Of a DNA stretch of 64,000 bases, positions 1-64,000 are shown piece after piece. Under the pieces are notes generated by a model that was given only the letters and a program-made list of their open reading frames with translations, was not told the origin of the DNA and made no database searches. A program made the position numbers and the translations under genes. Within the stretch, counting starts at the first letter, position 1; each line of letters starts with the position of its first letter. The DNA is from a bacterium. GTDB taxonomy: Bacteria; Oederibacteriota; JAAXVQ01; JAUVAV01. The stretch spans positions 86,948 through 150,947 of the forward strand of contig JAIORK010000036.1 of assembly GCA_021108215.1 (NCBI GenBank). Reading direction: 5' to 3'.

Positions 1-293
1 TTTTTGACCAATGCGAGATTGTCGAGATTATCCTGGTGCGCTTCCTCAGCTTCCTCCATTTTTTTTCCTATGCGCTGGATATCCCGAAGAATGGAGCGTT
101 CCTGTTTCTTCTGTTTACGGATGACTTGGCGTTTCTGCTGAATTTTTTTCTTTACCGCGTTTAAATCTTTACGTTCCTGTTGAATATTTTGCTTGTAGGT
201 TTTTAATTCCAGCTGGGCATCCTGCATGGTGGCGGCTTGGGAAACCGCACAGGGTAGAAATAAAAAAAAGAAAGCGGACACCCACACCTTCAT
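1..293 (-). CDS. EnvC-like murein hydrolase activator, N-terminal part (runs off the window)
   Basis: Only the first 97 codons lie in the window; the frame is open to the edge. The protein starts with a signal peptide (MKVWVSAFFFLFLPC, cleavage near AVSQAA) and continues as a Lys/Glu/Gln-rich helix of coiled-coil character (about residues 25-97). That is how EnvC-type activators begin, before a C-terminal M23/LytM domain that would lie outside the window. EnvC is recruited by FtsEX to activate septal amidases. Here the start codon overlaps the ftsX stop as ATGA (290-293), so the two are translationally coupled, which supports the assignment. The M23 domain itself cannot be seen, so another periplasmic coiled-coil FtsEX partner is possible. 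Confidence 0.7.
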   Translation of the reverse strand, partial: MKVWVSAFFFLFLPCAVSQAATMQDAQLELKTYKQNIQQERKDLNAVKKKIQQKRQVIRKQKKQERSILRDIQRIGKKMEEAEEAHQDNLDNLALVK

Positions 294-1180
294 TCGTCCA
301 ACCGCCTCCCAACGGAAACCAGGCTCCCGACCAGACCCAGCAAGCATCCCGCTGCAATCAGAATACCGCTTCCGCTCAACACCAGCTGCTGGATATTGGC
401 GGGCAGCAAGGACGCAAGATCAATGCCCAACTCGTTATGGGTATAATATTGTAAAACCGCCCAAATGGTATAAAGCAACCCCGTGGCAATCACGCCGCCG
501 GTTGTCCCCTGAATCATTCCCCAAAGCACAAACGGCCCTTGAATAAATCCGTTGGTGGCGCCGATCAGCCGCATGATGCGGATCTCTTCCTGACGGGCAT
601 AGACCATCAAACTGATAATATTGGCAACAATCACCACCGCCGCCACGACCAAACTTACGGTCAAAATCATGACCGCCAACTTTATAAACTGTAACGCCTT
701 GAGCAGACGGTTGACATCACCCCCGCCGTAACCAACATCTTCCACTCCGGGAAATTTTTTCAACCAGGCGATAAACCGTTCTACATTCTCAGGCGTTTTT
801 TCCATAAGATTGATGCGGACAGAAGACGGCAGCGGATTGTTTCCCAATACTTTGAGCAAATCCTGTAAGGCTGCGTCTTCAGAAAACTCGGCCAAAGCCT
901 GCTCGCGTGAAATAAACCTGGCCTCAATCACCTGCGGATGATCCTGGATTTTTGTGATAAAACCCGGTATTTCAGATTCCCGGGCGGTTTGATCCAGAAA
1001 GAGTACCACTTCAATTTTATTTTCAATAAATTCGGTTAATTTAATCATACTGATATTCAAAATCAACACCATGCCCAATGCCATCAAAGACATGCTCATG
1101 GCACCCAAAGAAATGGCATTGAGACGCTTGGCGCGAAACAGGCTGCGAAAGGCTTCCTGAATTAAAAAACTAATTGCCAT
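290..1180 (-). CDS. ftsX: Cell division protein FtsX (permease of FtsEX)
   Basis: The 296-residue inner-membrane protein has the FtsX plan: a cytoplasmic N-terminus, TM1 at about 25-50, an extracytoplasmic domain at about 55-165, then three more membrane helices (about 170-200, 220-245, 270-290). FtsX couples ATP hydrolysis by FtsE to septal peptidoglycan hydrolysis through a periplasmic activator. The open frame reaches 1207, but I take the ATG at 1180 because AGGAAC lies just upstream and the protein then begins MAISFLIQEAFRSL, as is usual. The start lies 11 nt inside ftsE, and the stop overlaps the next gene by ATGA. The order ftsE-ftsX-envC-like is a standard division operon. Confidence 0.93.
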   Translation of the reverse strand: MAISFLIQEAFRSLFRAKRLNAISLGAMSMSLMALGMVLILNISMIKLTEFIENKIEVVLFLDQTARESEIPGFITKIQDHPQVIEARFISREQALAEFSEDAALQDLLKVLGNNPLPSSVRINLMEKTPENVERFIAWLKKFPGVEDVGYGGGDVNRLLKALQFIKLAVMILTVSLVVAAVVIVANIISLMVYARQEEIRIMRLIGATNGFIQGPFVLWGMIQGTTGGVIATGLLYTIWAVLQYYTHNELGIDLASLLPANIQQLVLSGSGILIAAGCLLGLVGSLVSVGRRLDE

Positions 1181-1847
1181 GGGATCTGTTCCTTTCCCCG
1201 TGCACAAGACCCTTGTCCAAAAAAAGCGTCCGCTTCTTCATTTTCTGGATAAAATTCAAATTATGGGTGGTACACAAAACAGTTGTCCCGCCCTCGGTCA
1301 CCTGTTTGAGCTGCCGCATCATTTCCCATCCGGTTGCAAAATCCAGATTACCGGTCGGTTCATCTGCCAATAAAATCGGCGGATCATGCACAATGGCGCG
1401 CGCCAGCACCACCCGCTGCATTTCTCCGCCGGATAAATGCCAGGGCATCACGCTTTTCTTCCGGGTGAGTCCCACACGGTCAAGCGCCTGATTGACTTCC
1501 CGCGTCAACGTCCGGCCGGTATATCCAAGAATATGCAAGGTCATGGCTACATTTTCCGCCACCGTGCGGTCATACAGGAGTTTAAAATCCTGAAATACAA
1601 CCCCGATTTTTCTGCGGAAATAGGGCAGTTGATTTTGTTTGAGTTTGGCCACGTTTTGTTCGAAAACAATCACTTGGCCTTTGGTGGCAAGTATCTGGCG
1701 GCTGATGAGACGGATAAGCGTACTTTTGCCTGCGCCGGAGGGTCCGGTAATCATGACAAATTCTCCCCGGTCAATACTCAGAGTAACATCATGCAGCGCT
1801 TTGTATTCATTTTGGTAAGTCATAAAGACATGATGAAATTGGATCAC
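1170..1847 (-). CDS. ftsE: Cell division ATP-binding protein FtsE
   Basis: A 225-residue ABC ATPase. Walker A is GPSGAGKST (about 35-43), the signature is LSGGEMQRV (about 138-146), and Walker B is ILLADEPTGNLD (about 158-169); the Q-loop reads GVVFQDFKLL. FtsE forms the ATPase half of FtsEX at the division septum. The frame is open up to 1976, but the start is almost certainly the GTG at 1847, because AAGGAG sits seven bases upstream and the protein then begins at the usual FtsE position (VIQFHHVFMTYQ). A near-consensus promoter ends only about 20 nt upstream, so the leader is very short and the longer start would lie upstream of transcription. Confidence 0.95.
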   Translation of the reverse strand: MIQFHHVFMTYQNEYKALHDVTLSIDRGEFVMITGPSGAGKSTLIRLISRQILATKGQVIVFEQNVAKLKQNQLPYFRRKIGVVFQDFKLLYDRTVAENVAMTLHILGYTGRTLTREVNQALDRVGLTRKKSVMPWHLSGGEMQRVVLARAIVHDPPILLADEPTGNLDFATGWEMMRQLKQVTEGGTTVLCTTHNLNFIQKMKKRTLFLDKGLVHGERNRSHGN

Positions 1848-1874
1848 AAAAAAACTCCTTGGTCGTGTTGTCCG

Positions 1875-1903
1875 ATTATAAGGCGTACCGCCCCTTGCGT
1901 CAA
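1875..1903 (-). promoter_or_regulatory. Sigma-70-type promoter of ftsEX operon
   Basis: On the minus strand, TTGACG (1903-1898) and TATAAT (1880-1875) are separated by exactly 17 nt. The match is near consensus, and transcription should begin about 20 nt before the GTG start of ftsE. Confidence 0.8.
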
Positions 1904-2115
1904 TCACTGACCGGCGGTTCACTTCCACCTCCCCAGCCGGGTCCGATCCTGCCATGACTTTGTTTTCGACATACAAAAGCGAAATAACCGCAATTTAACA
2001 AAAGCACTGCTTGGCAAAAATTGTTCTTTGACTCTTTATGACGCCTTGTATTCCGAAAACAAAATCATGGCAAGATAATGACGACTGCCAAAGTTCCGCT
2101 ATGTTTATTTGTCAT

Positions 2116-2277
2116 CGTCAGCCGGGTGCAGGCTTTTTTTCAAAAAGCGAAATGACTTCTGTAAATAAAAGTGTATGAAAAAGATTGTCGTTATCCGGCA
2201 GTTTCGATAGGCGTGGTGGTATGACATCAGTTTGAAAGCACTTTGCTTTTTGAAAAAAAGCCTGCACCCGGCTGACG
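2116..2277. repeat. Long inverted repeat A (33-bp perfect arms, 96-nt loop)
   Basis: The left arm (2116-2148) and right arm (2245-2277) are perfect reverse complements over 33 bp, beginning CGTCAGCCGGGTGCAGG and ending in T7 and A5 runs. The element starts 12 nt beyond the csaB stop codon and fills most of the gene-free stretch 1904-2288. A 78-codon ORF across it is a by-product of the repeat. Similar structures with different arm sequences occur at four other gaps in the window. The order is GC-rich outer arm, then T-rich and A-rich inner arm, then loop, so it is not a simple intrinsic terminator. Function unknown. Confidence 0.85.
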
Positions 2278-2288
2278 AATAAAAACAT

Positions 2289-3317
2289 TTACAATCCGCA
2301 ACGATCAAAAGCAGTTTGCACGCTCGTCCGTGCCCGCTCACGCAGTACTGCCACCCGGCGATGCAGGATGCGTGAAAGACCCGGCAACTGTTCCAGCAGC
2401 ATTTTCAAATCAATTTCTTTTTCATTGGCAACCGGCTGCCCCAATTCATTCATGAGATTGGCTATTTTTCGGTCTTTGCCAAATCCCACCACCACTGCAC
2501 CTGCCAGTGCGCCCAGAACCAACCCGTGATAGCGCATGCTAAACACCAATTGGGCATCCCGAAAATAGCGGACCGGTTCCGACTCTTTTTGAAATGTACC
2601 GGTCATTTTCGAAAACCCGCAGTTCCTAAAAAAAGGCAGACGCCTTATCCGGTCCAGCAATTCGGCATCTCCGCGATTTCCCAGAGAAACAAAGTGTAAC
2701 TCCCGGCCTTTTTGGTCTGACGCCTGTTTAAGCAGTTCCAACCAATCCGGCACTTTGTTTTCCAGCCAATCAGCCCGCAAACAAACCATCCATTTTTTGG
2801 CTTTGGTTTTCTCCAGACCGGGCAGCAACCAAACCAGGTCTGCTCCCAAAAAAAGGTTCTTGGGTGCCACTCCCCTGGCATGGCACCATGCCATACCCGC
2901 CTGGTCCCGCGGCACGATAAAATCCACTTTAGACAAAACTATTTTGGCGGCCCACCGGTTCCAGATATGCTTTAAAGGGCCGAACCCCTGACCCAGCAGC
3001 AGCGTACGCTTTCCCATGCGCTGGGCAAGCCCGATGATTCCCAGATAATACAGCGGTGATAATGGGCCGGACACATCCTGCAACAGCCCGCCCCCGCCGG
3101 ATATGAGCACATGGCATTTTTTCACTTCCCGGTAAATCACGCGCAGATCCCATCGCGGTACATGCCGGATATTGAATTCAGCCGATTGCTCCTGTTGCAC
3201 CCGGTCCAATACGGTCACATGATGGTCTGTGTTGGAAAAAAGCCGAATAATTCTTTTTAAAATCAATTCATCACCCGTGTTGCCGAATCCATAATAACCA
3301 GAAACAAGAATTCTCAT
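2289..3317 (-). CDS. csaB: Polysaccharide pyruvyl transferase, CsaB family
   Basis: A 342-residue protein whose N-terminus (MRILVSGYYGFGNTGDELIL) is the diagnostic CsaB glycine-rich opening. It also has a GGGGLLQD stretch (about residue 70) and a late MRYHGLVLGALAGAVVVGFG motif, both typical of the pyruvyl transferase superfamily. CsaB moves pyruvate from phosphoenolpyruvate to a secondary cell-wall polysaccharide, often the anchor for SLH-domain proteins. The frame extends upstream to 3584, but the ATG at 3317 overlaps the stop of the DUF5693 gene (ATGA) and gives the canonical start. Its partners, DUF5693 and mltG, point to envelope polymer assembly. The acceptor polymer in this apparently diderm cell is unknown. 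Confidence 0.88.
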   Translation of the reverse strand: MRILVSGYYGFGNTGDELILKRIIRLFSNTDHHVTVLDRVQQEQSAEFNIRHVPRWDLRVIYREVKKCHVLISGGGGLLQDVSGPLSPLYYLGIIGLAQRMGKRTLLLGQGFGPLKHIWNRWAAKIVLSKVDFIVPRDQAGMAWCHARGVAPKNLFLGADLVWLLPGLEKTKAKKWMVCLRADWLENKVPDWLELLKQASDQKGRELHFVSLGNRGDAELLDRIRRLPFFRNCGFSKMTGTFQKESEPVRYFRDAQLVFSMRYHGLVLGALAGAVVVGFGKDRKIANLMNELGQPVANEKEIDLKMLLEQLPGLSRILHRRVAVLRERARTSVQTAFDRCGL

Positions 3318-5257
3318 CGCCGGCTCCGCCAACGCTCCATTGACCGGACCGCCATCATCAGCAGCATCCCGTTGAACAGGCCCAAGCCGACACCCAAGAG
3401 CGTTCTCAACAGACTGATATGCAAAGGGGTGTGAATATGACAAAATGTATTGATAATCGAAATTTGACCAATCAATCCGATTACCAGACAAACCCGGGGC
3501 CAAACCCGCTCTTGCTTGGCGGACATTTTCAGGCCCATCAATCCAAGTAATAAAAAAGGATGTCCGATAAAAAATTCCTTCCACCGGGGCCGGATGCCGA
3601 ACAGGGTTTCCATGCTCTCGCGCAAATTCATCTCAAAAACGCTGACAGGAAACCAAGTGACATTGCCGGACCGTACCAGCATGATAAAAATACCTGCGCC
3701 TAATAATACCATCGCACCCAGTGTCCAGTAACGATTCTCCCCCTGCCAACGCGCCTTCCACCAATGTCCGTCTGTGATGCCGGGAAATAAATAAATCGCC
3801 GCAACCATGAGCGGCACCACATACGCCGCTTTCACGCCAAAAAACATATCCAAACGGTGAATAAAGTTGGTTTGGAATAATAAAACACCGATCCCCAATC
3901 CTGCCAGAATATTGATCAAAACAATCAGCAAAAAAGATTTAACCGGTTTTGAAAAAACATCCTGCCGGGCGGTTTCCGCCGGGGAGGTATAGGACGGCAC
4001 CAGCATAATGCTTATCAACGGCACCAGACAAGCAACCAGCCAGGCGCTTATCTTCCCTCCCCATGCCGCCGACCCCTCAAAATGAATAATCAATAGGGCT
4101 GTCACAAATACCACCGCGCTCCAGCGAAAGTACATCGGCCGCAACCGGATTGTCAATACCCGGTCTACCTGCTCATCCTGACCGGAAAAACCGACCGCCC
4201 ATAAGGCGATCTGCCAAATAAAAAGAAACGCCAGCGCACCGAGCCCGCCATAAAGAATTCCCATGGCAAGATGTCCGGTGCGGCCTTTGTGCGCCGGTGT
4301 TGCCGCACCGGTTTGAAAACCCCTCCCGGCCAGATCAATTTTCAGGCTATTAAAAAAATGCACGCTTTGTGCAAAAGACCAGCCCTGGGGAGGTTCTACA
4401 TAAATAAAATTCACCCCCCGCTCAACCACCGCCCGCAGCAGCCTTTGCTGCAGCCGCTGGGGTGTATAGCGGGCAGCCGTCCGGCGCAGGACACAATGGG
4501 CACGCAGTATCTGACGGCGGGAATATTTTTGAAGTGCTGCCCGGCCGAGGCGCGGCAGGTGAAACTCCGGGACCGCCATCACCGGTTTACGCAGCCAGGG
4601 AGTTTTCATATAAGAGCTGAAAAAATTATTGGCATGCATTCCTCCGTTCCAAAAAGGGACCACACTGTCCGGCTGAAGCGAATAAATGGCACGGGTAAAT
4701 TGATTTAAATCATGGGTTTTTCCCCAATCGCCGACCGGCAATAACAAAGCGCTGCGGAATCCCTCTGGAATGGGTCCTGAAGGGATTTCCAATATAAACC
4801 GGTTGGGCTCAATTTTTTCAATGGGTGCGGGCAGGCGGATATCGCAGATAAATACATTTTCCCGGATGCGGATTTGAAGCGCCTCCATGCCGAACTGTCC
4901 GGTTAAATAAATGGTGGCATTGCTGGTCAACTGATTATCCGCCAGACGGATTTCCATCAGGTCTTTCTCCGGATGCCAGGCTTCCGCCAAACCATAGCGG
5001 ATCATATCATCCAGGGTGTAGGGAACGCGCATCAATGTCGTGACCCCGGCGGCCTGGAGTTTTTGCAGCGCTTCCGGGTCAGTGCGCATGGCTTGTATCA
5101 AACGGTTTTCCGGGAAGGCAATTTCGATGCTGCGCGGCCGGGTCTCGATATCAAAACGCTGGAAAGCGAGCACCGCAATCACAGCCAACGCCATGGTAAT
5201 CAGACAGGTCGCAACAAAACGTTCAACCAGCCGGGGACCTGGCTGTGATCGGATCAT
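3314..5257 (-). CDS. DUF5693 family multi-pass membrane protein
   Basis: A 647-residue protein. It has an N-terminal membrane anchor (about 15-35), an extracytoplasmic region of about 270 residues containing TTLMRVPYTLDDMIRYG, and a C-terminal half with about eight hydrophobic helices. This fits the DUF5693 family, which is often found beside csaB; the biochemical role is not known. I prefer the ATG at 5257, which overlaps the mltG stop (ATGA at 5254-5257), over the open frame to 5317. The stop overlaps the csaB start in the same way, so the three genes are probably translated as a coupled unit. A part in export or assembly of the polymer modified by CsaB is inference from context only. Confidence 0.75.
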   Translation of the reverse strand: MIRSQPGPRLVERFVATCLITMALAVIAVLAFQRFDIETRPRSIEIAFPENRLIQAMRTDPEALQKLQAAGVTTLMRVPYTLDDMIRYGLAEAWHPEKDLMEIRLADNQLTSNATIYLTGQFGMEALQIRIRENVFICDIRLPAPIEKIEPNRFILEIPSGPIPEGFRSALLLPVGDWGKTHDLNQFTRAIYSLQPDSVVPFWNGGMHANNFFSSYMKTPWLRKPVMAVPEFHLPRLGRAALQKYSRRQILRAHCVLRRTAARYTPQRLQQRLLRAVVERGVNFIYVEPPQGWSFAQSVHFFNSLKIDLAGRGFQTGAATPAHKGRTGHLAMGILYGGLGALAFLFIWQIALWAVGFSGQDEQVDRVLTIRLRPMYFRWSAVVFVTALLIIHFEGSAAWGGKISAWLVACLVPLISIMLVPSYTSPAETARQDVFSKPVKSFLLIVLINILAGLGIGVLLFQTNFIHRLDMFFGVKAAYVVPLMVAAIYLFPGITDGHWWKARWQGENRYWTLGAMVLLGAGIFIMLVRSGNVTWFPVSVFEMNLRESMETLFGIRPRWKEFFIGHPFLLLGLMGLKMSAKQERVWPRVCLVIGLIGQISIINTFCHIHTPLHISLLRTLLGVGLGLFNGMLLMMAVRSMERWRSRR

Positions 5258-6315
5258 GGTTGGGATGCCGCAGGTGTCAATTGCAGCTGACGGCGCCGGG
5301 CCCGTTTTTGCTTCCATTTGGCCCGCTTGTGTTCTTCAAAGGTCTCAGAAAAAACATGGGTCCCATCCGGCCGAACCACAAAAAAAAGATACTCGGTTTG
5401 CGCCGGAAAAGCAGCTGCGCGCAGGGCATTGAGCCCGGGATTACCAATCGGTCCGGGCGGCAATCCCCGATGCCGGTAGGTATTGTAAGGTGATTGGGTT
5501 TCCAGATCTTCCAGACTCAGTGCACCGCTAATACGCCCCTGGCTGTACAGCACGGTCGCACAGGATTCAAGACGCTTGCGTTTTTTCATCCGATTATAAA
5601 AAACCGAAGCAACAACCGGCTGTTCCGGTTTCGCCCGTACTTCCCGCTCGATAATGGATGCCATGGTTGTCAATTTCAAAAGGTCCGCACCCTGGGCTTT
5701 GCCCCCGGCAATCAATTCAGGCGAGAGCTTGCTCCGATACTGACCCACCATCTGTTTGGCTATCTGACGGGCAGTCATGCCTTTGGTAAATTGATAGGTA
5801 TCCGGAAATAAAAAACCCTCCAATGTCCGTCCGGGAATTTCCCATGCTTTGACAAGCCGGGCATCGGTGCCAACCGTTAAAAAATCCTGCGCTGATACCA
5901 AGCCGGCTTGTTCTAATTTCTGAGCAATCTGCCCCATGGTATACCCTTCCGGAATGGTGACCGCATGGCGAACCACCTCGCCAGTCTCCAGTTTCCGCAC
6001 GACCTGGGCCAGATTGGACTTGGGTGCAAAGGCGTACTCACCTGCTTTGAGCCTCCTGGCAGCTCCGGTCAAAATCGCATACACACGAAAAGCCTCGGCA
6101 CTGCGAATAATTCCCGCCTGCTCAAGCTTCTCCCCAATCACGATCGTGCCGGAGTGCAAAGGAATCACGACAGTTTTTTCCGCTTCACCCGCCAGTCCTG
6201 ACCAGAGATAAAGCCCCCCGAAAATAGTCATACTGCCTAGAAAAACACAGCCCAAGAGCAAGCTGTAAAAAACAGTCTTCTTAGATAATACCCACTGCAC
6301 AGTAATCCCCTTCAT
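5254..6315 (-). CDS. mltG: Endolytic murein transglycosylase MltG (YceG-like)
   Basis: A 353-residue protein with one N-terminal membrane helix (about 12-35), a LysM-like region and the YceG catalytic domain. The key stretch TTMASIIEREV carries the family's catalytic glutamate, followed by SVFYNRMKKRKRLESCATVLY and YNTYRHRGLPPGPIGNPG, all family hallmarks. MltG cuts nascent glycan strands near the membrane and is thought to set strand length. It is the first gene of a coupled trio with DUF5693 and csaB. The ribosome-binding site of the ATG at 6315 is weak (GAGAAAG). The C-terminus is a short Lys/Arg-rich tail. Confidence 0.92.
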   Translation of the reverse strand: MKGITVQWVLSKKTVFYSLLLGCVFLGSMTIFGGLYLWSGLAGEAEKTVVIPLHSGTIVIGEKLEQAGIIRSAEAFRVYAILTGAARRLKAGEYAFAPKSNLAQVVRKLETGEVVRHAVTIPEGYTMGQIAQKLEQAGLVSAQDFLTVGTDARLVKAWEIPGRTLEGFLFPDTYQFTKGMTARQIAKQMVGQYRSKLSPELIAGGKAQGADLLKLTTMASIIEREVRAKPEQPVVASVFYNRMKKRKRLESCATVLYSQGRISGALSLEDLETQSPYNTYRHRGLPPGPIGNPGLNALRAAAFPAQTEYLFFVVRPDGTHVFSETFEEHKRAKWKQKRARRRQLQLTPAASQP

Positions 6316-6374
6316 GCTTTCTCAGAATCATTTCTCCAACAGGACGGTTTCCCGCCTGCTCTACAATACTTTTT

Positions 6375-6403
6375 TTTATACCATATCCCGCGCGTCTGCA
6401 CAA
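6375..6403 (-). promoter_or_regulatory. Possible promoter of mltG-DUF5693-csaB
   Basis: TTGTGC and TATAAA lie 17 nt apart on the minus strand, with GG just before the -10 box. The -35 box is poor, so this is tentative; it is the best candidate upstream of mltG. Confidence 0.35.
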
Positions 6404-6498
6404 TGCAGTCCGCGCCTTTCCCCTGCACACCTTCCGAGACAGCCTTGATACAATTAATTCATGCTGTTTTTTAAAATTAAGGATATTCCTCGCAATGC

Positions 6499-7899
6499 TT
6501 AGCGCGCGATCGCCAGCTTGCCGCAGCGTTCCCGCCCGGCCTTATCCCGGATAATATAAATGTACACACCCGATGCCACCGGCTTACCCTGTTGGTTGGC
6601 CATCCCCCATTGCGCCTGGCCGGTATTGCCCGGATAACTGGTCATGCCGCCATGATCGTTTGCCCCGGATTCCAGTGTATAAACCAGTTGGCCGTCTATA
6701 CTGAAGAGCCGAATCGTCGCATCTTCGGTCAAATTCTGAAAGACAATACGTTTTTGCACCCAGGGCAGATCACCTTTCCAGGGATTGGGATAAATAATCA
6801 CATCTTCCAAATCAGGTGCCGACCGCCGGGGTGTACTGGTCAGCGTAATCGTCGATGTCACTGTGATCGTCGGACTCATGGTATACGTGGGAGTTATGGT
6901 CCTGGTCTGCGTGATGGTAAAGGTCTGGGTCACGGTGAGTGTCTGTGTAATGGTGGCGGTGTGCGTGATCGTTGATGTCTCGGTAATCGTCGGGGTCACG
7001 GTCGGCGTGTGAATCGGGGTATGCGTACGGGTCAAGGTAATTGTCGCGGTCTGGGTAATTGTCGGAGTCACCGTAACCGTCGGGGTGACTGTATAGGTCG
7101 GGGTCTGTGTCATTGTATGCGTAATGGTCGGGGTCACGGTCCGGGTCGCACTGGCTGTCAGGGTGGGAGTCGGGGTCGCGGTCAAGGTTATGGTCGGGGT
7201 TGAGGTCCGGGTCGCACTGGCGGTTAGGGTGGGAGTCGGGGTCGCGGTCAAGGTTGTAGTCGGGGTTGAGGTCGGCGTTGCGGTCAGGGTAATCGTCGCG
7301 GTCGGCGTCGCAGTCGGTGAAGCGGTATACGTGCTGCTCGGGCTTGCCGTGGGTGTAACTGATGATGTCGGCGTACAGGTCGGCGAAGGCACTACCTCAC
7401 TGACATAAATACAAGCCCGGTATGAAATACTGTAGTCCGGCGCACCAAAAGGATTGTCAAAAGAACCATAGGTCCACACACGAACCTGGCAGCGATTCGG
7501 ATCCACATCATTATACGCTCCCACTTCAGTCGTATTACTGCTGACCTGGTAGGCCAGCCAATAGGTCGTACTATTGGTCACGGAAGTATCTGAAACAGTA
7601 AATGTATTCCAACCTGTGACCAGCGCCTGCGACCCGCTTTCTGCCAAACGTGTACTGGGAAGTCCTCCGCTGTTACTGTAGATGGCCACCCGGCCATTGG
7701 CGCTAGCCGGCACAGATACATATAGATGAATCCGGTTGATGTTGCCGGTTGCCCCGCAGGTGAAATAGGTCGCCACGGCCTCATTTAAAGACATAAGTAA
7801 TGTCAACGTTCCGGTCCCGGTCTCGCCAAAAGAAACCGCCTGCGCGGCAATTGGCAAACATAACAAAGTCAGTCCAACCAAAAAAATATTTTTTCTCAT
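6499..7899 (-). CDS. Secreted protein with Thr-Pro linker and FlgD/T9SS-like C-terminal domain
   Basis: A 466-residue exported protein. It has a signal peptide (MRKNIFLVGLTLLCLPIAAQA), a beta-rich globular domain (about 22-172, no family recognised), a Thr/Pro/Ser linker of about 185 residues (about 173-358) built of TPT and TIT units, and a final domain of about 100 residues. The final domain opens DVIIYPNPWKGD and ends SGVYIYIIRDKAGRERCGKLAIAR, the pattern of FlgD-like Ig domains also seen as type IX sorting signals. Part of the linker is an exact-period repeat of 22 residues (66 bp). The ATG at 7899 has AAGGAG at good spacing. The N-terminal domain could bind carbohydrate or protein; I cannot say which. 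Confidence 0.75.
   Translation of the reverse strand: MRKNIFLVGLTLLCLPIAAQAVSFGETGTGTLTLLMSLNEAVATYFTCGATGNINRIHLYVSVPASANGRVAIYSNSGGLPSTRLAESGSQALVTGWNTFTVSDTSVTNSTTYWLAYQVSSNTTEVGAYNDVDPNRCQVRVWTYGSFDNPFGAPDYSISYRACIYVSEVVPSPTCTPTSSVTPTASPSSTYTASPTATPTATITLTATPTSTPTTTLTATPTPTLTASATRTSTPTITLTATPTPTLTASATRTVTPTITHTMTQTPTYTVTPTVTVTPTITQTATITLTRTHTPIHTPTVTPTITETSTITHTATITQTLTVTQTFTITQTRTITPTYTMSPTITVTSTITLTSTPRRSAPDLEDVIIYPNPWKGDLPWVQKRIVFQNLTEDATIRLFSIDGQLVYTLESGANDHGGMTSYPGNTGQAQWGMANQQGKPVASGVYIYIIRDKAGRERCGKLAIAR
6840..7390 (-). repeat. Coding repeat for Thr-Pro linker, with a 66-bp tandem period
   Basis: Degenerate short units encode TPT/TIT-type peptides throughout. Near 7141-7272 a unit beginning ccgggtcgcactggc recurs after 66 bp, giving the two 22-residue copies. 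Strand-slippage length variation is plausible. Confidence 0.7.
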
Positions 7900-7915
7900 A
7901 GAACTCCTTACTCCA

Positions 7916-7960
7916 GGAACGATCAGCTTGCCTGGCGAATGCCGGGCGACCGTTCCCTAC
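7916..7960. repeat. Dispersed nested palindrome, copy 1
   Basis: Outer arms GGAACGATC/GACCGTTCC enclose an inner hairpin GCCTGGC-GAAT-GCCGGGC. It lies between the two secreted-protein genes. Nearly the same sequence occurs at 27161-27205, and the outer arms alone form the palindrome at 34532-34559. Confidence 0.8.
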
Positions 7961-7972
7961 ACTCCCGGTTCC

Positions 7973-9907
7973 CTATTTTGTAATGGCAATTTTGCCAATG
8001 ATGCTTCTGGTTCCGCGTTCATCTTCCACCTTGAGGTGCAGATAATAAATACCCGAACCAATATCCTGCGTATTAATTTCTGTGATTCCAAAATCACCCC
8101 GATCCACAGGTGTGTCTTCTACACTTAAAACCTGTTCGCCTACAACATTGTATACCAGCAAGGTTACTTTTCCAGTTCCGGAAAAAGCATACGCAATGCG
8201 GACAAATGCTTTGCCCGGCTGCGGATAAGCTTGAAATTCATCCTCTGCCAAAGTCAGTGGCACTTGCGTCGACGTCACGGTAATCGTTGATGTAGGCGTG
8301 CTGGTTGGGGTGATGGTTGGTGTAGGCGAAATAGTCGGTGTCATCGTAATCGTCGGTGTCCCAGTTGCGGTTCTTGTGGCTGATGGTGTCGGGGTAACAG
8401 TCGCGGTCATGGTTGCGGTTCTTGTTACTGTCCGGGTCGATGTAATAGTTGCTGTCGGTGATACCGTAGGTGTAAACGTCCGTGTTCCGCTTATGGTCGG
8501 CGTAGAGGTTGGTGTGATCGGGCTGACATTAAGTGAGTTGACAATATTAATTTTGCCTGCGCCCACCACACGCGCATCCCCGCCTTCGCAACCGTTGGTA
8601 ATGAGTGTTTTTAATTGGGCCGATGTGCGCGTGGAATCTTGCAAGAGCAACAGTGCAGCCAAACCGGCTGCTTGCGGCGAAGCAAATGAGGTCCCATCCA
8701 CCGGACTCCATCCACCGCCCCGGGCAGTGCAGGTCACACCGCCATCCGGCTCCCAACCGGTGGCATATTCAATCAAGGCACCGCCGGGTGCAACGCAATC
8801 CACCAACCCGGATGGATCGCTCCAATTGGAATAATAGGTAACTCCGTCCAATGAGTGGGTCGCTCCCACATTGAAGACCGAAGCATAACAACCGGGATAG
8901 ACCGGAGTTATCCGCATATTATAATTACTGTTCCCGGCTGAAGCGACCATCAGAATACCGGCGCTATCGGCATTGGTGACCGCCGTGCTGATGACTGTAG
9001 AATCCGTTGTGGTCTCCAGACTCATATTCATAATATCCGCGCCATTAAGCCGGGCATAATCAATCCCGCTCGCAATATTGGAAAATGTACCGCTGGCTGA
9101 ACTATTAAGCACTTTGACTGGTAAAATCTTTATCCGGCTATCCCAGGCTGTCCCGGCCACACCGGAAGTATTATCCACCAAAGCGGCGATCGTACCTGCC
9201 ACATGCGTACCGTGACCGCGCACATGGGTCCCGCCGATCCACTCATTATCATCATCTGTGTCGCTGTTGCCGCTAACATAATTCCATCCGCTCAGCAGCC
9301 TGCCGGACAGGTCGGTATGATCGTCATCCACCCCGGTATCCAACACTGCCACAACGATTTGGGAGGCAGCACTAAAATAATATCCAGTATCAATCGCATC
9401 ATCCCCCTGAGTACGATGAAGCCACCATTGCGACGACCCGTCTGCATAATAGGTGTCATCAATGCTGCTCAATGCCGTATAGGACGTGGATAGAGCACTG
9501 GCATACACCAGACCATTGGGTTCAATATTTTCCACCAACGGATTTTGTTTATATTCCGCTATTGCGGCCTGCACATCTTTACCTGCCGGCAGTTCAACCA
9601 ATTCCCACCCGGCAATCACCTGTTGGCGTACGCGGGTTTTAAAATGTTTATGAAATGCCGCTTTGGCCTCACCTTGCGATACTGCCGCAGCACCAACTTG
9701 TTCATTAAACATTTTTCTGTCAGCCGCTGTAAAATTATCCCGGAACTGAATAAGCAGCTCTCCTTCCACATACTCCGGCAAGTCCCGGCCATGCCGGTCT
9801 GCCAGAGCAGGTGCCGACATTTTTTTTACAGGTGATGCTGCATAACTCAAACCTGCCAGACCGGCTATTATAACCATCACCAGAAAAAGCACTGTTTTTT
9901 TTAGCAT
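7973..9907 (-). CDS. Secreted S8 (subtilisin-like) serine protease with Thr-Pro linker and C-terminal sorting-like domain
   Basis: A 644-residue preproprotease. It has a signal peptide (about 1-24), an inhibitor-type propeptide (VEGELLIQFRDNF to about residue 135) and a catalytic domain with the full triad: Asp in VAVLDTGVDDDH, His in GHGTHVAGTIAAL, Ser in GTSFASPQAAGL. The oxyanion Asn is in ASAGNSN. A Thr/Pro/Ser linker follows (about 470-555), then a terminal domain ending GSGIYYLHLKVEDERGTRSIIGKIAITK. S8 enzymes of this form degrade extracellular protein or process surface proteins. Unlike the other two subtilases in the window, it has no PorV-like gene directly after it. The ATG at 9907 is preceded by AGAGGA. 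Confidence 0.92.
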   Translation of the reverse strand: MLKKTVLFLVMVIIAGLAGLSYAASPVKKMSAPALADRHGRDLPEYVEGELLIQFRDNFTAADRKMFNEQVGAAAVSQGEAKAAFHKHFKTRVRQQVIAGWELVELPAGKDVQAAIAEYKQNPLVENIEPNGLVYASALSTSYTALSSIDDTYYADGSSQWWLHRTQGDDAIDTGYYFSAASQIVVAVLDTGVDDDHTDLSGRLLSGWNYVSGNSDTDDDNEWIGGTHVRGHGTHVAGTIAALVDNTSGVAGTAWDSRIKILPVKVLNSSASGTFSNIASGIDYARLNGADIMNMSLETTTDSTVISTAVTNADSAGILMVASAGNSNYNMRITPVYPGCYASVFNVGATHSLDGVTYYSNWSDPSGLVDCVAPGGALIEYATGWEPDGGVTCTARGGGWSPVDGTSFASPQAAGLAALLLLQDSTRTSAQLKTLITNGCEGGDARVVGAGKINIVNSLNVSPITPTSTPTISGTRTFTPTVSPTATITSTRTVTRTATMTATVTPTPSATRTATGTPTITMTPTISPTPTITPTSTPTSTITVTSTQVPLTLAEDEFQAYPQPGKAFVRIAYAFSGTGKVTLLVYNVVGEQVLSVEDTPVDRGDFGITEINTQDIGSGIYYLHLKVEDERGTRSIIGKIAITK

Positions 9908-10047
9908 GGAATCCTCTTTTCTAATTTATCGTGCCATTAACTTTTTTTAGATTTTCGTGTCACGATCATCACAAGTGCCTATCCAACCAGACTAATGGAA
10001 AAAATCATAAAAATCACTCATTTTCTTGAATAGATCCCTGTTTATAT

Positions 10048-10076
10048 AGTATAGCAATCCCCTGCAACGCTTTCAA
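10048..10076 (-). promoter_or_regulatory. Promoter of the 7973-9907 subtilase
   Basis: TTGAAA and TATACT are 17 nt apart on the minus strand. Transcription would start near 10041, giving a leader of about 130 nt; I see no known riboswitch in it. Confidence 0.75.
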
Positions 10077-10104
10077 GTTCTCCGGTGAAAACCTTTCTTT
10101 CCTA

Positions 10105-10133
10105 TTTACAAATTCCGGCTTCATACCTATAAT
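10105..10133 (+). promoter_or_regulatory. Promoter of the DUF4870-glycosyltransferase pair
   Basis: TTTACA and a perfect TATAAT are separated by 17 nt. It lies back to back with the minus-strand subtilase promoter, only 28 nt apart, so both could share control. Confidence 0.8.
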
Positions 10134-10174
10134 AACGCCATATTCAAATTCAAGTATTAAAGGGGGCTTTTGCC

Positions 10175-10534
10175 ATGGCGATGCATTCCCACCGCCGTTC
10201 CGACAATAATCTGGGAACCACTAAATCAGGCATTGAACCAACTGTTGCAGGTGCTTTGGCGTATTTACTCTGGTTTATTTCCGGTATTTTCTTTTATATT
10301 CTTGAAAAAGATAACCCCTTTGTCCGTTTTCATGCCCTGCAATCCACCATGCTTTTCGGCGGACTGTTTGTCATAATCATGATTCTCAAAGTCATCCCGG
10401 TCCTGGGATTTATTCTTAATTTTTTCCTGTCGATTGCCGCTTTTTCAGTCTGGCTTTTTATGATGGTCAAAGCTTCTCAGGGCATCGCCTTCAAGCTCCC
10501 GGTGATCGGGGATATTGCTGAAAGAAACATCTAA
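10175..10534 (+). CDS. DUF4870 domain-containing membrane protein
   Basis: A 119-residue protein with three hydrophobic segments (about 24-44, 56-76, 80-104). The sequence ALAYLLWFISGIFFYILEKDNPFVRFHALQS is typical of DUF4870/YtxH-neighbour small membrane proteins, whose function is unknown. AGGGGG lies about nine bases before the ATG at 10175; an overlapping start at 10170 in another frame gives no recognisable protein. It is the first of two plus-strand genes behind a strong promoter, and the glycosyltransferase follows after about 47 nt. Confidence 0.85.
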   Translation: MAMHSHRRSDNNLGTTKSGIEPTVAGALAYLLWFISGIFFYILEKDNPFVRFHALQSTMLFGGLFVIIMILKVIPVLGFILNFFLSIAAFSVWLFMMVKASQGIAFKLPVIGDIAERNI

Positions 10535-10581
10535 GCCTGCATGGTGTTGGTCTGCCTCACTGAATCCGGAGAAAATTGCTG

Positions 10582-11328
10582 ATGATCAACGGGAAAAAAA
10601 TCGCTGTCGTTTTACCGGCCTACAATGCATCAAAAACACTGGAAACCACCTATCATGAAATCCCCAAAAATATTGTTGATGAATGTATTCTTGTTGATGA
10701 CCATAGCATTGATCAAACCGCTAAATTAGCTGAATCATTGGGCATCGAAACCCATATCCACAACGCCAACCGCGGCTATGGCGGTAATCAAAAAACCTGC
10801 TACCGCACCGTCCTGAGCAAAAACATTGATATCGTGGTCATGCTCCACCCCGATTACCAGTATACGCCCAAACTTTTACGCTCGTTGTGTTCCCTCTTGG
10901 CGGACGATGTTTATGAAATTGTACTGGGGTCAAGAATCCTGGGCAGCGGGGCTTTGCTCGGCGGCATGCCGGTCTATAAATATATTGCCAACCGCGTACT
11001 TACGCTGCTGGAAAATTTATTATTGGGCGCCAAGCTTTCCGAGTACCATACGGGATACCGCGCCTATAAGCGTGAGGTCCTGGAAAAAATTCCTTTTGAA
11101 AATTTTTCCAATGATTTTATTTTTGACAATCAGTTTTTAATCGCCGCCATCCAACAGGGAATCTCCATCGGCGAGGTATCCTGCCCCACCAAATATTTCA
11201 AAGAGGCATCTTCGATTAATTTTATGCGCAGTTCAAAATACGGCCTGCTCTGTCTCTGGTATGCTTTCTGGGCGGGCTGGACCCTGATCCCCCGGCGGAT
11301 CGCGCGGTTCTTCAAGATATTGTTCTGA
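10582..11328 (+). CDS. Family 2 glycosyltransferase (DPMS-like)
   Basis: A 248-residue GT-A fold enzyme. It opens INGKKIAVVLPAYNASKTLETTY, has the metal/nucleotide site ECILVDDHSIDQT, the acceptor region HPDYQY, and LGSRILGSGALLGGMPVYK followed by HTGYRAYKREVL. The order matches the dolichol/undecaprenyl-phosphate sugar transferase group of GT2. The last 30 residues are hydrophobic and basic (YAFWAGWTLIPRRIARFF) and may touch the membrane. I chose the ATG at 10582 (GGAG ten bases upstream) over a TTG at 10576. The likely role is transfer of a sugar to a lipid carrier or envelope glycan; the donor and acceptor cannot be read from the sequence. Confidence 0.85.
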   Translation: MINGKKIAVVLPAYNASKTLETTYHEIPKNIVDECILVDDHSIDQTAKLAESLGIETHIHNANRGYGGNQKTCYRTVLSKNIDIVVMLHPDYQYTPKLLRSLCSLLADDVYEIVLGSRILGSGALLGGMPVYKYIANRVLTLLENLLLGAKLSEYHTGYRAYKREVLEKIPFENFSNDFIFDNQFLIAAIQQGISIGEVSCPTKYFKEASSINFMRSSKYGLLCLWYAFWAGWTLIPRRIARFFKILF

Positions 11329-11367
11329 ATATTCAGCCCCACGGCAATTCCATTTATTTTCCGCATG

Positions 11368-11505
11368 TCAGAAATCCTGTGTCCCTTTCAAAAATAAAAA
11401 CCGCAAAAGACCGGATATTCCAAGTGGGTTTTACGGTCAGCCCGGGAAATGATTTTTCTTCTTTAAAGCGCTTTTTTATTTTTGAAAGGGACACAGGCTT
11501 TCTGA
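11368..11505. repeat. Long inverted repeat B (about 33-bp arms, 72-nt loop)
   Basis: The left arm (11368-11400) and right arm (11473-11505) pair through TCAGAAA, one mismatch, then a perfect 25-bp block beginning CCTGTGTCCCTTTC. The element starts 40 nt after the glycosyltransferase stop, in the gene-free convergent gap 11329-11742 that also holds repeat C. Confidence 0.85.
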
Positions 11506-11594
11506 ATGCAATATTCAAAGTAGTATCAGCAAATTAAGCCGGCGCATTTTACAAGACCAAGTATGCTGGTTGGAAATTCCCGAACACTCAAGTC

Positions 11595-11738
11595 ATCCTG
11601 AAGGTTTGCATCCTTTTTAAAATAAAAACAAGCAAAAAAGGATACCATGTTCCCCTTTGCTATTGTGCAGGCCCGGAACAAATCCAGATATTCATTCAAT
11701 ACATTTTTTAGTTTAAAAAGGATGCAAACCTTCAGGAT
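11595..11738. repeat. Long inverted repeat C (27-bp perfect arms, 90-nt loop)
   Basis: The arms at 11595-11621 and 11712-11738 are perfect reverse complements (beginning ATCCTGAAGGTTTGCATCC). The right arm ends four bases short of the ruvX stop codon. The arm sequence is unrelated to that of repeat B 90 bp away, although the architecture is the same. Confidence 0.85.
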
Positions 11739-11742
11739 ATTC

Positions 11743-12165
11743 TTAAATTAATCGTTTCGAGTCCATCCAGGTTTGCAAAATAATCGCAGCCGCCAGTTTG
11801 TCCACCACCTGCCGCTGCTTGGGACCGGACATGCCGCTTTGTGTCAATACCCGCTGGGCCGCGACAGTACTGAGACGCTCATCCACAAACTCAACCGGAA
11901 CCGTACAGCGCTCCTGGAGTCTGTTGCCAAAAGACCGGACCGTCTCCGCTGCGGTTCCCTCTTGGCCTGACATATGTTTTGGCAGACCTACCACCACGGT
12001 TGCAACCTGCTTTTCCTGAATAATCGCAGCAATCTCTTCCATCACCTTGTCCTTGCGGTTGCGAAGCGTGGCCAATGGCTGTGACGTAATCCCCAGCGGA
12101 TCGGAAATCGCCACCCCGATACGCCGAACGCCATAGTCCAGCCCGAGAATACGCGCTTTCGCCAT
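11743..12165 (-). CDS. ruvX: Putative pre-16S rRNA nuclease / Holliday junction resolvase-like protein RuvX (YqgF)
   Basis: A 140-residue RNase H-fold protein. It opens ARILGLDYGVRRIGVAISDPLG, with the conserved Asp of the YqgF family, and carries VVGLPKHMSG and FVDERLSTVAA, the family's second and third motifs. YqgF takes part in maturation of the 16S rRNA 5' end in E. coli. The frame is open to 12264, but the ATG at 12165 overlaps the stop of the upstream kinase gene (TGATG) and gives the normal length of about 140 residues. Confidence 0.93.
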   Translation of the reverse strand: MAKARILGLDYGVRRIGVAISDPLGITSQPLATLRNRKDKVMEEIAAIIQEKQVATVVVGLPKHMSGQEGTAAETVRSFGNRLQERCTVPVEFVDERLSTVAAQRVLTQSGMSGPKQRQVVDKLAAAIILQTWMDSKRLI

Positions 12166-13838
12166 CACATTTTCCCTGAGCGCAGTATGGCAATAATCAA
12201 TAAAAGCCCGAACAATCCTGCCAGGAGAAAACCGATCAAACCCAAAATTGAAAAACCGCCCCACTGCGGTCCCACCTGAGAAGCCAAAATAAGCGAAGAA
12301 CCGATAATCAATGCGGCGACCACCAGCGCAAAAGAGACACGATTGCCGGTACGATCAATATTATGCTGCAACCCTTCCAGCCCTTTGTGCTCAAACTCCA
12401 TTTTAAGCTTGCCGTGTTGAAGTTTCCCCAACAGGTCCTGCATCTGGTTCGGAAGTCCGGATAAAAATCGGTACAGCTCCTGTAGCCGGTGATAAAACTG
12501 TTCAACAATTTGACGCGGTTGATACCGCTTGAGAATAATTTTTTCCGCAATGGGACGGGCGGTATCAATGAGATTTAATTTAGGATTGAGTTTTCTGCCC
12601 ACGCCTTCGGCACCCAGGAATGTCTTGGCCAAAACAATAAAATCCGGGGGCAACGTTATTTTAAATTTGGTGGAAAGCCCCACCAAATCCTGCAATGCCC
12701 TGCCAAAGGATATTTTTTCTATTGGCACATCATAATACTGCTCAAGAAAAATGCCCACCTCGCGTTTGAGCAGGCGGCGGTCAATCCCCTCTTCCACGGT
12801 TCCCAGACGCAAATAGGCATCCACCAAATTATCGACATCCTGTTCCTCCAGTGCCAGCAGCATATCTGTAAACGCGGCAACGGTTTCATTGTCCAGCCGC
12901 CCGACCTGCCCGGCATCCAAAAAAACCAATGCATTGTCTTTCGCAAGAATAAAATTCCCGGCATGCGGATCTGCATGAAAAAAGCAGTCCTCCAGCGTCA
13001 TTAAAATATAGCCGTCAAACAGGGCTTGGGCGATCTCCTTTTTCTTTTGTGCCGGGGTCGTCGCAGGTATTGCAGATAGTTTAATCCCGTCAATATATTC
13101 CAATGTCAGACATTTGCTTGTGGTTAAATTCCAATACACTTCGGGAAAACGATATCCCGGCCGTTTTTTAAAATTCCTTTTAAATCGCCCCAGGTGTCTG
13201 GCTTCAATCAAAAAATCCAATTCTTCATGAATAATCCTTTCAAATTCGTCCACAAATTCCACCGGGCGGCGCGGCAAATCACTGTTTTCAATATTTTCCC
13301 ATGCCTTGGCCATGAACCGCAGAATTTCAAGGTCTGATTCAACCTTCCGCTTCAATCCCGGACGCTGTATTTTGATAACCACTTTTTTATTTTGCCTGGT
13401 AACGGCGTGATGGACCTGGGCAATCGAAGCTGCGGCAAAAGGTGTCTTGGAAAAAGATTTAAAGTGATCGGAGACCGCCCCCCCCAACTCCTGCCGGATG
13501 ACTTGTTCCGCACTGGGTTCGGTAAACGGCGGTACCCGGTCCTGGAGCTTTGACAACTCCTGAATATATTTATCCGGAAGAATATCCGGACGCATGGAAA
13601 GCACCTGACCCATTTTAATAAATGTCGGCCCCAATTCTTCCAGCATCTGCCGTACCCGTGTGGGGGTTGACGCTTTCTGCTTCTGGCGCCGGACAATCCG
13701 TTCCTTGGCAGGTAAATAACCGCCTAAATTTAACCGGCCGATTAAAAACCCAAATCCGTGCTTGGTCAACACGGTCAGGATCTCACCAAACCGGTTAAAA
13801 TCCTGGATCGTGCTGCCTATCTGGCTTAACGGAATCAT
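12165..13838 (-). CDS. ABC1/AarF/UbiB family atypical kinase
   Basis: A 557-residue membrane-associated kinase-like protein. It has the hallmark KxGQ motif (FIKMGQVLSMRPDILP, about 72-87), an ATP-site lysine in KVVIKIQRPG, the catalytic loop FFHADPHAGNF and a DFG-equivalent VFLDAGQVG. Two hydrophobic helices close the protein (about 505-555). UbiB/COQ8 members support isoprenoid-quinone synthesis or distribution and act as ATPases; the substrate is undefined outside ubiquinone makers. The ATG at 13838 overlaps the upstream phasin-like gene (ATGA), and the stop overlaps ruvX. No quinone biosynthesis gene is in the window. Confidence 0.92.
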   Translation of the reverse strand: MIPLSQIGSTIQDFNRFGEILTVLTKHGFGFLIGRLNLGGYLPAKERIVRRQKQKASTPTRVRQMLEELGPTFIKMGQVLSMRPDILPDKYIQELSKLQDRVPPFTEPSAEQVIRQELGGAVSDHFKSFSKTPFAAASIAQVHHAVTRQNKKVVIKIQRPGLKRKVESDLEILRFMAKAWENIENSDLPRRPVEFVDEFERIIHEELDFLIEARHLGRFKRNFKKRPGYRFPEVYWNLTTSKCLTLEYIDGIKLSAIPATTPAQKKKEIAQALFDGYILMTLEDCFFHADPHAGNFILAKDNALVFLDAGQVGRLDNETVAAFTDMLLALEEQDVDNLVDAYLRLGTVEEGIDRRLLKREVGIFLEQYYDVPIEKISFGRALQDLVGLSTKFKITLPPDFIVLAKTFLGAEGVGRKLNPKLNLIDTARPIAEKIILKRYQPRQIVEQFYHRLQELYRFLSGLPNQMQDLLGKLQHGKLKMEFEHKGLEGLQHNIDRTGNRVSFALVVAALIIGSSLILASQVGPQWGGFSILGLIGFLLAGLFGLLLIIAILRSGKM

Positions 13839-14203
13839 TTACCGGCGGATTTCTTTTTTGCCGATGATTTGGCCGCAGTCTTTTTCTTGGCAGGTCCGGT
13901 TGGCTTGTTTTTTTTTGCCACTTCCCGCTCCAATTCATGAATACGCTTTTCCATTTTTTTCAACTGCACCTGTGTGGCGACATTCACTTTGGTATAAACT
14001 GTATTCACCTGCGTGTGAATATTTTTCTCGACATCTTTGCGTGTGCTCTCAGCCCGCCGCATCATCTCTTCGGCCAATTTCCGGCCTTCCTTCTCCCGAA
14101 TCTTTCCCTGCGCGATCAATTCCGTAACAATTTTTTGGGCGCGATCCTTGGACAAACTCAACGCACCCACTCCTGCCAAAAACACTTTTTTCATTGTATC
14201 CAT
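13835..14203 (-). CDS. Phasin-like / polyhydroxyalkanoate granule-associated-type small protein
   Basis: A 122-residue protein. A short hydrophobic start (MKKVFLAGVGALSLSKDRAQ) is followed by a long amphipathic helix (about 20-90) and a Lys/Ala/Pro-rich tail (KKKTAAKSSAKKKSAGK). This is the plan of phasins and PhaF/PhaI-like proteins, whose basic tails bind DNA, but no PHA synthase is in the window. Pairing of such a gene with an aarF/ubiB gene is a recurring arrangement and suggests a membrane or quinone role as an alternative. The start at 14203 has AAGGAGG seven bases upstream and excludes 24 codons of open frame. Confidence 0.6.
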   Translation of the reverse strand: MDTMKKVFLAGVGALSLSKDRAQKIVTELIAQGKIREKEGRKLAEEMMRRAESTRKDVEKNIHTQVNTVYTKVNVATQVQLKKMEKRIHELEREVAKKNKPTGPAKKKTAAKSSAKKKSAGK

Positions 14204-14274
14204 TCGACTGCCTCCTTGAAAAAATGTATTTGCATGTTCCTGAAAAAACAAACTTGAAGCTGCTATCCTCTCCA

Positions 14275-14427
14275 AGCCTGTGCAAGCTAGTGAGCAAGTA
14301 TGCTGCCAGGATCCGGATGATCAGGCTTTTCCCCACCCTGTTTGGTCATCACCTTTTTATTTATTCACACCCCCGGCTTGCACAATGTCCTTTGGCAGCT
14401 AACGCGATCATTAGCTTGTGCAGGCTA
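14275..14427. repeat. Imperfect inverted-repeat element F (shared core, locus-specific outer arms)
   Basis: The left arm starts near AGCCTGTGCAAGCTA and runs into AGTATGCTGCCA; the right arm reads TTTGGCAGCTAACGCGATCA and ends TAGCTTGTGCAGGCT. The arms pair over about 33 bp with roughly ten mismatches. The inner parts of both arms recur at 34350-34535, while the outer parts differ. The element fills most of the 308-base gap between the alaS stop and the phasin-like gene; the rest shows no feature. Confidence 0.7.
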
Positions 14428-14511
14428 TCCCGCATACGATTCCCAGGGGATGCAACCACTCTCCGTACCGAATATCGCACTTCATGACATCTTTTCCGAT
14501 TATCAGTTTTT

Positions 14512-17139
14512 TTACCCTGTCACCATTTTTTCCAGCACCGCCGGTGTGGCGGCCAAAGCCGCCTTGAGCTTTTCCGGATTCTTACCGCCTGCCTGCGCAA
14601 AATCAGGACGTCCCCCGCCCGAACCCTCGATCACTTTGGCGATCTCACGAATCAAATTTCCGGCATGCACTTTTTTATCCAGTAAATCTTTTGTCACTGC
14701 CGCAATTAAGGTCGCCTTGCCGTCTTCCGCCGTGCCCAAAACAATCACACCGGAACCGATTTTTTGTTTAAGCGCATCTGCCGCCGCACGCATGGCGTTC
14801 ATATTAAATCCCGGCAGCTCAGCGGTAATACAGGCAATACCTTTAATTTTGGTCGCTTGGTGAATTAAATCATCGACACTCGTACTGGCATGCTTGATCA
14901 TATTTTTTTCTTTTTCTTTTTCCAGTTCCTTAACCCGGACCATTAATTTTTCCACCCGGGCCGGAACTTCTTCCTCAGAAGTATGTAATGTTTGACAGAC
15001 ATCACGCACAACATTTTGTTGCCGCTTGATTTCGCGCAATGCATTCTCGCCTGTTACCGCGACAATGCGCCGGACACCCGCAGCCACACTGGATTCCGTC
15101 ACAATCTTCATCAAGCCGATCTCCCCGGTATCCCGCACATGGGTTCCGCCGCAGAGTTCTTTGGAATACGCATCCACCTGGACCATCCTGACTCGATCAC
15201 CATATTTTTCTCCAAACAGTGCCATCGCGCCTTTGGATTTGGCCTCCTCAATGGAAAGCTCCTGCGTATCCACTTGGACATTTTCCAATATTTTTGTATT
15301 AACGATGTCCTCAATACGATCCAATTCAGTAACTGTCACCGCCTGAAAATGGCTGAAATCAAAACGCAAGTCCTGGGAACGCACCTCTGATCCGGCCTGT
15401 TCAATATGCTTCCCCAAAACCTGTCGGAGTGCGGCGTGCAGCAAATGCGTGACAGTATGATTCCGGGCAATGGCCGTGCGTTCACCGCTTTTCACTGCTA
15501 CCTGAACCGACTCATTGATCGCGAGACTGCCCCGCTTCATCATTGCAAAATGAAGAAAATGTCCTTCCGGTGTTTTTTGTACATCCGAAATTTCCGCCAG
15601 CATTTCATGATTCGACAACTCACCCTTGTCCGCCAACTGGCCGCCGGATTCAGCATAAAAAGCGGTGGTATCCAGTATCACGACCACCTCATCGCCTGCT
15701 TTGACATTTTTGACGGCTTGCTCTTTTTGCAGCAATGCGAGAACCTTGCCCTTCACGATAAGATTCGTATACCCGGCAAAATGAGTAGGAACAATTTTGG
15801 ATGTCAAAATGCTCATAGCCGGAGAAATCACCCGGTCCCCGCTGCCGGCCCAAGCTGAGCGGGCGCGGTCACGCTGCGCCGTCATCTCCCGGTTAAAACT
15901 GTTTTCATCAATACCCAGTTTGTGTTCTTGGGCAATTTCCCGGGTCAAATCCAGCGGAAATCCGTAGGTATCATAAAGTTGAAAACATTGTTTCCCGGAA
16001 ATAATGGTTTTGCCGGTTTTTTTTACCTCGGCAATCGTATCATTTAAAATCGCCAACCCGGAATCAAGTGTATGCTGAAAACGTTCTTCTTCGCTTTTGA
16101 CCACCGAGACCACGTGCTCCCGGCGTTCTTTTACTTCCGGATAGTGGGCTGCCATCAAACCTACAATAACCGGTACCAACCGGTAGAGAAAAACATCATT
16201 TAGCCCCAGCAGCTTGCTATGCCGCACAGCCCGGCGCAAAATACGGCGCAAAACATAGCCGCGCCCCTCATTTCCCGGCAACACGCCATCGGCAATTAAA
16301 AACACGGATGACCGGATGTGATCTGCAATTACTTTCATCGAACTATCATTTTTTTCATCTTTGCCATAGCGTTTCATCGTTTCTTTGGCAATAGCTTGAA
16401 TCAACGGCTGAAAAAGATCCGTATCAAAATTGGAGGAAACACCTTGCATCACCGCTGCCAGACGCTCAAGTCCCATGCCGGTATCAATGTTTTTTTGTGG
16501 TAAGGGTGCCAGACTGCCATCGGCTTGCCGGTCAAATTGGGTAAAAACCAGGTTCCATATTTCCAAATAACGATCTTCATCCTCATCCGGGCCGGCCTCA
16601 GGCTTGCCCGGTTTGGGTCCGATATCATAAAGAATTTCACTACAGGGGCCGCAAGGGCCGGTCGCGCCCATGGTCCAAAAATTGGTTTCTTCACCCATGC
16701 GGACAATTCGTTTTTCCGCAAGACCTACATCATTTTTCCATATTTCATAGGCCTCACTATCATCTTTGTAAATGGTCACCCATAGTTTTTCTTTGTCCAG
16801 CTTGCAAACTGTTGTAAGAAACTCCCACGCCCAGGTAATGGCCTCTTGCTTAAAATAATCGCCAAAAGAAAAATTCCCCAGCATCTCAAAAAAAGTATGG
16901 TGCCGCGGCGTAAAACCAACGTTTTCAATATCATTGGTGCGGACACACTTCTGCGCAGTCACCGCGCGGGTAAATGATTTATTGCCGATACCGAGAAACT
17001 GGGCTTTAAACTGAACCATCCCGGCAACCGTAAACAATACGGTGGGATCATCCGGGACCAGTGACGCACTGGGACGATGCGCATGGTTTTGTTTTTTAAA
17101 AAACTCAATAAATTGATTGCGAATTTCGCTGCTTGTCAT
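14512..17139 (-). CDS. alaS: Alanyl-tRNA synthetase
   Basis: A full-length 875-residue class II synthetase. It has the catalytic core (TSSEIRNQFIEFFKK, FTVAGMVQFKAQFLG, RHHTFFEMLGNFSFGDYFK), the editing-domain zinc motifs HTVTHLLHAAL and CGGTHVRDTG, and a C-terminal DHHA1-type domain ending in GGGRPDFAQAGG. It charges tRNA-Ala and clears mischarged Ser/Gly. The ATG at 17139 has GGAGG five bases upstream; an in-frame TTG at 17151 overlaps that ribosome-binding site and is rejected. I found no T-box sequence in the 295-base leader. recX lies upstream, as in many genomes. Confidence 0.97.
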   Translation of the reverse strand: MTSSEIRNQFIEFFKKQNHAHRPSASLVPDDPTVLFTVAGMVQFKAQFLGIGNKSFTRAVTAQKCVRTNDIENVGFTPRHHTFFEMLGNFSFGDYFKQEAITWAWEFLTTVCKLDKEKLWVTIYKDDSEAYEIWKNDVGLAEKRIVRMGEETNFWTMGATGPCGPCSEILYDIGPKPGKPEAGPDEDEDRYLEIWNLVFTQFDRQADGSLAPLPQKNIDTGMGLERLAAVMQGVSSNFDTDLFQPLIQAIAKETMKRYGKDEKNDSSMKVIADHIRSSVFLIADGVLPGNEGRGYVLRRILRRAVRHSKLLGLNDVFLYRLVPVIVGLMAAHYPEVKERREHVVSVVKSEEERFQHTLDSGLAILNDTIAEVKKTGKTIISGKQCFQLYDTYGFPLDLTREIAQEHKLGIDENSFNREMTAQRDRARSAWAGSGDRVISPAMSILTSKIVPTHFAGYTNLIVKGKVLALLQKEQAVKNVKAGDEVVVILDTTAFYAESGGQLADKGELSNHEMLAEISDVQKTPEGHFLHFAMMKRGSLAINESVQVAVKSGERTAIARNHTVTHLLHAALRQVLGKHIEQAGSEVRSQDLRFDFSHFQAVTVTELDRIEDIVNTKILENVQVDTQELSIEEAKSKGAMALFGEKYGDRVRMVQVDAYSKELCGGTHVRDTGEIGLMKIVTESSVAAGVRRIVAVTGENALREIKRQQNVVRDVCQTLHTSEEEVPARVEKLMVRVKELEKEKEKNMIKHASTSVDDLIHQATKIKGIACITAELPGFNMNAMRAAADALKQKIGSGVIVLGTAEDGKATLIAAVTKDLLDKKVHAGNLIREIAKVIEGSGGGRPDFAQAGGKNPEKLKAALAATPAVLEKMVTG

Positions 17140-17434
17140 ACCTGCCTCCAAAATAGTTTAAAACACCCGGCCGCTATCGTGCTGGCGCGAACACGATGGG
17201 CGTAAGCCCATCGATGAAGCGAGTCAATATCGCCGATTTAAGGTGGAGCACCGAATTGATAGTTCAGCAGATCGGTGCGACATCCTGCCGTATTTGGGGC
17301 AGGGCGAACACCTCACGACAAAAATACCACGGGCTGCGATAGCGTCCCAAAAAAACATTATCCATCCGGTCGGGGTATCAAGTATGAGCCCGAGAAAAAT
17401 CATCATATATCATGCGGGTCAAGCCCGTGGATTT
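17140..17434. other. Intergenic stretch between recX and alaS, several hairpins, no gene
   Basis: The segment holds four short hairpins: GATGGGCGTAAGCCCATC (near 17198), CACCGA...TCGGTG (about 17247-17276), CCTGCC...GGCAGG (near 17284-17303) and GCGGGTCAAGCCCGTGG (about 17415). ORFs across it are short and low in coding character. It may be decayed repeat sequence. Confidence 0.5.
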
Positions 17435-18064
17435 TTATCCCTCAGAAAAAAAATCGTTCATCACCGCACGAATACATTCATACTGAAATCCCCTGCGGCC
17501 TAAAAACGCCGTCAGGCGCCGCCGGGCGACTGCGCTATCAAGTTTTTGATACACCCGCATTTTACGTTCTGCCAATTCCCAACAGCGGTCTTCTTCATCA
17601 CCTTCAACCTCTTGGGCAATGGCCGTCTCCACGATTTGGCGGTCAATGCCCCGCTTCATCAATTCCAACTGAAGCCGCTGAGTTCCCATGGATGCCATGG
17701 TCATCCGGTCCCGGATAAACATCTCAGCAAAGACCTGATCATTAATCAAACCGGTGTGCTGCAAGCGATCCAACACCGTTGCCGCAATCGCATCCTCAAT
17801 CCCGCGTTGACGCAGTTTCACTGACAATTCATAGCGGGAATGGGCCCGCCGCTCCAGCAAGCGCAGACAGCGCGCTTGCACCTGCAATTCCTCTTCACTC
17901 CGCATAATGGTTTGTAAATCCTGTGGTTCCACCACCTGACCGGTTTTCAAATCCAACTTGGCCACCACTGCCTGGTCTACACCGAAAAAAAACACGTCAT
18001 CTATAAAAATGGAGTACCGCTTTTTTCGTTTCACTTGTGGTTGAATGGCAGTGATTTCCGGCAT
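17435..18064 (-). CDS. recX: Regulatory protein RecX
   Basis: A 209-residue helical protein with tandem three-helix repeats: ARCLRLLERRAHSRYELSVKLRQRG (about 70-95), LINDQVFAEMFIRDRM (about 115-130) and a third repeat near the C-terminus. RecX binds RecA filaments and limits recombinase activity. The N-terminal 60 residues form an extra beta-rich segment, present in many longer RecX proteins. No recA gene is in the window. The ATG at 18064 is preferred over a TTG at 18070; neither has a clear ribosome-binding site. Confidence 0.9.
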   Translation of the reverse strand: MPEITAIQPQVKRKKRYSIFIDDVFFFGVDQAVVAKLDLKTGQVVEPQDLQTIMRSEEELQVQARCLRLLERRAHSRYELSVKLRQRGIEDAIAATVLDRLQHTGLINDQVFAEMFIRDRMTMASMGTQRLQLELMKRGIDRQIVETAIAQEVEGDEEDRCWELAERKMRVYQKLDSAVARRRLTAFLGRRGFQYECIRAVMNDFFSEG

Positions 18065-18175
18065 ATACAAACCAATCTATTCTAAATTTTTTTTTGCCCA
18101 AAATAAAGATAATTTGTTGAATTTAACTAAATGAAAAATTTGCGTTTTTCACACCAACAGCCTAACTACAGAAAC

Positions 18176-18308
18176 GACCACCCGGTATTGCTTTTATTCA
18201 TACGAACACGAAAAACACCTGATGATTCATGGTTTGTGCTGCTTGGAAAATTGTTTTACCCTATCCATCTATATCGTTTCGTATGAATAAAAGCAATACC
18301 GGGTGGTC
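18176..18308. repeat. Long inverted repeat D (31-bp perfect arms, 71-nt loop)
   Basis: The arms at 18176-18206 and 18278-18308 are perfect reverse complements (beginning GACCACCCGGTATTGC). It lies 37 nt beyond the stop of the DAHP synthase gene, between that gene and recX. Confidence 0.87.
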
Positions 18309-18345
18309 TGGATCATGCCTGCTTGGAGCTGCAATAGCCCAATGA

Positions 18346-19365
18346 CTATTCCGAAAGGGTGCGCCCCACAGCCGGTGCGATGCGCCGCAGTGCCGCCATC
18401 AAGTCGGCGAATTCATCAAATGAGAGTGATTGCTGGCCGTCGACCCAGGCGCGCTCCGGATGGGGATGCATCTCAATGAGCAAACCGTCAGCACCGGCCG
18501 CGATCGCCGCTAACGACATCGGAACAACATAATCGCGTTTCCCGGTTCCGTGTGAAGGATCAACCAGCACCGGCAAATGGGTCCTTTCTTTTAATGCCGG
18601 AATAATGGTCAGATCAAGCGTGTTTCTGGCAAAATCATTAAAGGTACGGATACCGCGTTCGCATAAAATAACCTGATAATTTCCCTGAGCCATAATATAC
18701 TCCGCTGACATCAAAAATTCATCAATGCCCGCAGCCATTCCTCTTTTCAACAAAACAGGTTTTTTCTGTTTTCCCGCTGCTTTTAAAAGTTCAAAATTCT
18801 GCATGTTGCGGGTGCCAATCTGGAGGATATCCGCCGCCCGGGAGACCGCTGTGACATCGCGCGGATCCAACACTTCGGTGATCACCGGCAGTTTGGTCAG
18901 CCGTCTTACTTCTTTGATCATCTGAAGACCTTTCCCCTTCAATCCCTGAAAAGCATAGGGACTGGAACGGGGCTTGAATGCACCGCCCCGCAGGGCATGG
19001 GCCTTATTTTTTTTGACCGCTTTGGCAGTGGCGAGCATCATGCCCCGATTTTCAATCGTACAGGGTCCGGCAATCACGGCCAGCTCATTACCACCAACGC
19101 TCATCGATCCGGCTTTGACAACCGTCCGCTCCGGTTTGCTTTCCCGGCTGGCTAATTTATAGGGTTTTAAAACAGCCATGACGCTTTCCACGCCGGGAAT
19201 GGCTTCCAAGGGTTGGCGTTGCAAATTACGTTCGTCGCCGATAACCGCAATCACATTGCGTTCCGTACCTCTCAGCAGATGAGGTACCAGACGCATCTGC
19301 TTGATCCGCGCCATCACGGTACGGATTTCCTTCATGGGAATGCCGGGTTTCATAACAATAATCAA
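18346..19365 (-). CDS. aroF: 3-deoxy-7-phosphoheptulonate (DAHP) synthase, type I-beta
   Basis: A 339-residue enzyme with an N-terminal ferredoxin-like regulatory domain (about 1-70) and a KDO8P/DAHP-type TIM barrel. Barrel motifs are VIAGPCTIENR, LRGGAFKPRSSPYAFQG, LQIGTRNMQNFELL, KPVLLKRGM and VDPSHGTGKRD. It condenses phosphoenolpyruvate with erythrose 4-phosphate, the first step of the shikimate pathway. The start is the TTG at 19365: GGAGG lies six bases upstream and MIIVMKPG is the usual beginning of this subfamily. A perfect 13-bp stem just upstream of the ribosome-binding site (19387-19417) may regulate it. Confidence 0.95.
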   Translation of the reverse strand: MIIVMKPGIPMKEIRTVMARIKQMRLVPHLLRGTERNVIAVIGDERNLQRQPLEAIPGVESVMAVLKPYKLASRESKPERTVVKAGSMSVGGNELAVIAGPCTIENRGMMLATAKAVKKNKAHALRGGAFKPRSSPYAFQGLKGKGLQMIKEVRRLTKLPVITEVLDPRDVTAVSRAADILQIGTRNMQNFELLKAAGKQKKPVLLKRGMAAGIDEFLMSAEYIMAQGNYQVILCERGIRTFNDFARNTLDLTIIPALKERTHLPVLVDPSHGTGKRDYVVPMSLAAIAAGADGLLIEMHPHPERAWVDGQQSLSFDEFADLMAALRRIAPAVGRTLSE

Positions 19366-19386
19366 AGGGAGCCTCCAAAAAAATGA

Positions 19387-19417
19387 AATAGGACCTATAG
19401 ATCATATAGGTCCTATT
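19387..19417 (-). promoter_or_regulatory. Perfect 13-bp hairpin in the DAHP synthase leader
   Basis: AATAGGACCTATA and its exact complement flank a 5-nt loop. On the minus strand the stem is followed by TTTCATTTTTTT and then the GGAGG ribosome-binding site. It could be an attenuator-like terminator or a protein operator. I see no leader peptide rich in aromatic residues. Confidence 0.6.
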
Positions 19418-19432
19418 AAAAAACAAACAAAG

Positions 19433-19621
19433 AAAAACTGAGCATCCGAACAGCAGACCACAGCTGATTGCAGTTCCGCTGTGCTCTGCTGTTTTTCATA
19501 TTATGAAAAAAATCAAAAAAACTGAGCATCCGAACAGCAGACCACAGCTGATTGCTTTTGCTGTTCCGCTGATCGGCTTTTCTGCTGTTCCCTGATTTTT
19601 TTCATATTATGAAAAAAATCA
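19433..19621. repeat. Tandem hairpin repeat between DAHP synthase gene and rnpB
   Basis: A segment of about 38 bp (beginning AAAAACTGAGCATCCG) occurs at 19433-19470 and again at about 19516-19553. In each copy CAGCAGACCACAGC pairs with a downstream complement ending CTGCTG. A near-palindrome around TTTCATATTATGAAA also occurs twice (about 19497-19515 and 19591-19621). The second copy abuts the 3' end of rnpB and may end its transcript. Confidence 0.75.
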
Positions 19622-20034
19622 GAGCAGTCCATAAGCCGAGTTCTGTTTCCCTGTTGCCAGGGATGACGACCATTTATCTGGGACCCTGCTTACGCAGAGC
19701 CTCAAGCGACCAACCCGAGGGGACCGTGGGCTGCGGTTCCGGCAAATAAATACCGGCCCCTCCTATTTGGTCTTGCTCCGAATGGGGTTTGCCCTGCCAC
19801 TTCAGTCACCTGAAGCGCGGTGAGCTCTTACCTCGCCATTTCACCCTTACCCTGCGACCCCTTCGACAAGCTCAGGGATCAACTCAGGGCGGTATATTTT
19901 CTGTGGCACTTTCCTTCACGTCGCCGCGACTGGGTGTTACCCAGCATTCTGCCCGGGGAGCTCGGACTTTCCTCCCCTGTAGATACGTTACATTGCAACG
20001 TATCTACAGGAGCGGCCGCCTGGACTGCTCCGGC
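19619..20034 (-). ncRNA. rnpB: RNase P RNA (bacterial type A), with palindromic repeats in two helices
   Basis: Read on the minus strand, the universally conserved parts appear in order: GAGGAAAGTCCGAGCTCC (P4 5' side and CR-I), a P12 region, GGGTAAGGGTGAAA, GGTAAGAGCTCACCGCGC, AACCCCATTCGGAGCAAGACC, AAATAGGAGGG, and the 3' side ACAGAACTCGGCTTATGG. GCAGTCC near the 5' end pairs with GGACTGC near the 3' end. The ends are placed by this pairing and are approximate. P3 appears to be extended by a 29-bp palindrome (19979-20007), and the P12 region carries the CCCTTCGACAAGCTCAGGG palindrome (about 19857-19876). RNase P matures tRNA 5' ends. The length of about 415 nt is slightly above usual because of these insertions. 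Confidence 0.92.
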
Positions 20035-20075
20035 AAATCATCTTCCTGATGGGAAAATAATTTGCCGCAGCCGTC

Positions 20076-20104
20076 GTAGAGACGTTGCATTGCAACGTCT
20101 CTAC
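20076..20104. repeat. Dispersed 29-bp palindrome of the GTAGAGACGTT family
   Basis: GTAGAGACGTTGCATT is followed by its near-complement TGCAACGTCTCTAC. It differs by a few bases from the copy embedded in rnpB at 19979-20007. A degraded partial copy follows at about 20113-20145, touching the lemA 3' end. Confidence 0.8.
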
Positions 20105-20143
20105 AATGCCAACCTCTACGTCTCTACATTGGCAACGGTTCTA

Positions 20144-20737
20144 CTATTTATTAAAATCCACTGTAGGGACTTTTTTTGTCTCTTCCGCTGCTTCAAATAA
20201 TTCCGCTTTTCCAAATTTAAAAAAACCGGCAATCGTGTTTTTGGGAAAAACGCGGATGCTTTGATTGTATTGCTTAACCGTCTCATTATAGCGCATCCGT
20301 TCCACCGCGATCCGATTCTCCGTCCCTGCCAATTCGTCCTGCAATTGCCGGAAATTTTGATCTGATTTCAACTGCGGATAGTTCTCCACAATCATAAGCA
20401 ACCTTCCCAACACTGAAGAAACCTCATTGGCCGCTTTAATCTTGGCGCCCACATTTTGCGCCCCAGCCAATTTGGCCCGGGCATCGGCCACATGCTCGAA
20501 AATCCCCTTTTCCTGGGCTGCAAACCCTTTCACCGTATTCACCAAATTGGGAATAAGGTCATTGCGCCGCTGCAACTGGTTCTCCACCTGCGACCAGGCG
20601 GTCTTCACCGATTCATCCATTTTTACCAGACTGTTATAACTGCCGATAATGTAAAACACCACCCCCATTAAAACCAGCAGACAAACCGCCAGGATAATAC
20701 CTAAAAGCGTGAGTAAAGCCAATCCTGATTTTTCCAT
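20144..20737 (-). CDS. lemA: LemA family protein
   Basis: A 197-residue protein with one N-terminal membrane helix (about 5-30) and a helical LemA domain. The domain is marked by YNSLVKMDESVKTAWSQVENQLQRRNDLIPNLV and QEKGIFEHVADARAKLAGA, then ENYPQLKSDQNFRQLQDELAGTENRIAVERMRYNETVKQYN. The family sits in the membrane facing outward; its biochemical role is unclear. AGGAGG precedes the ATG. The adjacent upstream TPM-domain gene is its usual operon partner. Confidence 0.95.
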   Translation of the reverse strand: MEKSGLALLTLLGIILAVCLLVLMGVVFYIIGSYNSLVKMDESVKTAWSQVENQLQRRNDLIPNLVNTVKGFAAQEKGIFEHVADARAKLAGAQNVGAKIKAANEVSSVLGRLLMIVENYPQLKSDQNFRQLQDELAGTENRIAVERMRYNETVKQYNQSIRVFPKNTIAGFFKFGKAELFEAAEETKKVPTVDFNK

Positions 20738-20787
20738 TTCCAGTCATCCTCCTCAACCAATATTTTCAGGTGAAGACACCTGTTTTT

Positions 20788-21576
20788 TTACCAACTGCCG
20801 CCGACGCCGCCGCCGCCGGAGAACCCGCCGCCAAAACCGCCAAAACCGCCGCCGAAGCCGCCGCCGCCGCTGCCGTAATAACCGCCCGGAATATAGGTGC
20901 CGCCAACATACCTGCCGCGCCGCCTTCTAAAACGGGATACAACCGAGAGCGTAATCATAATACCCAGCATTATCAAAGTGCTGTAAGGAAAACCCTTATT
21001 ACGGCGCGGCACACGCTTGGCAGCCGCACCGGTTAATGTAACACCGGCATCTTTGGCAATATCCTGCGCAATCACCGCCCCCAACATAGCCAAACCCTTG
21101 CCCAGCTGACTGGCTTTTAACTGGGGAACCAGATACTGATCACGGTAACGTCCCAGTTTACCGTCCGGCAGAATCCCTTCCAGCCCGTACCCATTGACAA
21201 TGCGGATACGCCGCTCCTTGAGCGCCAACAAAATCAGGAGTCCGTTATCCTTGTCTTTTTTTCCTATCTGCCAGGCTTTAAACACCGCCATCCCATACGT
21301 AAAATCATCAAAAGGTGCAATGGTCGGCATAATTAAATACACCAGCTCCGCACTGGTGGCTTTTTCCAGTCCGGTTGATATCTCGGTCAGTTGCGCCTCC
21401 CACTGACTGGAAAGCACATTACCAAAGTCATTGACCCATCCCGTTGGTTTGGGGATATCCGGTTCCACCGGGGTTGCCGCCGTCCATGCCGGAACGGCCA
21501 TTCCCAAAACAAGTCCTAAAACAAATAGATTTTTTTTAAAGTTGATCAACAATTGCAGCAAGTTTTTGAACCTCAA
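20788..21576 (-). CDS. TPM-domain (YgcG-like) membrane protein with glycine-rich tail
   Basis: A TPM_phosphatase-type protein (262 residues from the longest start). It has a signal peptide (around KNLFVLGLVLGMAVPAWTAA), a TPM domain (about 42-185: GWVNDFGNVLSSQWEAQLTEI ... GNGYGLEGILPDGKLGRYRDQ), one membrane helix (about 198-217), and a Gly-rich end (GGFGGGFGGFGGGFSGGGG). Such proteins nearly always accompany LemA; in plants the TPM fold acts in photosystem II repair. Several TTG codons could start it (21576, 21549); the latter makes a tidier signal peptide, but no ribosome-binding site decides. It overlaps the end of the nucleotidyltransferase gene by up to 41 nt. Confidence 0.85.
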   Translation of the reverse strand: MRFKNLLQLLINFKKNLFVLGLVLGMAVPAWTAATPVEPDIPKPTGWVNDFGNVLSSQWEAQLTEISTGLEKATSAELVYLIMPTIAPFDDFTYGMAVFKAWQIGKKDKDNGLLILLALKERRIRIVNGYGLEGILPDGKLGRYRDQYLVPQLKASQLGKGLAMLGAVIAQDIAKDAGVTLTGAAAKRVPRRNKGFPYSTLIMLGIMITLSVVSRFRRRRGRYVGGTYIPGGYYGSGGGGFGGGFGGFGGGFSGGGGVGGSW

Positions 21577-22252
21577 TCATATATTTTTCAAGCAATGTAC
21601 GCAATCCGGGAACATCCAGTTTGATGGTCCCCAACCGCATTTGGCTGATCGTTTTAAAACAATCCCGGTCAAGACCAAACTGTTCCGCCAATGCCGCCGT
21701 GACCTCCTCTTTTTTCACAGGCGGATCAACCTGCTTCAAACGCAGTGCCGTACGGAAAGCGGGAAAATTTGCATTGTGGGCGGATAGAAACAACTGCTTA
21801 AGCGCCGGCACACTGTCTTTGATTTCAAGAAATCTCTGTCGAATGCGCATGATGCGCCCCTTGAGTTCATGCTCGCACTCATGCCGTAAATTTTTCGGAT
21901 CAATCGCCAGCCCGGTAAAAATATCCTCGCCAAAAATCATACGATGTTTTTCCTTGATCTCATAAAATTCTATTGGAAAAACATCTGTCGATGTCTGGAT
22001 ATGTTCGGGTGTCATCAACAAGGGTGCGGTCATTTTGGCAGTTCCCATTTTTTTCACAAACCGGCGCACCGCATCTAAAACAGAAAGATCAATTTTTTTC
22101 AACACGACCAAAAGATTTATATCCGAGGATTTGTCCAAATAATCACCCACGGCCGCTGATCCGTATACCAACACCGCGATGACATTTTCACCTAATATTT
22201 CCAACAGGGTATTTTTTGCCATATCCAACTGCTTCTCTAAATTTATCATCAT
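21536..22252 (-). CDS. Nucleotidyltransferase-fold protein (pol beta superfamily)
   Basis: A 238-residue protein. The N-terminal motif VYGSAAVGDYLDKSSDINLLVVL matches the GS-x(n)-SD-x-D/N signature of minimal nucleotidyltransferases, though the second metal-binding Asp is Asn here. The C-terminal half is helical (about 125-238) and may be a substrate-binding or HEPN-like bundle. Function unknown. The ATG at 22252 overlaps the stop of the orphan response regulator (ATGATGA), which implies coupled synthesis. The Asp-to-Asn change occurs in related proteins and does not by itself prove inactivity. Confidence 0.75.
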   Translation of the reverse strand: MMINLEKQLDMAKNTLLEILGENVIAVLVYGSAAVGDYLDKSSDINLLVVLKKIDLSVLDAVRRFVKKMGTAKMTAPLLMTPEHIQTSTDVFPIEFYEIKEKHRMIFGEDIFTGLAIDPKNLRHECEHELKGRIMRIRQRFLEIKDSVPALKQLFLSAHNANFPAFRTALRLKQVDPPVKKEEVTAALAEQFGLDRDCFKTISQMRLGTIKLDVPGLRTLLEKYMIEVQKLAAIVDQL

Positions 22253-22638
22253 GCCTTCTCTTCCTTGGATTTATTCAAATGACGCTCAACATGCCGCACC
22301 AAACGCTCCGGGGTACAGGGCTTTACTAAAAAATCATCCGCCCCGCCCTCAGCCGCCAAACGCAAAGCTTCCTGATGAGAAAGGGCGGTCAGAAAAATAA
22401 CCGGAATATCCTTGGTTTTCGGATTTTCCTTCATAATCTGACAGACTTCATAGCCATTCACCCGGGGCATCATAATGTCTAAAACCATCAAATCCGGATG
22501 CTGTCGGGATACTGCCTGAAGCGCTTCCCAACCGCGATGAAATGTCTGAACGTCATATCCCTTGCTTTCCAGAATATCATGAAATAATTCAACAATACTT
22601 GGATCATCATCAACGATGATGATACGCTTTTTGGCCAC
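22249..22638 (-). CDS. Stand-alone response regulator receiver (CheY-like)
   Basis: A 129-residue single-domain receiver. It has the acidic pair in IIIVDDDPSIV, the phosphoacceptor Asp in LMVLDIMMPRVNGYEV, the switch Thr in FLTALS and the Lys in FLVKPCTPERL. A short Lys/Glu tail follows. There is no output domain and no histidine kinase in the window, so it probably signals by protein contact. It is translationally coupled to a nucleotidyltransferase-fold gene, an uncommon pairing. Confidence 0.93.
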   Translation of the reverse strand: MAKKRIIIVDDDPSIVELFHDILESKGYDVQTFHRGWEALQAVSRQHPDLMVLDIMMPRVNGYEVCQIMKENPKTKDIPVIFLTALSHQEALRLAAEGGADDFLVKPCTPERLVRHVERHLNKSKEEKA

Positions 22639-22761
22639 GATTCACACCCTCCTTCAGCTCAGCTTTCGGAGGAACCGAAGGTTCCCCCGACGCAAACGCC
22701 GATGCGTTTTGCTGGCCCCTCCTATCCGACTCAGGGGCTTCGCCCCCGAACCCCCCGCTCT
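22639..22761. other. Intergenic stretch between fmt and the receiver gene, small hairpins
   Basis: Contains GGGGCTTCGCCCCC and CTCTCTA-ATCTTG-TAGAGAG hairpins; the second straddles the fmt stop codon. GGAGG at about 22650 (minus strand) serves the receiver gene. No gene seen. Confidence 0.5.
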
Positions 22762-23748
22762 CTAATCTTGTAGAGAGCCGCCGAGTATGCTGCCGATTCC
22801 GGTTTGATGACCGCAGGTATAGGACTGTGCGGACATTTGTTTGGAATTGGCGCATTGTACGGTCATAACACGGAGCGCGGTTTGCGATCCTGCCGCTACC
22901 AGCCACCCGTTTTTATCATCAACTTCCAAAACACTTCCCGGCACCGTCTCTGCGGATACTTCAACCTCACCTAACCGGGTCGCTGTAATTTTTAGATGTT
23001 CCTTTTCAATATGTGTAAATGTTCCCGGCCAGGGATTAAATGCCCGCACATGATTATGAATTTCCTGTGCCGTTTTCTTCCAGTCAATCAACCCGTCATC
23101 CCGGCCCAACCGGGGTGCCGATGTAGCCTGAGAGGCATCCTGGGGTATTCCGCAACCGGGTCCCTGGACAGCCAACTTTTCAAGCGCTTCTACCATGACC
23201 GCGCACCCCATTTGGGATAACCGCTGGTAAAGCTGCGGCGCGGTTTCATCCGGACCGATCACGGTTGATTTTAATACGATCACATCGCCGGCATCAACTT
23301 GTTCCGCCATCATCTGTACAGTCACGCCGGTTTTTGATTCACCGTTGGCAATGGCCCATTGAATCGGTGCGGCACCCCGGTATTTGGGAAGCAAAGATGC
23401 ATGCAAATTCACGCACCCCAACCGGGTCAGCGTAAGGAGTGCCCGCTTGAGAATTTGTCCATACGCAGCCACGACCAGGATATCAGCATCTAACTCACGC
23501 AATTGTTGTAAAAATGCTTCATCATTAACTTTTTCCGGCTGAAAAATCTTCAGATTAAGTTCTGCTGCCATCTGCTTGACAGCAGAAACCGCCTCCTTCT
23601 GTCCGCGTCCCCGCGGACGGTCCGGCGCTGTCACTACCCCGGCAATGGGAAATCCTTGCGCATGCAGACAACGAAATGCCGGCACACCAAAATCCGGCGT
23701 CCCCATCACAACCAGCCGGGGACGTAAAGATTCTCCATCAACATTCAT
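22762..23748 (-). CDS. fmt: Methionyl-tRNA formyltransferase
   Basis: A 328-residue enzyme. The formyl-transferase core opens RLVVMGTPDFGVPAFRCL and includes the catalytic region LGCVNLHASLLPKYRGAAPIQWAI and TGVTVQMMAEQVDAGDVI; a C-terminal OB-like domain follows (NHVRAFNPWPGTFTHIE). It formylates initiator Met-tRNA using 10-formyl-THF. The ATG overlaps the def stop (ATGA), the classic def-fmt pair. The last 20 codons run through sequence resembling the core of the inverted-repeat elements at 14.3 and 34.4 kb, so the C-terminus may have been altered by such an element. Confidence 0.95.
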   Translation of the reverse strand: MNVDGESLRPRLVVMGTPDFGVPAFRCLHAQGFPIAGVVTAPDRPRGRGQKEAVSAVKQMAAELNLKIFQPEKVNDEAFLQQLRELDADILVVAAYGQILKRALLTLTRLGCVNLHASLLPKYRGAAPIQWAIANGESKTGVTVQMMAEQVDAGDVIVLKSTVIGPDETAPQLYQRLSQMGCAVMVEALEKLAVQGPGCGIPQDASQATSAPRLGRDDGLIDWKKTAQEIHNHVRAFNPWPGTFTHIEKEHLKITATRLGEVEVSAETVPGSVLEVDDKNGWLVAAGSQTALRVMTVQCANSKQMSAQSYTCGHQTGIGSILGGSLQD

Positions 23749-24287
23749 GACACAACCTTTTTTTGCATGAGCAATTGCTTGGTCTGCTTAGCCAGCGCGC
23801 GCAACTGCTTGGCAAAGCGCATCCGATAAACCACATTCATTTTTTCTACAAATACAATGGCATCCAAATGATCCAGCTCATGCTGCAAAGCCCTGGCCAG
23901 CAAGCCGGTTCCCTTCACTGTAAAACTTTTTCCTTCAATATCCATGGCGCGGATTTCCACTTCTTCAGACCGCTCAACGGGACCATAGATATTCGGAAAA
24001 GATAAACAACCTTCGTCCGCCGTATCTTTGGCCTTGCTCTTAGAAACAAGGATCGGGTTTATCATGGCATATTTCTCAGCCGGACCGGACTTTGACGGAA
24101 TTTCCACCACGAATATTCTTTTTGTAATGCCGACCTGATTGGCTGCCAGACCCAGCCCGTTTTCAGCTGCCATCGTGTTATACATATCGCCAACCAATTT
24201 CTTAATCTCATCTGTAATGGCATCCACCGTTTTTGCCTTGGTTTTTAATACAGGATGCCCCCACTTGCATATTTCCAGTATTGCCAT
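23745..24287 (-). CDS. def: Peptide deformylase
   Basis: A 180-residue metalloenzyme with all three family motifs: GLGLAANQVG (about 43-52), EGCLSFP (about 92-98, metal Cys) and QHELDHLD (metal His pair, catalytic Glu). It removes the N-formyl group of nascent proteins at the ribosome. The ATG at 24287 has AAGGTG at good spacing and gives the usual opening MAILEICKWGHPVLK; the open frame reaches 24314. Upstream lies a clear promoter, and fmt follows with a 4-nt overlap. Confidence 0.96.
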   Translation of the reverse strand: MAILEICKWGHPVLKTKAKTVDAITDEIKKLVGDMYNTMAAENGLGLAANQVGITKRIFVVEIPSKSGPAEKYAMINPILVSKSKAKDTADEGCLSFPNIYGPVERSEEVEIRAMDIEGKSFTVKGTGLLARALQHELDHLDAIVFVEKMNVVYRMRFAKQLRALAKQTKQLLMQKKVVS

Positions 24288-24316
24288 AATATCACCTTCT
24301 TTTAATAAACTCACAC

Positions 24317-24346
24317 ATTATATAACATTCACATCCGGAGTTTCAA
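24317..24346 (-). promoter_or_regulatory. Promoter of def-fmt
   Basis: TTGAAA and a perfect TATAAT are 18 nt apart on the minus strand, ending about 30 nt before the def start. Confidence 0.7.
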
Positions 24347-24488
24347 GATGCGACTGATCGCCTGCTAAAAAAGGTTTCTCCACGAATCCAGCCTTTTTCT
24401 TTCACCAAATAATTTCCTTTAAATATGGGCTTTATTCTACAAAACACATCATATATGTCCAAATTAAAAAATACGGCAGCTAACCATA

Positions 24489-24626
24489 TCGTCCTAAGTG
24501 CTGATTTTTAAAGAAAAAAAACGCACCACGAGTTTCAATGAAACGGCAAGGGTCTTTATCGTCAAATCCGGCTCTAGCGTATAGATACAGTATCAGTTTT
24601 CCTTTAAAAATCATCACTTAGGACGA
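24489..24626. repeat. Long inverted repeat E (about 29-bp arms, about 79-nt loop)
   Basis: The arms at 24489-24517 and 24597-24626 pair through TCGTCCTAAGTG, one mismatch, TGATTTTTAAAG, then A-rich sequence. It lies about 100 nt beyond the priA stop in the gene-free stretch 24347-24723, which holds nothing else recognisable. Confidence 0.83.
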
Positions 24627-24723
24627 ATAGCAAACAGTGTGTTTTATAACTTAAACAGCAGTGAACACACACCTGAAAAACCTGCTTGAGCCACTTTCAC
24701 CTTTTCTTGCAACAATGAAACTA

Positions 24724-26904
24724 TCACAACATGTTCTGCGGATCAACATCAATTATAACGCGCGTCCCGGAGACCGGTCTCATGGAATCCACCACATCCA
24801 ACAAACGTCTCCTTGCCGCAACGGTCGGACATTTCACCAAAATCTGAAAGCGGTGCTCTTTGGCAACTCTTTCCCTCGGCGACGGTACCGGGCCCAATAG
24901 TCTATCGTGCTTTTGTGCAATACGTTTCATCCGGTCGGCAATCACATTGGCCAATTTCAGTGCCGCAGCCGGTTGAACGCCGCGACAAATGATGACCGCC
25001 ATTCTGGTAAAAGGCGGATAATCCAATTCCCGGCGCTGCTGGATTTCCCGATCAAAAAAAGCTTTGTAATCCTGTTGCTGCGCCAATGCAATCACCGGAT
25101 GGTTGATCGTATGGGTCTGGGCCAGAACCAATCCCGGCTTGCCGCCCCGCCCGGCGCGACCGGCAACCTGCACCATCAATTGAAAAGTTTTTTCTTCTGC
25201 ACGAAAGTCAGGTAAATGCAATGCTGTATCCGCAGAAATAATACCCACCAAAGTCACGTTGGGATAATCAATCCCTTTGGCCACCATCTGAGTGCCGATG
25301 AGAATATCCGCTTCCCCTTTGCCGAACGAAGCAAATGCTTTTTCCAGGCTTCCCCGCCGCCGCGCAGTATCCTGATCAATACGCAAAACCCGCGCCTGCG
25401 GAAAATAATGCTTGAGTTCGGATTCTATCCTTTGCGTTCCTGCGCCGACCAAGCGCACACAAGCAGTTCCGCACTTGGGGCATGCCGGTCTTGCGGATGC
25501 TGTATGACCGCAACTATGACACATCAGACGGTCTTGCTCTTGATGATAAACCAGTGAAACACTGCAATCCGGACAAACCAAAACATGCCGGCATGCCGGA
25601 CACATGACCCACGGAGCAAATCCACGACGGTTCAGAAAAAGAATGCTTTGCTCCCCCGAATCAAGGCGTACTGCCAAGGCGGTAAGCAATGCCTGTGAAA
25701 AAATCGGCGGTCCTTGTTTTTCGCTGATTTCCCGGCTCATATCAACGGCTATGACTTCCGGCAGTTGTTTATCATCCACGCGCCTGGGAAGTGAGCATAA
25801 TTTATATTTTCCCTGCAATGCATTATAATAGGTTTCAATCGCCGGTGTGGCCGAGCCTAATATCAGGACCGCCTTTTGCATTTGCGCCCGTACCACCGCC
25901 ACATCCCGGGCGTTGTAACGTGGCGTGTCATCCTGCTTAAAGGAAGATTCATATTCCTCATCCACAATAATCAGACCCAATTTTTGAACCGGCGCAAAAA
26001 CAGCTGATCGAGGTCCCAAAGCTACCCGGGCATGACCTACGCGGAGACGCTGCCAGGCGGTTGCACGCTCTTTAGGTGTCAAGCCCGAGTGCAATAACGC
26101 CACCAGATTACCAAAGCGCTCACGAATACGTTTGCAGGTCTGCGGTGTTAACGCGATTTCCGGAACAAGTAATATCGCACCTTGCTCCTGGGATAAAATC
26201 TGCGCAATCGCCTGCAGATAGACCTCTGTTTTCCCGCTTCCGGTTACGCCATGTAATAAAAAAGTTTCGAAACATCTCTGGTTTATTGCTTTTACAATTT
26301 CATCCAGTGCCGCTGATTGATCCGATGTCAAAACCGGTCCGACCAGCGGCTGGAAGGATTCCAACTCCCCGGGTGTTTCAGCGTATGCCGGAACCACCTG
26401 CTTGGTCACCCACTCTTTTTGCAGAAGTTTCCGCAAGGCGGCACTCGCTGCTATCGGCAAATCTTGTAGTAACACGTCACGAGTTTTAGGTCCGGTCTGC
26501 AAACGTTCCAAAAGCGTTTGGGCATGACCGCGCAGCGGTTTTTCCAAGTGCAGTTCTTGTTCCTGTGATTGACGGTATTTTTCAATACTGGCCGGCTGTG
26601 CCGGACCGGGCAGCATGGCTGCCAGCGCCTCACCCCGGGAACAATGATAATAGGCGCTGATCCAGTTTCCCAGTTTAAGCAATTCGGGTGATAACGCCGG
26701 TTCCGAATCCAGTTGTTTGACAACTGAACGAATCGTTCGCACGGTACCCGGGGACACGGTTTCCGTCTCAACCACCACGCCATTGATAACCCGCCTGCCC
26801 AATGGAACCGCCACACGAACTCCCGGCAGGACCAGCTGTTTTTCCTTTGTTTGATAGGTTAAATCGGGCAGTCCAGGAACCGGCACTGCAACCTTGATAT
26901 ACAT
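24724..26904 (-). CDS. priA: Primosomal protein N' (PriA helicase)
   Basis: A 726-residue replication-restart helicase. It has the N-terminal DNA-binding domain (YIKVAVPVPGLPDLTY), Walker A GVTGSGKTEVYL, a DEEY box (LIIVDEEYESSFKQDD) where most PriA proteins read DEEH, and the zinc-binding cysteine array (CPACRHVLVCPDCS ... CHSCGH ... CPKCG). Helicase motifs GTQMVAKGIDYPNVTLVGI and MVQVAGRAGRG follow. PriA reloads the replisome at stalled forks. The ATG at 26904 fits the family start. Confidence 0.95.
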   Translation of the reverse strand: MYIKVAVPVPGLPDLTYQTKEKQLVLPGVRVAVPLGRRVINGVVVETETVSPGTVRTIRSVVKQLDSEPALSPELLKLGNWISAYYHCSRGEALAAMLPGPAQPASIEKYRQSQEQELHLEKPLRGHAQTLLERLQTGPKTRDVLLQDLPIAASAALRKLLQKEWVTKQVVPAYAETPGELESFQPLVGPVLTSDQSAALDEIVKAINQRCFETFLLHGVTGSGKTEVYLQAIAQILSQEQGAILLVPEIALTPQTCKRIRERFGNLVALLHSGLTPKERATAWQRLRVGHARVALGPRSAVFAPVQKLGLIIVDEEYESSFKQDDTPRYNARDVAVVRAQMQKAVLILGSATPAIETYYNALQGKYKLCSLPRRVDDKQLPEVIAVDMSREISEKQGPPIFSQALLTALAVRLDSGEQSILFLNRRGFAPWVMCPACRHVLVCPDCSVSLVYHQEQDRLMCHSCGHTASARPACPKCGTACVRLVGAGTQRIESELKHYFPQARVLRIDQDTARRRGSLEKAFASFGKGEADILIGTQMVAKGIDYPNVTLVGIISADTALHLPDFRAEEKTFQLMVQVAGRAGRGGKPGLVLAQTHTINHPVIALAQQQDYKAFFDREIQQRRELDYPPFTRMAVIICRGVQPAAALKLANVIADRMKRIAQKHDRLLGPVPSPRERVAKEHRFQILVKCPTVAARRRLLDVVDSMRPVSGTRVIIDVDPQNML

Positions 26905-27240
26905 AAATCCACCCGGTAAAAAGCATTTAAAACCGAATAAGCATACGCGCTATCGGAGCGGTTAAGCAAGCGAATAATTTATACGGCTGACGTATAAAAA
27001 CCATCCACGGCCATATTAAATAACCCGGTCATCAAGAACCGTAACTGGAGACTATTTGTTTTTTACACACGAACACGAAAAATCTCAACAAGTAAACTTT
27101 TGTTCATACGTGACACACGATAAAGATTTAACAGAAGAAACCGCCAAACGGTACCCGTAAGTAACGGTCAGCTTGCCTGGCGAATGCCGGGCGACCGTTC
27201 CCTACGGCCACCTTCCGACAAGTACACCCGGCTGGACACG
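26905..27240. repeat. Gene-free stretch with dispersed nested palindrome, copy 2
   Basis: No gene is seen between priA and the terminator at 27242. At 27161-27205 lies a second copy of the 7916-7960 palindrome: outer arms AACGGTC/GACCGTT, inner hairpin GCCTGGC-GAAT-GCCGGGC. The stretch near 27068-27120 (ACACGAACACGAAAAA) resembles the loop edge of repeat D, but no complete inverted repeat could be traced. Confidence 0.65.
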
Positions 27241-27241
27241 C

Positions 27242-27278
27242 AAAAAAAAAGCAGGGATGCTCAAAAAACATCCCTGCT
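27242..27278 (-). terminator. Rho-independent terminator of the envelope operon
   Basis: On the minus strand AGCAGGGATG pairs with CATCCCTGCT across a 9-nt loop and is followed by nine Ts. It lies 19 nt past the stop of the LolA-like gene and closes the four-gene operon starting at 30952. Confidence 0.92.
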
Positions 27279-27296
27279 CAACAAATTATTGATTGC

Positions 27297-28133
27297 TTAA
27301 AAGAAATTTTTCATCAAGTCCTTCACTACGGCAGGTATTTCTTCGGGAATTTCCTCTTGTTTTTGCTTGGTGGATTTCTGTTTTGTCACTGGCGGACGTT
27401 TGGTTTTACTCCCGCCGGCCGGAGGTGCCTTCATTGTCTCAACCTTGGTTCCTTTAGGCAGCACAAACATTGATGCCTTAATTTTTTTCCCAAATTTAAG
27501 ATCTTTTATAATGGTCGTCGTTTCCGCGGCCGGCATCTCCGTGGTCATGAACCCCATATCCATCTTTTGCCGGGGTGTTTTCATGATGCTTTTAAGCGGA
27601 AAGTTTTCTTTTTTCCAAACCCACTCCTTGACATCACCTTTGATGGTGCTGTTCATGACCGTGAGCGATGTTTTGTATTCATAGATTGTGCATTTTTTTC
27701 CATCCACTTTCCCGGTTCCGGTTTTTTTGGCTTTTTTCCGCTGACGTGCGGATTCAGCAATAATATCCGCGCTCATCATCTGGCCATAGGAAGATTCCAT
27801 ATCCGGTGTGATTTTAATCGCTTTTTTTTCATCCGGCATGTAGATGTATTTCATTTTGCCGTCATCAATAAAAATCACATCTTTGCCATCCTGAGCATTA
27901 ACTGCTTCCAGACGGTATTTGTCCCCGGAAAACCAGATTTTGCTAAGGGTTGTGTCCGTCTTCCCCTTCTCATCCTTGTGTGTACTTACGGCCGTCCAGC
28001 TCGCGTTTTTATGCTTAAAACCGGCATCGCGCATTATCTGCCCGATGCTTTTTGTTTTAGCCTGAACCTGACTGCCAAACCCGGTCAATAAATATACTGC
28101 GAGAACAGCAATTCCAACTTTTTGATAATTCAT
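27297..28133 (-). CDS. Periplasmic LolA-like / DUF4412-type protein
   Basis: A 278-residue exported protein with a signal peptide (about 1-25, ending VQAKT). The beta-rich domain (TTLSKIWFSGDKYRLEAV, KMKYIYMPDEKKAIKI, YEYKTSLTVMNSTIKGDVKEWVWKKENFPLKSI) resembles LolA/LolB-fold lipoprotein-sorting relatives. The C-terminal 60 residues are a Lys/Pro/Gln-rich low-complexity tail. LolA-fold proteins carry lipid-linked ligands across the periplasm; the ligand here is unknown. AAGGAG precedes the ATG at 28133; 23 more open codons upstream are not used. It is the last gene of the operon before a strong terminator. Confidence 0.65.
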   Translation of the reverse strand: MNYQKVGIAVLAVYLLTGFGSQVQAKTKSIGQIMRDAGFKHKNASWTAVSTHKDEKGKTDTTLSKIWFSGDKYRLEAVNAQDGKDVIFIDDGKMKYIYMPDEKKAIKITPDMESSYGQMMSADIIAESARQRKKAKKTGTGKVDGKKCTIYEYKTSLTVMNSTIKGDVKEWVWKKENFPLKSIMKTPRQKMDMGFMTTEMPAAETTTIIKDLKFGKKIKASMFVLPKGTKVETMKAPPAGGSKTKRPPVTKQKSTKQKQEEIPEEIPAVVKDLMKNFF

Positions 28134-28153
28134 ACCTGCTCCTTTCACTGCAT

Positions 28154-29128
28154 TTAAGGTAATGTAATCGAAATGGTTGATGTATACGTGCCCGTGCTGC
28201 AACTGTAGGTGACAGTGATCACAATGGTATCACCCGAACGGTACACAAATGACGGCCAGGAAATAAGCAAGGTGTTATTAAAAATCTGAGCAATCCGTGA
28301 GTAGATAGTCGCCAATTCAGCAGAGGTGGGCGCTTCATAGTACAGCCCATAGGTCTGAGTCGCGATGCTCTGCAATGTGGTTGAATCAGCACCGCCGAGA
28401 CCGACTGTATAAATCGGAATACTATTATTTTGTGCATAACCTACAATATCTGTCAGGCTATGCGAACTGGCATTTTCATACCCATCGGTAAATGCAATCA
28501 CTGCCCGTTGTCCGGACTCCTGCGCTGTATCGGTGAGTCCCATATAGACTGCATCATACAGGGCGGTTGATCCGCCCGCGGTGGTTGGCCCTGTGATAAC
28601 AGTAGACAATGCACTTTTGTCCGCCGTGTAACTCATCTCACGAACCACGGAGCTCCCGAATTTAATCACTTCACCGCGGTCCGCTGCCTGCATGTTATTC
28701 ACAAATGTCACTGCGGCATTTTCCATATCGGTAATGTCCTGTGAACCCATGGACCCGGAATAATCCAGCACCAGTGAACTGGAAATACTCTGTCCCGACC
28801 CACTGGCTGTAGCCACGGATATTGAACCGGCAGCAATCTGAGTGCCATTGTAGTTGACGGCAAAACTGGCGTTGTTGAAATACGCCGCATTCAAGGCATC
28901 GCCGTTTTGATCACGCACGGAAATAAATATCCCCTGATCATTGGCCTGAGAATACCCAGCCGTCACGCTGGACGTTGTGGCATCGCTCGAATTTACCGGT
29001 ATAGTACCGCCGCCACTGCCGCCACCGGTAATGGGGTCGACCGGGTTGTTAAAACATCCCGCCATGGTAATAAAAAAAACCGCCGCCGCCGCAAAACTCA
29101 ACCTGACCCATAGATTATTTTTTAACAT
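28154..29128 (-). CDS. Lipoprotein with von Willebrand factor A domain
   Basis: A 324-residue protein with a lipoprotein signal (hydrophobic stretch ending TMAGC) and a short Gly-rich spacer. A VWA domain follows (about 110-285): the MIDAS motif is intact as VLDYSGSMGS, with the Thr in GGSTALYDAVYMG and the Asp in VIAFTDGYENAS. Residues 45-105 form a beta-sandwich-like region. The end is a short beta domain (SWPSFVYRSGDTIVITVTYS). VWA lipoproteins bind protein partners through a divalent metal. It shares an operon with another lipoprotein and a barrel protein, so an outer-membrane complex is a reasonable guess. Confidence 0.88.
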   Translation of the reverse strand: MLKNNLWVRLSFAAAAVFFITMAGCFNNPVDPITGGGSGGGTIPVNSSDATTSSVTAGYSQANDQGIFISVRDQNGDALNAAYFNNASFAVNYNGTQIAAGSISVATASGSGQSISSSLVLDYSGSMGSQDITDMENAAVTFVNNMQAADRGEVIKFGSSVVREMSYTADKSALSTVITGPTTAGGSTALYDAVYMGLTDTAQESGQRAVIAFTDGYENASSHSLTDIVGYAQNNSIPIYTVGLGGADSTTLQSIATQTYGLYYEAPTSAELATIYSRIAQIFNNTLLISWPSFVYRSGDTIVITVTYSCSTGTYTSTISITLP

Positions 29129-29165
29129 TACTGCCACCTTCCCTCTCTAAAAATCCACTGCTGCG

Positions 29166-29603
29166 TTAAAACGAAAAATCTATTCCAGTCACTGCGGCGC
29201 CACCGGAAACCGTCACCTCACTGGAATAGGTCAAAAGTGTAATGCCGTCCACAGCTGACACGTCATAAGTGCCGTCCGATACTTGCGATATGGTATATGC
29301 CCCATTGCTGACAACTGTGGTTAAATAATAATTATTGCCGTCCACAACATCGGTCGCGACCACCGAAACGGCACCGCTGCTTGAATTGCTGATGGTTCCG
29401 CTGATGGAGCCGGAATCCGTCCCCCCGCCAAGGTCACTATCATAGTCATCGACATAACCGTCCACATGTCCTCCGGGACAACCGGAACCGCCGCCACTGG
29501 TAACCAATGTCGGCGCGGTCGGAACCTTATAGCACCCGGTTGCTGAAAGCATACCGGCAACCAGGACTGCTCCAAAAATAAATAACAGAACTTTTGATTT
29601 CAT
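29166..29603 (-). CDS. Lipoprotein with carboxypeptidase regulatory-like (Cna-B/CarboxypepD_reg) domain
   Basis: A 145-residue protein with a lipoprotein signal ending LSATGC and a Gly/Asp-rich spacer (about 35-65). One small beta-sandwich follows (GSISGTISNSSSGAVSVVA ... NGAYTISQVSDGTYDVSAVDG), the pattern of CarboxypepD_reg/DUF4382-like domains. Such domains are structural or protein-binding. GGAG lies close before the ATG, overlapping the stop of the upstream barrel gene. Confidence 0.75.
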   Translation of the reverse strand: MKSKVLLFIFGAVLVAGMLSATGCYKVPTAPTLVTSGGGSGCPGGHVDGYVDDYDSDLGGGTDSGSISGTISNSSSGAVSVVATDVVDGNNYYLTTVVSNGAYTISQVSDGTYDVSAVDGITLLTYSSEVTVSGGAAVTGIDFSF

Positions 29604-29614
29604 AATATCAGCTC

Positions 29615-30952
29615 CTAGAAATTAATGGTGCTGCCAACCAAAAATTTGCTCGCATTTTCCGGTCCGTCAGCCGGTGAAGGCGGCCAGCCAATACCATCCC
29701 GGTTCGGGACAAAATACGCAAACTGACCGTAAAACGAGACAATCTCCGAGATCGGGACAGCAGCCCAGAGATCAAATTCCACACCCAGCGCCTCGCCTTC
29801 ATCATCGGTATCGGAATAGGTCCATAATCCCACACCAGGTTTAACCATCCCAAAATCAAACTCTCCGGTAACCCCTAAAACCAAAACGCCCATATAGCTG
29901 TCGATTTTAACGCTGCCGAGATTACCATCCAAATAGGTAAGCGGGCCGGCACCATCCTGAATTTGAGAGAACATCCCCGGTCCGGCTTCAGACAAATTGT
30001 TTAAGCTGGCAAAACCGGCTTTGGTATTCAACAATGGATCAGGATCGCCGCCTGTGTAAACAACATGGCCTGCGATTTTAAAAGCAAAATCTTCATTCGA
30101 CCGCATGGCATAGCCTGCATCGAGTTTCATGCCCAGGGCGGTCGCATCAATGGAATCATCCCCTGCGGTTTTGGCCATACCAAATTGAATACCCACCTGC
30201 GCATCCAACCCGAACTTGCCTTTCGAACCGGCCTGCATATCCATGGAGTATTTACCGCCGGCCTGAATCAGCGTATTCACGCTGTCCTCTGATGTGGGCG
30301 GGGTCCCGGAGGTGATGGTGATCGGTTCCATCCCCACCAACAAATAACCGCGCAGCCCCATATTTTTGCCAAAAGAAAAATCAGGCACAAACCCGATCAA
30401 ACTTTCAATGTTACCACCTGTGTTCCAAGGTGTGATCAACTGGGTTCTTGCCAAAAAGAAAAGCAGATCGGTTGTTCCCAGATCAAACCCAAGACTGACT
30501 GCGTCATTTTCAAATCCCAACAGCAAATCATCCTTGTCACCAAAAACCTGGCGCCCTAACTTAACATAGAAGGCATCTTGCCGGAATTTGGCAAACAATT
30601 CATTTACTTTGATAAAGGGGTAGGTAATATTGGCATAACCGGGTTTTTCAACATCCAAATACAACCCGAAATTCTTTTGCTTAAAAACATTGGCCACAAC
30701 AATCTGATAAACCGGGTAAAAATACCAATCGGATGACTCGATAAAATTCGCATTTGTCATATTAAACATTTTAATATCAATACTGCCGTCAAAAGCAAAT
30801 CCCGGTTTCATGGTATCAATTAACCGGGAAGGTGATACATCTTGTTGAATAACAGTCTTGGTTGTTTTTTTTGCTTCTGCGAGATTCATCCCGCCCATCA
30901 ATAAAAACAGCGCCGTTATGGCAATCAATCCTTTTTTCATGTTCTTTTTCAT
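29615..30952 (-). CDS. Outer-membrane beta-barrel (porin-like) protein
   Basis: A 445-residue protein with a signal peptide (about 1-27, ending LAEAKK). Alternating aromatic/hydrophobic beta-strands run throughout (AFYVKLGRQVFGDKDDLLLGFENDAVSLGFDLG, GEFDFGMVKPGVGLWTYSD), and the last residue is Phe (SKFLVGSTINF), as is usual for proteins handled by BAM. It most likely forms an outer-membrane channel; substrate unknown. GGGGG lies right next to the first ATG, so a second ATG 12 nt on may be the true start. It is the first gene of an operon with two lipoproteins and a LolA-like protein. Confidence 0.8.
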   Translation of the reverse strand: MKKNMKKGLIAITALFLLMGGMNLAEAKKTTKTVIQQDVSPSRLIDTMKPGFAFDGSIDIKMFNMTNANFIESSDWYFYPVYQIVVANVFKQKNFGLYLDVEKPGYANITYPFIKVNELFAKFRQDAFYVKLGRQVFGDKDDLLLGFENDAVSLGFDLGTTDLLFFLARTQLITPWNTGGNIESLIGFVPDFSFGKNMGLRGYLLVGMEPITITSGTPPTSEDSVNTLIQAGGKYSMDMQAGSKGKFGLDAQVGIQFGMAKTAGDDSIDATALGMKLDAGYAMRSNEDFAFKIAGHVVYTGGDPDPLLNTKAGFASLNNLSEAGPGMFSQIQDGAGPLTYLDGNLGSVKIDSYMGVLVLGVTGEFDFGMVKPGVGLWTYSDTDDEGEALGVEFDLWAAVPISEIVSFYGQFAYFVPNRDGIGWPPSPADGPENASKFLVGSTINF

Positions 30953-31079
30953 CCCCCTTTTATTTTTTTATATGCAAGCCAAACTTTTCTTCAATAATAA
31001 AGAATATTTCCTGCTTTTCTTTTACTCGATCTATTGCGGATAACATCGTGTATCTTGTTGGGAATCGTGCGTAATAGTC

Positions 31080-31107
31080 AGTTTACAATATTTTATAGGC
31101 GCGTCAA
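31080..31107 (-). promoter_or_regulatory. Possible promoter of the barrel-lipoprotein operon
   Basis: TTGACG and TAAACT are separated by 16 nt on the minus strand, about 130 nt before the barrel gene. The -10 box is only fair. Confidence 0.4.
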
Positions 31108-31140
31108 GCGGATAAAATAAAAAAAATATTTTATAGTATA

Positions 31141-32151
31141 TCAGTACTCCTGCACCCCAATTTTTATCTCGTCAAAACGTGTTCCGGTCCCCGGAGTACT
31201 GCTTTGCACAATAAGTTCGATGAAAAAAGATTTCGGGCTTGACCAGCCGGTAATTGCATCAATGTCAATATTGTGGGCACCCACGCCCAATCCAGATGCA
31301 ACCTGGATCCGGTCACCGGCTCCGTCATTGACCCAAATTTCATTTCCAGTCGATGCATCGACATTGGTAATGACCACTCGCATATGAGCATAGGTATCAA
31401 TATCAAAATTAGTAAATGTATTGGATGCTGCGTAACCCCATGTCGCTGAATCGGCCGGCTGATATAAAAGATCAACTTTCCCTGTGCCGTCTCCAGTCAT
31501 TTCCACATTGTAAACATTGAACCATCCCGGATGCGGATTGCCGGTCAACCTAAAATGATCCACCATGCCGTTGGTATTTTGGTTATAAAATTGAATCTCA
31601 TCAAACCGGGTTCCTGTTCCCGGCGTCGAACTTTGAACAATCAATTCAACAAAAAACGACTTTGGACTGGTCCATCCCGTAGCTGATTGAACATCAACAT
31701 CATGCTCGCCAACACCCAGTCCTGCTGAAACCTGCACACGATCACCGGCGCCGTCATTGACCCAAATCTCATTTCCGGTTGACGCATCGACATTGGTCAC
31801 AACCACGCGCATATGCGGCATTGCCTCGATGTCAAAATCAGTAAATGTATTGGATGTTGCGTAGCCCCACGTGGCTGAATCGGTCGGTTGATATAAAAGG
31901 TCTGCTTTTCCTGTGCCGTCACCAACTAATTGGGCATTATACACATTGAACCATCCCGGATGGGGGTTACCGGATTCACGAAAGTGTTCCAGTACAGATA
32001 CTCCAGTCGGTGGCGGCCCACCACCCACAAAAGTAACTGTAATATTGTACATCAGTGCAGAGGCGGCTTGTACGCTCCCCGCAATACTTAGAATACCACC
32101 TATCAAAAAAGCTATTTTTAAAATCGACAATCGCTTCATCCGGCAAGTCAT
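31141..32151 (-). CDS. Secreted protein with two duplicated carbohydrate-binding-like domains
   Basis: A 336-residue protein with a signal peptide (about 5-29, ending VQAAS) and two near-identical domains of about 130-140 residues (about 55-190 and 196-336). Each runs from GNPHPGWFNVYN through GDGTGK, WGYA, NEIWVNDGAGDR and GVG to SSTPGTGTRFDEI. The compact beta-rich repeat ending in a 'FDEI' strand looks like a jelly-roll or carbohydrate-binding module, but I cannot name the family. The duplication is also visible in the DNA at a period of about 420 bp. GAGGTG lies five bases before the ATG at 32151. Confidence 0.75.
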   Translation of the reverse strand: MTCRMKRLSILKIAFLIGGILSIAGSVQAASALMYNITVTFVGGGPPPTGVSVLEHFRESGNPHPGWFNVYNAQLVGDGTGKADLLYQPTDSATWGYATSNTFTDFDIEAMPHMRVVVTNVDASTGNEIWVNDGAGDRVQVSAGLGVGEHDVDVQSATGWTSPKSFFVELIVQSSTPGTGTRFDEIQFYNQNTNGMVDHFRLTGNPHPGWFNVYNVEMTGDGTGKVDLLYQPADSATWGYAASNTFTNFDIDTYAHMRVVITNVDASTGNEIWVNDGAGDRIQVASGLGVGAHNIDIDAITGWSSPKSFFIELIVQSSTPGTGTRFDEIKIGVQEY

Positions 32152-32271
32152 TGGCGCACCTCAAAAAAATCGGTAAAGTTCCATCAATTATTAGACAACC
32201 CCAAGGAAATAATTATTTCAATATTTTTCATATTTTTCAAGGGTTTTTAGAAAAAATATGGTGGGAATGCG

Positions 32272-33375
32272 TTACCGCCAGCTGGGCACAACATTATCGT
32301 AATAGCTCTTGGTCACATTGCGCACATGCTTACCATCTGTATCCATGATAAAAATATTCCAGGCATTTTCCCACCGGGCCACATAGGCAATTTTGCTTCC
32401 GTCAGGGGAAAACAGCGGATCATCTTTGTCCATCTGGTCATCGGTAATTCGATAATATTTCCGCCAGGCGAGATCATACATATAAAGCTGGCGGGTTTTT
32501 TTCTCAAGACTGTTGCAGGAAAAAACCAGTTTATTTCCCAGAGGTGAAAAAACCGGATCACCCTGATAGGTCAAGTCATCATTTTTAATCAAAGCCCGGC
32601 TCTTCTTCTCCAGTAAGTCATAAATAAAAATTTCACTGCGGTTGTTCATGGTGGATTCAAAGGAAACCCACCGGCCATTCGGTGAAAAACCATAGCCATG
32701 GCTGTGCCCAAACGCCCGGGTTAGCTGCCTTGGTTTGGAACCATCGGCGTTCATCATACCCAATTCAGCGGATTCATCTTTGTGCAGCGTAAATAAAATT
32801 TGGCTGTCATTGGGACTCCAAAACGGATTGGTTTTGTCCGCACCACCCCGGGTAATTTGTTTGACGGCACGGGTCTTCAAATCAAGTATATAAATTTGAT
32901 AGGTACCGGAACGATTGGAAGAAAAAGCCAGCTCGGTCCCGTTATAAGAAAAATGTGGATCACGGTCAAAAAATTTGGATTCATGGAGCTGCTCGACTGT
33001 TCTCCCGTTGGCATCCATCATATAAAGTTGATAATGCCTGCCGTTCCCCCGGTTAGAAGCAAATGCAATTTTCCGTAAAATACCGCCACCCGCGGGTGTG
33101 GGTGTCGGCATAGGTGTATTTTCAATCACGGGTGGATAACCGGCCTGTTCAGTAATATAAAGTGCTTTGGGTTTGGTCACCATTTTAAGCAATGGCGCCT
33201 GCGAGGGCATAAAAATAGCCTTGGCTGTCGTTTGCGTTGTATTCACTTTCGTGATTGATGACGTGGGTGGTCCAAAAATAAATACCAGCAAGATGATTAA
33301 AAGCGCAAATAACATCAAGGTTCTAAGAAACGTTCCATCGTCATCAAAAGGTGATGATCCAAACTTGATTTTCAA
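32272..33375 (-). CDS. Membrane-anchored TolB-like six-bladed beta-propeller protein
   Basis: A 367-residue protein with one N-terminal membrane helix (about 19-36, MLFALLIILLVFIFG), a Pro/Thr-rich spacer (about 75-97) and six PD40-type blades. The blade signatures include FSYNGTELAFSSNRSGTYQIYILD, WSPNDSQILF, FSPNGRWVSFES, FSPLGNKLVFS and FSPDGSKIAYVARW. This is the TolB C-terminal fold. It is not TolB itself: the N-terminal TolB domain is missing and the anchor is uncleaved. The start is a TTG (33375) with GGAGG six bases upstream. A clear promoter precedes it. Confidence 0.85.
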   Translation of the reverse strand: MKIKFGSSPFDDDGTFLRTLMLFALLIILLVFIFGPPTSSITKVNTTQTTAKAIFMPSQAPLLKMVTKPKALYITEQAGYPPVIENTPMPTPTPAGGGILRKIAFASNRGNGRHYQLYMMDANGRTVEQLHESKFFDRDPHFSYNGTELAFSSNRSGTYQIYILDLKTRAVKQITRGGADKTNPFWSPNDSQILFTLHKDESAELGMMNADGSKPRQLTRAFGHSHGYGFSPNGRWVSFESTMNNRSEIFIYDLLEKKSRALIKNDDLTYQGDPVFSPLGNKLVFSCNSLEKKTRQLYMYDLAWRKYYRITDDQMDKDDPLFSPDGSKIAYVARWENAWNIFIMDTDGKHVRNVTKSYYDNVVPSWR

Positions 33376-33410
33376 GCTTGTCCTCCAGGCTATTTTGTGT
33401 TTCTTAGATG

Positions 33411-33438
33411 ATAGTACCCCTTATAGTGTATTTGTCAA
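33411..33438 (-). promoter_or_regulatory. Promoter of the beta-propeller gene
   Basis: A perfect TTGACA and TACTAT, 16 nt apart on the minus strand, lie about 40 nt before the TTG start. Confidence 0.6.
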
Positions 33439-33569
33439 TCAAATAAATACATTTATTTTGTAATAAAAGTAGTTACGCGCAATACTTCAAGTACTATTTT
33501 GCGCTTTCTAAAAAATACGCTTATTTTAAAAGGAATAAACGGTAAAAAAAACCTGACATTATTCCGGCA

Positions 33570-34277
33570 TTACCCTGATTTTAAAAGTAAAGCAATGTGT
33601 TTCATATCCTGCCAGACATATTTTTTATTTTGCGGACGATAAAGCAATGCTGCAGGATGGTAGGTCGGAACAACCGGGATACCCTGATAGGTGTAAATTT
33701 TACCACGCAGTGTACCAATCGGTTCTTTTGTCTGCAAAAGCACCTGTCCGGCAAATGCACCGAGTGCACAGATCACCTTGGGTTTTATTAAATCCAGCTG
33801 TATTTTCAAAAAAGACTGACATGCTTCAATTTCCACAGACGAAGGATTGCGGTTTCCCGGCGGACGGCATTTCAAAACATTGCAGAGATAGACTTCTTCT
33901 CTTTTGAGTCCGATGGATTCAATAATCTTGGTCAGTAAGTTCCCCTCCTCTCCCATAAAGGGACGGCCGCTTTTATCTTCATCCAATCCCGGCGCCTCAC
34001 CCACAAAAACCAATTGTGCTGAAGGATCTCCTTCACCAAACACCACATTCCGCCGTGAACCAGCCAGCTCACATTGCTTACAATTTTTCACCTGCGCATA
34101 GAGTTTTTGAAATCCATCCTGTTCTTTGGCTGCGGGTTGCAGGATGCGGCTGGGGGATGTCTTACCTGTCCGGAAAAACGAAATAATATTATCACCGCGG
34201 TTAATCTGTGCAGCAATATTTTTTTTCATCCGGCGAATTGAGTCCAGTAATTCATTCTTGAGTTGTGACATAGCCAT
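33570..34277 (-). CDS. Uracil-DNA glycosylase, type 4/5 (Fe-S cluster)
   Basis: A 235-residue protein with an N-terminal extension (about 1-50) and the family 4 UDG core. The core has four cluster cysteines (KNCKQCELA, LKCRPPGNRN, EIEACQSF), the active-site motif VFVGEAPGLDEDKSGRPF and the DNA-binding motif VPTYHPAALLYR. It excises uracil from DNA to start base-excision repair. No close operon partner is evident. The N-terminal extension resembles that of longer proteins annotated as DNA polymerase-associated UDGs. Confidence 0.93.
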   Translation of the reverse strand: MAMSQLKNELLDSIRRMKKNIAAQINRGDNIISFFRTGKTSPSRILQPAAKEQDGFQKLYAQVKNCKQCELAGSRRNVVFGEGDPSAQLVFVGEAPGLDEDKSGRPFMGEEGNLLTKIIESIGLKREEVYLCNVLKCRPPGNRNPSSVEIEACQSFLKIQLDLIKPKVICALGAFAGQVLLQTKEPIGTLRGKIYTYQGIPVVPTYHPAALLYRPQNKKYVWQDMKHIALLLKSG

Positions 34278-34794
34278 CCCTTTTCATCATTCTTATCTTA
34301 ACCAGTCGATCCTGAAAAAGTCAAATCGGAACCCATTTCCCGATGAAGTCTGGTCAGACGATTGAGCGAGTACGCTGCCAGGCATTGCCCGGCGGACTTG
34401 CCCGGCGAATGCCGGGTGCCGGGATTTGGATGATACACTAACACCTCGCCTTCGTGGCTACTATTTAAGTATCTATCCTCATCCCCATTCTGTACTTTGT
34501 CCTTTGGCAGTTCACGCGATCAATCGTCTGAGTAGGGAATGGTCGCGACCATTCCCTACTATCGGTTGAGGCCTGTGCGTATTGTTTCACGCCTATGCTG
34601 CAAATGGGCAATACAATAATACGGGGACATACAAATGGTATGCTACAACAAATCAAAAACCGTAAAAACATTTACAGTCCACACCCATGCAGCTTATTCG
34701 TCCAACAACACGCACAGGTCTTTTTTACTATTTCTTCACTACTTTCAACACTTTTCATGTTTTTCAGAATCGGCTAATTATTCTACACAATACC
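34278..34794. repeat. Gene-free stretch holding imperfect inverted-repeat element G and two palindromes
   Basis: Element G spans about 34350-34535. The left arm is TCAGACGATTGAGCGAGT then ACGCTGCCAGG; the right arm is TTTGGCAGTTCACGCGATCA then ATCGTCTGA. Its core matches element F at 14275-14427, while its outer arms do not. Just inside the left arm lies a GC-rich palindromic insert (about 34383-34425, with GCCCGGCGAATGCCGGG). Directly after the right arm comes a perfect 28-bp palindrome (34532-34559, half-site GTAGGGAATGGTCG). The remaining 235 bases up to the PorV-like gene show no gene. Confidence 0.75.
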
Positions 34795-35796
34795 CTATCC
34801 GGGCAATAAATTAATCACCAGCGACAGCAAGTGCGTCAGGCCCATACCGGCCGACGCTTCCCCTGCCAATGCATAATCCAGTTGTACAATTGCCAAATCT
34901 TTTAAAAGAAAGCCGTACCCCGCGCCCAGTGTCCATTGACCTGAATCCAGACCTGCCCGAACCGCCAGGCGGGGAATAAATTGATACTCTACCCCAAGCT
35001 GATAATGAAACTCCCGAAAAGCCCCGGCAGCATGGAAAAATTCCCCGCCCAAATCAACTGCCACAAGCAGTTTGTTTTCCAGCATCCGATGCAGAACTCC
35101 GGCACGCAACAGCATGGGAAGCCGGTCCAGATAATCTCCCGGCCATTGAATCGTACTATACACGTCCTGCATCATCAAACCCCACTGCCAGTGGGGTGTT
35201 ACTTTTTGAAAAATCGCCAAATCCATCCCCAGGCCATTGCCGGACACCTCATCCAGGGAATGGGTTATTATTTTAATATTCGCACCCAGACTTAAACCTG
35301 CGGGGGTTTTTGCCGCAGCGGAAAAAAGATAGGTGTCTTGCATATCCTTAAATGTATAGTCCGCTTCCGGACGGTTAAACGTCCGCGCTTCGATATCATC
35401 GCCGGCGGAAAAACTGACCCAGCTGGCGCCGAAAGCGTACCTGCCTCCGTCCTGTCGTATCCCGGGATAAATAAAATTAAGAAAATTCCAGGATCGATCC
35501 CATTCCAAAATACCGGTTTGTGAGGCAATGCTGATCGCTTCTAAAAAAGGCAAGGCTGCCGGATTCCAGTAAGCAACTGTGGCATCATCCGCCAATGCGG
35601 TTCCGGCATTACCCATGCCCATAGCACGCGCCCCAATACCCTCGCGCAGATAAGCGGCTGCTTGGCCGGCTGCATAAACCTGCGAAATACACGGACCATA
35701 GCTGCTACCGGCTATCACGATCAGTCCCAGTGCTGCCGCGATCAGTCGCCGCACCGGCAGTCGTTGCTTGCGATGTATGCTTGATTGCCTGGTCAT
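34795..35796 (-). CDS. PorV/PorQ-family outer-membrane protein (pair 1)
   Basis: A 333-residue barrel protein. After an N-terminal signal sequence (about 1-43) it has the family hallmark IGARAMGMGNAGTALADDATVAYWNPAAL, followed by alternating beta-strands (AFGASWVSFSAGDD, HYQLGVEYQFIPRLAVRAGLD, WTLGAGYGFLLKDLAIVQLDYAL). PorV is the outer-membrane shuttle of the type IX system that takes sorting-domain cargo to the surface. The start overlaps the stop of the upstream subtilase by ATGA. That subtilase ends in a sorting-like domain, so cargo and carrier are made together. Whether it works with a true type IX machine cannot be told from this window. Confidence 0.82.
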   Translation of the reverse strand: MTRQSSIHRKQRLPVRRLIAAALGLIVIAGSSYGPCISQVYAAGQAAAYLREGIGARAMGMGNAGTALADDATVAYWNPAALPFLEAISIASQTGILEWDRSWNFLNFIYPGIRQDGGRYAFGASWVSFSAGDDIEARTFNRPEADYTFKDMQDTYLFSAAAKTPAGLSLGANIKIITHSLDEVSGNGLGMDLAIFQKVTPHWQWGLMMQDVYSTIQWPGDYLDRLPMLLRAGVLHRMLENKLLVAVDLGGEFFHAAGAFREFHYQLGVEYQFIPRLAVRAGLDSGQWTLGAGYGFLLKDLAIVQLDYALAGEASAGMGLTHLLSLVINLLPG

Positions 35797-37403
35797 TGAT
35801 TTAATACCGCAATCTTATTTTCATAAATTTCACCATTCACATCCAACCGGTAGAAATAGATACCGTTGGCGACCCAATCGCCCTGGTTGTCATGTCCGTC
35901 CCAGACAAGCGTGGCGCCGGGATAGACCACACTCCCTGAGACTGTCTGCGTATACACCAAATGTCCCATGGCATCCAAAATGGTCAATTTCACCACGCCG
36001 CCTGCCTGCTCTGCCGGGATCATGATCTCGGTTTTTTCCCCTCTGGCCGGTTGAAACGGGTTGGGAAAATTATAACTTGACCGTCCGGTTTTTTTCAGAA
36101 CATAGGTGGTTGTATTGCGCAGCGCCTGGTAAACATTCACCTGACCCCATCCTAATTGCCGGTTCCACCCGTCCGGATCATTTACCAGACTGCCGGTCTT
36201 GGTCGCTGTCATGCATAGCCGGTTTTTGACTTCGTCCGGCGCCAGGTCCGAATTTTGTATTAACAGCAGTGCGGCCGCGCCAGCTACAACCGGCGATGCC
36301 ATGGAGGTGCCGTATGAATAGGCGTAGGAATCGTCTGCCATAAAATAAGTACTCAACAACATGGTTGCATTATTTCCGCTATCGTGCCCACCCGGCGCGG
36401 CAATGTCTACATAGTCATGATACTCTGAATAATCCGCCCAGGCGCCGGTACTTGTCGTCGCTGCCACAGCAATCACCGAAGGATATGCTGCCGGGTAAAA
36501 TATCGGATTACCTTCCTGGGCAAAATTCCCGGCTGATGCAACAACCACGCAGCCTTGCTGATACGCATAGTCAACTGCATCCTGCAGCGTCTTACCCATT
36601 GCATCACTGCCAAAACTCAAATTCAAAACCCGGGCACCATGGTCCACAGCCCAAATAATTCCGCCGGCAATATCCGAATCAAAACCAACGCCGTCACTAT
36701 CCAGCGCTTTGATCGGCATTAATTGAATACTCCCATCACATGCTGTGCCTGCAATCCCGATCGTGTTATGCGTCGTCGCACCGATAATCCCGGCCACATG
36801 AGTCCCGTGGCCTTCATCATCGTTTGCATTGCCGTTTAAATTGACATAGTCTCTTCCGGTTACCAATTGCGCACTTAGATCCTGATGATCCAAACGAATA
36901 CCGCTGTCCACAATGGCGATGATGATTGTATTCCCACTGGGGATCAATCCTTCGGCAAAAGCACGATCCGCTGCCACAGCTTCCAGCCACCATTGACTCC
37001 CGTTTTGGTAAAAAGCATCATTCGGCCCATTGGTAAGCGGCGCAGTTGCAATCCGCCGGTAATTAGGTTCAATATACTCAACCAGCGAAGACTGCTGTAA
37101 TGTCTTGAGCACCTGCTGCAGCGTATTGGGATCAGCAAGCTGCCATTGTCCTACACCAAGCCGCTCTGAAATAGTGGATATTTTTTTTCCATAAGGGGAC
37201 AGCAAGGCCTGCTGCAACACCTTCTTTTCTTTCGTCTGAAGTCCCAAGGACTGCGCTGCATGAACAATACTTTCCTCGCTTAATTGACTTTTAAATTTTA
37301 TCAGCAGCTCGCCCGGTTTGTATGAGGAAGCCCATGACGCACCGGCTAGCAAAAACAACACTGCGATCATGATGATGAAAGGCATACCTTTTTTCATAGT
37401 CAT
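35793..37403 (-). CDS. Secreted S8 serine protease with FlgD/T9SS-like C-terminal domain (pair 1)
   Basis: A 536-residue preproprotease. It has a signal peptide (about 1-25), a propeptide (ELLIKFKSQLSEESIVHAAQSLG to about 130) and the catalytic domain with Asp in IAIVDSGIRLDH, His in GHGTHVAGIIGA, the oxyanion Asn in VASAGNFAQ and Ser in YGTSMASPVVAGAAALL. The C-terminal domain (about 440-536) opens SSYNFPNPFQPARGEKTEI and ends ANGIYFYRLDVNGEIYENKIAVLNQ, the FlgD-like sorting pattern. There is no Thr-Pro linker, unlike the subtilase at 7973-9907. It is coupled by a 4-nt overlap to a PorV-like gene. Confidence 0.93.
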   Translation of the reverse strand: MTMKKGMPFIIMIAVLFLLAGASWASSYKPGELLIKFKSQLSEESIVHAAQSLGLQTKEKKVLQQALLSPYGKKISTISERLGVGQWQLADPNTLQQVLKTLQQSSLVEYIEPNYRRIATAPLTNGPNDAFYQNGSQWWLEAVAADRAFAEGLIPSGNTIIIAIVDSGIRLDHQDLSAQLVTGRDYVNLNGNANDDEGHGTHVAGIIGATTHNTIGIAGTACDGSIQLMPIKALDSDGVGFDSDIAGGIIWAVDHGARVLNLSFGSDAMGKTLQDAVDYAYQQGCVVVASAGNFAQEGNPIFYPAAYPSVIAVAATTSTGAWADYSEYHDYVDIAAPGGHDSGNNATMLLSTYFMADDSYAYSYGTSMASPVVAGAAALLLIQNSDLAPDEVKNRLCMTATKTGSLVNDPDGWNRQLGWGQVNVYQALRNTTTYVLKKTGRSSYNFPNPFQPARGEKTEIMIPAEQAGGVVKLTILDAMGHLVYTQTVSGSVVYPGATLVWDGHDNQGDWVANGIYFYRLDVNGEIYENKIAVLNQ

Positions 37404-37458
37404 ACTACAGACGTCCTTTTGTTTTTTTCACCCTGCTTTAATCATCCTGCGCCCAGCC

Positions 37459-37480
37459 GGGCGAATACATGAATTCGCCC
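37459..37480. repeat. Palindrome of the GGGCGAAT family at the coaBC 3' end
   Basis: GGGCGAATACAT and GAATTCGCCC form a near-perfect palindrome that touches the coaBC stop codon (37481-37483). Together with the adjacent GTAGGG it resembles a widely dispersed bacterial intergenic repeat. Confidence 0.65.
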
Positions 37481-38680
37481 CTACTGTTCCAATTTGATCA
37501 TTTTCCCGATCCGGTCACAGATCAATCCGGCAACCGCATCCTTGGACTGGCGTTCAAATAATTCCACGCTATCCTCCCGGTCAATACAAAAAATTTGCGC
37601 AGTATCCGCCGCAAAAGCATCTTCCGGTCCGGATGCCTGATTGGCGATCATGAGATCACAATTTTTAGCCTTCCGCTTGGCAATGGCCGCTGCCTCAATA
37701 TTTTCCGATTCCGCCGCAAACCCAACCAGAAGCTGGTGCTGTTTCTTCGCGCCCATCTCCTTTAAAATATCCGGATTGGGTTCCAGCTTAATCCGATCAG
37801 GCATCTGATTCTTTTTAATTTTACCCACAATATTTTCTGCCGGTTTAAAATCCGCGACCGCCGCCGCCGCAATCACAATATCTGTTTGCAAAAACACCTG
37901 CATGGCGGCAGCATGCATTTCCTTGGCCGTGCCAACCAAAATACATTCAACACCCCCAGGTGATTCCAATGCCACAGGTCCGGAAATAAGCGTTACGCAT
38001 GCACCCCGGCGCTGCGCTTCCTGCGCTAAAGCGTATCCCATTTTCCCGGTTGATCGATTGGATAAATAGCGAATGCCATCCCAAGGCTCGCGGGTCGGTC
38101 CGGCAGTAACAAGCACTTTTTTCCCGGCCAGCGGACCGGTCGGTACCAGCATATCGCTGACTTGGTTAAAAATAACTTCCAACCCGGCCAAACGGCCTTT
38201 GCCCTGTTCCAGACAAGCCAATTCGCCTGAAGCAGGCTGGACCCAGTGGTGCCCAAAACGTGTGAGTTTTTGAATGTTTTCCTGTGTCGCTGGATTTTCC
38301 CACATACGGGTATTCATGGCAGGCGCCCAGAGAATCGGCGCAATGGTATCCAACACCAGCGCAGATAATAAATCATCGGCACGCCCCCGGGCAACCCTGG
38401 CGATGGTATCCGCAGTCGCAGGTGCGATGAGCACCAGCTCCGCCCATTGGGCCAAAGAAATATGCGGCACCGGAGATGCCGGGTCGGCAAACAGAGATGT
38501 TACCACCGGCCTGCGGGTAATGGTCCGAAATGTCAACGGGGTGATAAATTGTTGCGCATTCCCGGTCATAACCACTGTGACATCCGCTTCCGCCTTGATT
38601 AATTTCCTGGCCAGCTCGGCGGCTTTGTATGCGGCAATACTTCCGGTCACCCCCAGAAGTATACGCCGACCTTTTAACAT
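37481..38680 (-). CDS. coaBC: Bifunctional phosphopantothenoylcysteine decarboxylase / phosphopantothenate-cysteine ligase
   Basis: A 399-residue fused enzyme of coenzyme A synthesis. The CoaC flavoprotein half opens RRILLGVTGSIAAYKAAEL and has the substrate motif PAMNTRMW and the catalytic Cys in GELACLEQGKGRLA. The CoaB half has VTAGPTREPWDGIRYLSNRSTGKMG and KIKKNQMPDRIKLEPNPDIL. The ATG at 38680 follows rpoZ after five bases and has AGGAAT upstream; the frame is open to 38734. The order yicC-remA-gmk-rpoZ-coaBC is a widespread conserved operon. Confidence 0.95.
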   Translation of the reverse strand: MLKGRRILLGVTGSIAAYKAAELARKLIKAEADVTVVMTGNAQQFITPLTFRTITRRPVVTSLFADPASPVPHISLAQWAELVLIAPATADTIARVARGRADDLLSALVLDTIAPILWAPAMNTRMWENPATQENIQKLTRFGHHWVQPASGELACLEQGKGRLAGLEVIFNQVSDMLVPTGPLAGKKVLVTAGPTREPWDGIRYLSNRSTGKMGYALAQEAQRRGACVTLISGPVALESPGGVECILVGTAKEMHAAAMQVFLQTDIVIAAAAVADFKPAENIVGKIKKNQMPDRIKLEPNPDILKEMGAKKQHQLLVGFAAESENIEAAAIAKRKAKNCDLMIANQASGPEDAFAADTAQIFCIDREDSVELFERQSKDAVAGLICDRIGKMIKLEQ

Positions 38681-38684
38681 CGGA

Positions 38685-38894
38685 TTATTCCTTTGGTCTG
38701 ATTGCGACGTGGCTGGTAAGATCGTTCTGCTCAATATACTCGTTCAACGCCACCCGGGTAATTTTATCCCCACCGGTATTTTCCTCATTGACGCCGTCAT
38801 TGGCCAGCCGACGGGCAATAACCGACATCCGCAACACTGCCTCATATTTGCTTCCCACTTTATCCACAATTTTTTCCAGATCCAAAGTATTCAT
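38685..38894 (-). CDS. rpoZ: RNA polymerase omega subunit
   Basis: A 69-residue protein with the omega pattern: an N-terminal helix LEKIVDKVGSKYEAVLRMSVIARRLAND and the short VALNEYIEQNDL element. Omega helps fold beta-prime and, in some bacteria, binds ppGpp. AAGGAG precedes the ATG. Its place between gmk and coaBC is the standard one and makes the assignment firm despite its small size. Confidence 0.93.
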   Translation of the reverse strand: MNTLDLEKIVDKVGSKYEAVLRMSVIARRLANDGVNEENTGGDKITRVALNEYIEQNDLTSHVAIRPKE

Positions 38895-38916
38895 ACGACG
38901 TACTCCTTTTGTTCTT

Positions 38917-39510
38917 TTATTTTTTCCGGGTTCTGCGTTTTACGCTTACCCGCAATCGTTCAGCGATTAAAATCGCCTTTATCTGCGCAACCGCTTCTTC
39001 CAAACGATTGTTCACAACCGAATAATCATAATCCTTCACAAATTTCATTTCCCAACGGGCATTTTTCAGCCGCTGCGCAATAGTCCCGCGATCGTCTGTG
39101 CCTCTGAACCTCAAGCGTTTTTCCAGCACCTGAAAAGACGGTGGTTGAATAAAAATCAAAACCGCCTCCGGGTCAAGCCGTCTGACCGTCAAGCCGCCCT
39201 GAACATCAATCACCAACGCAACATCTTTGCCCAACTTTCGCTGCCGGGCGACTTCCTGCTTTAGCGTCCCATAATAGTGTCCATGAACTTCGGCCCACTC
39301 TAAAAACTTTCCCGCCTGTATATCGCGTTTAAAAACCGCTTTGTCCCGATAATAATAATCACGGCCATGACGCTCACGCCCCCGGCGCTCACGGGTGGTG
39401 GCGGAAATACTGCGGACGATTTTTTTGTCCCGCTTTAAAAGCCGGTCGCAGATGGTTGTCTTACCGCTGCCGGAAGGTGCTGAAATGACAATGAGTCTTC
39501 CGCGCTTCAT
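38917..39510 (-). CDS. gmk: Guanylate kinase
   Basis: A 197-residue enzyme with P-loop [16 protein letters not shown] (about 10-25), the GMP-binding region [19 protein letters not shown] and [18 protein letters not shown], and the lid region [18 protein letters not shown]. It phosphorylates GMP to GDP. The start overlaps the remA-like stop (ATGA), and rpoZ follows closely. The C-terminal tail is unusually basic (SVKRRTRKK). Confidence 0.96.
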
Positions 39511-39797
39511 TGTTTTTTATTCCGTCCCCGGTTTTCCGTCCCGGTCTCCGTTGTGCCATTGCCGTAAAATCGCTGGGATAGGGTCTCGGGTTGGAGTGCC
39601 GAAAGCACAACATGATCTGAATCCATCACCAGAACCGCCCGGGTACGCCGCCCATGGGTGGCGTCAATCAATTTTCCATTGGCATGCGCTTCCTCACGCA
39701 GCCGTTTCACCGGTGATGAGTCGGGCGCAATAATAGCGATGATGCGCCAGGCTGCAAGACTGCTGCCGTAACCAATTGGTATCAGTGTTGTTTCCAT
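39507..39797 (-). CDS. DUF370 / RemA-like regulatory protein
   Basis: A 96-residue protein. The first 80 residues match the DUF370 (RemA) family: [69 protein letters not shown]. In Bacillus RemA is a DNA-binding activator of matrix and osmoprotection genes. In other phyla the family is found, as here, between yicC and gmk with no known role. The tail (about 80-96) is polar and probably disordered. Confidence 0.9.
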
Positions 39798-39807
39798 CCC
39801 CCACCTG

Positions 39808-40686
39808 TTATTCTAAATTCTGTACCTGCTCACGAATTTTCTCTATTTCTTCTTTCACACTCACCACATGCTGCGCCAATATCGCATCATTGACCTTGGC
39901 GCCAATCGTGTTGATCTCGCGGTTCATTTCCTGGATAAGAAAATCCAACCGCCTCCCGACCGGTTCCTTGCTCTGAATAAAAGAACCAAACTGCGCCAGA
40001 TGTGATCCCAGCCGCACGATTTCCTCAGTCACGTCGGAACGCACGTGTTTTATGATGACTTCCTGCGTAATTTTCCGCGCCTCATTGCCATCCGTATTAA
40101 TCCATGAAGAAATTTTCTTATACAATCGTTGCTCCTGCAGCTTGAGGGCAACGCGAAACCGTTGCTGAATTTGCTGAAGAGTTTTCCGGATTAATCCCAA
40201 CCGCAACCGGATATCCTGGGTCAGGCGTTTACCTTCCACGCGTCGCATAATCGCAAGGCGCTTCAAAGCCTGCTGCAGGGCCTTCTCTACCAACGGGCTC
40301 ACCACATTGGTTTGAACCGGCCGCTCCTCAACCCGCACCACATCGGGGAGCCTTGCCAAAAGCGGTAAATCCGGGCGGCCTTTCAAATTCAAGCGTACGC
40401 CTGCGCGGCTCAATGCACGCATGTATTTCGCCGCCAAATCAACATCCACCACCGGCTCCCGGGTCCCGGCGACCGGCGACAATAAATGCACATAGACCTC
40501 CGCGCGGCCGCGACGGATCACGTCGCGCAAACGCTTTTTCATTTCCGATTCCAATTCCCACAAACCGCCCGGCAATTTGATAATTGCTTCAAAATGCCGG
40601 TGATTCACGGTCTTCACTTCAATGGCAACCGCCATTTTTCCATGACGCGCCTCACCCCGGCCATACCCGGTCATACTGGTAATCAT
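39808..40686 (-). CDS. yicC: YicC family endoribonuclease-like protein
   Basis: A 292-residue protein with the family start [33 protein letters not shown], the middle [15 protein letters not shown], and the C-terminal domain (DUF1732-type) [49 protein letters not shown]. YicC proteins are reported RNA endonucleases and regulators of small-RNA decay. It opens the remA-gmk-rpoZ-coaBC operon. The ATG overlaps the stop of a small membrane-protein gene (ATGA), which may therefore belong to the operon. Confidence 0.94.
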
Positions 40687-40931
40687 GCAGACTCCTCAGA
40701 TGACTTTTTTTCCATAAAACGGTTGATCACCGCCGCAACCAATAATCCGGCACTTAAAAAAATGAATACATAAATAAGTATGACCCGCATTACTGCCGGA
40801 TTAAGCGGCTGTAATGACAAAATCGTGATGATGGTTATTGCCGCCAATACAAAAATCCCCAGCAACGCTACGCGAATGGAAAATTCCGGGGTTCCTGCTT
40901 TGATTTTTCCCTTACTATTTGGAGAAGGCAT
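40683..40931 (-). CDS. Small two-helix membrane protein of unknown function
   Basis: An 82-residue protein with two membrane helices (about 20-42 and 48-71) and a Lys/Glu-rich end. I recognise no family. I place the start at the ATG at 40931 because the open frame upstream (to 40979) runs through a clear terminator hairpin. GGGAG lies about 12 bases before that ATG, a little far. The stop overlaps yicC, which supports a real gene. Confidence 0.65.
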   Translation of the reverse strand: MPSPNSKGKIKAGTPEFSIRVALLGIFVLAAITIITILSLQPLNPAVMRVILIYVFIFLSAGLLVAAVINRFMEKKSSEESA

Positions 40932-40956
40932 TCGATTTGACCACTCCCTTTTTCCT

Positions 40957-40993
40957 ATAAAAACGAACCCTGTAACCAAGGCTACAGGGTTCG
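40957..40993 (-). terminator. Rho-independent terminator after the second subtilase-PorV pair
   Basis: CGAACCCTGTA pairs with TACAGGGTTCG across an 8-nt loop and is followed on the minus strand by TTTTTAT. It separates the 41102-43677 pair from the yicC operon. Confidence 0.9.
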
Positions 40994-41101
40994 TAGTTCT
41001 TGCCGAAAAGAGTAAAGTTTACTTGGGATTATCCTTTTTGTCAACCAGAGAAACCCGCAGGGCATGATCTCCATCTTGTTTGATTCCATTGAATTTGACC
41101 C

Positions 41102-42085
41102 TTAAAAATTCACCTTCATGGACATCCAGTGGTCCCAACCCGTTATCCGGTTCTCTTGGGCTGCATAATCCAGCTGCAAACCGGCCCGTCCCCAACCGAT
41201 TGACGGAATACGAATACCGCCGCCCATAGCCCATGCACCATCATTGTAGCCTCCTCTGACAAATACAAGCTGATGAAATCTATATTCCGTACCAATACGC
41301 ACACGGGTCGGCATCTCGGATAAATTGTTTTCACCCTCAAGACTCAACATAATTCCGTGGGCTTGCACTGCATAGTCATATACAGCACCCAGTTTAAAAA
41401 CCATTGGAAATATTTCTTGAATACCGGTTGACCAATGCAATTGACTATAAACATCGCGTACCGCCACTGCCACCCGCAATCCTTCGATACCGCGCCATGT
41501 CAAACCGGCATCGAATCCCCAACCATTGGCATTGGCCTGATCCAGCTCATGATACAATCCCTTTGCGCCAAGTCCGAGATAAAAACGCTGATAAAACGGT
41601 ATTCCATACGCCAGCTGATAGCACCCCTCAATATCAGAAAACAGATAATCGGGATTAAGCGAATCAATGCGCCGTGCTTCAATATTGTACGTTGCCGCAT
41701 AACGAATCAGGGATATCCCAAGGGTGCCCGACTCCGCTTGACCATGGCTGCCTGAAAGTTCATCTTCCGGAAAAGAAAAAACATTAAGCGGCATGGCATA
41801 GACAAATTGCGAATAATCGCCGCCTTCAGGAAACAGGGTATACGTGGCAGCGAGCTGCTGTCTTTTCATAACCGCCAGTCCGGCCGGATTCCAATAAACC
41901 GCAGCAGCATCATCGGCCACGGCTGTATAAGCACCACCCATCCCCAACGCACGGGCATCGATGCCCATTTTTAAATAAGCACCGGCAGCACCTGCCGTTC
42001 CTTCCGCGCCGCCGGTTTTCGCAACCATGATGATTACAATCAAATACGTCACGGCCATAATTTTTTTTCTAAAATCTTTCTTCAT
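41102..42085 (-). CDS. PorV/PorQ-family outer-membrane protein (pair 2)
   Basis: A 327-residue barrel protein with a signal peptide (about 1-28, ending GGAEG) and the family hallmark MGIDARALGMGGAYTAVADDAAAVYWNPAGLAVM. Beta-strand repeats end in ITGWDHWMSMKVNF, and the terminal Phe fits an outer-membrane barrel. It resembles the protein at 34795-35796 in plan and in genetic setting. The start overlaps the upstream subtilase stop (ATGA). A strong terminator follows 109 nt after the stop. Confidence 0.85.
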   Translation of the reverse strand: MKKDFRKKIMAVTYLIVIIMVAKTGGAEGTAGAAGAYLKMGIDARALGMGGAYTAVADDAAAVYWNPAGLAVMKRQQLAATYTLFPEGGDYSQFVYAMPLNVFSFPEDELSGSHGQAESGTLGISLIRYAATYNIEARRIDSLNPDYLFSDIEGCYQLAYGIPFYQRFYLGLGAKGLYHELDQANANGWGFDAGLTWRGIEGLRVAVAVRDVYSQLHWSTGIQEIFPMVFKLGAVYDYAVQAHGIMLSLEGENNLSEMPTRVRIGTEYRFHQLVFVRGGYNDGAWAMGGGIRIPSIGWGRAGLQLDYAAQENRITGWDHWMSMKVNF

Positions 42086-43677
42086 CGCAGCACCGCAATG
42101 ATTTTTATTTTACTCTGCCTGCCGTCCGGGGTTGTCAGCCGGTAAAAATAGGCGCCATTGGCGACGCGTATTCCTTTATTATTTTTACCTGTCCACACCC
42201 ATGTGTTTTTTCCGGAAATCGTTTCCGACGCCGCCACGCGATCTTCCCAAACCAAATCGCGCGCACTATCATAAATTTTAATCGCCACTGCCGTGGGTTG
42301 ATCCAATAAAAAAACAATCCTGGTTTCCCGATCTTTGTCCGGATCAAAAGGATTGGGATAATTATAGGTTGTCAGAACAGGACGCTCCACCGGCGGATTC
42401 CCCATGGCAGCCAGCAAATCCAGCAAGCCGCTGCCCGTCGCCTGATCATTCCCCGAATCGCCGATATCCCGTGCGCTCGATTTCAACATAGTTTCAATCT
42501 GATCCACCAAAAGAGTTGGCTGTTGGCTCCATAAAACCGCCGCAGCCCCCGAAACCACTGCCGCTGCCATGGAAGTCCCGGCGGTCACGGCATACTCGCC
42601 TGCCTCGGAACCGCTCATACCATCCGTGATATCACTATTCTCATTCCAGTAGGTGCTTAAAATACCGGTATCCCGGTTGAACCGGTCATCGCCGGCGCCG
42701 CCCGGTGCTGCGATGTCCACAAAAGCACCCAAGGTAGAATATGAAGCACGCGTATCCCAGGGATTGGTCGCTGCCACAGCCAGGACATGGTCCATCGCAG
42801 CCGGAAAATGAACCGTATCATCCCCTGAATTCCCGGCTGCGGCAATCACCAGACAGCCCCGGGCATAGGCCTCATCCACTGCCTCTTGCACCACCTGGGG
42901 CGGTTGGTTGTCCTCGGTTGCTCCGCCCAGGGAAAGATTGATGATATGGGCGCCATGCGTGGCGGCCCAGCGAATCCCCTCCGCAATATCCGAATCCAAT
43001 CCCTCGCCATTACTATTGAGCACCTTGACCGGCATCATTTTCCCGTACCAGGAGCACCCGCTGATGCCCAGATTATTATCTGTGCCGGCGCCGATAATAC
43101 CCGCCACATGCGTCCCATGACCGTGATCATCCATCCCATCCAAGGTGGCTGAATAATTTTCCTGGTTGACAATGGTGATACCCGGTACCAGACGGTTTTT
43201 TATATCCGGATGATTAAGATCAATCCCGGTATCCACCACCGCAACAATCAATGTGTCGCTGCCGCAGGCAATGGACCATGCAAAATTAGCATTTATTTTA
43301 GGGAGATACCACTGCTGATACTGTCGCTGATTTCTGTCCGGCAGGTAATAGGGATCATTGGGGACCACACTTACGGCCAAAGCATAGCGCCAGTGGTTGG
43401 GTTGGACCCATGCGACGGCAGGATCCTTCCGGATTTCCTCTGCCCAAGACTGTATTTTCAGCCCATGCGGGACTTTTTGTTTATATATGGAAAGCATGGA
43501 AGAATAGTGCCCGGCCTGTTTCTGAAAATGTTCCTGAGATTTATAACGAATGATCAATTCCGTAGGTGAACGCTGCGCCGTTTTTTCATAGCGGGTAATC
43601 AATTTTGGTTCTTTGGCCCAAGCGGTTGTCAGGGACCCCAAAAGGACACATAGGATCAGGAGTATTTTTAGCTTCAT
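42082..43677 (-). CDS. Secreted S8 serine protease with FlgD/T9SS-like C-terminal domain (pair 2)
   Basis: A 531-residue preproprotease. It has a signal peptide (MKLKILLILCVLLGSLTTAWA), a propeptide (about 22-125) and a catalytic domain with Asp in VAVVDTGIDLNH, His in GHGTHVAGIIGA, Asn in IAAAGNSGDD and Ser in AGTSMAAAVVSGAAAVL. The usual GTSMASP motif lacks its Ser-Pro end here, but the nucleophile is kept. The C-terminal domain (about 430-531) opens YNYPNPFDPDKDRETRIVF and ends ANGAYFYRLTTPDGRQSKIKIIAVLR. The frame extends upstream to 43743, but the ATG at 43677 gives a clean signal peptide with GAGG eight bases upstream. Confidence 0.93.
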   Translation of the reverse strand: MKLKILLILCVLLGSLTTAWAKEPKLITRYEKTAQRSPTELIIRYKSQEHFQKQAGHYSSMLSIYKQKVPHGLKIQSWAEEIRKDPAVAWVQPNHWRYALAVSVVPNDPYYLPDRNQRQYQQWYLPKINANFAWSIACGSDTLIVAVVDTGIDLNHPDIKNRLVPGITIVNQENYSATLDGMDDHGHGTHVAGIIGAGTDNNLGISGCSWYGKMMPVKVLNSNGEGLDSDIAEGIRWAATHGAHIINLSLGGATEDNQPPQVVQEAVDEAYARGCLVIAAAGNSGDDTVHFPAAMDHVLAVAATNPWDTRASYSTLGAFVDIAAPGGAGDDRFNRDTGILSTYWNENSDITDGMSGSEAGEYAVTAGTSMAAAVVSGAAAVLWSQQPTLLVDQIETMLKSSARDIGDSGNDQATGSGLLDLLAAMGNPPVERPVLTTYNYPNPFDPDKDRETRIVFLLDQPTAVAIKIYDSARDLVWEDRVAASETISGKNTWVWTGKNNKGIRVANGAYFYRLTTPDGRQSKIKIIAVLR

Positions 43678-43749
43678 CGTATTTGCCTCGTTTGCCAAGT
43701 CAACTTGCATTACATCGTCTATCCCGGATGCCCTGCAACCCAAGATATC

Positions 43750-43778
43750 ATTCTAAACCATCCCTATAAATTCAACAA
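43750..43778 (-). promoter_or_regulatory. Possible promoter of subtilase-PorV pair 2
   Basis: TTGTTG and TAGAAT are 17 nt apart on the minus strand, about 75 nt before the subtilase start. Confidence 0.5.
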
Positions 43779-44240
43779 TGTCTATTCCTTCAGCATTTCA
43801 GGCCTTCATTATTTACTACTGTTGCTATGGAACAGGGATATGCATTGATCTCGTTGACTGCGATAGGGCCATCCTTCCATCCGGGGATGCACAATGAGCG
43901 TCATCATGATGCTGAACAAAACTTCGTGTTCAACCGACCAAACCCTAACAGCTTTCTCAATCAATGTATCTTCCTGTTCCAACACGCACTTATTAACGGT
44001 CTGTGCATATTGCCGGTTCCAGTTGCGGTATGGATTTTGTGCACCGCACAAAGCATCAGGCTATCTGGTTCCAATGATCCGGGTATGTTGCCGGTTTTGC
44101 AGGCTGCACGGGTTTGGCATATTCAGTGTCATTCACCGTTTTCCAATAACAAAATACTCTTCCCGCATCCCCGGATCGACCGTATGCCCATCTGCAACAA
44201 AAAAAACGGTAACACGCCCGGATCATCAAGCAATTGTTTT
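43779..44240. other. Gene-poor stretch with small uncharacterised ORFs
   Basis: About 460 bases between the pair 2 promoter and the giant-gene terminator. Minus-strand ORFs (for example 43809-44051, 80 codons; around 44150, a run reading DGHTVDPGMREEYFVIGKR) are short and in different frames. They could be pieces of a decayed gene, but I recognise no family and see no start signals. Confidence 0.35.
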
Positions 44241-44277
44241 TAAAAAAAAGGGGCTGCACCGTCTGGTGCAGCCCCTT
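44241..44277 (-). terminator. Rho-independent terminator of the 2269-residue giant gene
   Basis: AGGGGCTGCACC pairs perfectly with GGTGCAGCCCCT across a 4-nt loop and is followed by eight Ts on the minus strand, 26 nt past the stop codon. Confidence 0.95.
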
Positions 44278-44302
44278 GATAACAATTGACTGATGCCGGC
44301 GA

Positions 44303-47300
44303 TTAAGCCGAGGCACCGGCCCGCAGGACTTTCCGACGCAAAGGCTGCATCGGTTGTCCTTTAGAATCATAAACATCCAGAAAGAAAAGCAGCTGATCCC
44401 GCAACACGGTATCATTTAAGCTGGCCGGAATACTGGCCTGTACTTTTTTTCCGGATTCGAGCACAATCTGGACCGGAACCTGCTGAAACGGTTCCAGCAT
44501 GGACAAAATTTTAAGAATATCTTCCTGATACCCTTCAGCATTTTCAACATCACGCCGCGCCAATTCTTTTAATAAAACCCGGATCAACCGTCTTATGTTA
44601 CGGTTTGTGTTGTTCCTGCCCAGATTGTCCAGCGCGCGGTTTAACAGCAAGGTAAACCGGCGATCCTTAATCTGACTATTAATCCGATTCATGGCCTGAT
44701 AATCCTGCTTGGCACCGGCCTGCTGTTCCTGCAACTGCGTACGCAGCCGTCCCATTTCCTCCCGGGCCGTCTCAACCGAACGGGTCAAATTCTCCTGAAG
44801 TACCTGATTGGCATTATCCAGTTCAGCCATATTTTTCCGGGTCGTAACTGCGGGTGCAAAATACCACATCACAGACTGCATATTCTGCGATTCACTAAGA
44901 ATCACAAACAACTCCGGATAGAGCGGCACGATATTACGAATACCTGTAATCCTCATTAAAAATTTAAAAATCGGATGATTGACCAGCATCTTCTTAAACG
45001 ATTTAAACTGCCCCAACGAATATTTAAGCGATGTAGGAATCTGCTCGAACGACAAGGTATCAATCATGGCCTCACGCTCCTGTAAATTCACAACATCCGT
45101 GTCATCTTCAACCGCGCTAAGTTTCTGCAAATCATTGATTTGTTGCTTCACCGCCGGTGAAAGATAATCCATGGCCTTGCCATTGCCCATGATCACCATT
45201 GACATTAATTGCAATGCTTTGACAAAATTGGGGTGACGAAAAATGGCAAAAACCGAGATACGCTTGCCCTGAGCATCCCGGGTGCGGCCGATCTCGACAA
45301 AGGTATCAAATACCAGCACCCCGGCGGCAAATCCCAGCAATAACGCAGAAAATATCTTGGAAAGCCCGCGCTGGCGGCTGTGCTTGGTAGGTTCTACTTT
45401 GGGATTCCAGGCCTCAACATCTACAATCGGTTTGGACTGCATACGCCCGTGTTTAAAGGCATAGTAAATATCCGAAGAAAAGAGCGAAGGTTCCTGCTCC
45501 CAAGTCCGGCCGCGCAACCGGGTCAAATGTTCACCCAAACGCTTATTGCGGGAAATAAGGGTCACTGTATCCAACCCCATCAACTCATCAGCCTGCGCCT
45601 CGGCTTCCGCTTTGCTCATGCGCCCGGCAGCCTGTTTTCCCAGCAACTGCTGAAATTTTGCTTGCAAACTCTCGAACCATTGATTAAATACACTCTGGCG
45701 GTTGACACCATACTCGCTTTCCAGGGCATTTTGCTCAACCACCATTTCCAGTGGTGCGGCTTCCAGTGTATCTGCCTGTAATAATGCCTGAATAAATGCA
45801 CTATTAATATTATATCCCAGAGAAGATGAAATAATCTCGCTCGTGCCGAACATCGCAATACTCAATGCATTCGCCTCGCCTGCACGCAGCAACGATTCCA
45901 GCCCGGCCAAATTTATATCCATGACCACCCGTTTTGCTCCTTGTTTAAAAGCCGGCTGGGCGGCAACCCGCAATGCCAAGGTCGGCAATTGCACCGTTAA
46001 ATTGCTCACATCCTGAAAGCCGGTTACCGGGGATAAAAGATTGCTCAAAAGTCGTCCCTGCCGGCCCTGCTGTAATTCACGAATCGTTGCTGCTGTGACC
46101 AAATAATAGTCACTGAGCTCTCCTTGATTGCGCATCTGACCCAAGGTTTTATTGCTGGCAGCCAGTATTTTTTCCCACCCGGGAATGCTCTGTAATGATT
46201 CGAGATTCACCTTATCTTTTTTAATTCCCAAAAGCGGAACTGCTACGGCGGCATTACCGTCAGCATTTAAAACCACTGTCACAGGCCGGAGATTATTCAT
46301 CTGATCACTAATCACGGCAATACCATTAAATACCTGCCAGTTAGAAGGCGCAAAGCGCTGCCCGGAAGTTTTGTCCAGGGGAAACACATCTGTCCGTATC
46401 CTGCCGGCCAAGTCCGCCCCCTGTTTCGTTCCCAGCATAGCAGTTAATATGGCATTCATTTGATCTGCCAAACTTTGGCTGTCGAATCCAAACGTAATGG
46501 GTTGATTTCCCGGAAGCATCGGCAATAGCTGGGATGCCTTGCCTAGCAAGTAGCCGATCCGCGGTTCAGCCAAAATCTGGTTCTGCGTATCTTTGGGCAG
46601 TCCTAAGGCGCGGAACAATTCCGGATTGGCTTGGTTAAAATTAGCCAAAAACGCCTGATCCCTACCGGCTCCTTTTTGTCCCGGAATATCGCGGGAAGGT
46701 ATGGCCTGCCAATCAGTAGCACTTCTTCCAAAGCGCGAAGTTTCAAAAATACCCGTGCCAAGGGAGCCGGGAACTGCCTGCAAGCTGCCTTGATTGAGTC
46801 CCGCATTGGCCGTAAATTGGGCATTCTGATTCATTGCATCAATACTACCTTGATTAATCCCCCTCCCGGGAGCGGCCAATGGTTGACTCGCCTGATTTTG
46901 AAATGCGGTGGATAAATCACCGGCAATATTGTTGCCTGCAAAAGCGTCTGCCCCGCTGAAATAGGGCATTTGACTGGGGCTGGTAAAACTGGATGGCACA
47001 GCTGCACGTCCGGCAGCCGCATACATGCCCAGATCCGGGTTAGCCTCCGGTGCGACAACATTGGAAGCGAAATTATCCTGTGCGAGCGCAACACCGGCCG
47101 CAACCTCGATATTCACATCACCTGTAACACCCACATTGGCTTCAGCTCTATTTTTATCAATCAGCTTCTTTGCTACATTTTCTTTGGTGTCTTCAACCGA
47201 AGAGCGGGCAACCGTCACAGTACCCAGCAGAGATGCCGCATCAAACGGTACTTGATCATCCACTTGTTCCAACAACTCCAGCGCCGTCTCGTCATCCCCA

Positions 47301-50300
47301 GCTGTCTTATCTTTCTTTTCACTCGCTTGACTACCGATAACCACCTCGACATCTTCGGTTATGCCAATTGCTGCGGGTTTGGCAACATCTCTTGCATTCA
47401 CGATCTGAATTTCACCGGTTTCGCGCTCTGCAAAAAGTACAATTTTCGGAATTTCCAGTGACGGTCCATCAAGATCATCTTTAACTTGTGCGACATCCTG
47501 TGCTTCTTTCGTTTCGGTATCAACAATGGTTTTAATACCACTCTGCCGAGGCGTCAAAGCTTTGAATGTATTGACCGCCAGCTCGCCTAAATCATCAGAA
47601 GCTTCAACAACTTCTTGGACCCCTAATGCTTTTGGGCTTGTTAAGCCAGTGACACTCGCCCGCATAAAACGGCTGTTATTAGCATGATCCATAGTAAAGC
47701 GCATAATCATTTTTTCCGTATCAAAATGCTTTAATAATTTCAGAAATTTTTCAAAAAACTCTGTTTCATTGGCCGTCAGCGCCGAATCTCCAAACTTTGA
47801 TACAAAATAATGAGATTTCTCGGCTGCATCCAATTCAGTTTCCAATCGAACAAACTCTTCAGCACTCAAAACATCCTTCAGCCCTCGCATTTCATGTAAT
47901 TGACCTGCCTTACGCTGGGTTTCCATGCGCAGCATGGCGTCAATATCCACTGAAAAAGGAACCTCTGCATCTTTGAAGATCGTAGAATAAATTTGGATTT
48001 TTATATAATTCTGGTATAAAAACATACTAAATCGATCACAGAACATTTCCAGTGCCACTGTTGCATTGATTGTCCCCTGGGTTTTTGTGCTTGGGTCCTT
48101 GTCCTTCACTTCACGTAAAGCTTTAAAAAGATTCTTATTAAATGCCACACTGGTGATGAGATCGTTATCGTTCATAACTAATTCAAGATACTTATCAAAT
48201 GTAATGGGCTCCAAATCACGTTTGGTTTCCTCGGAGGATCCCTCGGGAATTAAATCCGGCAAGTGCAGGGCCAGCGCATGGGTAAATTCATGCAGCATAC
48301 CCATACTTACCACTTCCTGCAGAGTTTCCTGATCATCCGGAGTTTGTTTGTCTTTCCACTGCTGAGCAGCATATTTAATAATCTTCCCAAAAGCCTCTCC
48401 CTGATCTCCAGCGCGCGACAGCAAATCGTCGAGTTCGTTCCCGTAAGCCCTATACAGCATCATAGGATTAAAATTATTTAGGACAGCCTTAATATAACGC
48501 TTAGGAAGTTCCTTATATAGTGGTTTCCCTCTTTCATCTACAAACCGCGGATCCACTAAAAGTGTACGAAAATCAATCTCTGCATGCCCGCCCTTACGTT
48601 TGGGATACTTCAACAACAACTCACTCGAAGTTGGGATTTTTGTAACATACTCTTTATCTCCAGATTTAACCACAACATCTTTAATGGTAAAATCAATTGC
48701 TACTCTATCATCTTCAAACCTGGGAAGTCCATTTTGCACAAGTACGTCCAACATAACGGCGGCATTTTGATCTGGAACAATTGCAAATGCACCATGCGCC
48801 GGACGCGCATCTCCCTTTTCATACCTCACACCATAATCCGCTTCGTTCTGTTGACGAATCTGACCTTCAATTTCATCTGCAACAAGCTTGGAAAATTCTT
48901 CTCTCAAAACACTTTTACTGCTTTTCTGATCACGTATCGCACGCCTACCCATAATAGTTGGATATTTTAAGCCTGTAAAAATCGGAGCCATGGCCATAAA
49001 CTGCACAGTCCCGGCAAAAGCGGCCAGCGCTTGAGCCGGATCATGCGCCACTGGCGACATGGCGGCAATTTCAGGGAAAATTCTAAAAATATTTTTTACG
49101 CCGCCCAGCAACAATTGCAAATTGCTCATCTCACCGACAGCACCCGTGGCCACAGCTGACGTGACATCCGCCATAATCACCTGGGAGATGACCGGCAACG
49201 CAAAAACACCGATAGCCATAACCGCCAGAATAATATTGCGCTTGGTGAAAACCCTGGTCAGAAAATCTCCGTCACTGTTGGTGGCAGTCCACCAGCCGGC
49301 AATGATAATCAAACTCATGGCCATCAGGGTCAAGGCGGGCGAAACCGCAGCGCCGATACCAAGTAATGGCAGAATGGTTATGGACAAAATTGCTGCGCTT
49401 AACATTGCCAAAGAAACCACCCGCACCTGATTGGAACCCAGCAGGGTGGGCTCACCCGCATAGCGTTTCACCGCTTCTTTATCGAGTATTTCCATACCCC
49501 GGCGTTTAAAAAGCATTCCCATAAAATTCGTGCCGTCCGGTGTCCCAAACTTAACCAGTTTATTGCGAATACGTTCCATGCTTAGTCCCGGCAGGCGCAC
49601 CAGAGCACTCTCGCGCATACGGACCGTTGTCAAATTCACAAAATCAACTGCCCGCGTAAACTGATTCCGGAAATTTCCCATTGTCAAAAAATTCCTGACC
49701 GCCATCGCCAGCGGTATTACCGGCTGACCGGCAATAATTCTTTCAAACTCAGTCAATTGCTCCGGATAGCGAAGCAGTTCAAAATAGTGTGTTCCTGCTT
49801 CCGCCTTGGACATATCCGGCTGAATGGTCACATACGTATATCCGGCACGACTAATCTGCTCTTGAATCGCCACAGTATGATACCCCCCTGTGATTAGAAT
49901 AACTTTTTGCTCGCCGCGATCGTGAATCCTTTGCAGTGCATTTTTATATAAAGCATGATCGCGTTGATCGGCAAATTGGTAAAAACGCAGCGCCTGATGC
50001 AGCGAGGCCTCAAGCCGCACCGCTTCTTCGGAGAGATTAAAATACACACCACCCAAATCACGCTTGAGCGCCGCCGTAATTTTTTTAAGCGAAACAGTCT
50101 CCGCGAGCAAACGATATGCTTCCAAGTCCTCGCGCGACGCAGAGACATTAATCATCCGCTCCACCAGCTCCATATACACTTGATACTGATACAGCCGGCG
50201 TTCCACTGCCGTCCGAAAAACCATTCCCCGCAGTGCATTCTCTAAATACTGTTGTTGCTCAATTTTTTCATGATAATTGAGCTCACGGCGCTTACCAATC

Positions 50301-51112
50301 CGCCGAAGCGTTTGGGGTAAGCGGGCAATGTCCGTCTTGTTTGCCTCGCGGACCAACGCCCGCAAATAAGCATCGGAATCCGCATCGCTTCTCAAGTAGT
50401 GCTTCCTGCGTTTTTCAAAAAAAAGCAACGCCGGATTGTAAACTTTTTCCTGAATGAATTCCAGCTGATCTAAAATTTCAATCACCCGACCGCGATTTTC
50501 TTCCGTGGTAAAACGCTGAATTAAAGCCAGACTGCTCTGATACAGCCGCGCATCCTCTGCCCCGTACAACTCAAGATCCGGCCTGTCATTGATCACCAAA
50601 TAGTCCGCACCGGTCAATTTTCCCTGCTTCATAAAATAATCCGAGACCGCACGCTTGGCAGCAGAGTCAGGGATAACCGCCAATTCAAGCGAAGGGATAA
50701 TCCCACTGCCGCCTTCTACAGCAATAAGATTGATATCATCATGGCGGGTGGTCAGTGTATCCAAAATACCGGTTATATTCTTCTGGATTTCGTAATGACA
50801 ATGGAGGTCCTGGATAAGAATAAAGGTCTGCTTACCGGGTTGATAATCTGCTGCCACAACTTTTCCCAAATTCGAAGGAACCGAATACTTCAAAGCCAGA
50901 CTGCGGCTGCCGGGTCCGCCCAGTTCAATACCCTGGACAGAAGCGTAAAGATAATTTTCTACATCAAAAGCCCAGCTCAACGTGGGAAAGAGAAAGCTAA
51001 TGGATATCAACAAGGCTATGGTCCGCTTCACCATCATTTGTGATGGCTTGTGCCATAGTGATAATAACCAGGAATCTAGTTTTCCTTCAGTAAATGAACC
51101 TTTTATCTTCAT
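44303..51112 (-). CDS. Giant membrane-associated multidomain protein (2269 aa) with ChaN/EreA-like and HExxH domains
   Basis: A complete ORF with its own promoter and terminator. A signal or anchor helix (about 28-48) is followed by a domain (about 90-435) resembling the ChaN/EreA/TraB group: FILIQDLHCHYE (97-108), IAVEGGSG (130-137) and ILITGGYHTVAI (405-416) sit where that group keeps its metal/active-site His and Glu. Hydrophobic helices lie at about 563-610 and 627-648. A metalloprotease-like HEFTHALALH is at 941-950. A Gln/Asn/Gly-rich low-complexity belt spans about 1350-1460. A further helix lies near 1915, the KYSLGQ motif shared with the next giant protein is at 2030-2035, and a coiled coil follows (about 2095-2150). 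No whole-protein family is recognised. The ATG at 51112 has GGGGG nine bases upstream. A surface or periplasmic location is likely. Confidence 0.8.
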   Translation of the reverse strand: MKIKGSFTEGKLDSWLLSLWHKPSQMMVKRTIALLISISFLFPTLSWAFDVENYLYASVQGIELGGPGSRSLALKYSVPSNLGKVVAADYQPGKQTFILIQDLHCHYEIQKNITGILDTLTTRHDDINLIAVEGGSGIIPSLELAVIPDSAAKRAVSDYFMKQGKLTGADYLVINDRPDLELYGAEDARLYQSSLALIQRFTTEENRGRVIEILDQLEFIQEKVYNPALLFFEKRRKHYLRSDADSDAYLRALVREANKTDIARLPQTLRRIGKRRELNYHEKIEQQQYLENALRGMVFRTAVERRLYQYQVYMELVERMINVSASREDLEAYRLLAETVSLKKITAALKRDLGGVYFNLSEEAVRLEASLHQALRFYQFADQRDHALYKNALQRIHDRGEQKVILITGGYHTVAIQEQISRAGYTYVTIQPDMSKAEAGTHYFELLRYPEQLTEFERIIAGQPVIPLAMAVRNFLTMGNFRNQFTRAVDFVNLTTVRMRESALVRLPGLSMERIRNKLVKFGTPDGTNFMGMLFKRRGMEILDKEAVKRYAGEPTLLGSNQVRVVSLAMLSAAILSITILPLLGIGAAVSPALTLMAMSLIIIAGWWTATNSDGDFLTRVFTKRNIILAVMAIGVFALPVISQVIMADVTSAVATGAVGEMSNLQLLLGGVKNIFRIFPEIAAMSPVAHDPAQALAAFAGTVQFMAMAPIFTGLKYPTIMGRRAIRDQKSSKSVLREEFSKLVADEIEGQIRQQNEADYGVRYEKGDARPAHGAFAIVPDQNAAVMLDVLVQNGLPRFEDDRVAIDFTIKDVVVKSGDKEYVTKIPTSSELLLKYPKRKGGHAEIDFRTLLVDPRFVDERGKPLYKELPKRYIKAVLNNFNPMMLYRAYGNELDDLLSRAGDQGEAFGKIIKYAAQQWKDKQTPDDQETLQEVVSMGMLHEFTHALALHLPDLIPEGSSEETKRDLEPITFDKYLELVMNDNDLITSVAFNKNLFKALREVKDKDPSTKTQGTINATVALEMFCDRFSMFLYQNYIKIQIYSTIFKDAEVPFSVDIDAMLRMETQRKAGQLHEMRGLKDVLSAEEFVRLETELDAAEKSHYFVSKFGDSALTANETEFFEKFLKLLKHFDTEKMIMRFTMDHANNSRFMRASVTGLTSPKALGVQEVVEASDDLGELAVNTFKALTPRQSGIKTIVDTETKEAQDVAQVKDDLDGPSLEIPKIVLFAERETGEIQIVNARDVAKPAAIGITEDVEVVIGSQASEKKDKTAGDDETALELLEQVDDQVPFDAASLLGTVTVARSSVEDTKENVAKKLIDKNRAEANVGVTGDVNIEVAAGVALAQDNFASNVVAPEANPDLGMYAAAGRAAVPSSFTSPSQMPYFSGADAFAGNNIAGDLSTAFQNQASQPLAAPGRGINQGSIDAMNQNAQFTANAGLNQGSLQAVPGSLGTGIFETSRFGRSATDWQAIPSRDIPGQKGAGRDQAFLANFNQANPELFRALGLPKDTQNQILAEPRIGYLLGKASQLLPMLPGNQPITFGFDSQSLADQMNAILTAMLGTKQGADLAGRIRTDVFPLDKTSGQRFAPSNWQVFNGIAVISDQMNNLRPVTVVLNADGNAAVAVPLLGIKKDKVNLESLQSIPGWEKILAASNKTLGQMRNQGELSDYYLVTAATIRELQQGRQGRLLSNLLSPVTGFQDVSNLTVQLPTLALRVAAQPAFKQGAKRVVMDINLAGLESLLRAGEANALSIAMFGTSEIISSSLGYNINSAFIQALLQADTLEAAPLEMVVEQNALESEYGVNRQSVFNQWFESLQAKFQQLLGKQAAGRMSKAEAEAQADELMGLDTVTLISRNKRLGEHLTRLRGRTWEQEPSLFSSDIYYAFKHGRMQSKPIVDVEAWNPKVEPTKHSRQRGLSKIFSALLLGFAAGVLVFDTFVEIGRTRDAQGKRISVFAIFRHPNFVKALQLMSMVIMGNGKAMDYLSPAVKQQINDLQKLSAVEDDTDVVNLQEREAMIDTLSFEQIPTSLKYSLGQFKSFKKMLVNHPIFKFLMRITGIRNIVPLYPELFVILSESQNMQSVMWYFAPAVTTRKNMAELDNANQVLQENLTRSVETAREEMGRLRTQLQEQQAGAKQDYQAMNRINSQIKDRRFTLLLNRALDNLGRNNTNRNIRRLIRVLLKELARRDVENAEGYQEDILKILSMLEPFQQVPVQIVLESGKKVQASIPASLNDTVLRDQLLFFLDVYDSKGQPMQPLRRKVLRAGASA

Positions 51113-51189
51113 GTGTCAATACCCCCATGTTTTTCAGTATAAAGGGCCAAAAGTGTTTTATTATAAATCACAATCAATTATATATATAT

Positions 51190-51218
51190 AATATAGCACA
51201 TTTTAAGCCGTATTTCAA
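51190..51218 (-). promoter_or_regulatory. Promoter of the 2269-residue giant gene
   Basis: TTGAAA and TATATT are separated by 17 nt on the minus strand, followed by a TATATATA run, about 80 nt before the start codon. The two giant genes are therefore at least partly independent transcripts. Confidence 0.75.
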
Positions 51219-51279
51219 TGTGAAGCGTTTATATCTATTCAGTTTCACTACAGCATAAAACATAAATTCGCCTAATATT

Positions 51280-54200
51280 TTAGGCAGCACTATCCAATCC
51301 ACGACGATAAAGCGGTTTGGGAAGTTGTAAGGGTTCACCCTTCCACAAGGTCGCCGGGAACATTTTCAATAATTTCCTTAATAAATAGGGTTTTTCAATA
51401 ACAATCCGCGGAACAACCTGATCAATTTTAGTACCATCCCGGGTTGTGACGGTTATTGTTTCTTTTGCGATTCCAGGAGGAATTTCTCCCAAAACAGAAA
51501 GAACACCCTTACTTGCTTCGGTACTATCCTGAACCCCTTCCAGGACACTCATAAGCCCCTGAACAAGAAACATGACTTTAGCCTGGTCCCACTTTTGGCC
51601 TAAGTTTTGGAGCGATTGCTGCATCCATCTGCTTTGGACCAACTGTGTACTTACCTGGCTCGTGATTGATGTCTTGAGTCGATAGTGATAATACTGGGCC
51701 GGGGCAAAGGTCGCAACACCAAGCATTGTTCCTGCTACCGCCAGTTCAACACTAAAACCGCCCATCAAAGCCACACCAAGACCTGCCCAAACACTCAGAA
51801 GCAATCCAAGCATTGCTGTTTTAGCAAATCCCTGCAAACGCGGATTGGAGAGTAACAACATTAACCGCAAACTGGTCGGAACACCGCGCATTCGATTGAA
51901 CCACTGCCCAAGCCGGCCTTCCCGCATATTGAGAAGTATTCCACCGGCAGGTCGCACTGCGGTTTGGGGTGTTGCCGCACCAATCTGCTGAACACGCAAA
52001 ATTTGATCAATCACATTTTGAATCGTACCGGTATCGTCCACCTGGGCGAACGCCATAGCAGACCTTTGTGCCCTCGCCTGGCTTTCCGATATCCAGCGGA
52101 TCACACTATCCAGATCCTCAATCGAGATATTGTTTACTGCCTGGATCAGCACCTGCGCCTGGGCGTCACTTAAAGCCGCCTTGACAGATACATTTTTATT
52201 CATTGCATCCCACAACGCTACGACGCTTTCACGGTTTCCCACCCGGGATAACAACAACGCATCCGGAACGGCTTGCTCTGCATTCTCCCGGAATTGCATC
52301 AGTTTTTGCGCCATCCCGGCCTGTAGCTGCGGCAACAACGCCGAAGAAACCTTGGCGGTTATTTCCTTGACCTGATCGGAATATTGATTAAAAGCAACAT
52401 CATCAAGTAATGTCTGCTGCGGAATCCCCTGCATTCGCGCATCAATCATAAAACTATATGCCCGTAACATGGCAGCTGCTTCCGCCTCTGAAATAATCCC
52501 TTCCCGGACATACTGATTGATGACTTCATCCACCGAAGCAAAATGACGGCCATAGAGGCTGTTGGCCATCAGCATAAGATTATAAAAAAGCTTCTGTGTC
52601 TTTTTGGGCGTGATCGCTGAAATGGACTTCTTAATCTGCTGCTTGGCAAGATAGGTCAAATCAAGTTGATACTTTATATCCGCCATAATTCCCGCCTGTA
52701 TCCGAATAATATCCGCTTGCACCGCTTGCGATCCTGTCATAGCGCGGGCACCAAGTAATTTACTGCGCACCAAATAGTCTGTGTCCTGCGACCAATTTTC
52801 CAATGTTTCAATGGCATAAATTTCGTTCGTCGGATCAGACAAGTATCCCAGTTCCTTACTAAGAATACCGTCAACAACATTTTTCAGGTTTTCAACCGCT
52901 TTGTGGTCAGCATCATTTTTACTGATCCAAAACATATCCATATCTGATTCAGTGACCGGTTCTCCCAGGCGCGACATACTGCCTGCGTAAAACACGGGCG
53001 CGGTGATCACACCGCGGGTCATAAAACGCGACCGCCTGTTTTCAGGCAAACGCCCAATTGCGGCCTGCAAGGCATAAAAAAGCGCATAGTGGTTTAGAAT
53101 CCTGATCATTTCCGACAACTGCCGCGTATTTTTTTCACCGCCTACTGTTTTTGCCAGCGCCTCTAAAATTTCCCGCCGTGGACTTTGGCTAAACTGTGCA
53201 ATCTGCTTTTTGGCTTGCGCAAACGCTTCATCCGAAATATCCAAAGATGCATTAAAAAGCGCTTCTTCAATATTATCGTATGGGGCCGTGGCTTGCGCTG
53301 CCCGGGCGTAGTCAGTTTTTTGTAAAAGTTCATTTAATAATCCGCTTATATTTCTGCCGGGAGTTCCGAAGGAACGCCGGCTGTCACGAGGCGTCTGCAC
53401 CCCGGACATAAGCCCAATACCGATCCCGCTTACCGCCATCGCGGCCGGTAACAGTACCGCCAAAGCGGCCGGTATTGTCAGAAATAAACCGGCTGCCAGC
53501 ATCACACCGGACAGGGTAAACACTCCGCTCAATACCAGCGCACCGGTGCGAACACCACTGCGCTCGACACGTGCGATGGCAACCGGAGCAGTAAAAAAAT
53601 CAAGTGTATGCGCCATAAATTCAGCCAGACCACTCATCACCCGGTATGCCGGAGTTCCGGGTTGCTGTCGGGTAATATCCAGCCCAAGCTGCCGCATCAT
53701 TTTATCCACCAGAACATGCGAATAGGATTCATGCGCCACAATCGGCCAGGGCGCTTCGGCCACAACCTGACCGGTTACCGGATCAACCATTTTTTGCGTA
53801 ACCGGATCATACGCACCCACTGGTTTTCCCCAGTTTTTCAGCATGCCGGACCAGCCGTGTTTGGCATACAGTGCCCGGCCCACAGCCGCCAGTTTGGCAG
53901 AAGGATAAAGCAAGCCGATTGCCAATCCAGGACCCATACCGACCACCGGGAGTAATAGCATCGTCCACAGCAAACTCACAACCAGGGTGTTTTTCAAACT
54001 AAGCCATTGATACCGTAAAGGTTTCGCCTGGGGCTTTCCCTGCGCATCAAAATTAATTAATAATTTATTGGAATCGTTGGAATCCACACTATATCCAAAT
54101 TCCCTTTCCATGGCCGAATTAAGTTTGCCCGGCAGGAGCCGCAATATCTGCGGCGAGAGCATGCCGAAACTCTGCCGGAGATCCTGCAGGACCTTACTCC

Positions 54201-57200
54201 GTGCCTGCCCCAGATGCGTCCGTATTTTCCTAAGCAGATCGGATTGATCGAGGCTATCCGGAAATTCATGTGCATTGTCACTGAAACGCATCATCATCTG
54301 ATAGGGCACCAACCGGCCGTTTCTTTTTATGTGCACCAGAATAGAACTGTTATCGCCAATGGTGCTTACACGCCCTTCGATGAGAATACCGCCCTCACGC
54401 AAAGCCTTGCCCATGCTTTGTACAGCTGCTTGTTTGGCCTGCTCGCTTTTGTACCAACGCAACACGTTTGTACAGCGGATGATGTCAACATTTTCCTGCT
54501 GAATCTCAAATCCGCCCAATTGGAAAGCGACATTATTATGCGCTTCCTCCAGTGCAACGATTTGGCGGTAATTCTCCAGACTGTTTTCAATGCCAATCAC
54601 CTGTGCCTCACGATTGATCTCACCGATCCGTTTGGCGGTTTCCAAAGTGGTGTCCGCATCGCGGCCAGGTCCGACCTCTATAAAAACAGGTGCCTTACCG
54701 GTCACCGGATTGTTTTGGCTCAAGTCAATCCCAATTTCCGGCAGCAAGGTATCAAACATATAATCATCCGTATCTTTCAAGCGCCCCGGCTGTGATTCGT
54801 CAGAGGTCAGGATGCCGGAAACCACACCCATGCCTTCCACACGGGCAATAAGCGCATCCGTACTGTAACCGGTCACTGCTGTGACAATCTCATCCGCCCG
54901 GTCATGGGAAAACCCGACGCTTTCCAATGCTTCATGCAGCACAATGGCGGCAACCACCTCATTATCTTTGCGGTTATTTTCAAACTGTTGGAATGCCTTC
55001 CCGGTGATATAGACTTTCCCATTGAGATGGAATGCACCGGTTTCATAGAGATCCTGATCCGTTTCGATCCTTTTTCCGTCAACACGCCTCGCGATATGGA
55101 TGGAAATTTGCGTGGCATTAATTTTTTTGATTTGTGCGGCCTCTGTCTCATCTCGGGCCGCATTGACCGCCATTTCCAGATAATCCGCCAGTTGGTTCCG
55201 GATGGGAGATGCCCGGCCGCGATACCGCGAGAGGGTCACTGCCGCCAGGCCTTGGGCGGAAAATACGGCATTCACAATTTCTTCAATACGGTCACGTGAA
55301 AATGCCGCAATCGTCGCAAGCGCCTTGGCCGGTTGGAGCGTGATGTTATACATGCTCTCGGTCGCGTTTTTCAATAAAGTCCCCAGTAATAATTCACCCT
55401 TTGCTCCCTGGAGTGTACCGCTTAAATTCGCTTTTTCAAGATCATTTAAAAACGCAACCAGGGTATCAACCTGCGCTTCTTCCCGTGGATACAGTTCACG
55501 ATCCTTGGCAGTCGCAATCAGATTGTCCAATGCCGACTGCAAATAGGCGGCCCCGCGTACAGGACCGAAAATTTTCATAACCCCTCGATAAATCACGGAA
55601 TAAGGAACCCATTCTTTGCGCACACTCCAGCCCTTTTTAAAATTTTCATAAAGGCGGTAGAGATGACGCTCCGGAGGAAAATCTTCCGGAAAATCCAGTG
55701 TGGTCATATCAACCATGGCAGCGGTCCATCTGAATTTCTTTCCGACCTGAACCCGTTTAACCAAGATATTTTTAAAAGTCGGATCGAAAATGGTACCACC
55801 GATCCGGGCCAATTTCATATATTCACCCACAACAGCGATCACCGCATCTTCAAAATTTTGAAGAAATTCTTCATCCGGATTTTCAAATTCCGGCTCCCAT
55901 CCTGAAATGCGCTCCCCGGGGAAATACTCCTCAAACATCCAATCCTTGCCTACCGGTCCCATCAGCAATGCCTTGTACCTGCGTTTTTTTCGTAAAATCT
56001 CAAAAGCCTTAACTGCCTGACGGACAACTTCAGTGTTTCCCGGCTTGTTCGTGGTTTTCAAAACCAGGGAACGAAATCCACGGCCGCTCTTGATGTTAAT
56101 CAGGTAAGCGGCTTTTTCTGCGCCTTTGTCAATATAGCTAACCGAAATATAATCTTCCGGTCTGAGTTTTTCAGGAAATCCCATACCGAACAATTCTTCC
56201 AGCGCCGCGTCCAAGATATGGTCCTGCTGGATAACTTCACTGATCCGCAGTTGTTCGCTTTTTTGAATATCCGTAAAAATCACCCGGACCAGTTTGCCAT
56301 CAACTGTGATCTGTTTTTCCGCCGTCTTTTTGGCCAGATACCGGCGCATCCCGAAAGAATCGCCAAAGCTTTCTTCCCAGGCATCTGAAACGATATCTTG
56401 CAGGCTGCTGCGCATTTCCTCCTGGCCGTCAAAAACCTGTGCGACAACCACATTTAAATACCGCTTCACACCGTTGATGGGGCCGTTGCGAAAAATCTGA
56501 ATATGATTTTTTTCAGGCTGCGGGATCTGCGGAAATGAAGCCTGCAGAATTGACAAAATATATCCAGCATAAATGTCTTGGCATCCCATCTTGAGCGGCG
56601 CTTCTGTATTGCCGTTTTTGATGACCTCTATTTTTTCATTACGCTTAAAATCACGACTCAGCGGTATTTTAAACCGAAAAGTATCGCCGTCCGAATCTGT
56701 GAATTCCGCAGTCCGGAAATTAATTTTTCCCGGATAACCCTCGTCCGACCCCAGCGATCCTACCATCCCCATGGCCAGCATACCGCCGCCGGCTTCCTGA
56801 TTAAAATAACTGTAAAGTCCGCCTGCGATCATCAGGATGATCATCGGGTTGCCGCGTACAAAATCAACGGCGCGCCGAGCCAGTTTGCGCAGTGTCCCAA
56901 ACCGACTCACTTCCTGAGGCTGAACCTGCAACTGCCTGCTCTGGATAATTTTAATGCCAATAAAAGGTAATACTGTTATTAAAAAACCGCTCGCAATGAC
57001 GCCCACCGCAATTGGCGCAAAAACGCCGGTTACAATGATGCCGTAAATTCCAAATGTCATGATGCCCAATCCCAGCAGGGAAATTGCGGCCCCGAGCCGA
57101 AAGAAACCCGCTTCATTGCGGGGCAGCACTGCCAGCCGGCCAGTGGTTTCACGGACCATGCGGACCTGGGCGCTTAATTCCCGATAAAAACTGGCTGCTT

Positions 57201-60200
57201 TTTCTTTGGCCAGATCCCGCATACTCTGCCGGGCTGTTACCAGTAATTTTCGGCTGTAAGGCGTAATTTTCCCCTGCTTGGCCATACTCGCGACCTGAAG
57301 ATCCTGGAACATGCGCCCGATTTTACCAGGCTGACGGACCTCCGCTGTCGGCATGCTGGTATACACAGCCGTCAGGGAAACCTGGGCATTATTGCCATAG
57401 CCGGAATTATTCATCTCCGCCTCAATGGCAGTTACAAAAGCATCAATCGCTTCATCTTCCGGTTTTCCGGATCGCAAAACATCCGTCCCGATCGTATCAA
57501 TTGCCAGATGAGGCAAAGCGATCAGCTGGTCGCCGGCACTGTAGCTGATGAAATCATTCAAAAATTTAAATTTATAATATTTTGGTGTCAATTGGGCACG
57601 TTCCGCCGTATCCAGTAAGGCGGCTTCCTTCGCACTCACCAATTTACCGCCGACATCAATAAACATGGAGACAAATTTTTCCCGCATCGCCTCATCCACG
57701 GCAGCGTCGAATCCTGCCGTATCCGATTTGATCTCTTTTATAATAGCGTCCAAAGAACGTGTATCACCGGCCGCCTTCATATTCTGTGCCGTCTCTTCAG
57801 CGTAAGACTCTGAAAAACCAATACGCGCAGTATCTATGAAATTACCGTAATACTGCCCCTCCAGCTCAATCAGGTGGGTTTCTTTGGGCGTAATCACAAC
57901 CACTTGTATCTTATCCGGTCCGGTCGAGGGCGGCGCCCGGCCGATATAAACTTCAGATGAAAAATTCTTTTTCCCCCGGAGAAATTTCAAGCGCTGATCC
58001 ACCGTTTCCCGCAATCCTTCAATCGTAAAATGCCGGGGATAGAGCGTCTCGTATTTTTGCTTATGCCCGTTGCCATCCGGGCGAAATTCAGTTTTAAGTA
58101 AAAGGTTGTCCTCAAACAAGAGTTTTTGCATCTGCATCTGCTCAGTATGCGTCTCACCCAGCAGCGTGGCCCCTTCTTCTTTTATCCTCGGCTCAATCGG
58201 CTTATCCATCTGATCCACCACGACTTGATTCTTCTTCATCCCCTTTTCAACATCCACTATCCGGCCGGGACCATACACGGCATGTTTATCCCCGCGCTTG
58301 CCGTCATGTAAAAAATCTCCGGCCAGTTCATACACCTCATCATCCCATTGATTGATATCCGTGCGATTGAGCGTCCCCTTACGCTGTTTCCGTACCATGT
58401 CATTGGGAACACGACTCGGTTTGGTGGCACCGGTGGTTGCTGTAGTCGTCAACACTGCTCCATTTTCCAGATAATCAACCCCTTGCGCACGGGCAGTTTC
58501 CCGGAGTTCCCGACTGACCAAGTCAGCCATTTTCATGTTTTTCAACTGAACATCTATTTTCAAATCTTCCATGGCCTTTTGCAGCAGCCCTTGCATCAAA
58601 CGGCCGCCGGCCTGCTCCATTGATTCACCCTCCAAATAGGCCGTACGCTGGTCCTGATCAAGATACCCTTTGAGTTCGGTTTGCAATTGGGTTATTAATT
58701 TTCGTTTTCGGGCCGCAGATAATTCATTGAACCCGACTTTAAGCATAACGCGAATACCCATAACTTCATCACGCACCACCCGCACCGTATTCTTGGCACC
58801 AAATTTTTCATAGCGGAGATTTATTTCATCGGCAATAGCTTTCAGGGATTGCATTTGGGTTTCATCCATACCCGGCAATTCAAACGCCATCAGCTGATTA
58901 TGCATCCGCGATTGAATGGCTTTGCGGAACACTTCCAAAACCGCCTCGGTATCTGCCACGGACAAATTATCCGGCAGCACATAAATCCCTTCATCACCAC
59001 CGTGGCGAATCGTAAAAATTTTGCCGGTTGCCAACTTAGGCAGTAAACGGAACGCTTCTAAAAAACGCACCTGAAAAAGTGCTTGCCGAATTTTCCTCAG
59101 AATTTCAAAGCGTCCTTTCCGAAGATATTGCTTCACACCGGGTGCCCGTGCGGTCTCAGTCATCACTGCCAGCACATCATCCAGCACACAATTTGTCAAA
59201 GCCTTACCATAGATGAGGTTGTAGGAGGAGAGGCCGTCAATATCTGAAAACGCCTCCCAAAAATCGCCGCCTTTTTCCAGAATTCTTTTACGCAGCGCCT
59301 CACCCTGTGCACGGGTCAACATTTTATTTGAGGAGAAAAACCAGCCCGTAAACCGGTTGCGCAGACGCTGCAACACACTGGATTTAAGGATGACTTCCTG
59401 ATGTGCCATAGAGACCGTCTCAGCCAGAGTAAAATCAGTGGTATTAAGAATCACAGCATCTGTGACTGCCTGCAAAGGATCACGTCTCCGCGTCCGGGCA
59501 AGTTTATCTAATTGCCGCAAACGCTTCATTGCATCAACAACTTCATCTTTGGAAATCCGGCGCCGGGCTTTGCGCTCAATCCGGCTGCGTAAATCATTGT
59601 TGACCACATAAAATTTCGCCCGGGCCTGGCGGTCAAAAATCTTTGCGCCCATGGTCTGGCCGACGGCAATAATATTTTGTTCTCTGGCCAGGCGGCGCAA
59701 TTGTATTTCCAGCATATCCTGAATTGCAGGCACTTTACCCAAGGCCGTCACAATCGGTTTGAGTTTGATGCCTGCCTCGACTTCACGCACCTTGCCTGCG
59801 GCATCCAGTTGCGGAATAACCTGATCCGTAATTTCCTGTCTGCGTTTCCTCTCCGGATTAATGAAAACCCGCATCCGACGCTCGGTCGCTGCGCGATCAA
59901 ATTGCATACTCACCGCAGCTTGTTCTAAATCTCTCACAACTTGGTTTTCAACATAATTAACCAACTGCTCTTTTTTCGCTTTCAGGGTATCCAGCAGATC
60001 AATCAGATAAACAATATCCTTACGAAACGCTTCCTTTTGACGAATTTCCTTGCGCACCTGATCAATCTCCTCATCAATTTCAGCAAGATTCTCAAAAACC
60101 GAAGCATCCAAACGTCCGCTTTCAATTGCCGCTTTCACCACCCAGGCGTAGGCACGGTAATAGACACCCGCCTCGACCAACGTGTATCCATAATATCTGG

Positions 60201-63200
60201 AAAGCACCTGGGCAATCTCCTGTTTTCCGGAAGCATCGGGTCCGTCCACGGTGATCACAAATTTAATTTTAAAATAATTGTAAACACCCCAAACCAGCAC
60301 CAGCACTGAGATGGCGATCCACGCGCCGGAAATGCCCGCTATCGTACCGACAAAAAACATGGTTAGCAGTGCGCTGATTATGCCAACCACACCCACTGTA
60401 ATGAATAGCGCCGAGAATAAGCGGGTGGGCCAGGCAATCTCCTGGAAAAAACTCCGAATTGATGTCATCTGTCCCAACGAATACTTCGAAAAGGTGCTGA
60501 GTTCGCTGACGGTTTGATGCGGTTCTCCCAGTACGCTTTCCAGCACTTCATGAAGAACCGCTTCACTGACAGTATGACCTTCCAATACATTAATGTATCC
60601 AATATTGCCGTGGGCGGTTTTTTCGATGGTTAAAAAAGCGCCAATCTCCTTGGCCCGTGATGGCACCCCCTTCTGCGGAAACACTTTCCTGACCTTTAAA
60701 TCAACAATTTTCTGATCCCGGCCTAAAACCGCCACACTGATGGAATTTCCCTTTTCCATTTGCGTGAGTACATTGCGTAACCGGGCCAGGGTGGCTTCAT
60801 ACATTGTTCCGCGCAAAGGTTTTTCCATACGCTCAATTTCATAGCGCAGCAGCTCGCGCGTATACTCCGAATCTCTGGTTTCAACGTTATGTCCGAAAAA
60901 ATCAAAAAAAGCATTAAGTTGTTTCTGGCTCATCAGTGAGAAACCCTGTTTAACAACAGCATCAGCCAAGTCCCCGGTCTGTGAGGCAATAATATTATTC
61001 TGTCGAGCCGTCAGGCGCATTTTTTTAAAAATCGTCGTACGTCCCTCCAGAAATTTTGTCATCATCTGTGTAAGGGTCTGCTGCGTTTCTTCCCCATAGA
61101 AACCGCGTTCCTGCAAGTTCAGTGCTATTGCCTGCTGCCGAAGATTCAATATCTTTCTGGCGGCCTTTAAAACCAGGAGTGTGTTTTTCTTTTGTTGCTC
61201 CTTGATGGCTGCCACCCCGCCTGGTTGCGCATCTATCTGAGTAATCACATTCGCCGTATTTTCAATAATGGCCGCCAAATGAGCATCATCATAATGCCGT
61301 GGGTTGCTCAATTTGGCATCAATACTTTCCGGATAAAGCGCTTGTTCGATAATAAACGCCAAAGCGTGTGATTGCTCAATCCCATTGGCTTGCAGTACAG
61401 CTTCGACAATTTCATGTAAAACCGTCGAAGCTCTCAGCTCGCCATAAAGTTGCCTTTCAAAAACAACACTAATCTTACCGCTAAAATTTTCATTCACCGC
61501 CAAGGCGCCAACGATTTTGTCGGTTGTTTGAATGGAAAGATTTTCCGCTGAAATGGCATGTAAATCTTTTTCAATGCTTGCCAACACCGTTTTGTCCTCG
61601 ATAAAAGAATCAAGAACACTTACCACCTCGCGGGAACGCATTTTTATATGACGGGCATAAACCTCCGTCTTTTCTTCCTGCAACGCCTCGGACCGGCTCT
61701 GCACCTGGGTAAACTCTTCCACCAACACCGGTTGCGCGCTGAGTCCGGCCACTTCAAAAGCCATGGCCCCAACCATCTGACTCTCAGACTGCAGCCGAAA
61801 TTCTTTTCCCGCCTCCAGCGAAAGCATTGTATTCCCACCGTGCCTCTTGCTGCTCACCCCGGCATTGACAACCAGAACCGGAGCGGTCTCGCCCATCCCT
61901 TTACGCATATTTGCGACATACAACTCCACATCCTCGGGCCGCGTGCTGGCAACATTTACCGAGAGGTCAACATTGACAGGTAAATTTTTATAATGGGAAG
62001 CCTGCCGCGCATCTGCACAAATATTCAAATGCAGGACATACTCTTTCCCATCAACCTGCAGGGAAACAATATTGTCGCGGAGCGCCAACCCATCAGCAAA
62101 AGCCTGCGCAACCACCGGGTGATCCGCCAAAAGCTTTTGAATCTGCGGCCTACCGGCCACATCGGCTGAACGGGTCCCTTGCCGGACGGCACGCAGTGTA
62201 TCCAGATCACGCGCAATCGTCGCCGGAACATTGGGACGAATCACCAACACACCGTCAACCGGCATCCCTTCCGCCGACAAGCGCACACCCATAATAATAT
62301 TTACATTTTTATCGTTCGCCTGCTTCTGTAAAGCATCGATGGCTTGTTCCATCTTGGCCGGATCAGCGGTCGCCATATACCGTTCAGGAAAAACCACCAA
62401 CTCAGCACCATTGTGCTGCAAAGAATCAATATTGTCGCGTGTACGATTCTGCCAGTTAAAAAAATCGGTATCCACCGGATGCGGCAATTGATCCTGGACC
62501 GCCACCACACGCAAGCCGCGTCCGATTTGTTCTCCCACGGTCTGAACCGCGAGGGCTTCTTCTGAAGCCACTGCACTGCGCAGAACCGCATTTCCCATCG
62601 TCATAACTAGTTTGGCTCTTGCCTGGCGGCTGGCTTGAATGCCAATATCCTTACTGGCGCGCAGTGTCGGTGTGGTCAAATCAATAACACCGACCATTTT
62701 GCTCTGATCAAAAACAGTCATGCCTTCCACTGAATGTCCGGAGAAAAATGCCACCTTGTCAATGCCCAAAGCCGGCAAGGCCTGTTTGATCCCTCGCAGG
62801 GTGCTGATAAACTGTTTTTCCGCACCCCTAAACCCGGGACGGTTGAAATGCGAGGAGCCGTTGTCAACACAAAGCACAGTTTGCCCGTTGATCACTGCCA
62901 CACGCATGTACCCGGCGTAACCGGCGGTCCTAATATTCTCCGCATTCGGGTTGGAATAGGTGGCATGCGGCACACCGCCGCGCGAGACTACCTGGCTGCC
63001 ATCCACGGCATAGGTGATAAAATCACTGATCGTGATTGCGGACTCGCTTTCTTCCACCTGATCCATAATACGTTCAAGCGCCTGCCGAAAACCGGGATTG
63101 CGCGAGGTAAATGTATTCAGTTGCATACCCTGAACCAGCAACATTTTTTGTTCTACCAGGTTGGCCTGCAGGACCCGGACATCTTCATCTTTGCTGTAGC

Positions 63201-64000
63201 GTTTTGCCAAAATTTCTATGACCCGCTCAGCCTCAGTCAACAGTTCCATCAACCGGGCCTGATTATAGCGACCGCTGCGGTATTGGGTCAATGCGGTGTT
63301 AAAATTTTCTTTAACCGCTGCAACCAAATCCTGTTTGGCAGCGGCACCTGAATAAGCTGTGTCAGATTCGGGTGCTGTCAATTTGCGGTCTTCCGCCTTG
63401 CTAAACTCGGCACTGACCGCTTCTATCCCCATGTCGTATCCCGCCAGCAAACGGGCCACAATTCCGGCAAATGCCTCACCGGTTGTATCACCCTTCAAAC
63501 CGGCAATATGGCCGGTCTCATGTGCCAACAGCCGCATGAGTTTGGTCACATTATTTTTTGCAGCGTATTTTTGAATTTGATTGGCATTGAGGCAAATCTG
63601 ATCGCCGCGCACCAATGCAACACCGTGATCCGTATCAGACATTTTATCCGAAACCAGCACACGATAGGTCAATGCCGGCCCTTCAGCAATACTCGCGTAC
63701 AACTGTACCAATGCACTATTGGCCTGCATAAAATCAAAATTAAGCTGATTTCTCAGTTTGGCATGTTCCTGACTTTCATTATAAGAAAGACTCTTTTTAC
63801 GCTTGAGAAAAACATCGCGTTTCTCTTTTTTATCTCGTTCCGCAACGAGTTTATTGCGTGTTTGATCAAGCTTGTCCAACAGATCATCTTTGCTCAACGT
63901 CACGGTATTATCTTCACCCAGGGTAAAACCAATACGCGTCAGTTGAGTATTAATTGCATCTTGGACCTGCTGATTGCCATAGGCATCCAAAGGTACCGCC
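51280..64000 (-). CDS. Giant multidomain protein, at least 4240 aa, built of many enzyme-like domains (N-terminus outside window)
   Basis: The frame is open to the window edge, so the start is missing; residues are counted from a TTG at 63990. Visible modules in order: HETGH metalloprotease-like (157-161); nitrilase-like (about 493-750; Glu in VVFPE, Cys in LNICAD); LHEIVEAV (858-865); LHEVLESV (1146-1153) then KYSLGQ (1169-1174); membrane helices (about 1190-1240); cytidylate kinase-like (about 1243-1530; GPDASGKQ); GGDEF-like (about 1570-1790; GGDEG); helices about 2300-2350; protein/APH kinase-like (about 2615-2800; Lys in LVLKTT, FDPTFKNILV, VDMTTLDF); LHEALESV (3018-3025); methyltransferase-like (about 3098-3260; EVGPGRD); HESYSH (3420-3425); nucleotidyltransferase-like (about 3665-3740; GSMSRLGEPVTESDMDMF); final helices about 4050-4110. 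Several catalytic motifs deviate from consensus. Function unknown; one uninterrupted frame this long argues for selection on the protein. Confidence 0.8.
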   Translation of the reverse strand, partial: AVPLDAYGNQQVQDAINTQLTRIGFTLGEDNTVTLSKDDLLDKLDQTRNKLVAERDKKEKRDVFLKRKKSLSYNESQEHAKLRNQLNFDFMQANSALVQLYASIAEGPALTYRVLVSDKMSDTDHGVALVRGDQICLNANQIQKYAAKNNVTKLMRLLAHETGHIAGLKGDTTGEAFAGIVARLLAGYDMGIEAVSAEFSKAEDRKLTAPESDTAYSGAAAKQDLVAAVKENFNTALTQYRSGRYNQARLMELLTEAERVIEILAKRYSKDEDVRVLQANLVEQKMLLVQGMQLNTFTSRNPGFRQALERIMDQVEESESAITISDFITYAVDGSQVVSRGGVPHATYSNPNAENIRTAGYAGYMRVAVINGQTVLCVDNGSSHFNRPGFRGAEKQFISTLRGIKQALPALGIDKVAFFSGHSVEGMTVFDQSKMVGVIDLTTPTLRASKDIGIQASRQARAKLVMTMGNAVLRSAVASEEALAVQTVGEQIGRGLRVVAVQDQLPHPVDTDFFNWQNRTRDNIDSLQHNGAELVVFPERYMATADPAKMEQAIDALQKQANDKNVNIIMGVRLSAEGMPVDGVLVIRPNVPATIARDLDTLRAVRQGTRSADVAGRPQIQKLLADHPVVAQAFADGLALRDNIVSLQVDGKEYVLHLNICADARQASHYKNLPVNVDLSVNVASTRPEDVELYVANMRKGMGETAPVLVVNAGVSSKRHGGNTMLSLEAGKEFRLQSESQMVGAMAFEVAGLSAQPVLVEEFTQVQSRSEALQEEKTEVYARHIKMRSREVVSVLDSFIEDKTVLASIEKDLHAISAENLSIQTTDKIVGALAVNENFSGKISVVFERQLYGELRASTVLHEIVEAVLQANGIEQSHALAFIIEQALYPESIDAKLSNPRHYDDAHLAAIIENTANVITQIDAQPGGVAAIKEQQKKNTLLVLKAARKILNLRQQAIALNLQERGFYGEETQQTLTQMMTKFLEGRTTIFKKMRLTARQNNIIASQTGDLADAVVKQGFSLMSQKQLNAFFDFFGHNVETRDSEYTRELLRYEIERMEKPLRGTMYEATLARLRNVLTQMEKGNSISVAVLGRDQKIVDLKVRKVFPQKGVPSRAKEIGAFLTIEKTAHGNIGYINVLEGHTVSEAVLHEVLESVLGEPHQTVSELSTFSKYSLGQMTSIRSFFQEIAWPTRLFSALFITVGVVGIISALLTMFFVGTIAGISGAWIAISVLVLVWGVYNYFKIKFVITVDGPDASGKQEIAQVLSRYYGYTLVEAGVYYRAYAWVVKAAIESGRLDASVFENLAEIDEEIDQVRKEIRQKEAFRKDIVYLIDLLDTLKAKKEQLVNYVENQVVRDLEQAAVSMQFDRAATERRMRVFINPERKRRQEITDQVIPQLDAAGKVREVEAGIKLKPIVTALGKVPAIQDMLEIQLRRLAREQNIIAVGQTMGAKIFDRQARAKFYVVNNDLRSRIERKARRRISKDEVVDAMKRLRQLDKLARTRRRDPLQAVTDAVILNTTDFTLAETVSMAHQEVILKSSVLQRLRNRFTGWFFSSNKMLTRAQGEALRKRILEKGGDFWEAFSDIDGLSSYNLIYGKALTNCVLDDVLAVMTETARAPGVKQYLRKGRFEILRKIRQALFQVRFLEAFRLLPKLATGKIFTIRHGGDEGIYVLPDNLSVADTEAVLEVFRKAIQSRMHNQLMAFELPGMDETQMQSLKAIADEINLRYEKFGAKNTVRVVRDEVMGIRVMLKVGFNELSAARKRKLITQLQTELKGYLDQDQRTAYLEGESMEQAGGRLMQGLLQKAMEDLKIDVQLKNMKMADLVSRELRETARAQGVDYLENGAVLTTTATTGATKPSRVPNDMVRKQRKGTLNRTDINQWDDEVYELAGDFLHDGKRGDKHAVYGPGRIVDVEKGMKKNQVVVDQMDKPIEPRIKEEGATLLGETHTEQMQMQKLLFEDNLLLKTEFRPDGNGHKQKYETLYPRHFTIEGLRETVDQRLKFLRGKKNFSSEVYIGRAPPSTGPDKIQVVVITPKETHLIELEGQYYGNFIDTARIGFSESYAEETAQNMKAAGDTRSLDAIIKEIKSDTAGFDAAVDEAMREKFVSMFIDVGGKLVSAKEAALLDTAERAQLTPKYYKFKFLNDFISYSAGDQLIALPHLAIDTIGTDVLRSGKPEDEAIDAFVTAIEAEMNNSGYGNNAQVSLTAVYTSMPTAEVRQPGKIGRMFQDLQVASMAKQGKITPYSRKLLVTARQSMRDLAKEKAASFYRELSAQVRMVRETTGRLAVLPRNEAGFFRLGAAISLLGLGIMTFGIYGIIVTGVFAPIAVGVIASGFLITVLPFIGIKIIQSRQLQVQPQEVSRFGTLRKLARRAVDFVRGNPMIILMIAGGLYSYFNQEAGGGMLAMGMVGSLGSDEGYPGKINFRTAEFTDSDGDTFRFKIPLSRDFKRNEKIEVIKNGNTEAPLKMGCQDIYAGYILSILQASFPQIPQPEKNHIQIFRNGPINGVKRYLNVVVAQVFDGQEEMRSSLQDIVSDAWEESFGDSFGMRRYLAKKTAEKQITVDGKLVRVIFTDIQKSEQLRISEVIQQDHILDAALEELFGMGFPEKLRPEDYISVSYIDKGAEKAAYLINIKSGRGFRSLVLKTTNKPGNTEVVRQAVKAFEILRKKRRYKALLMGPVGKDWMFEEYFPGERISGWEPEFENPDEEFLQNFEDAVIAVVGEYMKLARIGGTIFDPTFKNILVKRVQVGKKFRWTAAMVDMTTLDFPEDFPPERHLYRLYENFKKGWSVRKEWVPYSVIYRGVMKIFGPVRGAAYLQSALDNLIATAKDRELYPREEAQVDTLVAFLNDLEKANLSGTLQGAKGELLLGTLLKNATESMYNITLQPAKALATIAAFSRDRIEEIVNAVFSAQGLAAVTLSRYRGRASPIRNQLADYLEMAVNAARDETEAAQIKKINATQISIHIARRVDGKRIETDQDLYETGAFHLNGKVYITGKAFQQFENNRKDNEVVAAIVLHEALESVGFSHDRADEIVTAVTGYSTDALIARVEGMGVVSGILTSDESQPGRLKDTDDYMFDTLLPEIGIDLSQNNPVTGKAPVFIEVGPGRDADTTLETAKRIGEINREAQVIGIENSLENYRQIVALEEAHNNVAFQLGGFEIQQENVDIIRCTNVLRWYKSEQAKQAAVQSMGKALREGGILIEGRVSTIGDNSSILVHIKRNGRLVPYQMMMRFSDNAHEFPDSLDQSDLLRKIRTHLGQARSKVLQDLRQSFGMLSPQILRLLPGKLNSAMEREFGYSVDSNDSNKLLINFDAQGKPQAKPLRYQWLSLKNTLVVSLLWTMLLLPVVGMGPGLAIGLLYPSAKLAAVGRALYAKHGWSGMLKNWGKPVGAYDPVTQKMVDPVTGQVVAEAPWPIVAHESYSHVLVDKMMRQLGLDITRQQPGTPAYRVMSGLAEFMAHTLDFFTAPVAIARVERSGVRTGALVLSGVFTLSGVMLAAGLFLTIPAALAVLLPAAMAVSGIGIGLMSGVQTPRDSRRSFGTPGRNISGLLNELLQKTDYARAAQATAPYDNIEEALFNASLDISDEAFAQAKKQIAQFSQSPRREILEALAKTVGGEKNTRQLSEMIRILNHYALFYALQAAIGRLPENRRSRFMTRGVITAPVFYAGSMSRLGEPVTESDMDMFWISKNDADHKAVENLKNVVDGILSKELGYLSDPTNEIYAIETLENWSQDTDYLVRSKLLGARAMTGSQAVQADIIRIQAGIMADIKYQLDLTYLAKQQIKKSISAITPKKTQKLFYNLMLMANSLYGRHFASVDEVINQYVREGIISEAEAAAMLRAYSFMIDARMQGIPQQTLLDDVAFNQYSDQVKEITAKVSSALLPQLQAGMAQKLMQFRENAEQAVPDALLLSRVGNRESVVALWDAMNKNVSVKAALSDAQAQVLIQAVNNISIEDLDSVIRWISESQARAQRSAMAFAQVDDTGTIQNVIDQILRVQQIGAATPQTAVRPAGGILLNMREGRLGQWFNRMRGVPTSLRLMLLLSNPRLQGFAKTAMLGLLLSVWAGLGVALMGGFSVELAVAGTMLGVATFAPAQYYHYRLKTSITSQVSTQLVQSRWMQQSLQNLGQKWDQAKVMFLVQGLMSVLEGVQDSTEASKGVLSVLGEIPPGIAKETITVTTRDGTKIDQVVPRIVIEKPYLLRKLLKMFPATLWKGEPLQLPKPLYRRGLDSAA

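What the first reader, a model, noticed from the sequence alone, without database searches (positions are those of the whole stretch)
51280..64000. Giant protein assembled from a series of cytosolic-enzyme-like domains
One unbroken frame of more than 12.7 kb encodes, in order, metalloprotease-, nitrilase-, cytidylate kinase-, GGDEF-, kinase-, methyltransferase- and nucleotidyltransferase-like modules, separated by membrane helices. No known megaenzyme (PKS, NRPS) or adhesin has this order. Giant genes are known from Omnitrophota, but their roles are open. It may be a scaffold, toxin or predation factor that recruited housekeeping domains.
Basis: partly seen in the sequence, partly recalled or inferred. 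Interest (0 to 1): 0.87.

Follow-up and report, generated by a model that had tools for sequence, protein, structure and literature searches.

The report
TIKI-headed giant mosaic protein family
An uncultured bacterium (candidate phylum FCPU426) carries a real 5,713-residue gene, one of ten related giants that share a conserved enzyme-like front domain and often a similar tail but fill the middle with reshuffled, altered copies of ordinary cell enzymes; the same front domain begins giant proteins in other phyla, which gives these mysterious proteins a common, testable handle.

Summary
The frame is real, lies on the minus strand, and runs 4.4 kb past the window: 5,713 codons. Cytidylate kinase is confirmed by sequence, nitrilase by predicted fold, GGDEF by profile comparison. 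Methyltransferase is weak. Metalloprotease, kinase and nucleotidyltransferase rest on motifs. Several catalytic residues are lost here or in relatives (kinase DGRD to VGQT; nitrilase Glu and Cys gone in one relative).

Bigger finding: the gene is one of ten paralogues (2,270 to 9,482 codons, 5.9% of the genome). All begin with a hydrophobic segment and a ~430-residue head that has a TIKI/erythromycin-esterase-like fold and an invariant D-x-H...E...H pattern with the same 28-residue His-Glu spacing as characterised members. Eight of ten gene ends, counting one unrelated neighbour, finish in Ala; 0 of 31 ordinary genes do. Middles are shuffled banks of housekeeping folds (SecY, PPDK, NagB, others), strikingly cysteine-poor. 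The head also starts ORFs of up to 24,620 codons in other phyla.

The named relative is candidate phylum FCPU426, not Omnitrophota. Best reading: an exported, membrane-stapled mosaic with a TIKI-type hydrolase head. Topology evidence conflicts; function is inferred. New variant of the known giant-ORF phenomenon.

The parts
51280..64000 (-). C-terminal 74% of the giant gene (codons ~1475-5713 of 5713 plus stop); the 5' 4.4 kb (signal-like segment, head domain, first hydrophobic hairpin) lies outside the window at C36:150948-155368
   Evidence: uniform codon-position GC
63382..63999 (-). metalloprotease-like module, HETGH at 63499-63531
   Evidence: motif; relatives HESGH (G3b) and RASGH (G4, motif lost); coordinates
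61732..62574 (-). nitrilase-fold module (Glu at 62374-62397, Cys at 62005-62025; both lost in relative G3a)
   Evidence: Foldseek prob 1.00 to nitrilases; hhalign; residue loss
61117..61722 (-). conserved HExxE module (HEIVEAVL), shared with G2, G3a, G3b
60265..60438 (-). hydrophobic hairpin before the cytidylate kinase module
59392..60270 (-). cytidylate-kinase module with a large insertion; P-loop GPDASGKQ, DGRD replaced by VGQT
   Evidence: Pfam 2.8e-16; PDB 7.7e-13; residues
58687..59364 (-). GGDEF-type module (SDIDGLSSYN...HGGDEG) with an insertion
   Evidence: hhalign 88%, E 2.8e-6; control; alignment
56938..57111 (-). hydrophobic hairpin
55522..56259 (-). kinase-like stretch (VLK, FDPTFKNILV, MVDMTTL)
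   Evidence: residue pattern only; no hit
54787..55419 (-). third HExxE module (HEALESVG), shared with G3a
54052..54684 (-). methyltransferase-like module (FIEVGPGRD at 54652-54684)
   Evidence: Pfam Methyltransf_12 0.003, CheR 0.005 (below cut-offs)
53398..53997 (-). two hydrophobic hairpins (53878-53997, 53398-53556) flanking a HESYSH motif (53713-53739)
52522..53244 (-). nucleotidyltransferase-like stretch (GSMSRLGEPVTESDMDM at 52933-52986)
   Evidence: motif, 0.03 expected by chance; no structural test
51283..52032 (-). conserved C-terminal domain with hairpin (51697-51831) and tail RRGLDSAA
44303..51112 (-). downstream paralogue P0002 (2,269 aa) with the same head domain (~49727-51067) and tail RAGASA

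Best explanation
The gene encodes one member of a lineage family of giant mosaic proteins. SHOWN by sequence: an N-terminal hydrophobic signal-like segment; a ~430-residue head with a TIKI/Ere-like predicted fold whose D-x-H...E...H residues are invariant across 40 sequences; a middle of shuffled modules derived from housekeeping folds and interrupted by hydrophobic hairpins; a conserved C-terminal domain ending in a basic stretch plus -SAA; and strong cysteine depletion. INFERRED: the signal segment sends the chain through Sec; the hairpins staple it to a membrane; the modules act mainly as folded binding or spacer units on the outside of the cell membrane, since several have lost catalytic residues here or in relatives while the fold is kept; the head is the constant catalytic part (an esterase- or protease-like hydrolase); the Ala-rich tail is a recognition end, most plausibly for a C-terminal processing protease or PDZ-type receptor. 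The organism keeps ten such chains, each loaded with a different set of recruited modules, as an envelope-surface apparatus.
For: Ten paralogues share the head in one genome. Head model pLDDT 83.6, pTM 0.81; Foldseek top hits EreC and BcR135. Invariant D55, H57, E85, H373: the H57-E85 spacing of 28 equals His-3902/Glu-3930 in VvRRSP and His-85/Glu-113 in Bcr135, and D-x-H corresponds to Glu-3900-x-His-3902 of the 2His/2Glu site (PMC6254334). Charges around the N-terminal hydrophobic segment are N-in/C-out. Cys 0.165% in the ten giants against 1.13% in window proteins without and 0.58% with an N-terminal hydrophobic segment (p 2e-26 and 3e-9). Eight of ten own-genome giants with a stop (counting the unrelated neighbour YD7831) end in Ala against 0 of 31 ordinary ORFs (p 5e-7). 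Free-standing canonical Cmk and SecY exist elsewhere in the genome, so the giant copies are extra. Catalytic residues altered: Cmk GKS to GKQ/GKR and DGRD to VGQT, nitrilase Glu and Cys gone in G3a, HExxH gone in G4.
Against: The 73 hairpins have K/R-rich flanks (267 KR, 113 DE) and acidic tips (4 KR, 27 DE), which by the positive-inside rule would place the modules in the cytoplasm. Sister giants carry modules with intact-looking active sites for ATP- or sugar-phosphate-dependent chemistry: NagB, HD-GYP, calcineurin phosphoesterase, PPDK, GT4, odd for an outside location. Foldseek scores for the head are modest (E 8e-3, TM-score 0.22). The head was not found in the PDB by sequence. No expression data.
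Confidence: 0.5

Rival explanations
1. Membrane-tethered cytoplasmic mega-enzyme: only the head is outside; hairpins dip into the membrane from the cytoplasmic side and display the modules inside, where kinases, PPDK, NagB and nucleotide enzymes find substrates.
For: Strong positive-inside charge pattern at 73 hairpins; intact-looking active-site motifs for cytosolic chemistry in sister giants; sugar and nucleotide metabolism families in sister giants.
Against: Sevenfold Cys depletion relative to ordinary window proteins; even-numbered hairpins after an N-in/C-out signal segment keep modules on the head's side; eroded catalytic residues in this protein and its relatives.
Confidence: 0.25
2. 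Contact-dependent attack protein: exported giant whose acidic-tipped hairpins insert into another cell's membrane from outside and whose modules act in or on the target cell, in the manner of modular toxins.
For: Acidic tips with basic flanks would also fit insertion from outside; a TIKI-family domain is an effector of MARTX toxins (PMC6254334); giant multi-domain TM proteins of Omnitrophota have been proposed as predation factors (PMC12419801; PMC10066038).
Against: The TIKI-like domain is the constant head, not a variable effector; no toxin family passed; no immunity-gene pattern was looked for; cross-phylum giants mostly lack the hairpins.
Confidence: 0.13
3. Neutral accretion: once a head and tail allow stable export, duplicated gene fragments are fused in frame and retained without selected function, a domain graveyard.
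For: Shuffled order and different content between relatives; several modules with lost catalytic residues.
Against: 37-60% identity across genera with motif-level conservation in head, HExxE, GGDEF and tail, uniform codon structure over 17 kb, sustained Cys depletion.
Confidence: 0.1
4. Assembly artefact joining separate genes.
For: Metagenome-type assembly.
Against: No stop in 5,753 codons, uniform codon-position GC, homologous multi-module ORFs in independent assemblies, ten such ORFs in one genome.
Confidence: 0.02

Closest known systems
Giant ORFs of Omnitrophota (Velamenicoccia/Omnitrophia), Seymour et al. 2023, PMC10066038
   Same: Very large ORFs with many membrane helices, no clear function; proposed envelope/host-interaction role.
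   Different: Here the named relative is FCPU426, and the family has a conserved TIKI-like head, a conserved C-terminal end and housekeeping-fold modules; that paper reports giants as poorly conserved with few annotated domains. This gene (17.1 kb) is below its 20-kb definition, though six paralogues exceed it.
Gigantic Omnitrophota proteins with Skillet-clade Lipocone, biosynthetic, kinase, peptidase and methylase domains (PMC12419801)
   Same: Mix of enzyme-like domains and TM segments in one giant chain.
   Different: Lipocone domain not tested here; the head/tail architecture and Cys depletion are not described in the passages read.
TIKI / erythromycin esterase (Ere) superfamily (EreC, Bcr135, ChaN, RRSP)
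   Same: Fold resemblance of the head; D/E-x-H...E (28 residues)...H pattern.
   Different: No significant sequence match; mostly helical large insertion; Asp replaces the first Glu; used as the constant N-terminal head of giant proteins.
MARTX and polymorphic toxins
   Same: Modular giant exported chains; a TIKI-family module occurs among MARTX effectors.
   Different: No toxin family passed in the Pfam searches of this family; head constant, modules housekeeping-like.

Membership tests
TIKI/Ere superfamily (head domain) | parallel-sheet core fold of TIKI/Ere proteins | tested here: met
   AlphaFold model pLDDT 83.6; ranks 1, 2, 3 and 5 in PDB Foldseek are Ere/BcR135 structures, best prob 0.94 but E 8e-3 and TM 0.22: supportive, not strong
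TIKI/Ere superfamily (head domain) | 2His/2Glu active-site pattern | tested here: met
   D55-x-H57, E85 (spacing 28, as in VvRRSP and Bcr135) and H373 invariant in 40 sequences (reference residues); first acid is Asp, not Glu; not checked by superposition
TIKI/Ere superfamily (head domain) | significant sequence similarity to a solved member | tested here: not met
   no PDB chain at E<=10 with the family profile
TIKI/Ere superfamily (head domain) | hydrolase activity | not testable with these tools
   needs purified protein
Giant ORFs sensu Seymour et al. 2023 | ORF longer than 20 kb | tested here: not met
   17.1 kb here; six paralogues 25-28 kb meet it
Giant ORFs sensu Seymour et al. 2023 | multiple predicted transmembrane helices | tested here: met
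Giant ORFs sensu Seymour et al. 2023 | Omnitrophota host | tested here: not met
   nearest named record is FCPU426
Cytidylate kinase (module) | family match above curated cut-off | tested here: met
   60.3 bits against 26
Cytidylate kinase (module) | P-loop GK[ST] and CMP-site GRD | tested here: not met
   GKQ and VGQT here, GKR and VGQT in G3a
Nitrilase superfamily (module) | nitrilase fold | tested here: met
Nitrilase superfamily (module) | conserved Glu-Lys-Cys triad | tested here: inconclusive
   Glu and Cys present here, both lost in relative G3a; Lys not assigned
GGDEF domain (module) | homology to GGDEF family | tested here: met
   88%, 2.8e-6
GGDEF domain (module) | GG[DE]EF signature | tested here: inconclusive
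   HGGDEG/HGGDES/PSGDEG in four relatives
PKS/NRPS megaenzymes | ketosynthase, adenylation, condensation or carrier domains | tested here: not met
   none; one search lists only the 25 commonest of 37 families

The most novel reading that the evidence does not exclude
TIKI-like head plus hydrophobic Ala/Leu/Val-type tail define a cross-phylum class of exported carrier proteins: the constant ends handle export, anchoring and self-processing, and the interchangeable middle is a bank of captured housekeeping modules that the cell (or its prey or partner) meets outside the cytoplasm. The giant ORFs of Omnitrophota and relatives would then be one homologous system.
Probability: 0.25. Interest if true: 0.88.

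Novelty: new variant of a known kind. Interest (0 to 1): 0.7.

Why it matters
Giant bacterial proteins have been reported as poorly conserved and hard to interpret (PMC10066038). A shared head with an intact hydrolase-like active site, present at the start of ORFs from about 400 to over 24,000 codons in at least three phyla, turns 'what are giant genes for?' into an assay on one 430-residue domain. The wholesale capture of housekeeping folds (even SecY) into cysteine-poor giant chains is also an unusual route of protein evolution.

Tried and rejected
Pfam and NCBIfam on the whole protein named only Cmk above a cut-off; P0002 gave no Pfam family. PDB sequence searches for the head, kinase-like and nucleotidyltransferase-like stretches gave nothing significant. 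Head against viral structures gave nothing below E 1e-3. Idea that the giant copies replace missing essential genes: rejected, canonical Cmk and SecY exist. Idea that the Cmk module is a recent copy of the organism's own Cmk: not supported, other phyla's Cmks match as well or better. Adjacent 7,831-, 1,921- and 260-codon ORFs: no Pfam family in the stretches scanned. Hairpin charge pattern across phyla: not testable, only 4 hairpins in 14 giants.

Full report
WHAT IS THERE. The frame reported at 51280-64000 is real and lies on the minus strand. The window is G000:C36:86948-150947. Outside it the same ORF continues to C36:155488, 5,753 codons in all, 5,713 residues from an ATG with an upstream AAGGGAGTG. 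Codon-position GC is uniform over the whole length. Relatives in other assemblies hold long collinear stretches (G4: 58.5% identity over residues 54-944; G3a: 41% over 1,812 residues). I therefore reject the artefact explanation.

WHO IT BELONGS TO. The only named relative is JAUXBQ010000023.1, 'candidate division FCPU426 bacterium CSMAG_2803'. Its length (16,898) equals contig C132 of G002, a genome of the same family as G000. So the host is most likely FCPU426, not Omnitrophota.

THE MODULES. Cytidylate kinase is secure. The nitrilase module is secure as a fold: an AlphaFold model built with two full sequences, poor on average (pLDDT 64), still returns nitrilase-superfamily structures with probability 1.00 throughout the listed top 50. 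hhalign against CN-hydrolases of the same order and one other genome of the phylum gives E 1.4e-4 over the first ~75 residues against 0.23 for a control pairing. GGDEF is supported at 88%, E 2.8e-6 against the organism's own GGDEF proteins, control 0.39. The methyltransferase is weak. Kinase, metalloprotease and nucleotidyltransferase rest on motifs. Catalytic residues are often not kept: Cmk has GKQ for GK[S/T] and VGQT for DGRD, the latter shared with relative G3a, whose nitrilase has lost Glu and Cys; G4 has lost the HE of the protease motif. The order itself is not conserved: in G4 and G3b the HExxH module precedes the segment it follows here.

THE FAMILY. The first 480 residues match ten ORFs in the genome, 2,270 to 9,482 codons, together 69,903 codons, 5.9% of the genome. 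Pfam scans of eight sister giants and one neighbour find SecY, PPDK, NTP transferase, phosphoglucomutase, SecA, TolC-type OEP, glucosamine-6-phosphate isomerase, rhomboid and HD, and glycosyltransferases and phosphorylase. Several of these keep their active-site motifs by eye. Free-standing Cmk and SecY exist elsewhere in the genome, so these are extra copies.

THE HEAD. The alignment of 40 heads has invariant D55, H57, E61, E85, E138, R345, G370, G371 and H373. The model has erythromycin esterase EreC and BcR135 structures as its best matches, with modest scores. In the TIKI superfamily the active site is 2His/2Glu; in VvRRSP Glu-3900, His-3902, Glu-3930 and His-4030; in Bcr135 His-85 and Glu-113 (PMC6254334). 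The His-Glu spacing of 28 is exactly that of H57-E85, and D55-x-H57 and H373 supply the other two positions. This match of fold ranking and residue spacing is the best evidence for function. The spacing comparison was made after the fold result, and the residue mapping was not checked by superposition. In other phyla the His and the GGFH/GGYH remain in the copies inspected while Cys58 varies.

REACH. The head profile matched none of the other families held for the FCPU426 phylum except one weak 54-residue hit, but it matched 9 of 44 genomes of a second phylum (ORFs up to 24,620 codons, up to 49 matches per genome, some copies split into two matches) and 169 of 384 genomes of a third, large phylum at E<=1e-30, including ~440-residue stand-alone proteins. 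In fourteen such giants the head is N-terminal behind a hydrophobic segment, Cys is low (0.34% overall), and the thirteen with a stop all end in A, L, I, V or M, against 5 of 31 ordinary window ORFs.

THE ENDS AND THE LOCATION. Eleven of thirteen FCPU426-group giants with a stop end in Ala, mostly basic residues plus xAA or xSA, including the neighbouring 7,831-codon ORF that lacks the head. They fall into at least two groups of C-terminal domain, so the tail may be a signal in its own right. Exceptions are C4a and C12. Cysteine is 0.165% in the ten giants against 1.13% and 0.58% in window proteins without and with an N-terminal hydrophobic segment. This and the signal-like segment argue for a location outside the cytoplasm. 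Against it, 73 hydrophobic hairpins carry basic flanks and acidic tips, which by the positive-inside rule would hold the modules inside. TM calls come from a hydropathy script, not a trained topology predictor. I could not resolve this conflict; it decides between the leading explanation and the first rival.

HOW IT MOST LIKELY WORKS. Exported by its N-terminal segment, stapled to the membrane by hairpins, with a TIKI-type hydrolase head as the constant active part, recruited modules as mostly binding or spacer units, and a C-terminal tail read by a processing or PDZ-type partner. Export, activity and tail recognition are inferences.

RELATION TO THE KNOWN. Giant ORFs with TM segments and mixed enzyme-like domains are known from Omnitrophota (PMC10066038; PMC12419801), and a preprint cited in PMC12057145 links giant genes to predation. 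I found no paper on giants in FCPU426 in the held library (and follow-ups), which is not proof of absence. The new elements here are the TIKI-like head as a shared signature, the C-terminal end, the cysteine depletion and the size of the paralogous family.

Noticed in passing
G000:C36:159583-183078 (L003/L004, outside the window): A 7,831-codon ORF without the head domain, 0.08% Cys, whose C-terminus KITGSAA resembles the tails of the head-bearing giants; no Pfam family in the stretches scanned individually.
   Followed up: partly
G000:C36:183404-189169 (L004): Contig-end ORF of at least 1,921 codons with a ~60-residue repeat (NVYGLTGATVTNTNITSNPFNGLN...), 0.16% Cys.
   Followed up: no
G000:C8:21324-47234 and C49:56936-83227: Giants carrying NagB, HD-GYP, PPDK, GT4, phosphorylase and calcineurin-type modules whose active-site motifs look intact by eye, unlike the eroded ones in the window gene.
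   Followed up: partly
G000:C4:26722-27651: A SecY-family membrane protein (E 3.6e-49) embedded inside a 9,337-codon giant ORF, besides the normal SecY on C42.
   Followed up: partly
G000:C12:9046-36855 and C4:2953-30966: These two giants lack the Ala tail; the C12 end (GACFMCWPGNICIL) is unusually Cys-rich and may follow a frameshift.
   Followed up: no
G000:C12:9046-36855: Four HExxH motifs of one type (VVAHE[IVM]xH) where 0.19 are expected by chance, suggesting a repeated metalloprotease-like module.
   Followed up: no
window 19617-20031: Bacterial class A RNase P RNA on the minus strand.
   Followed up: no
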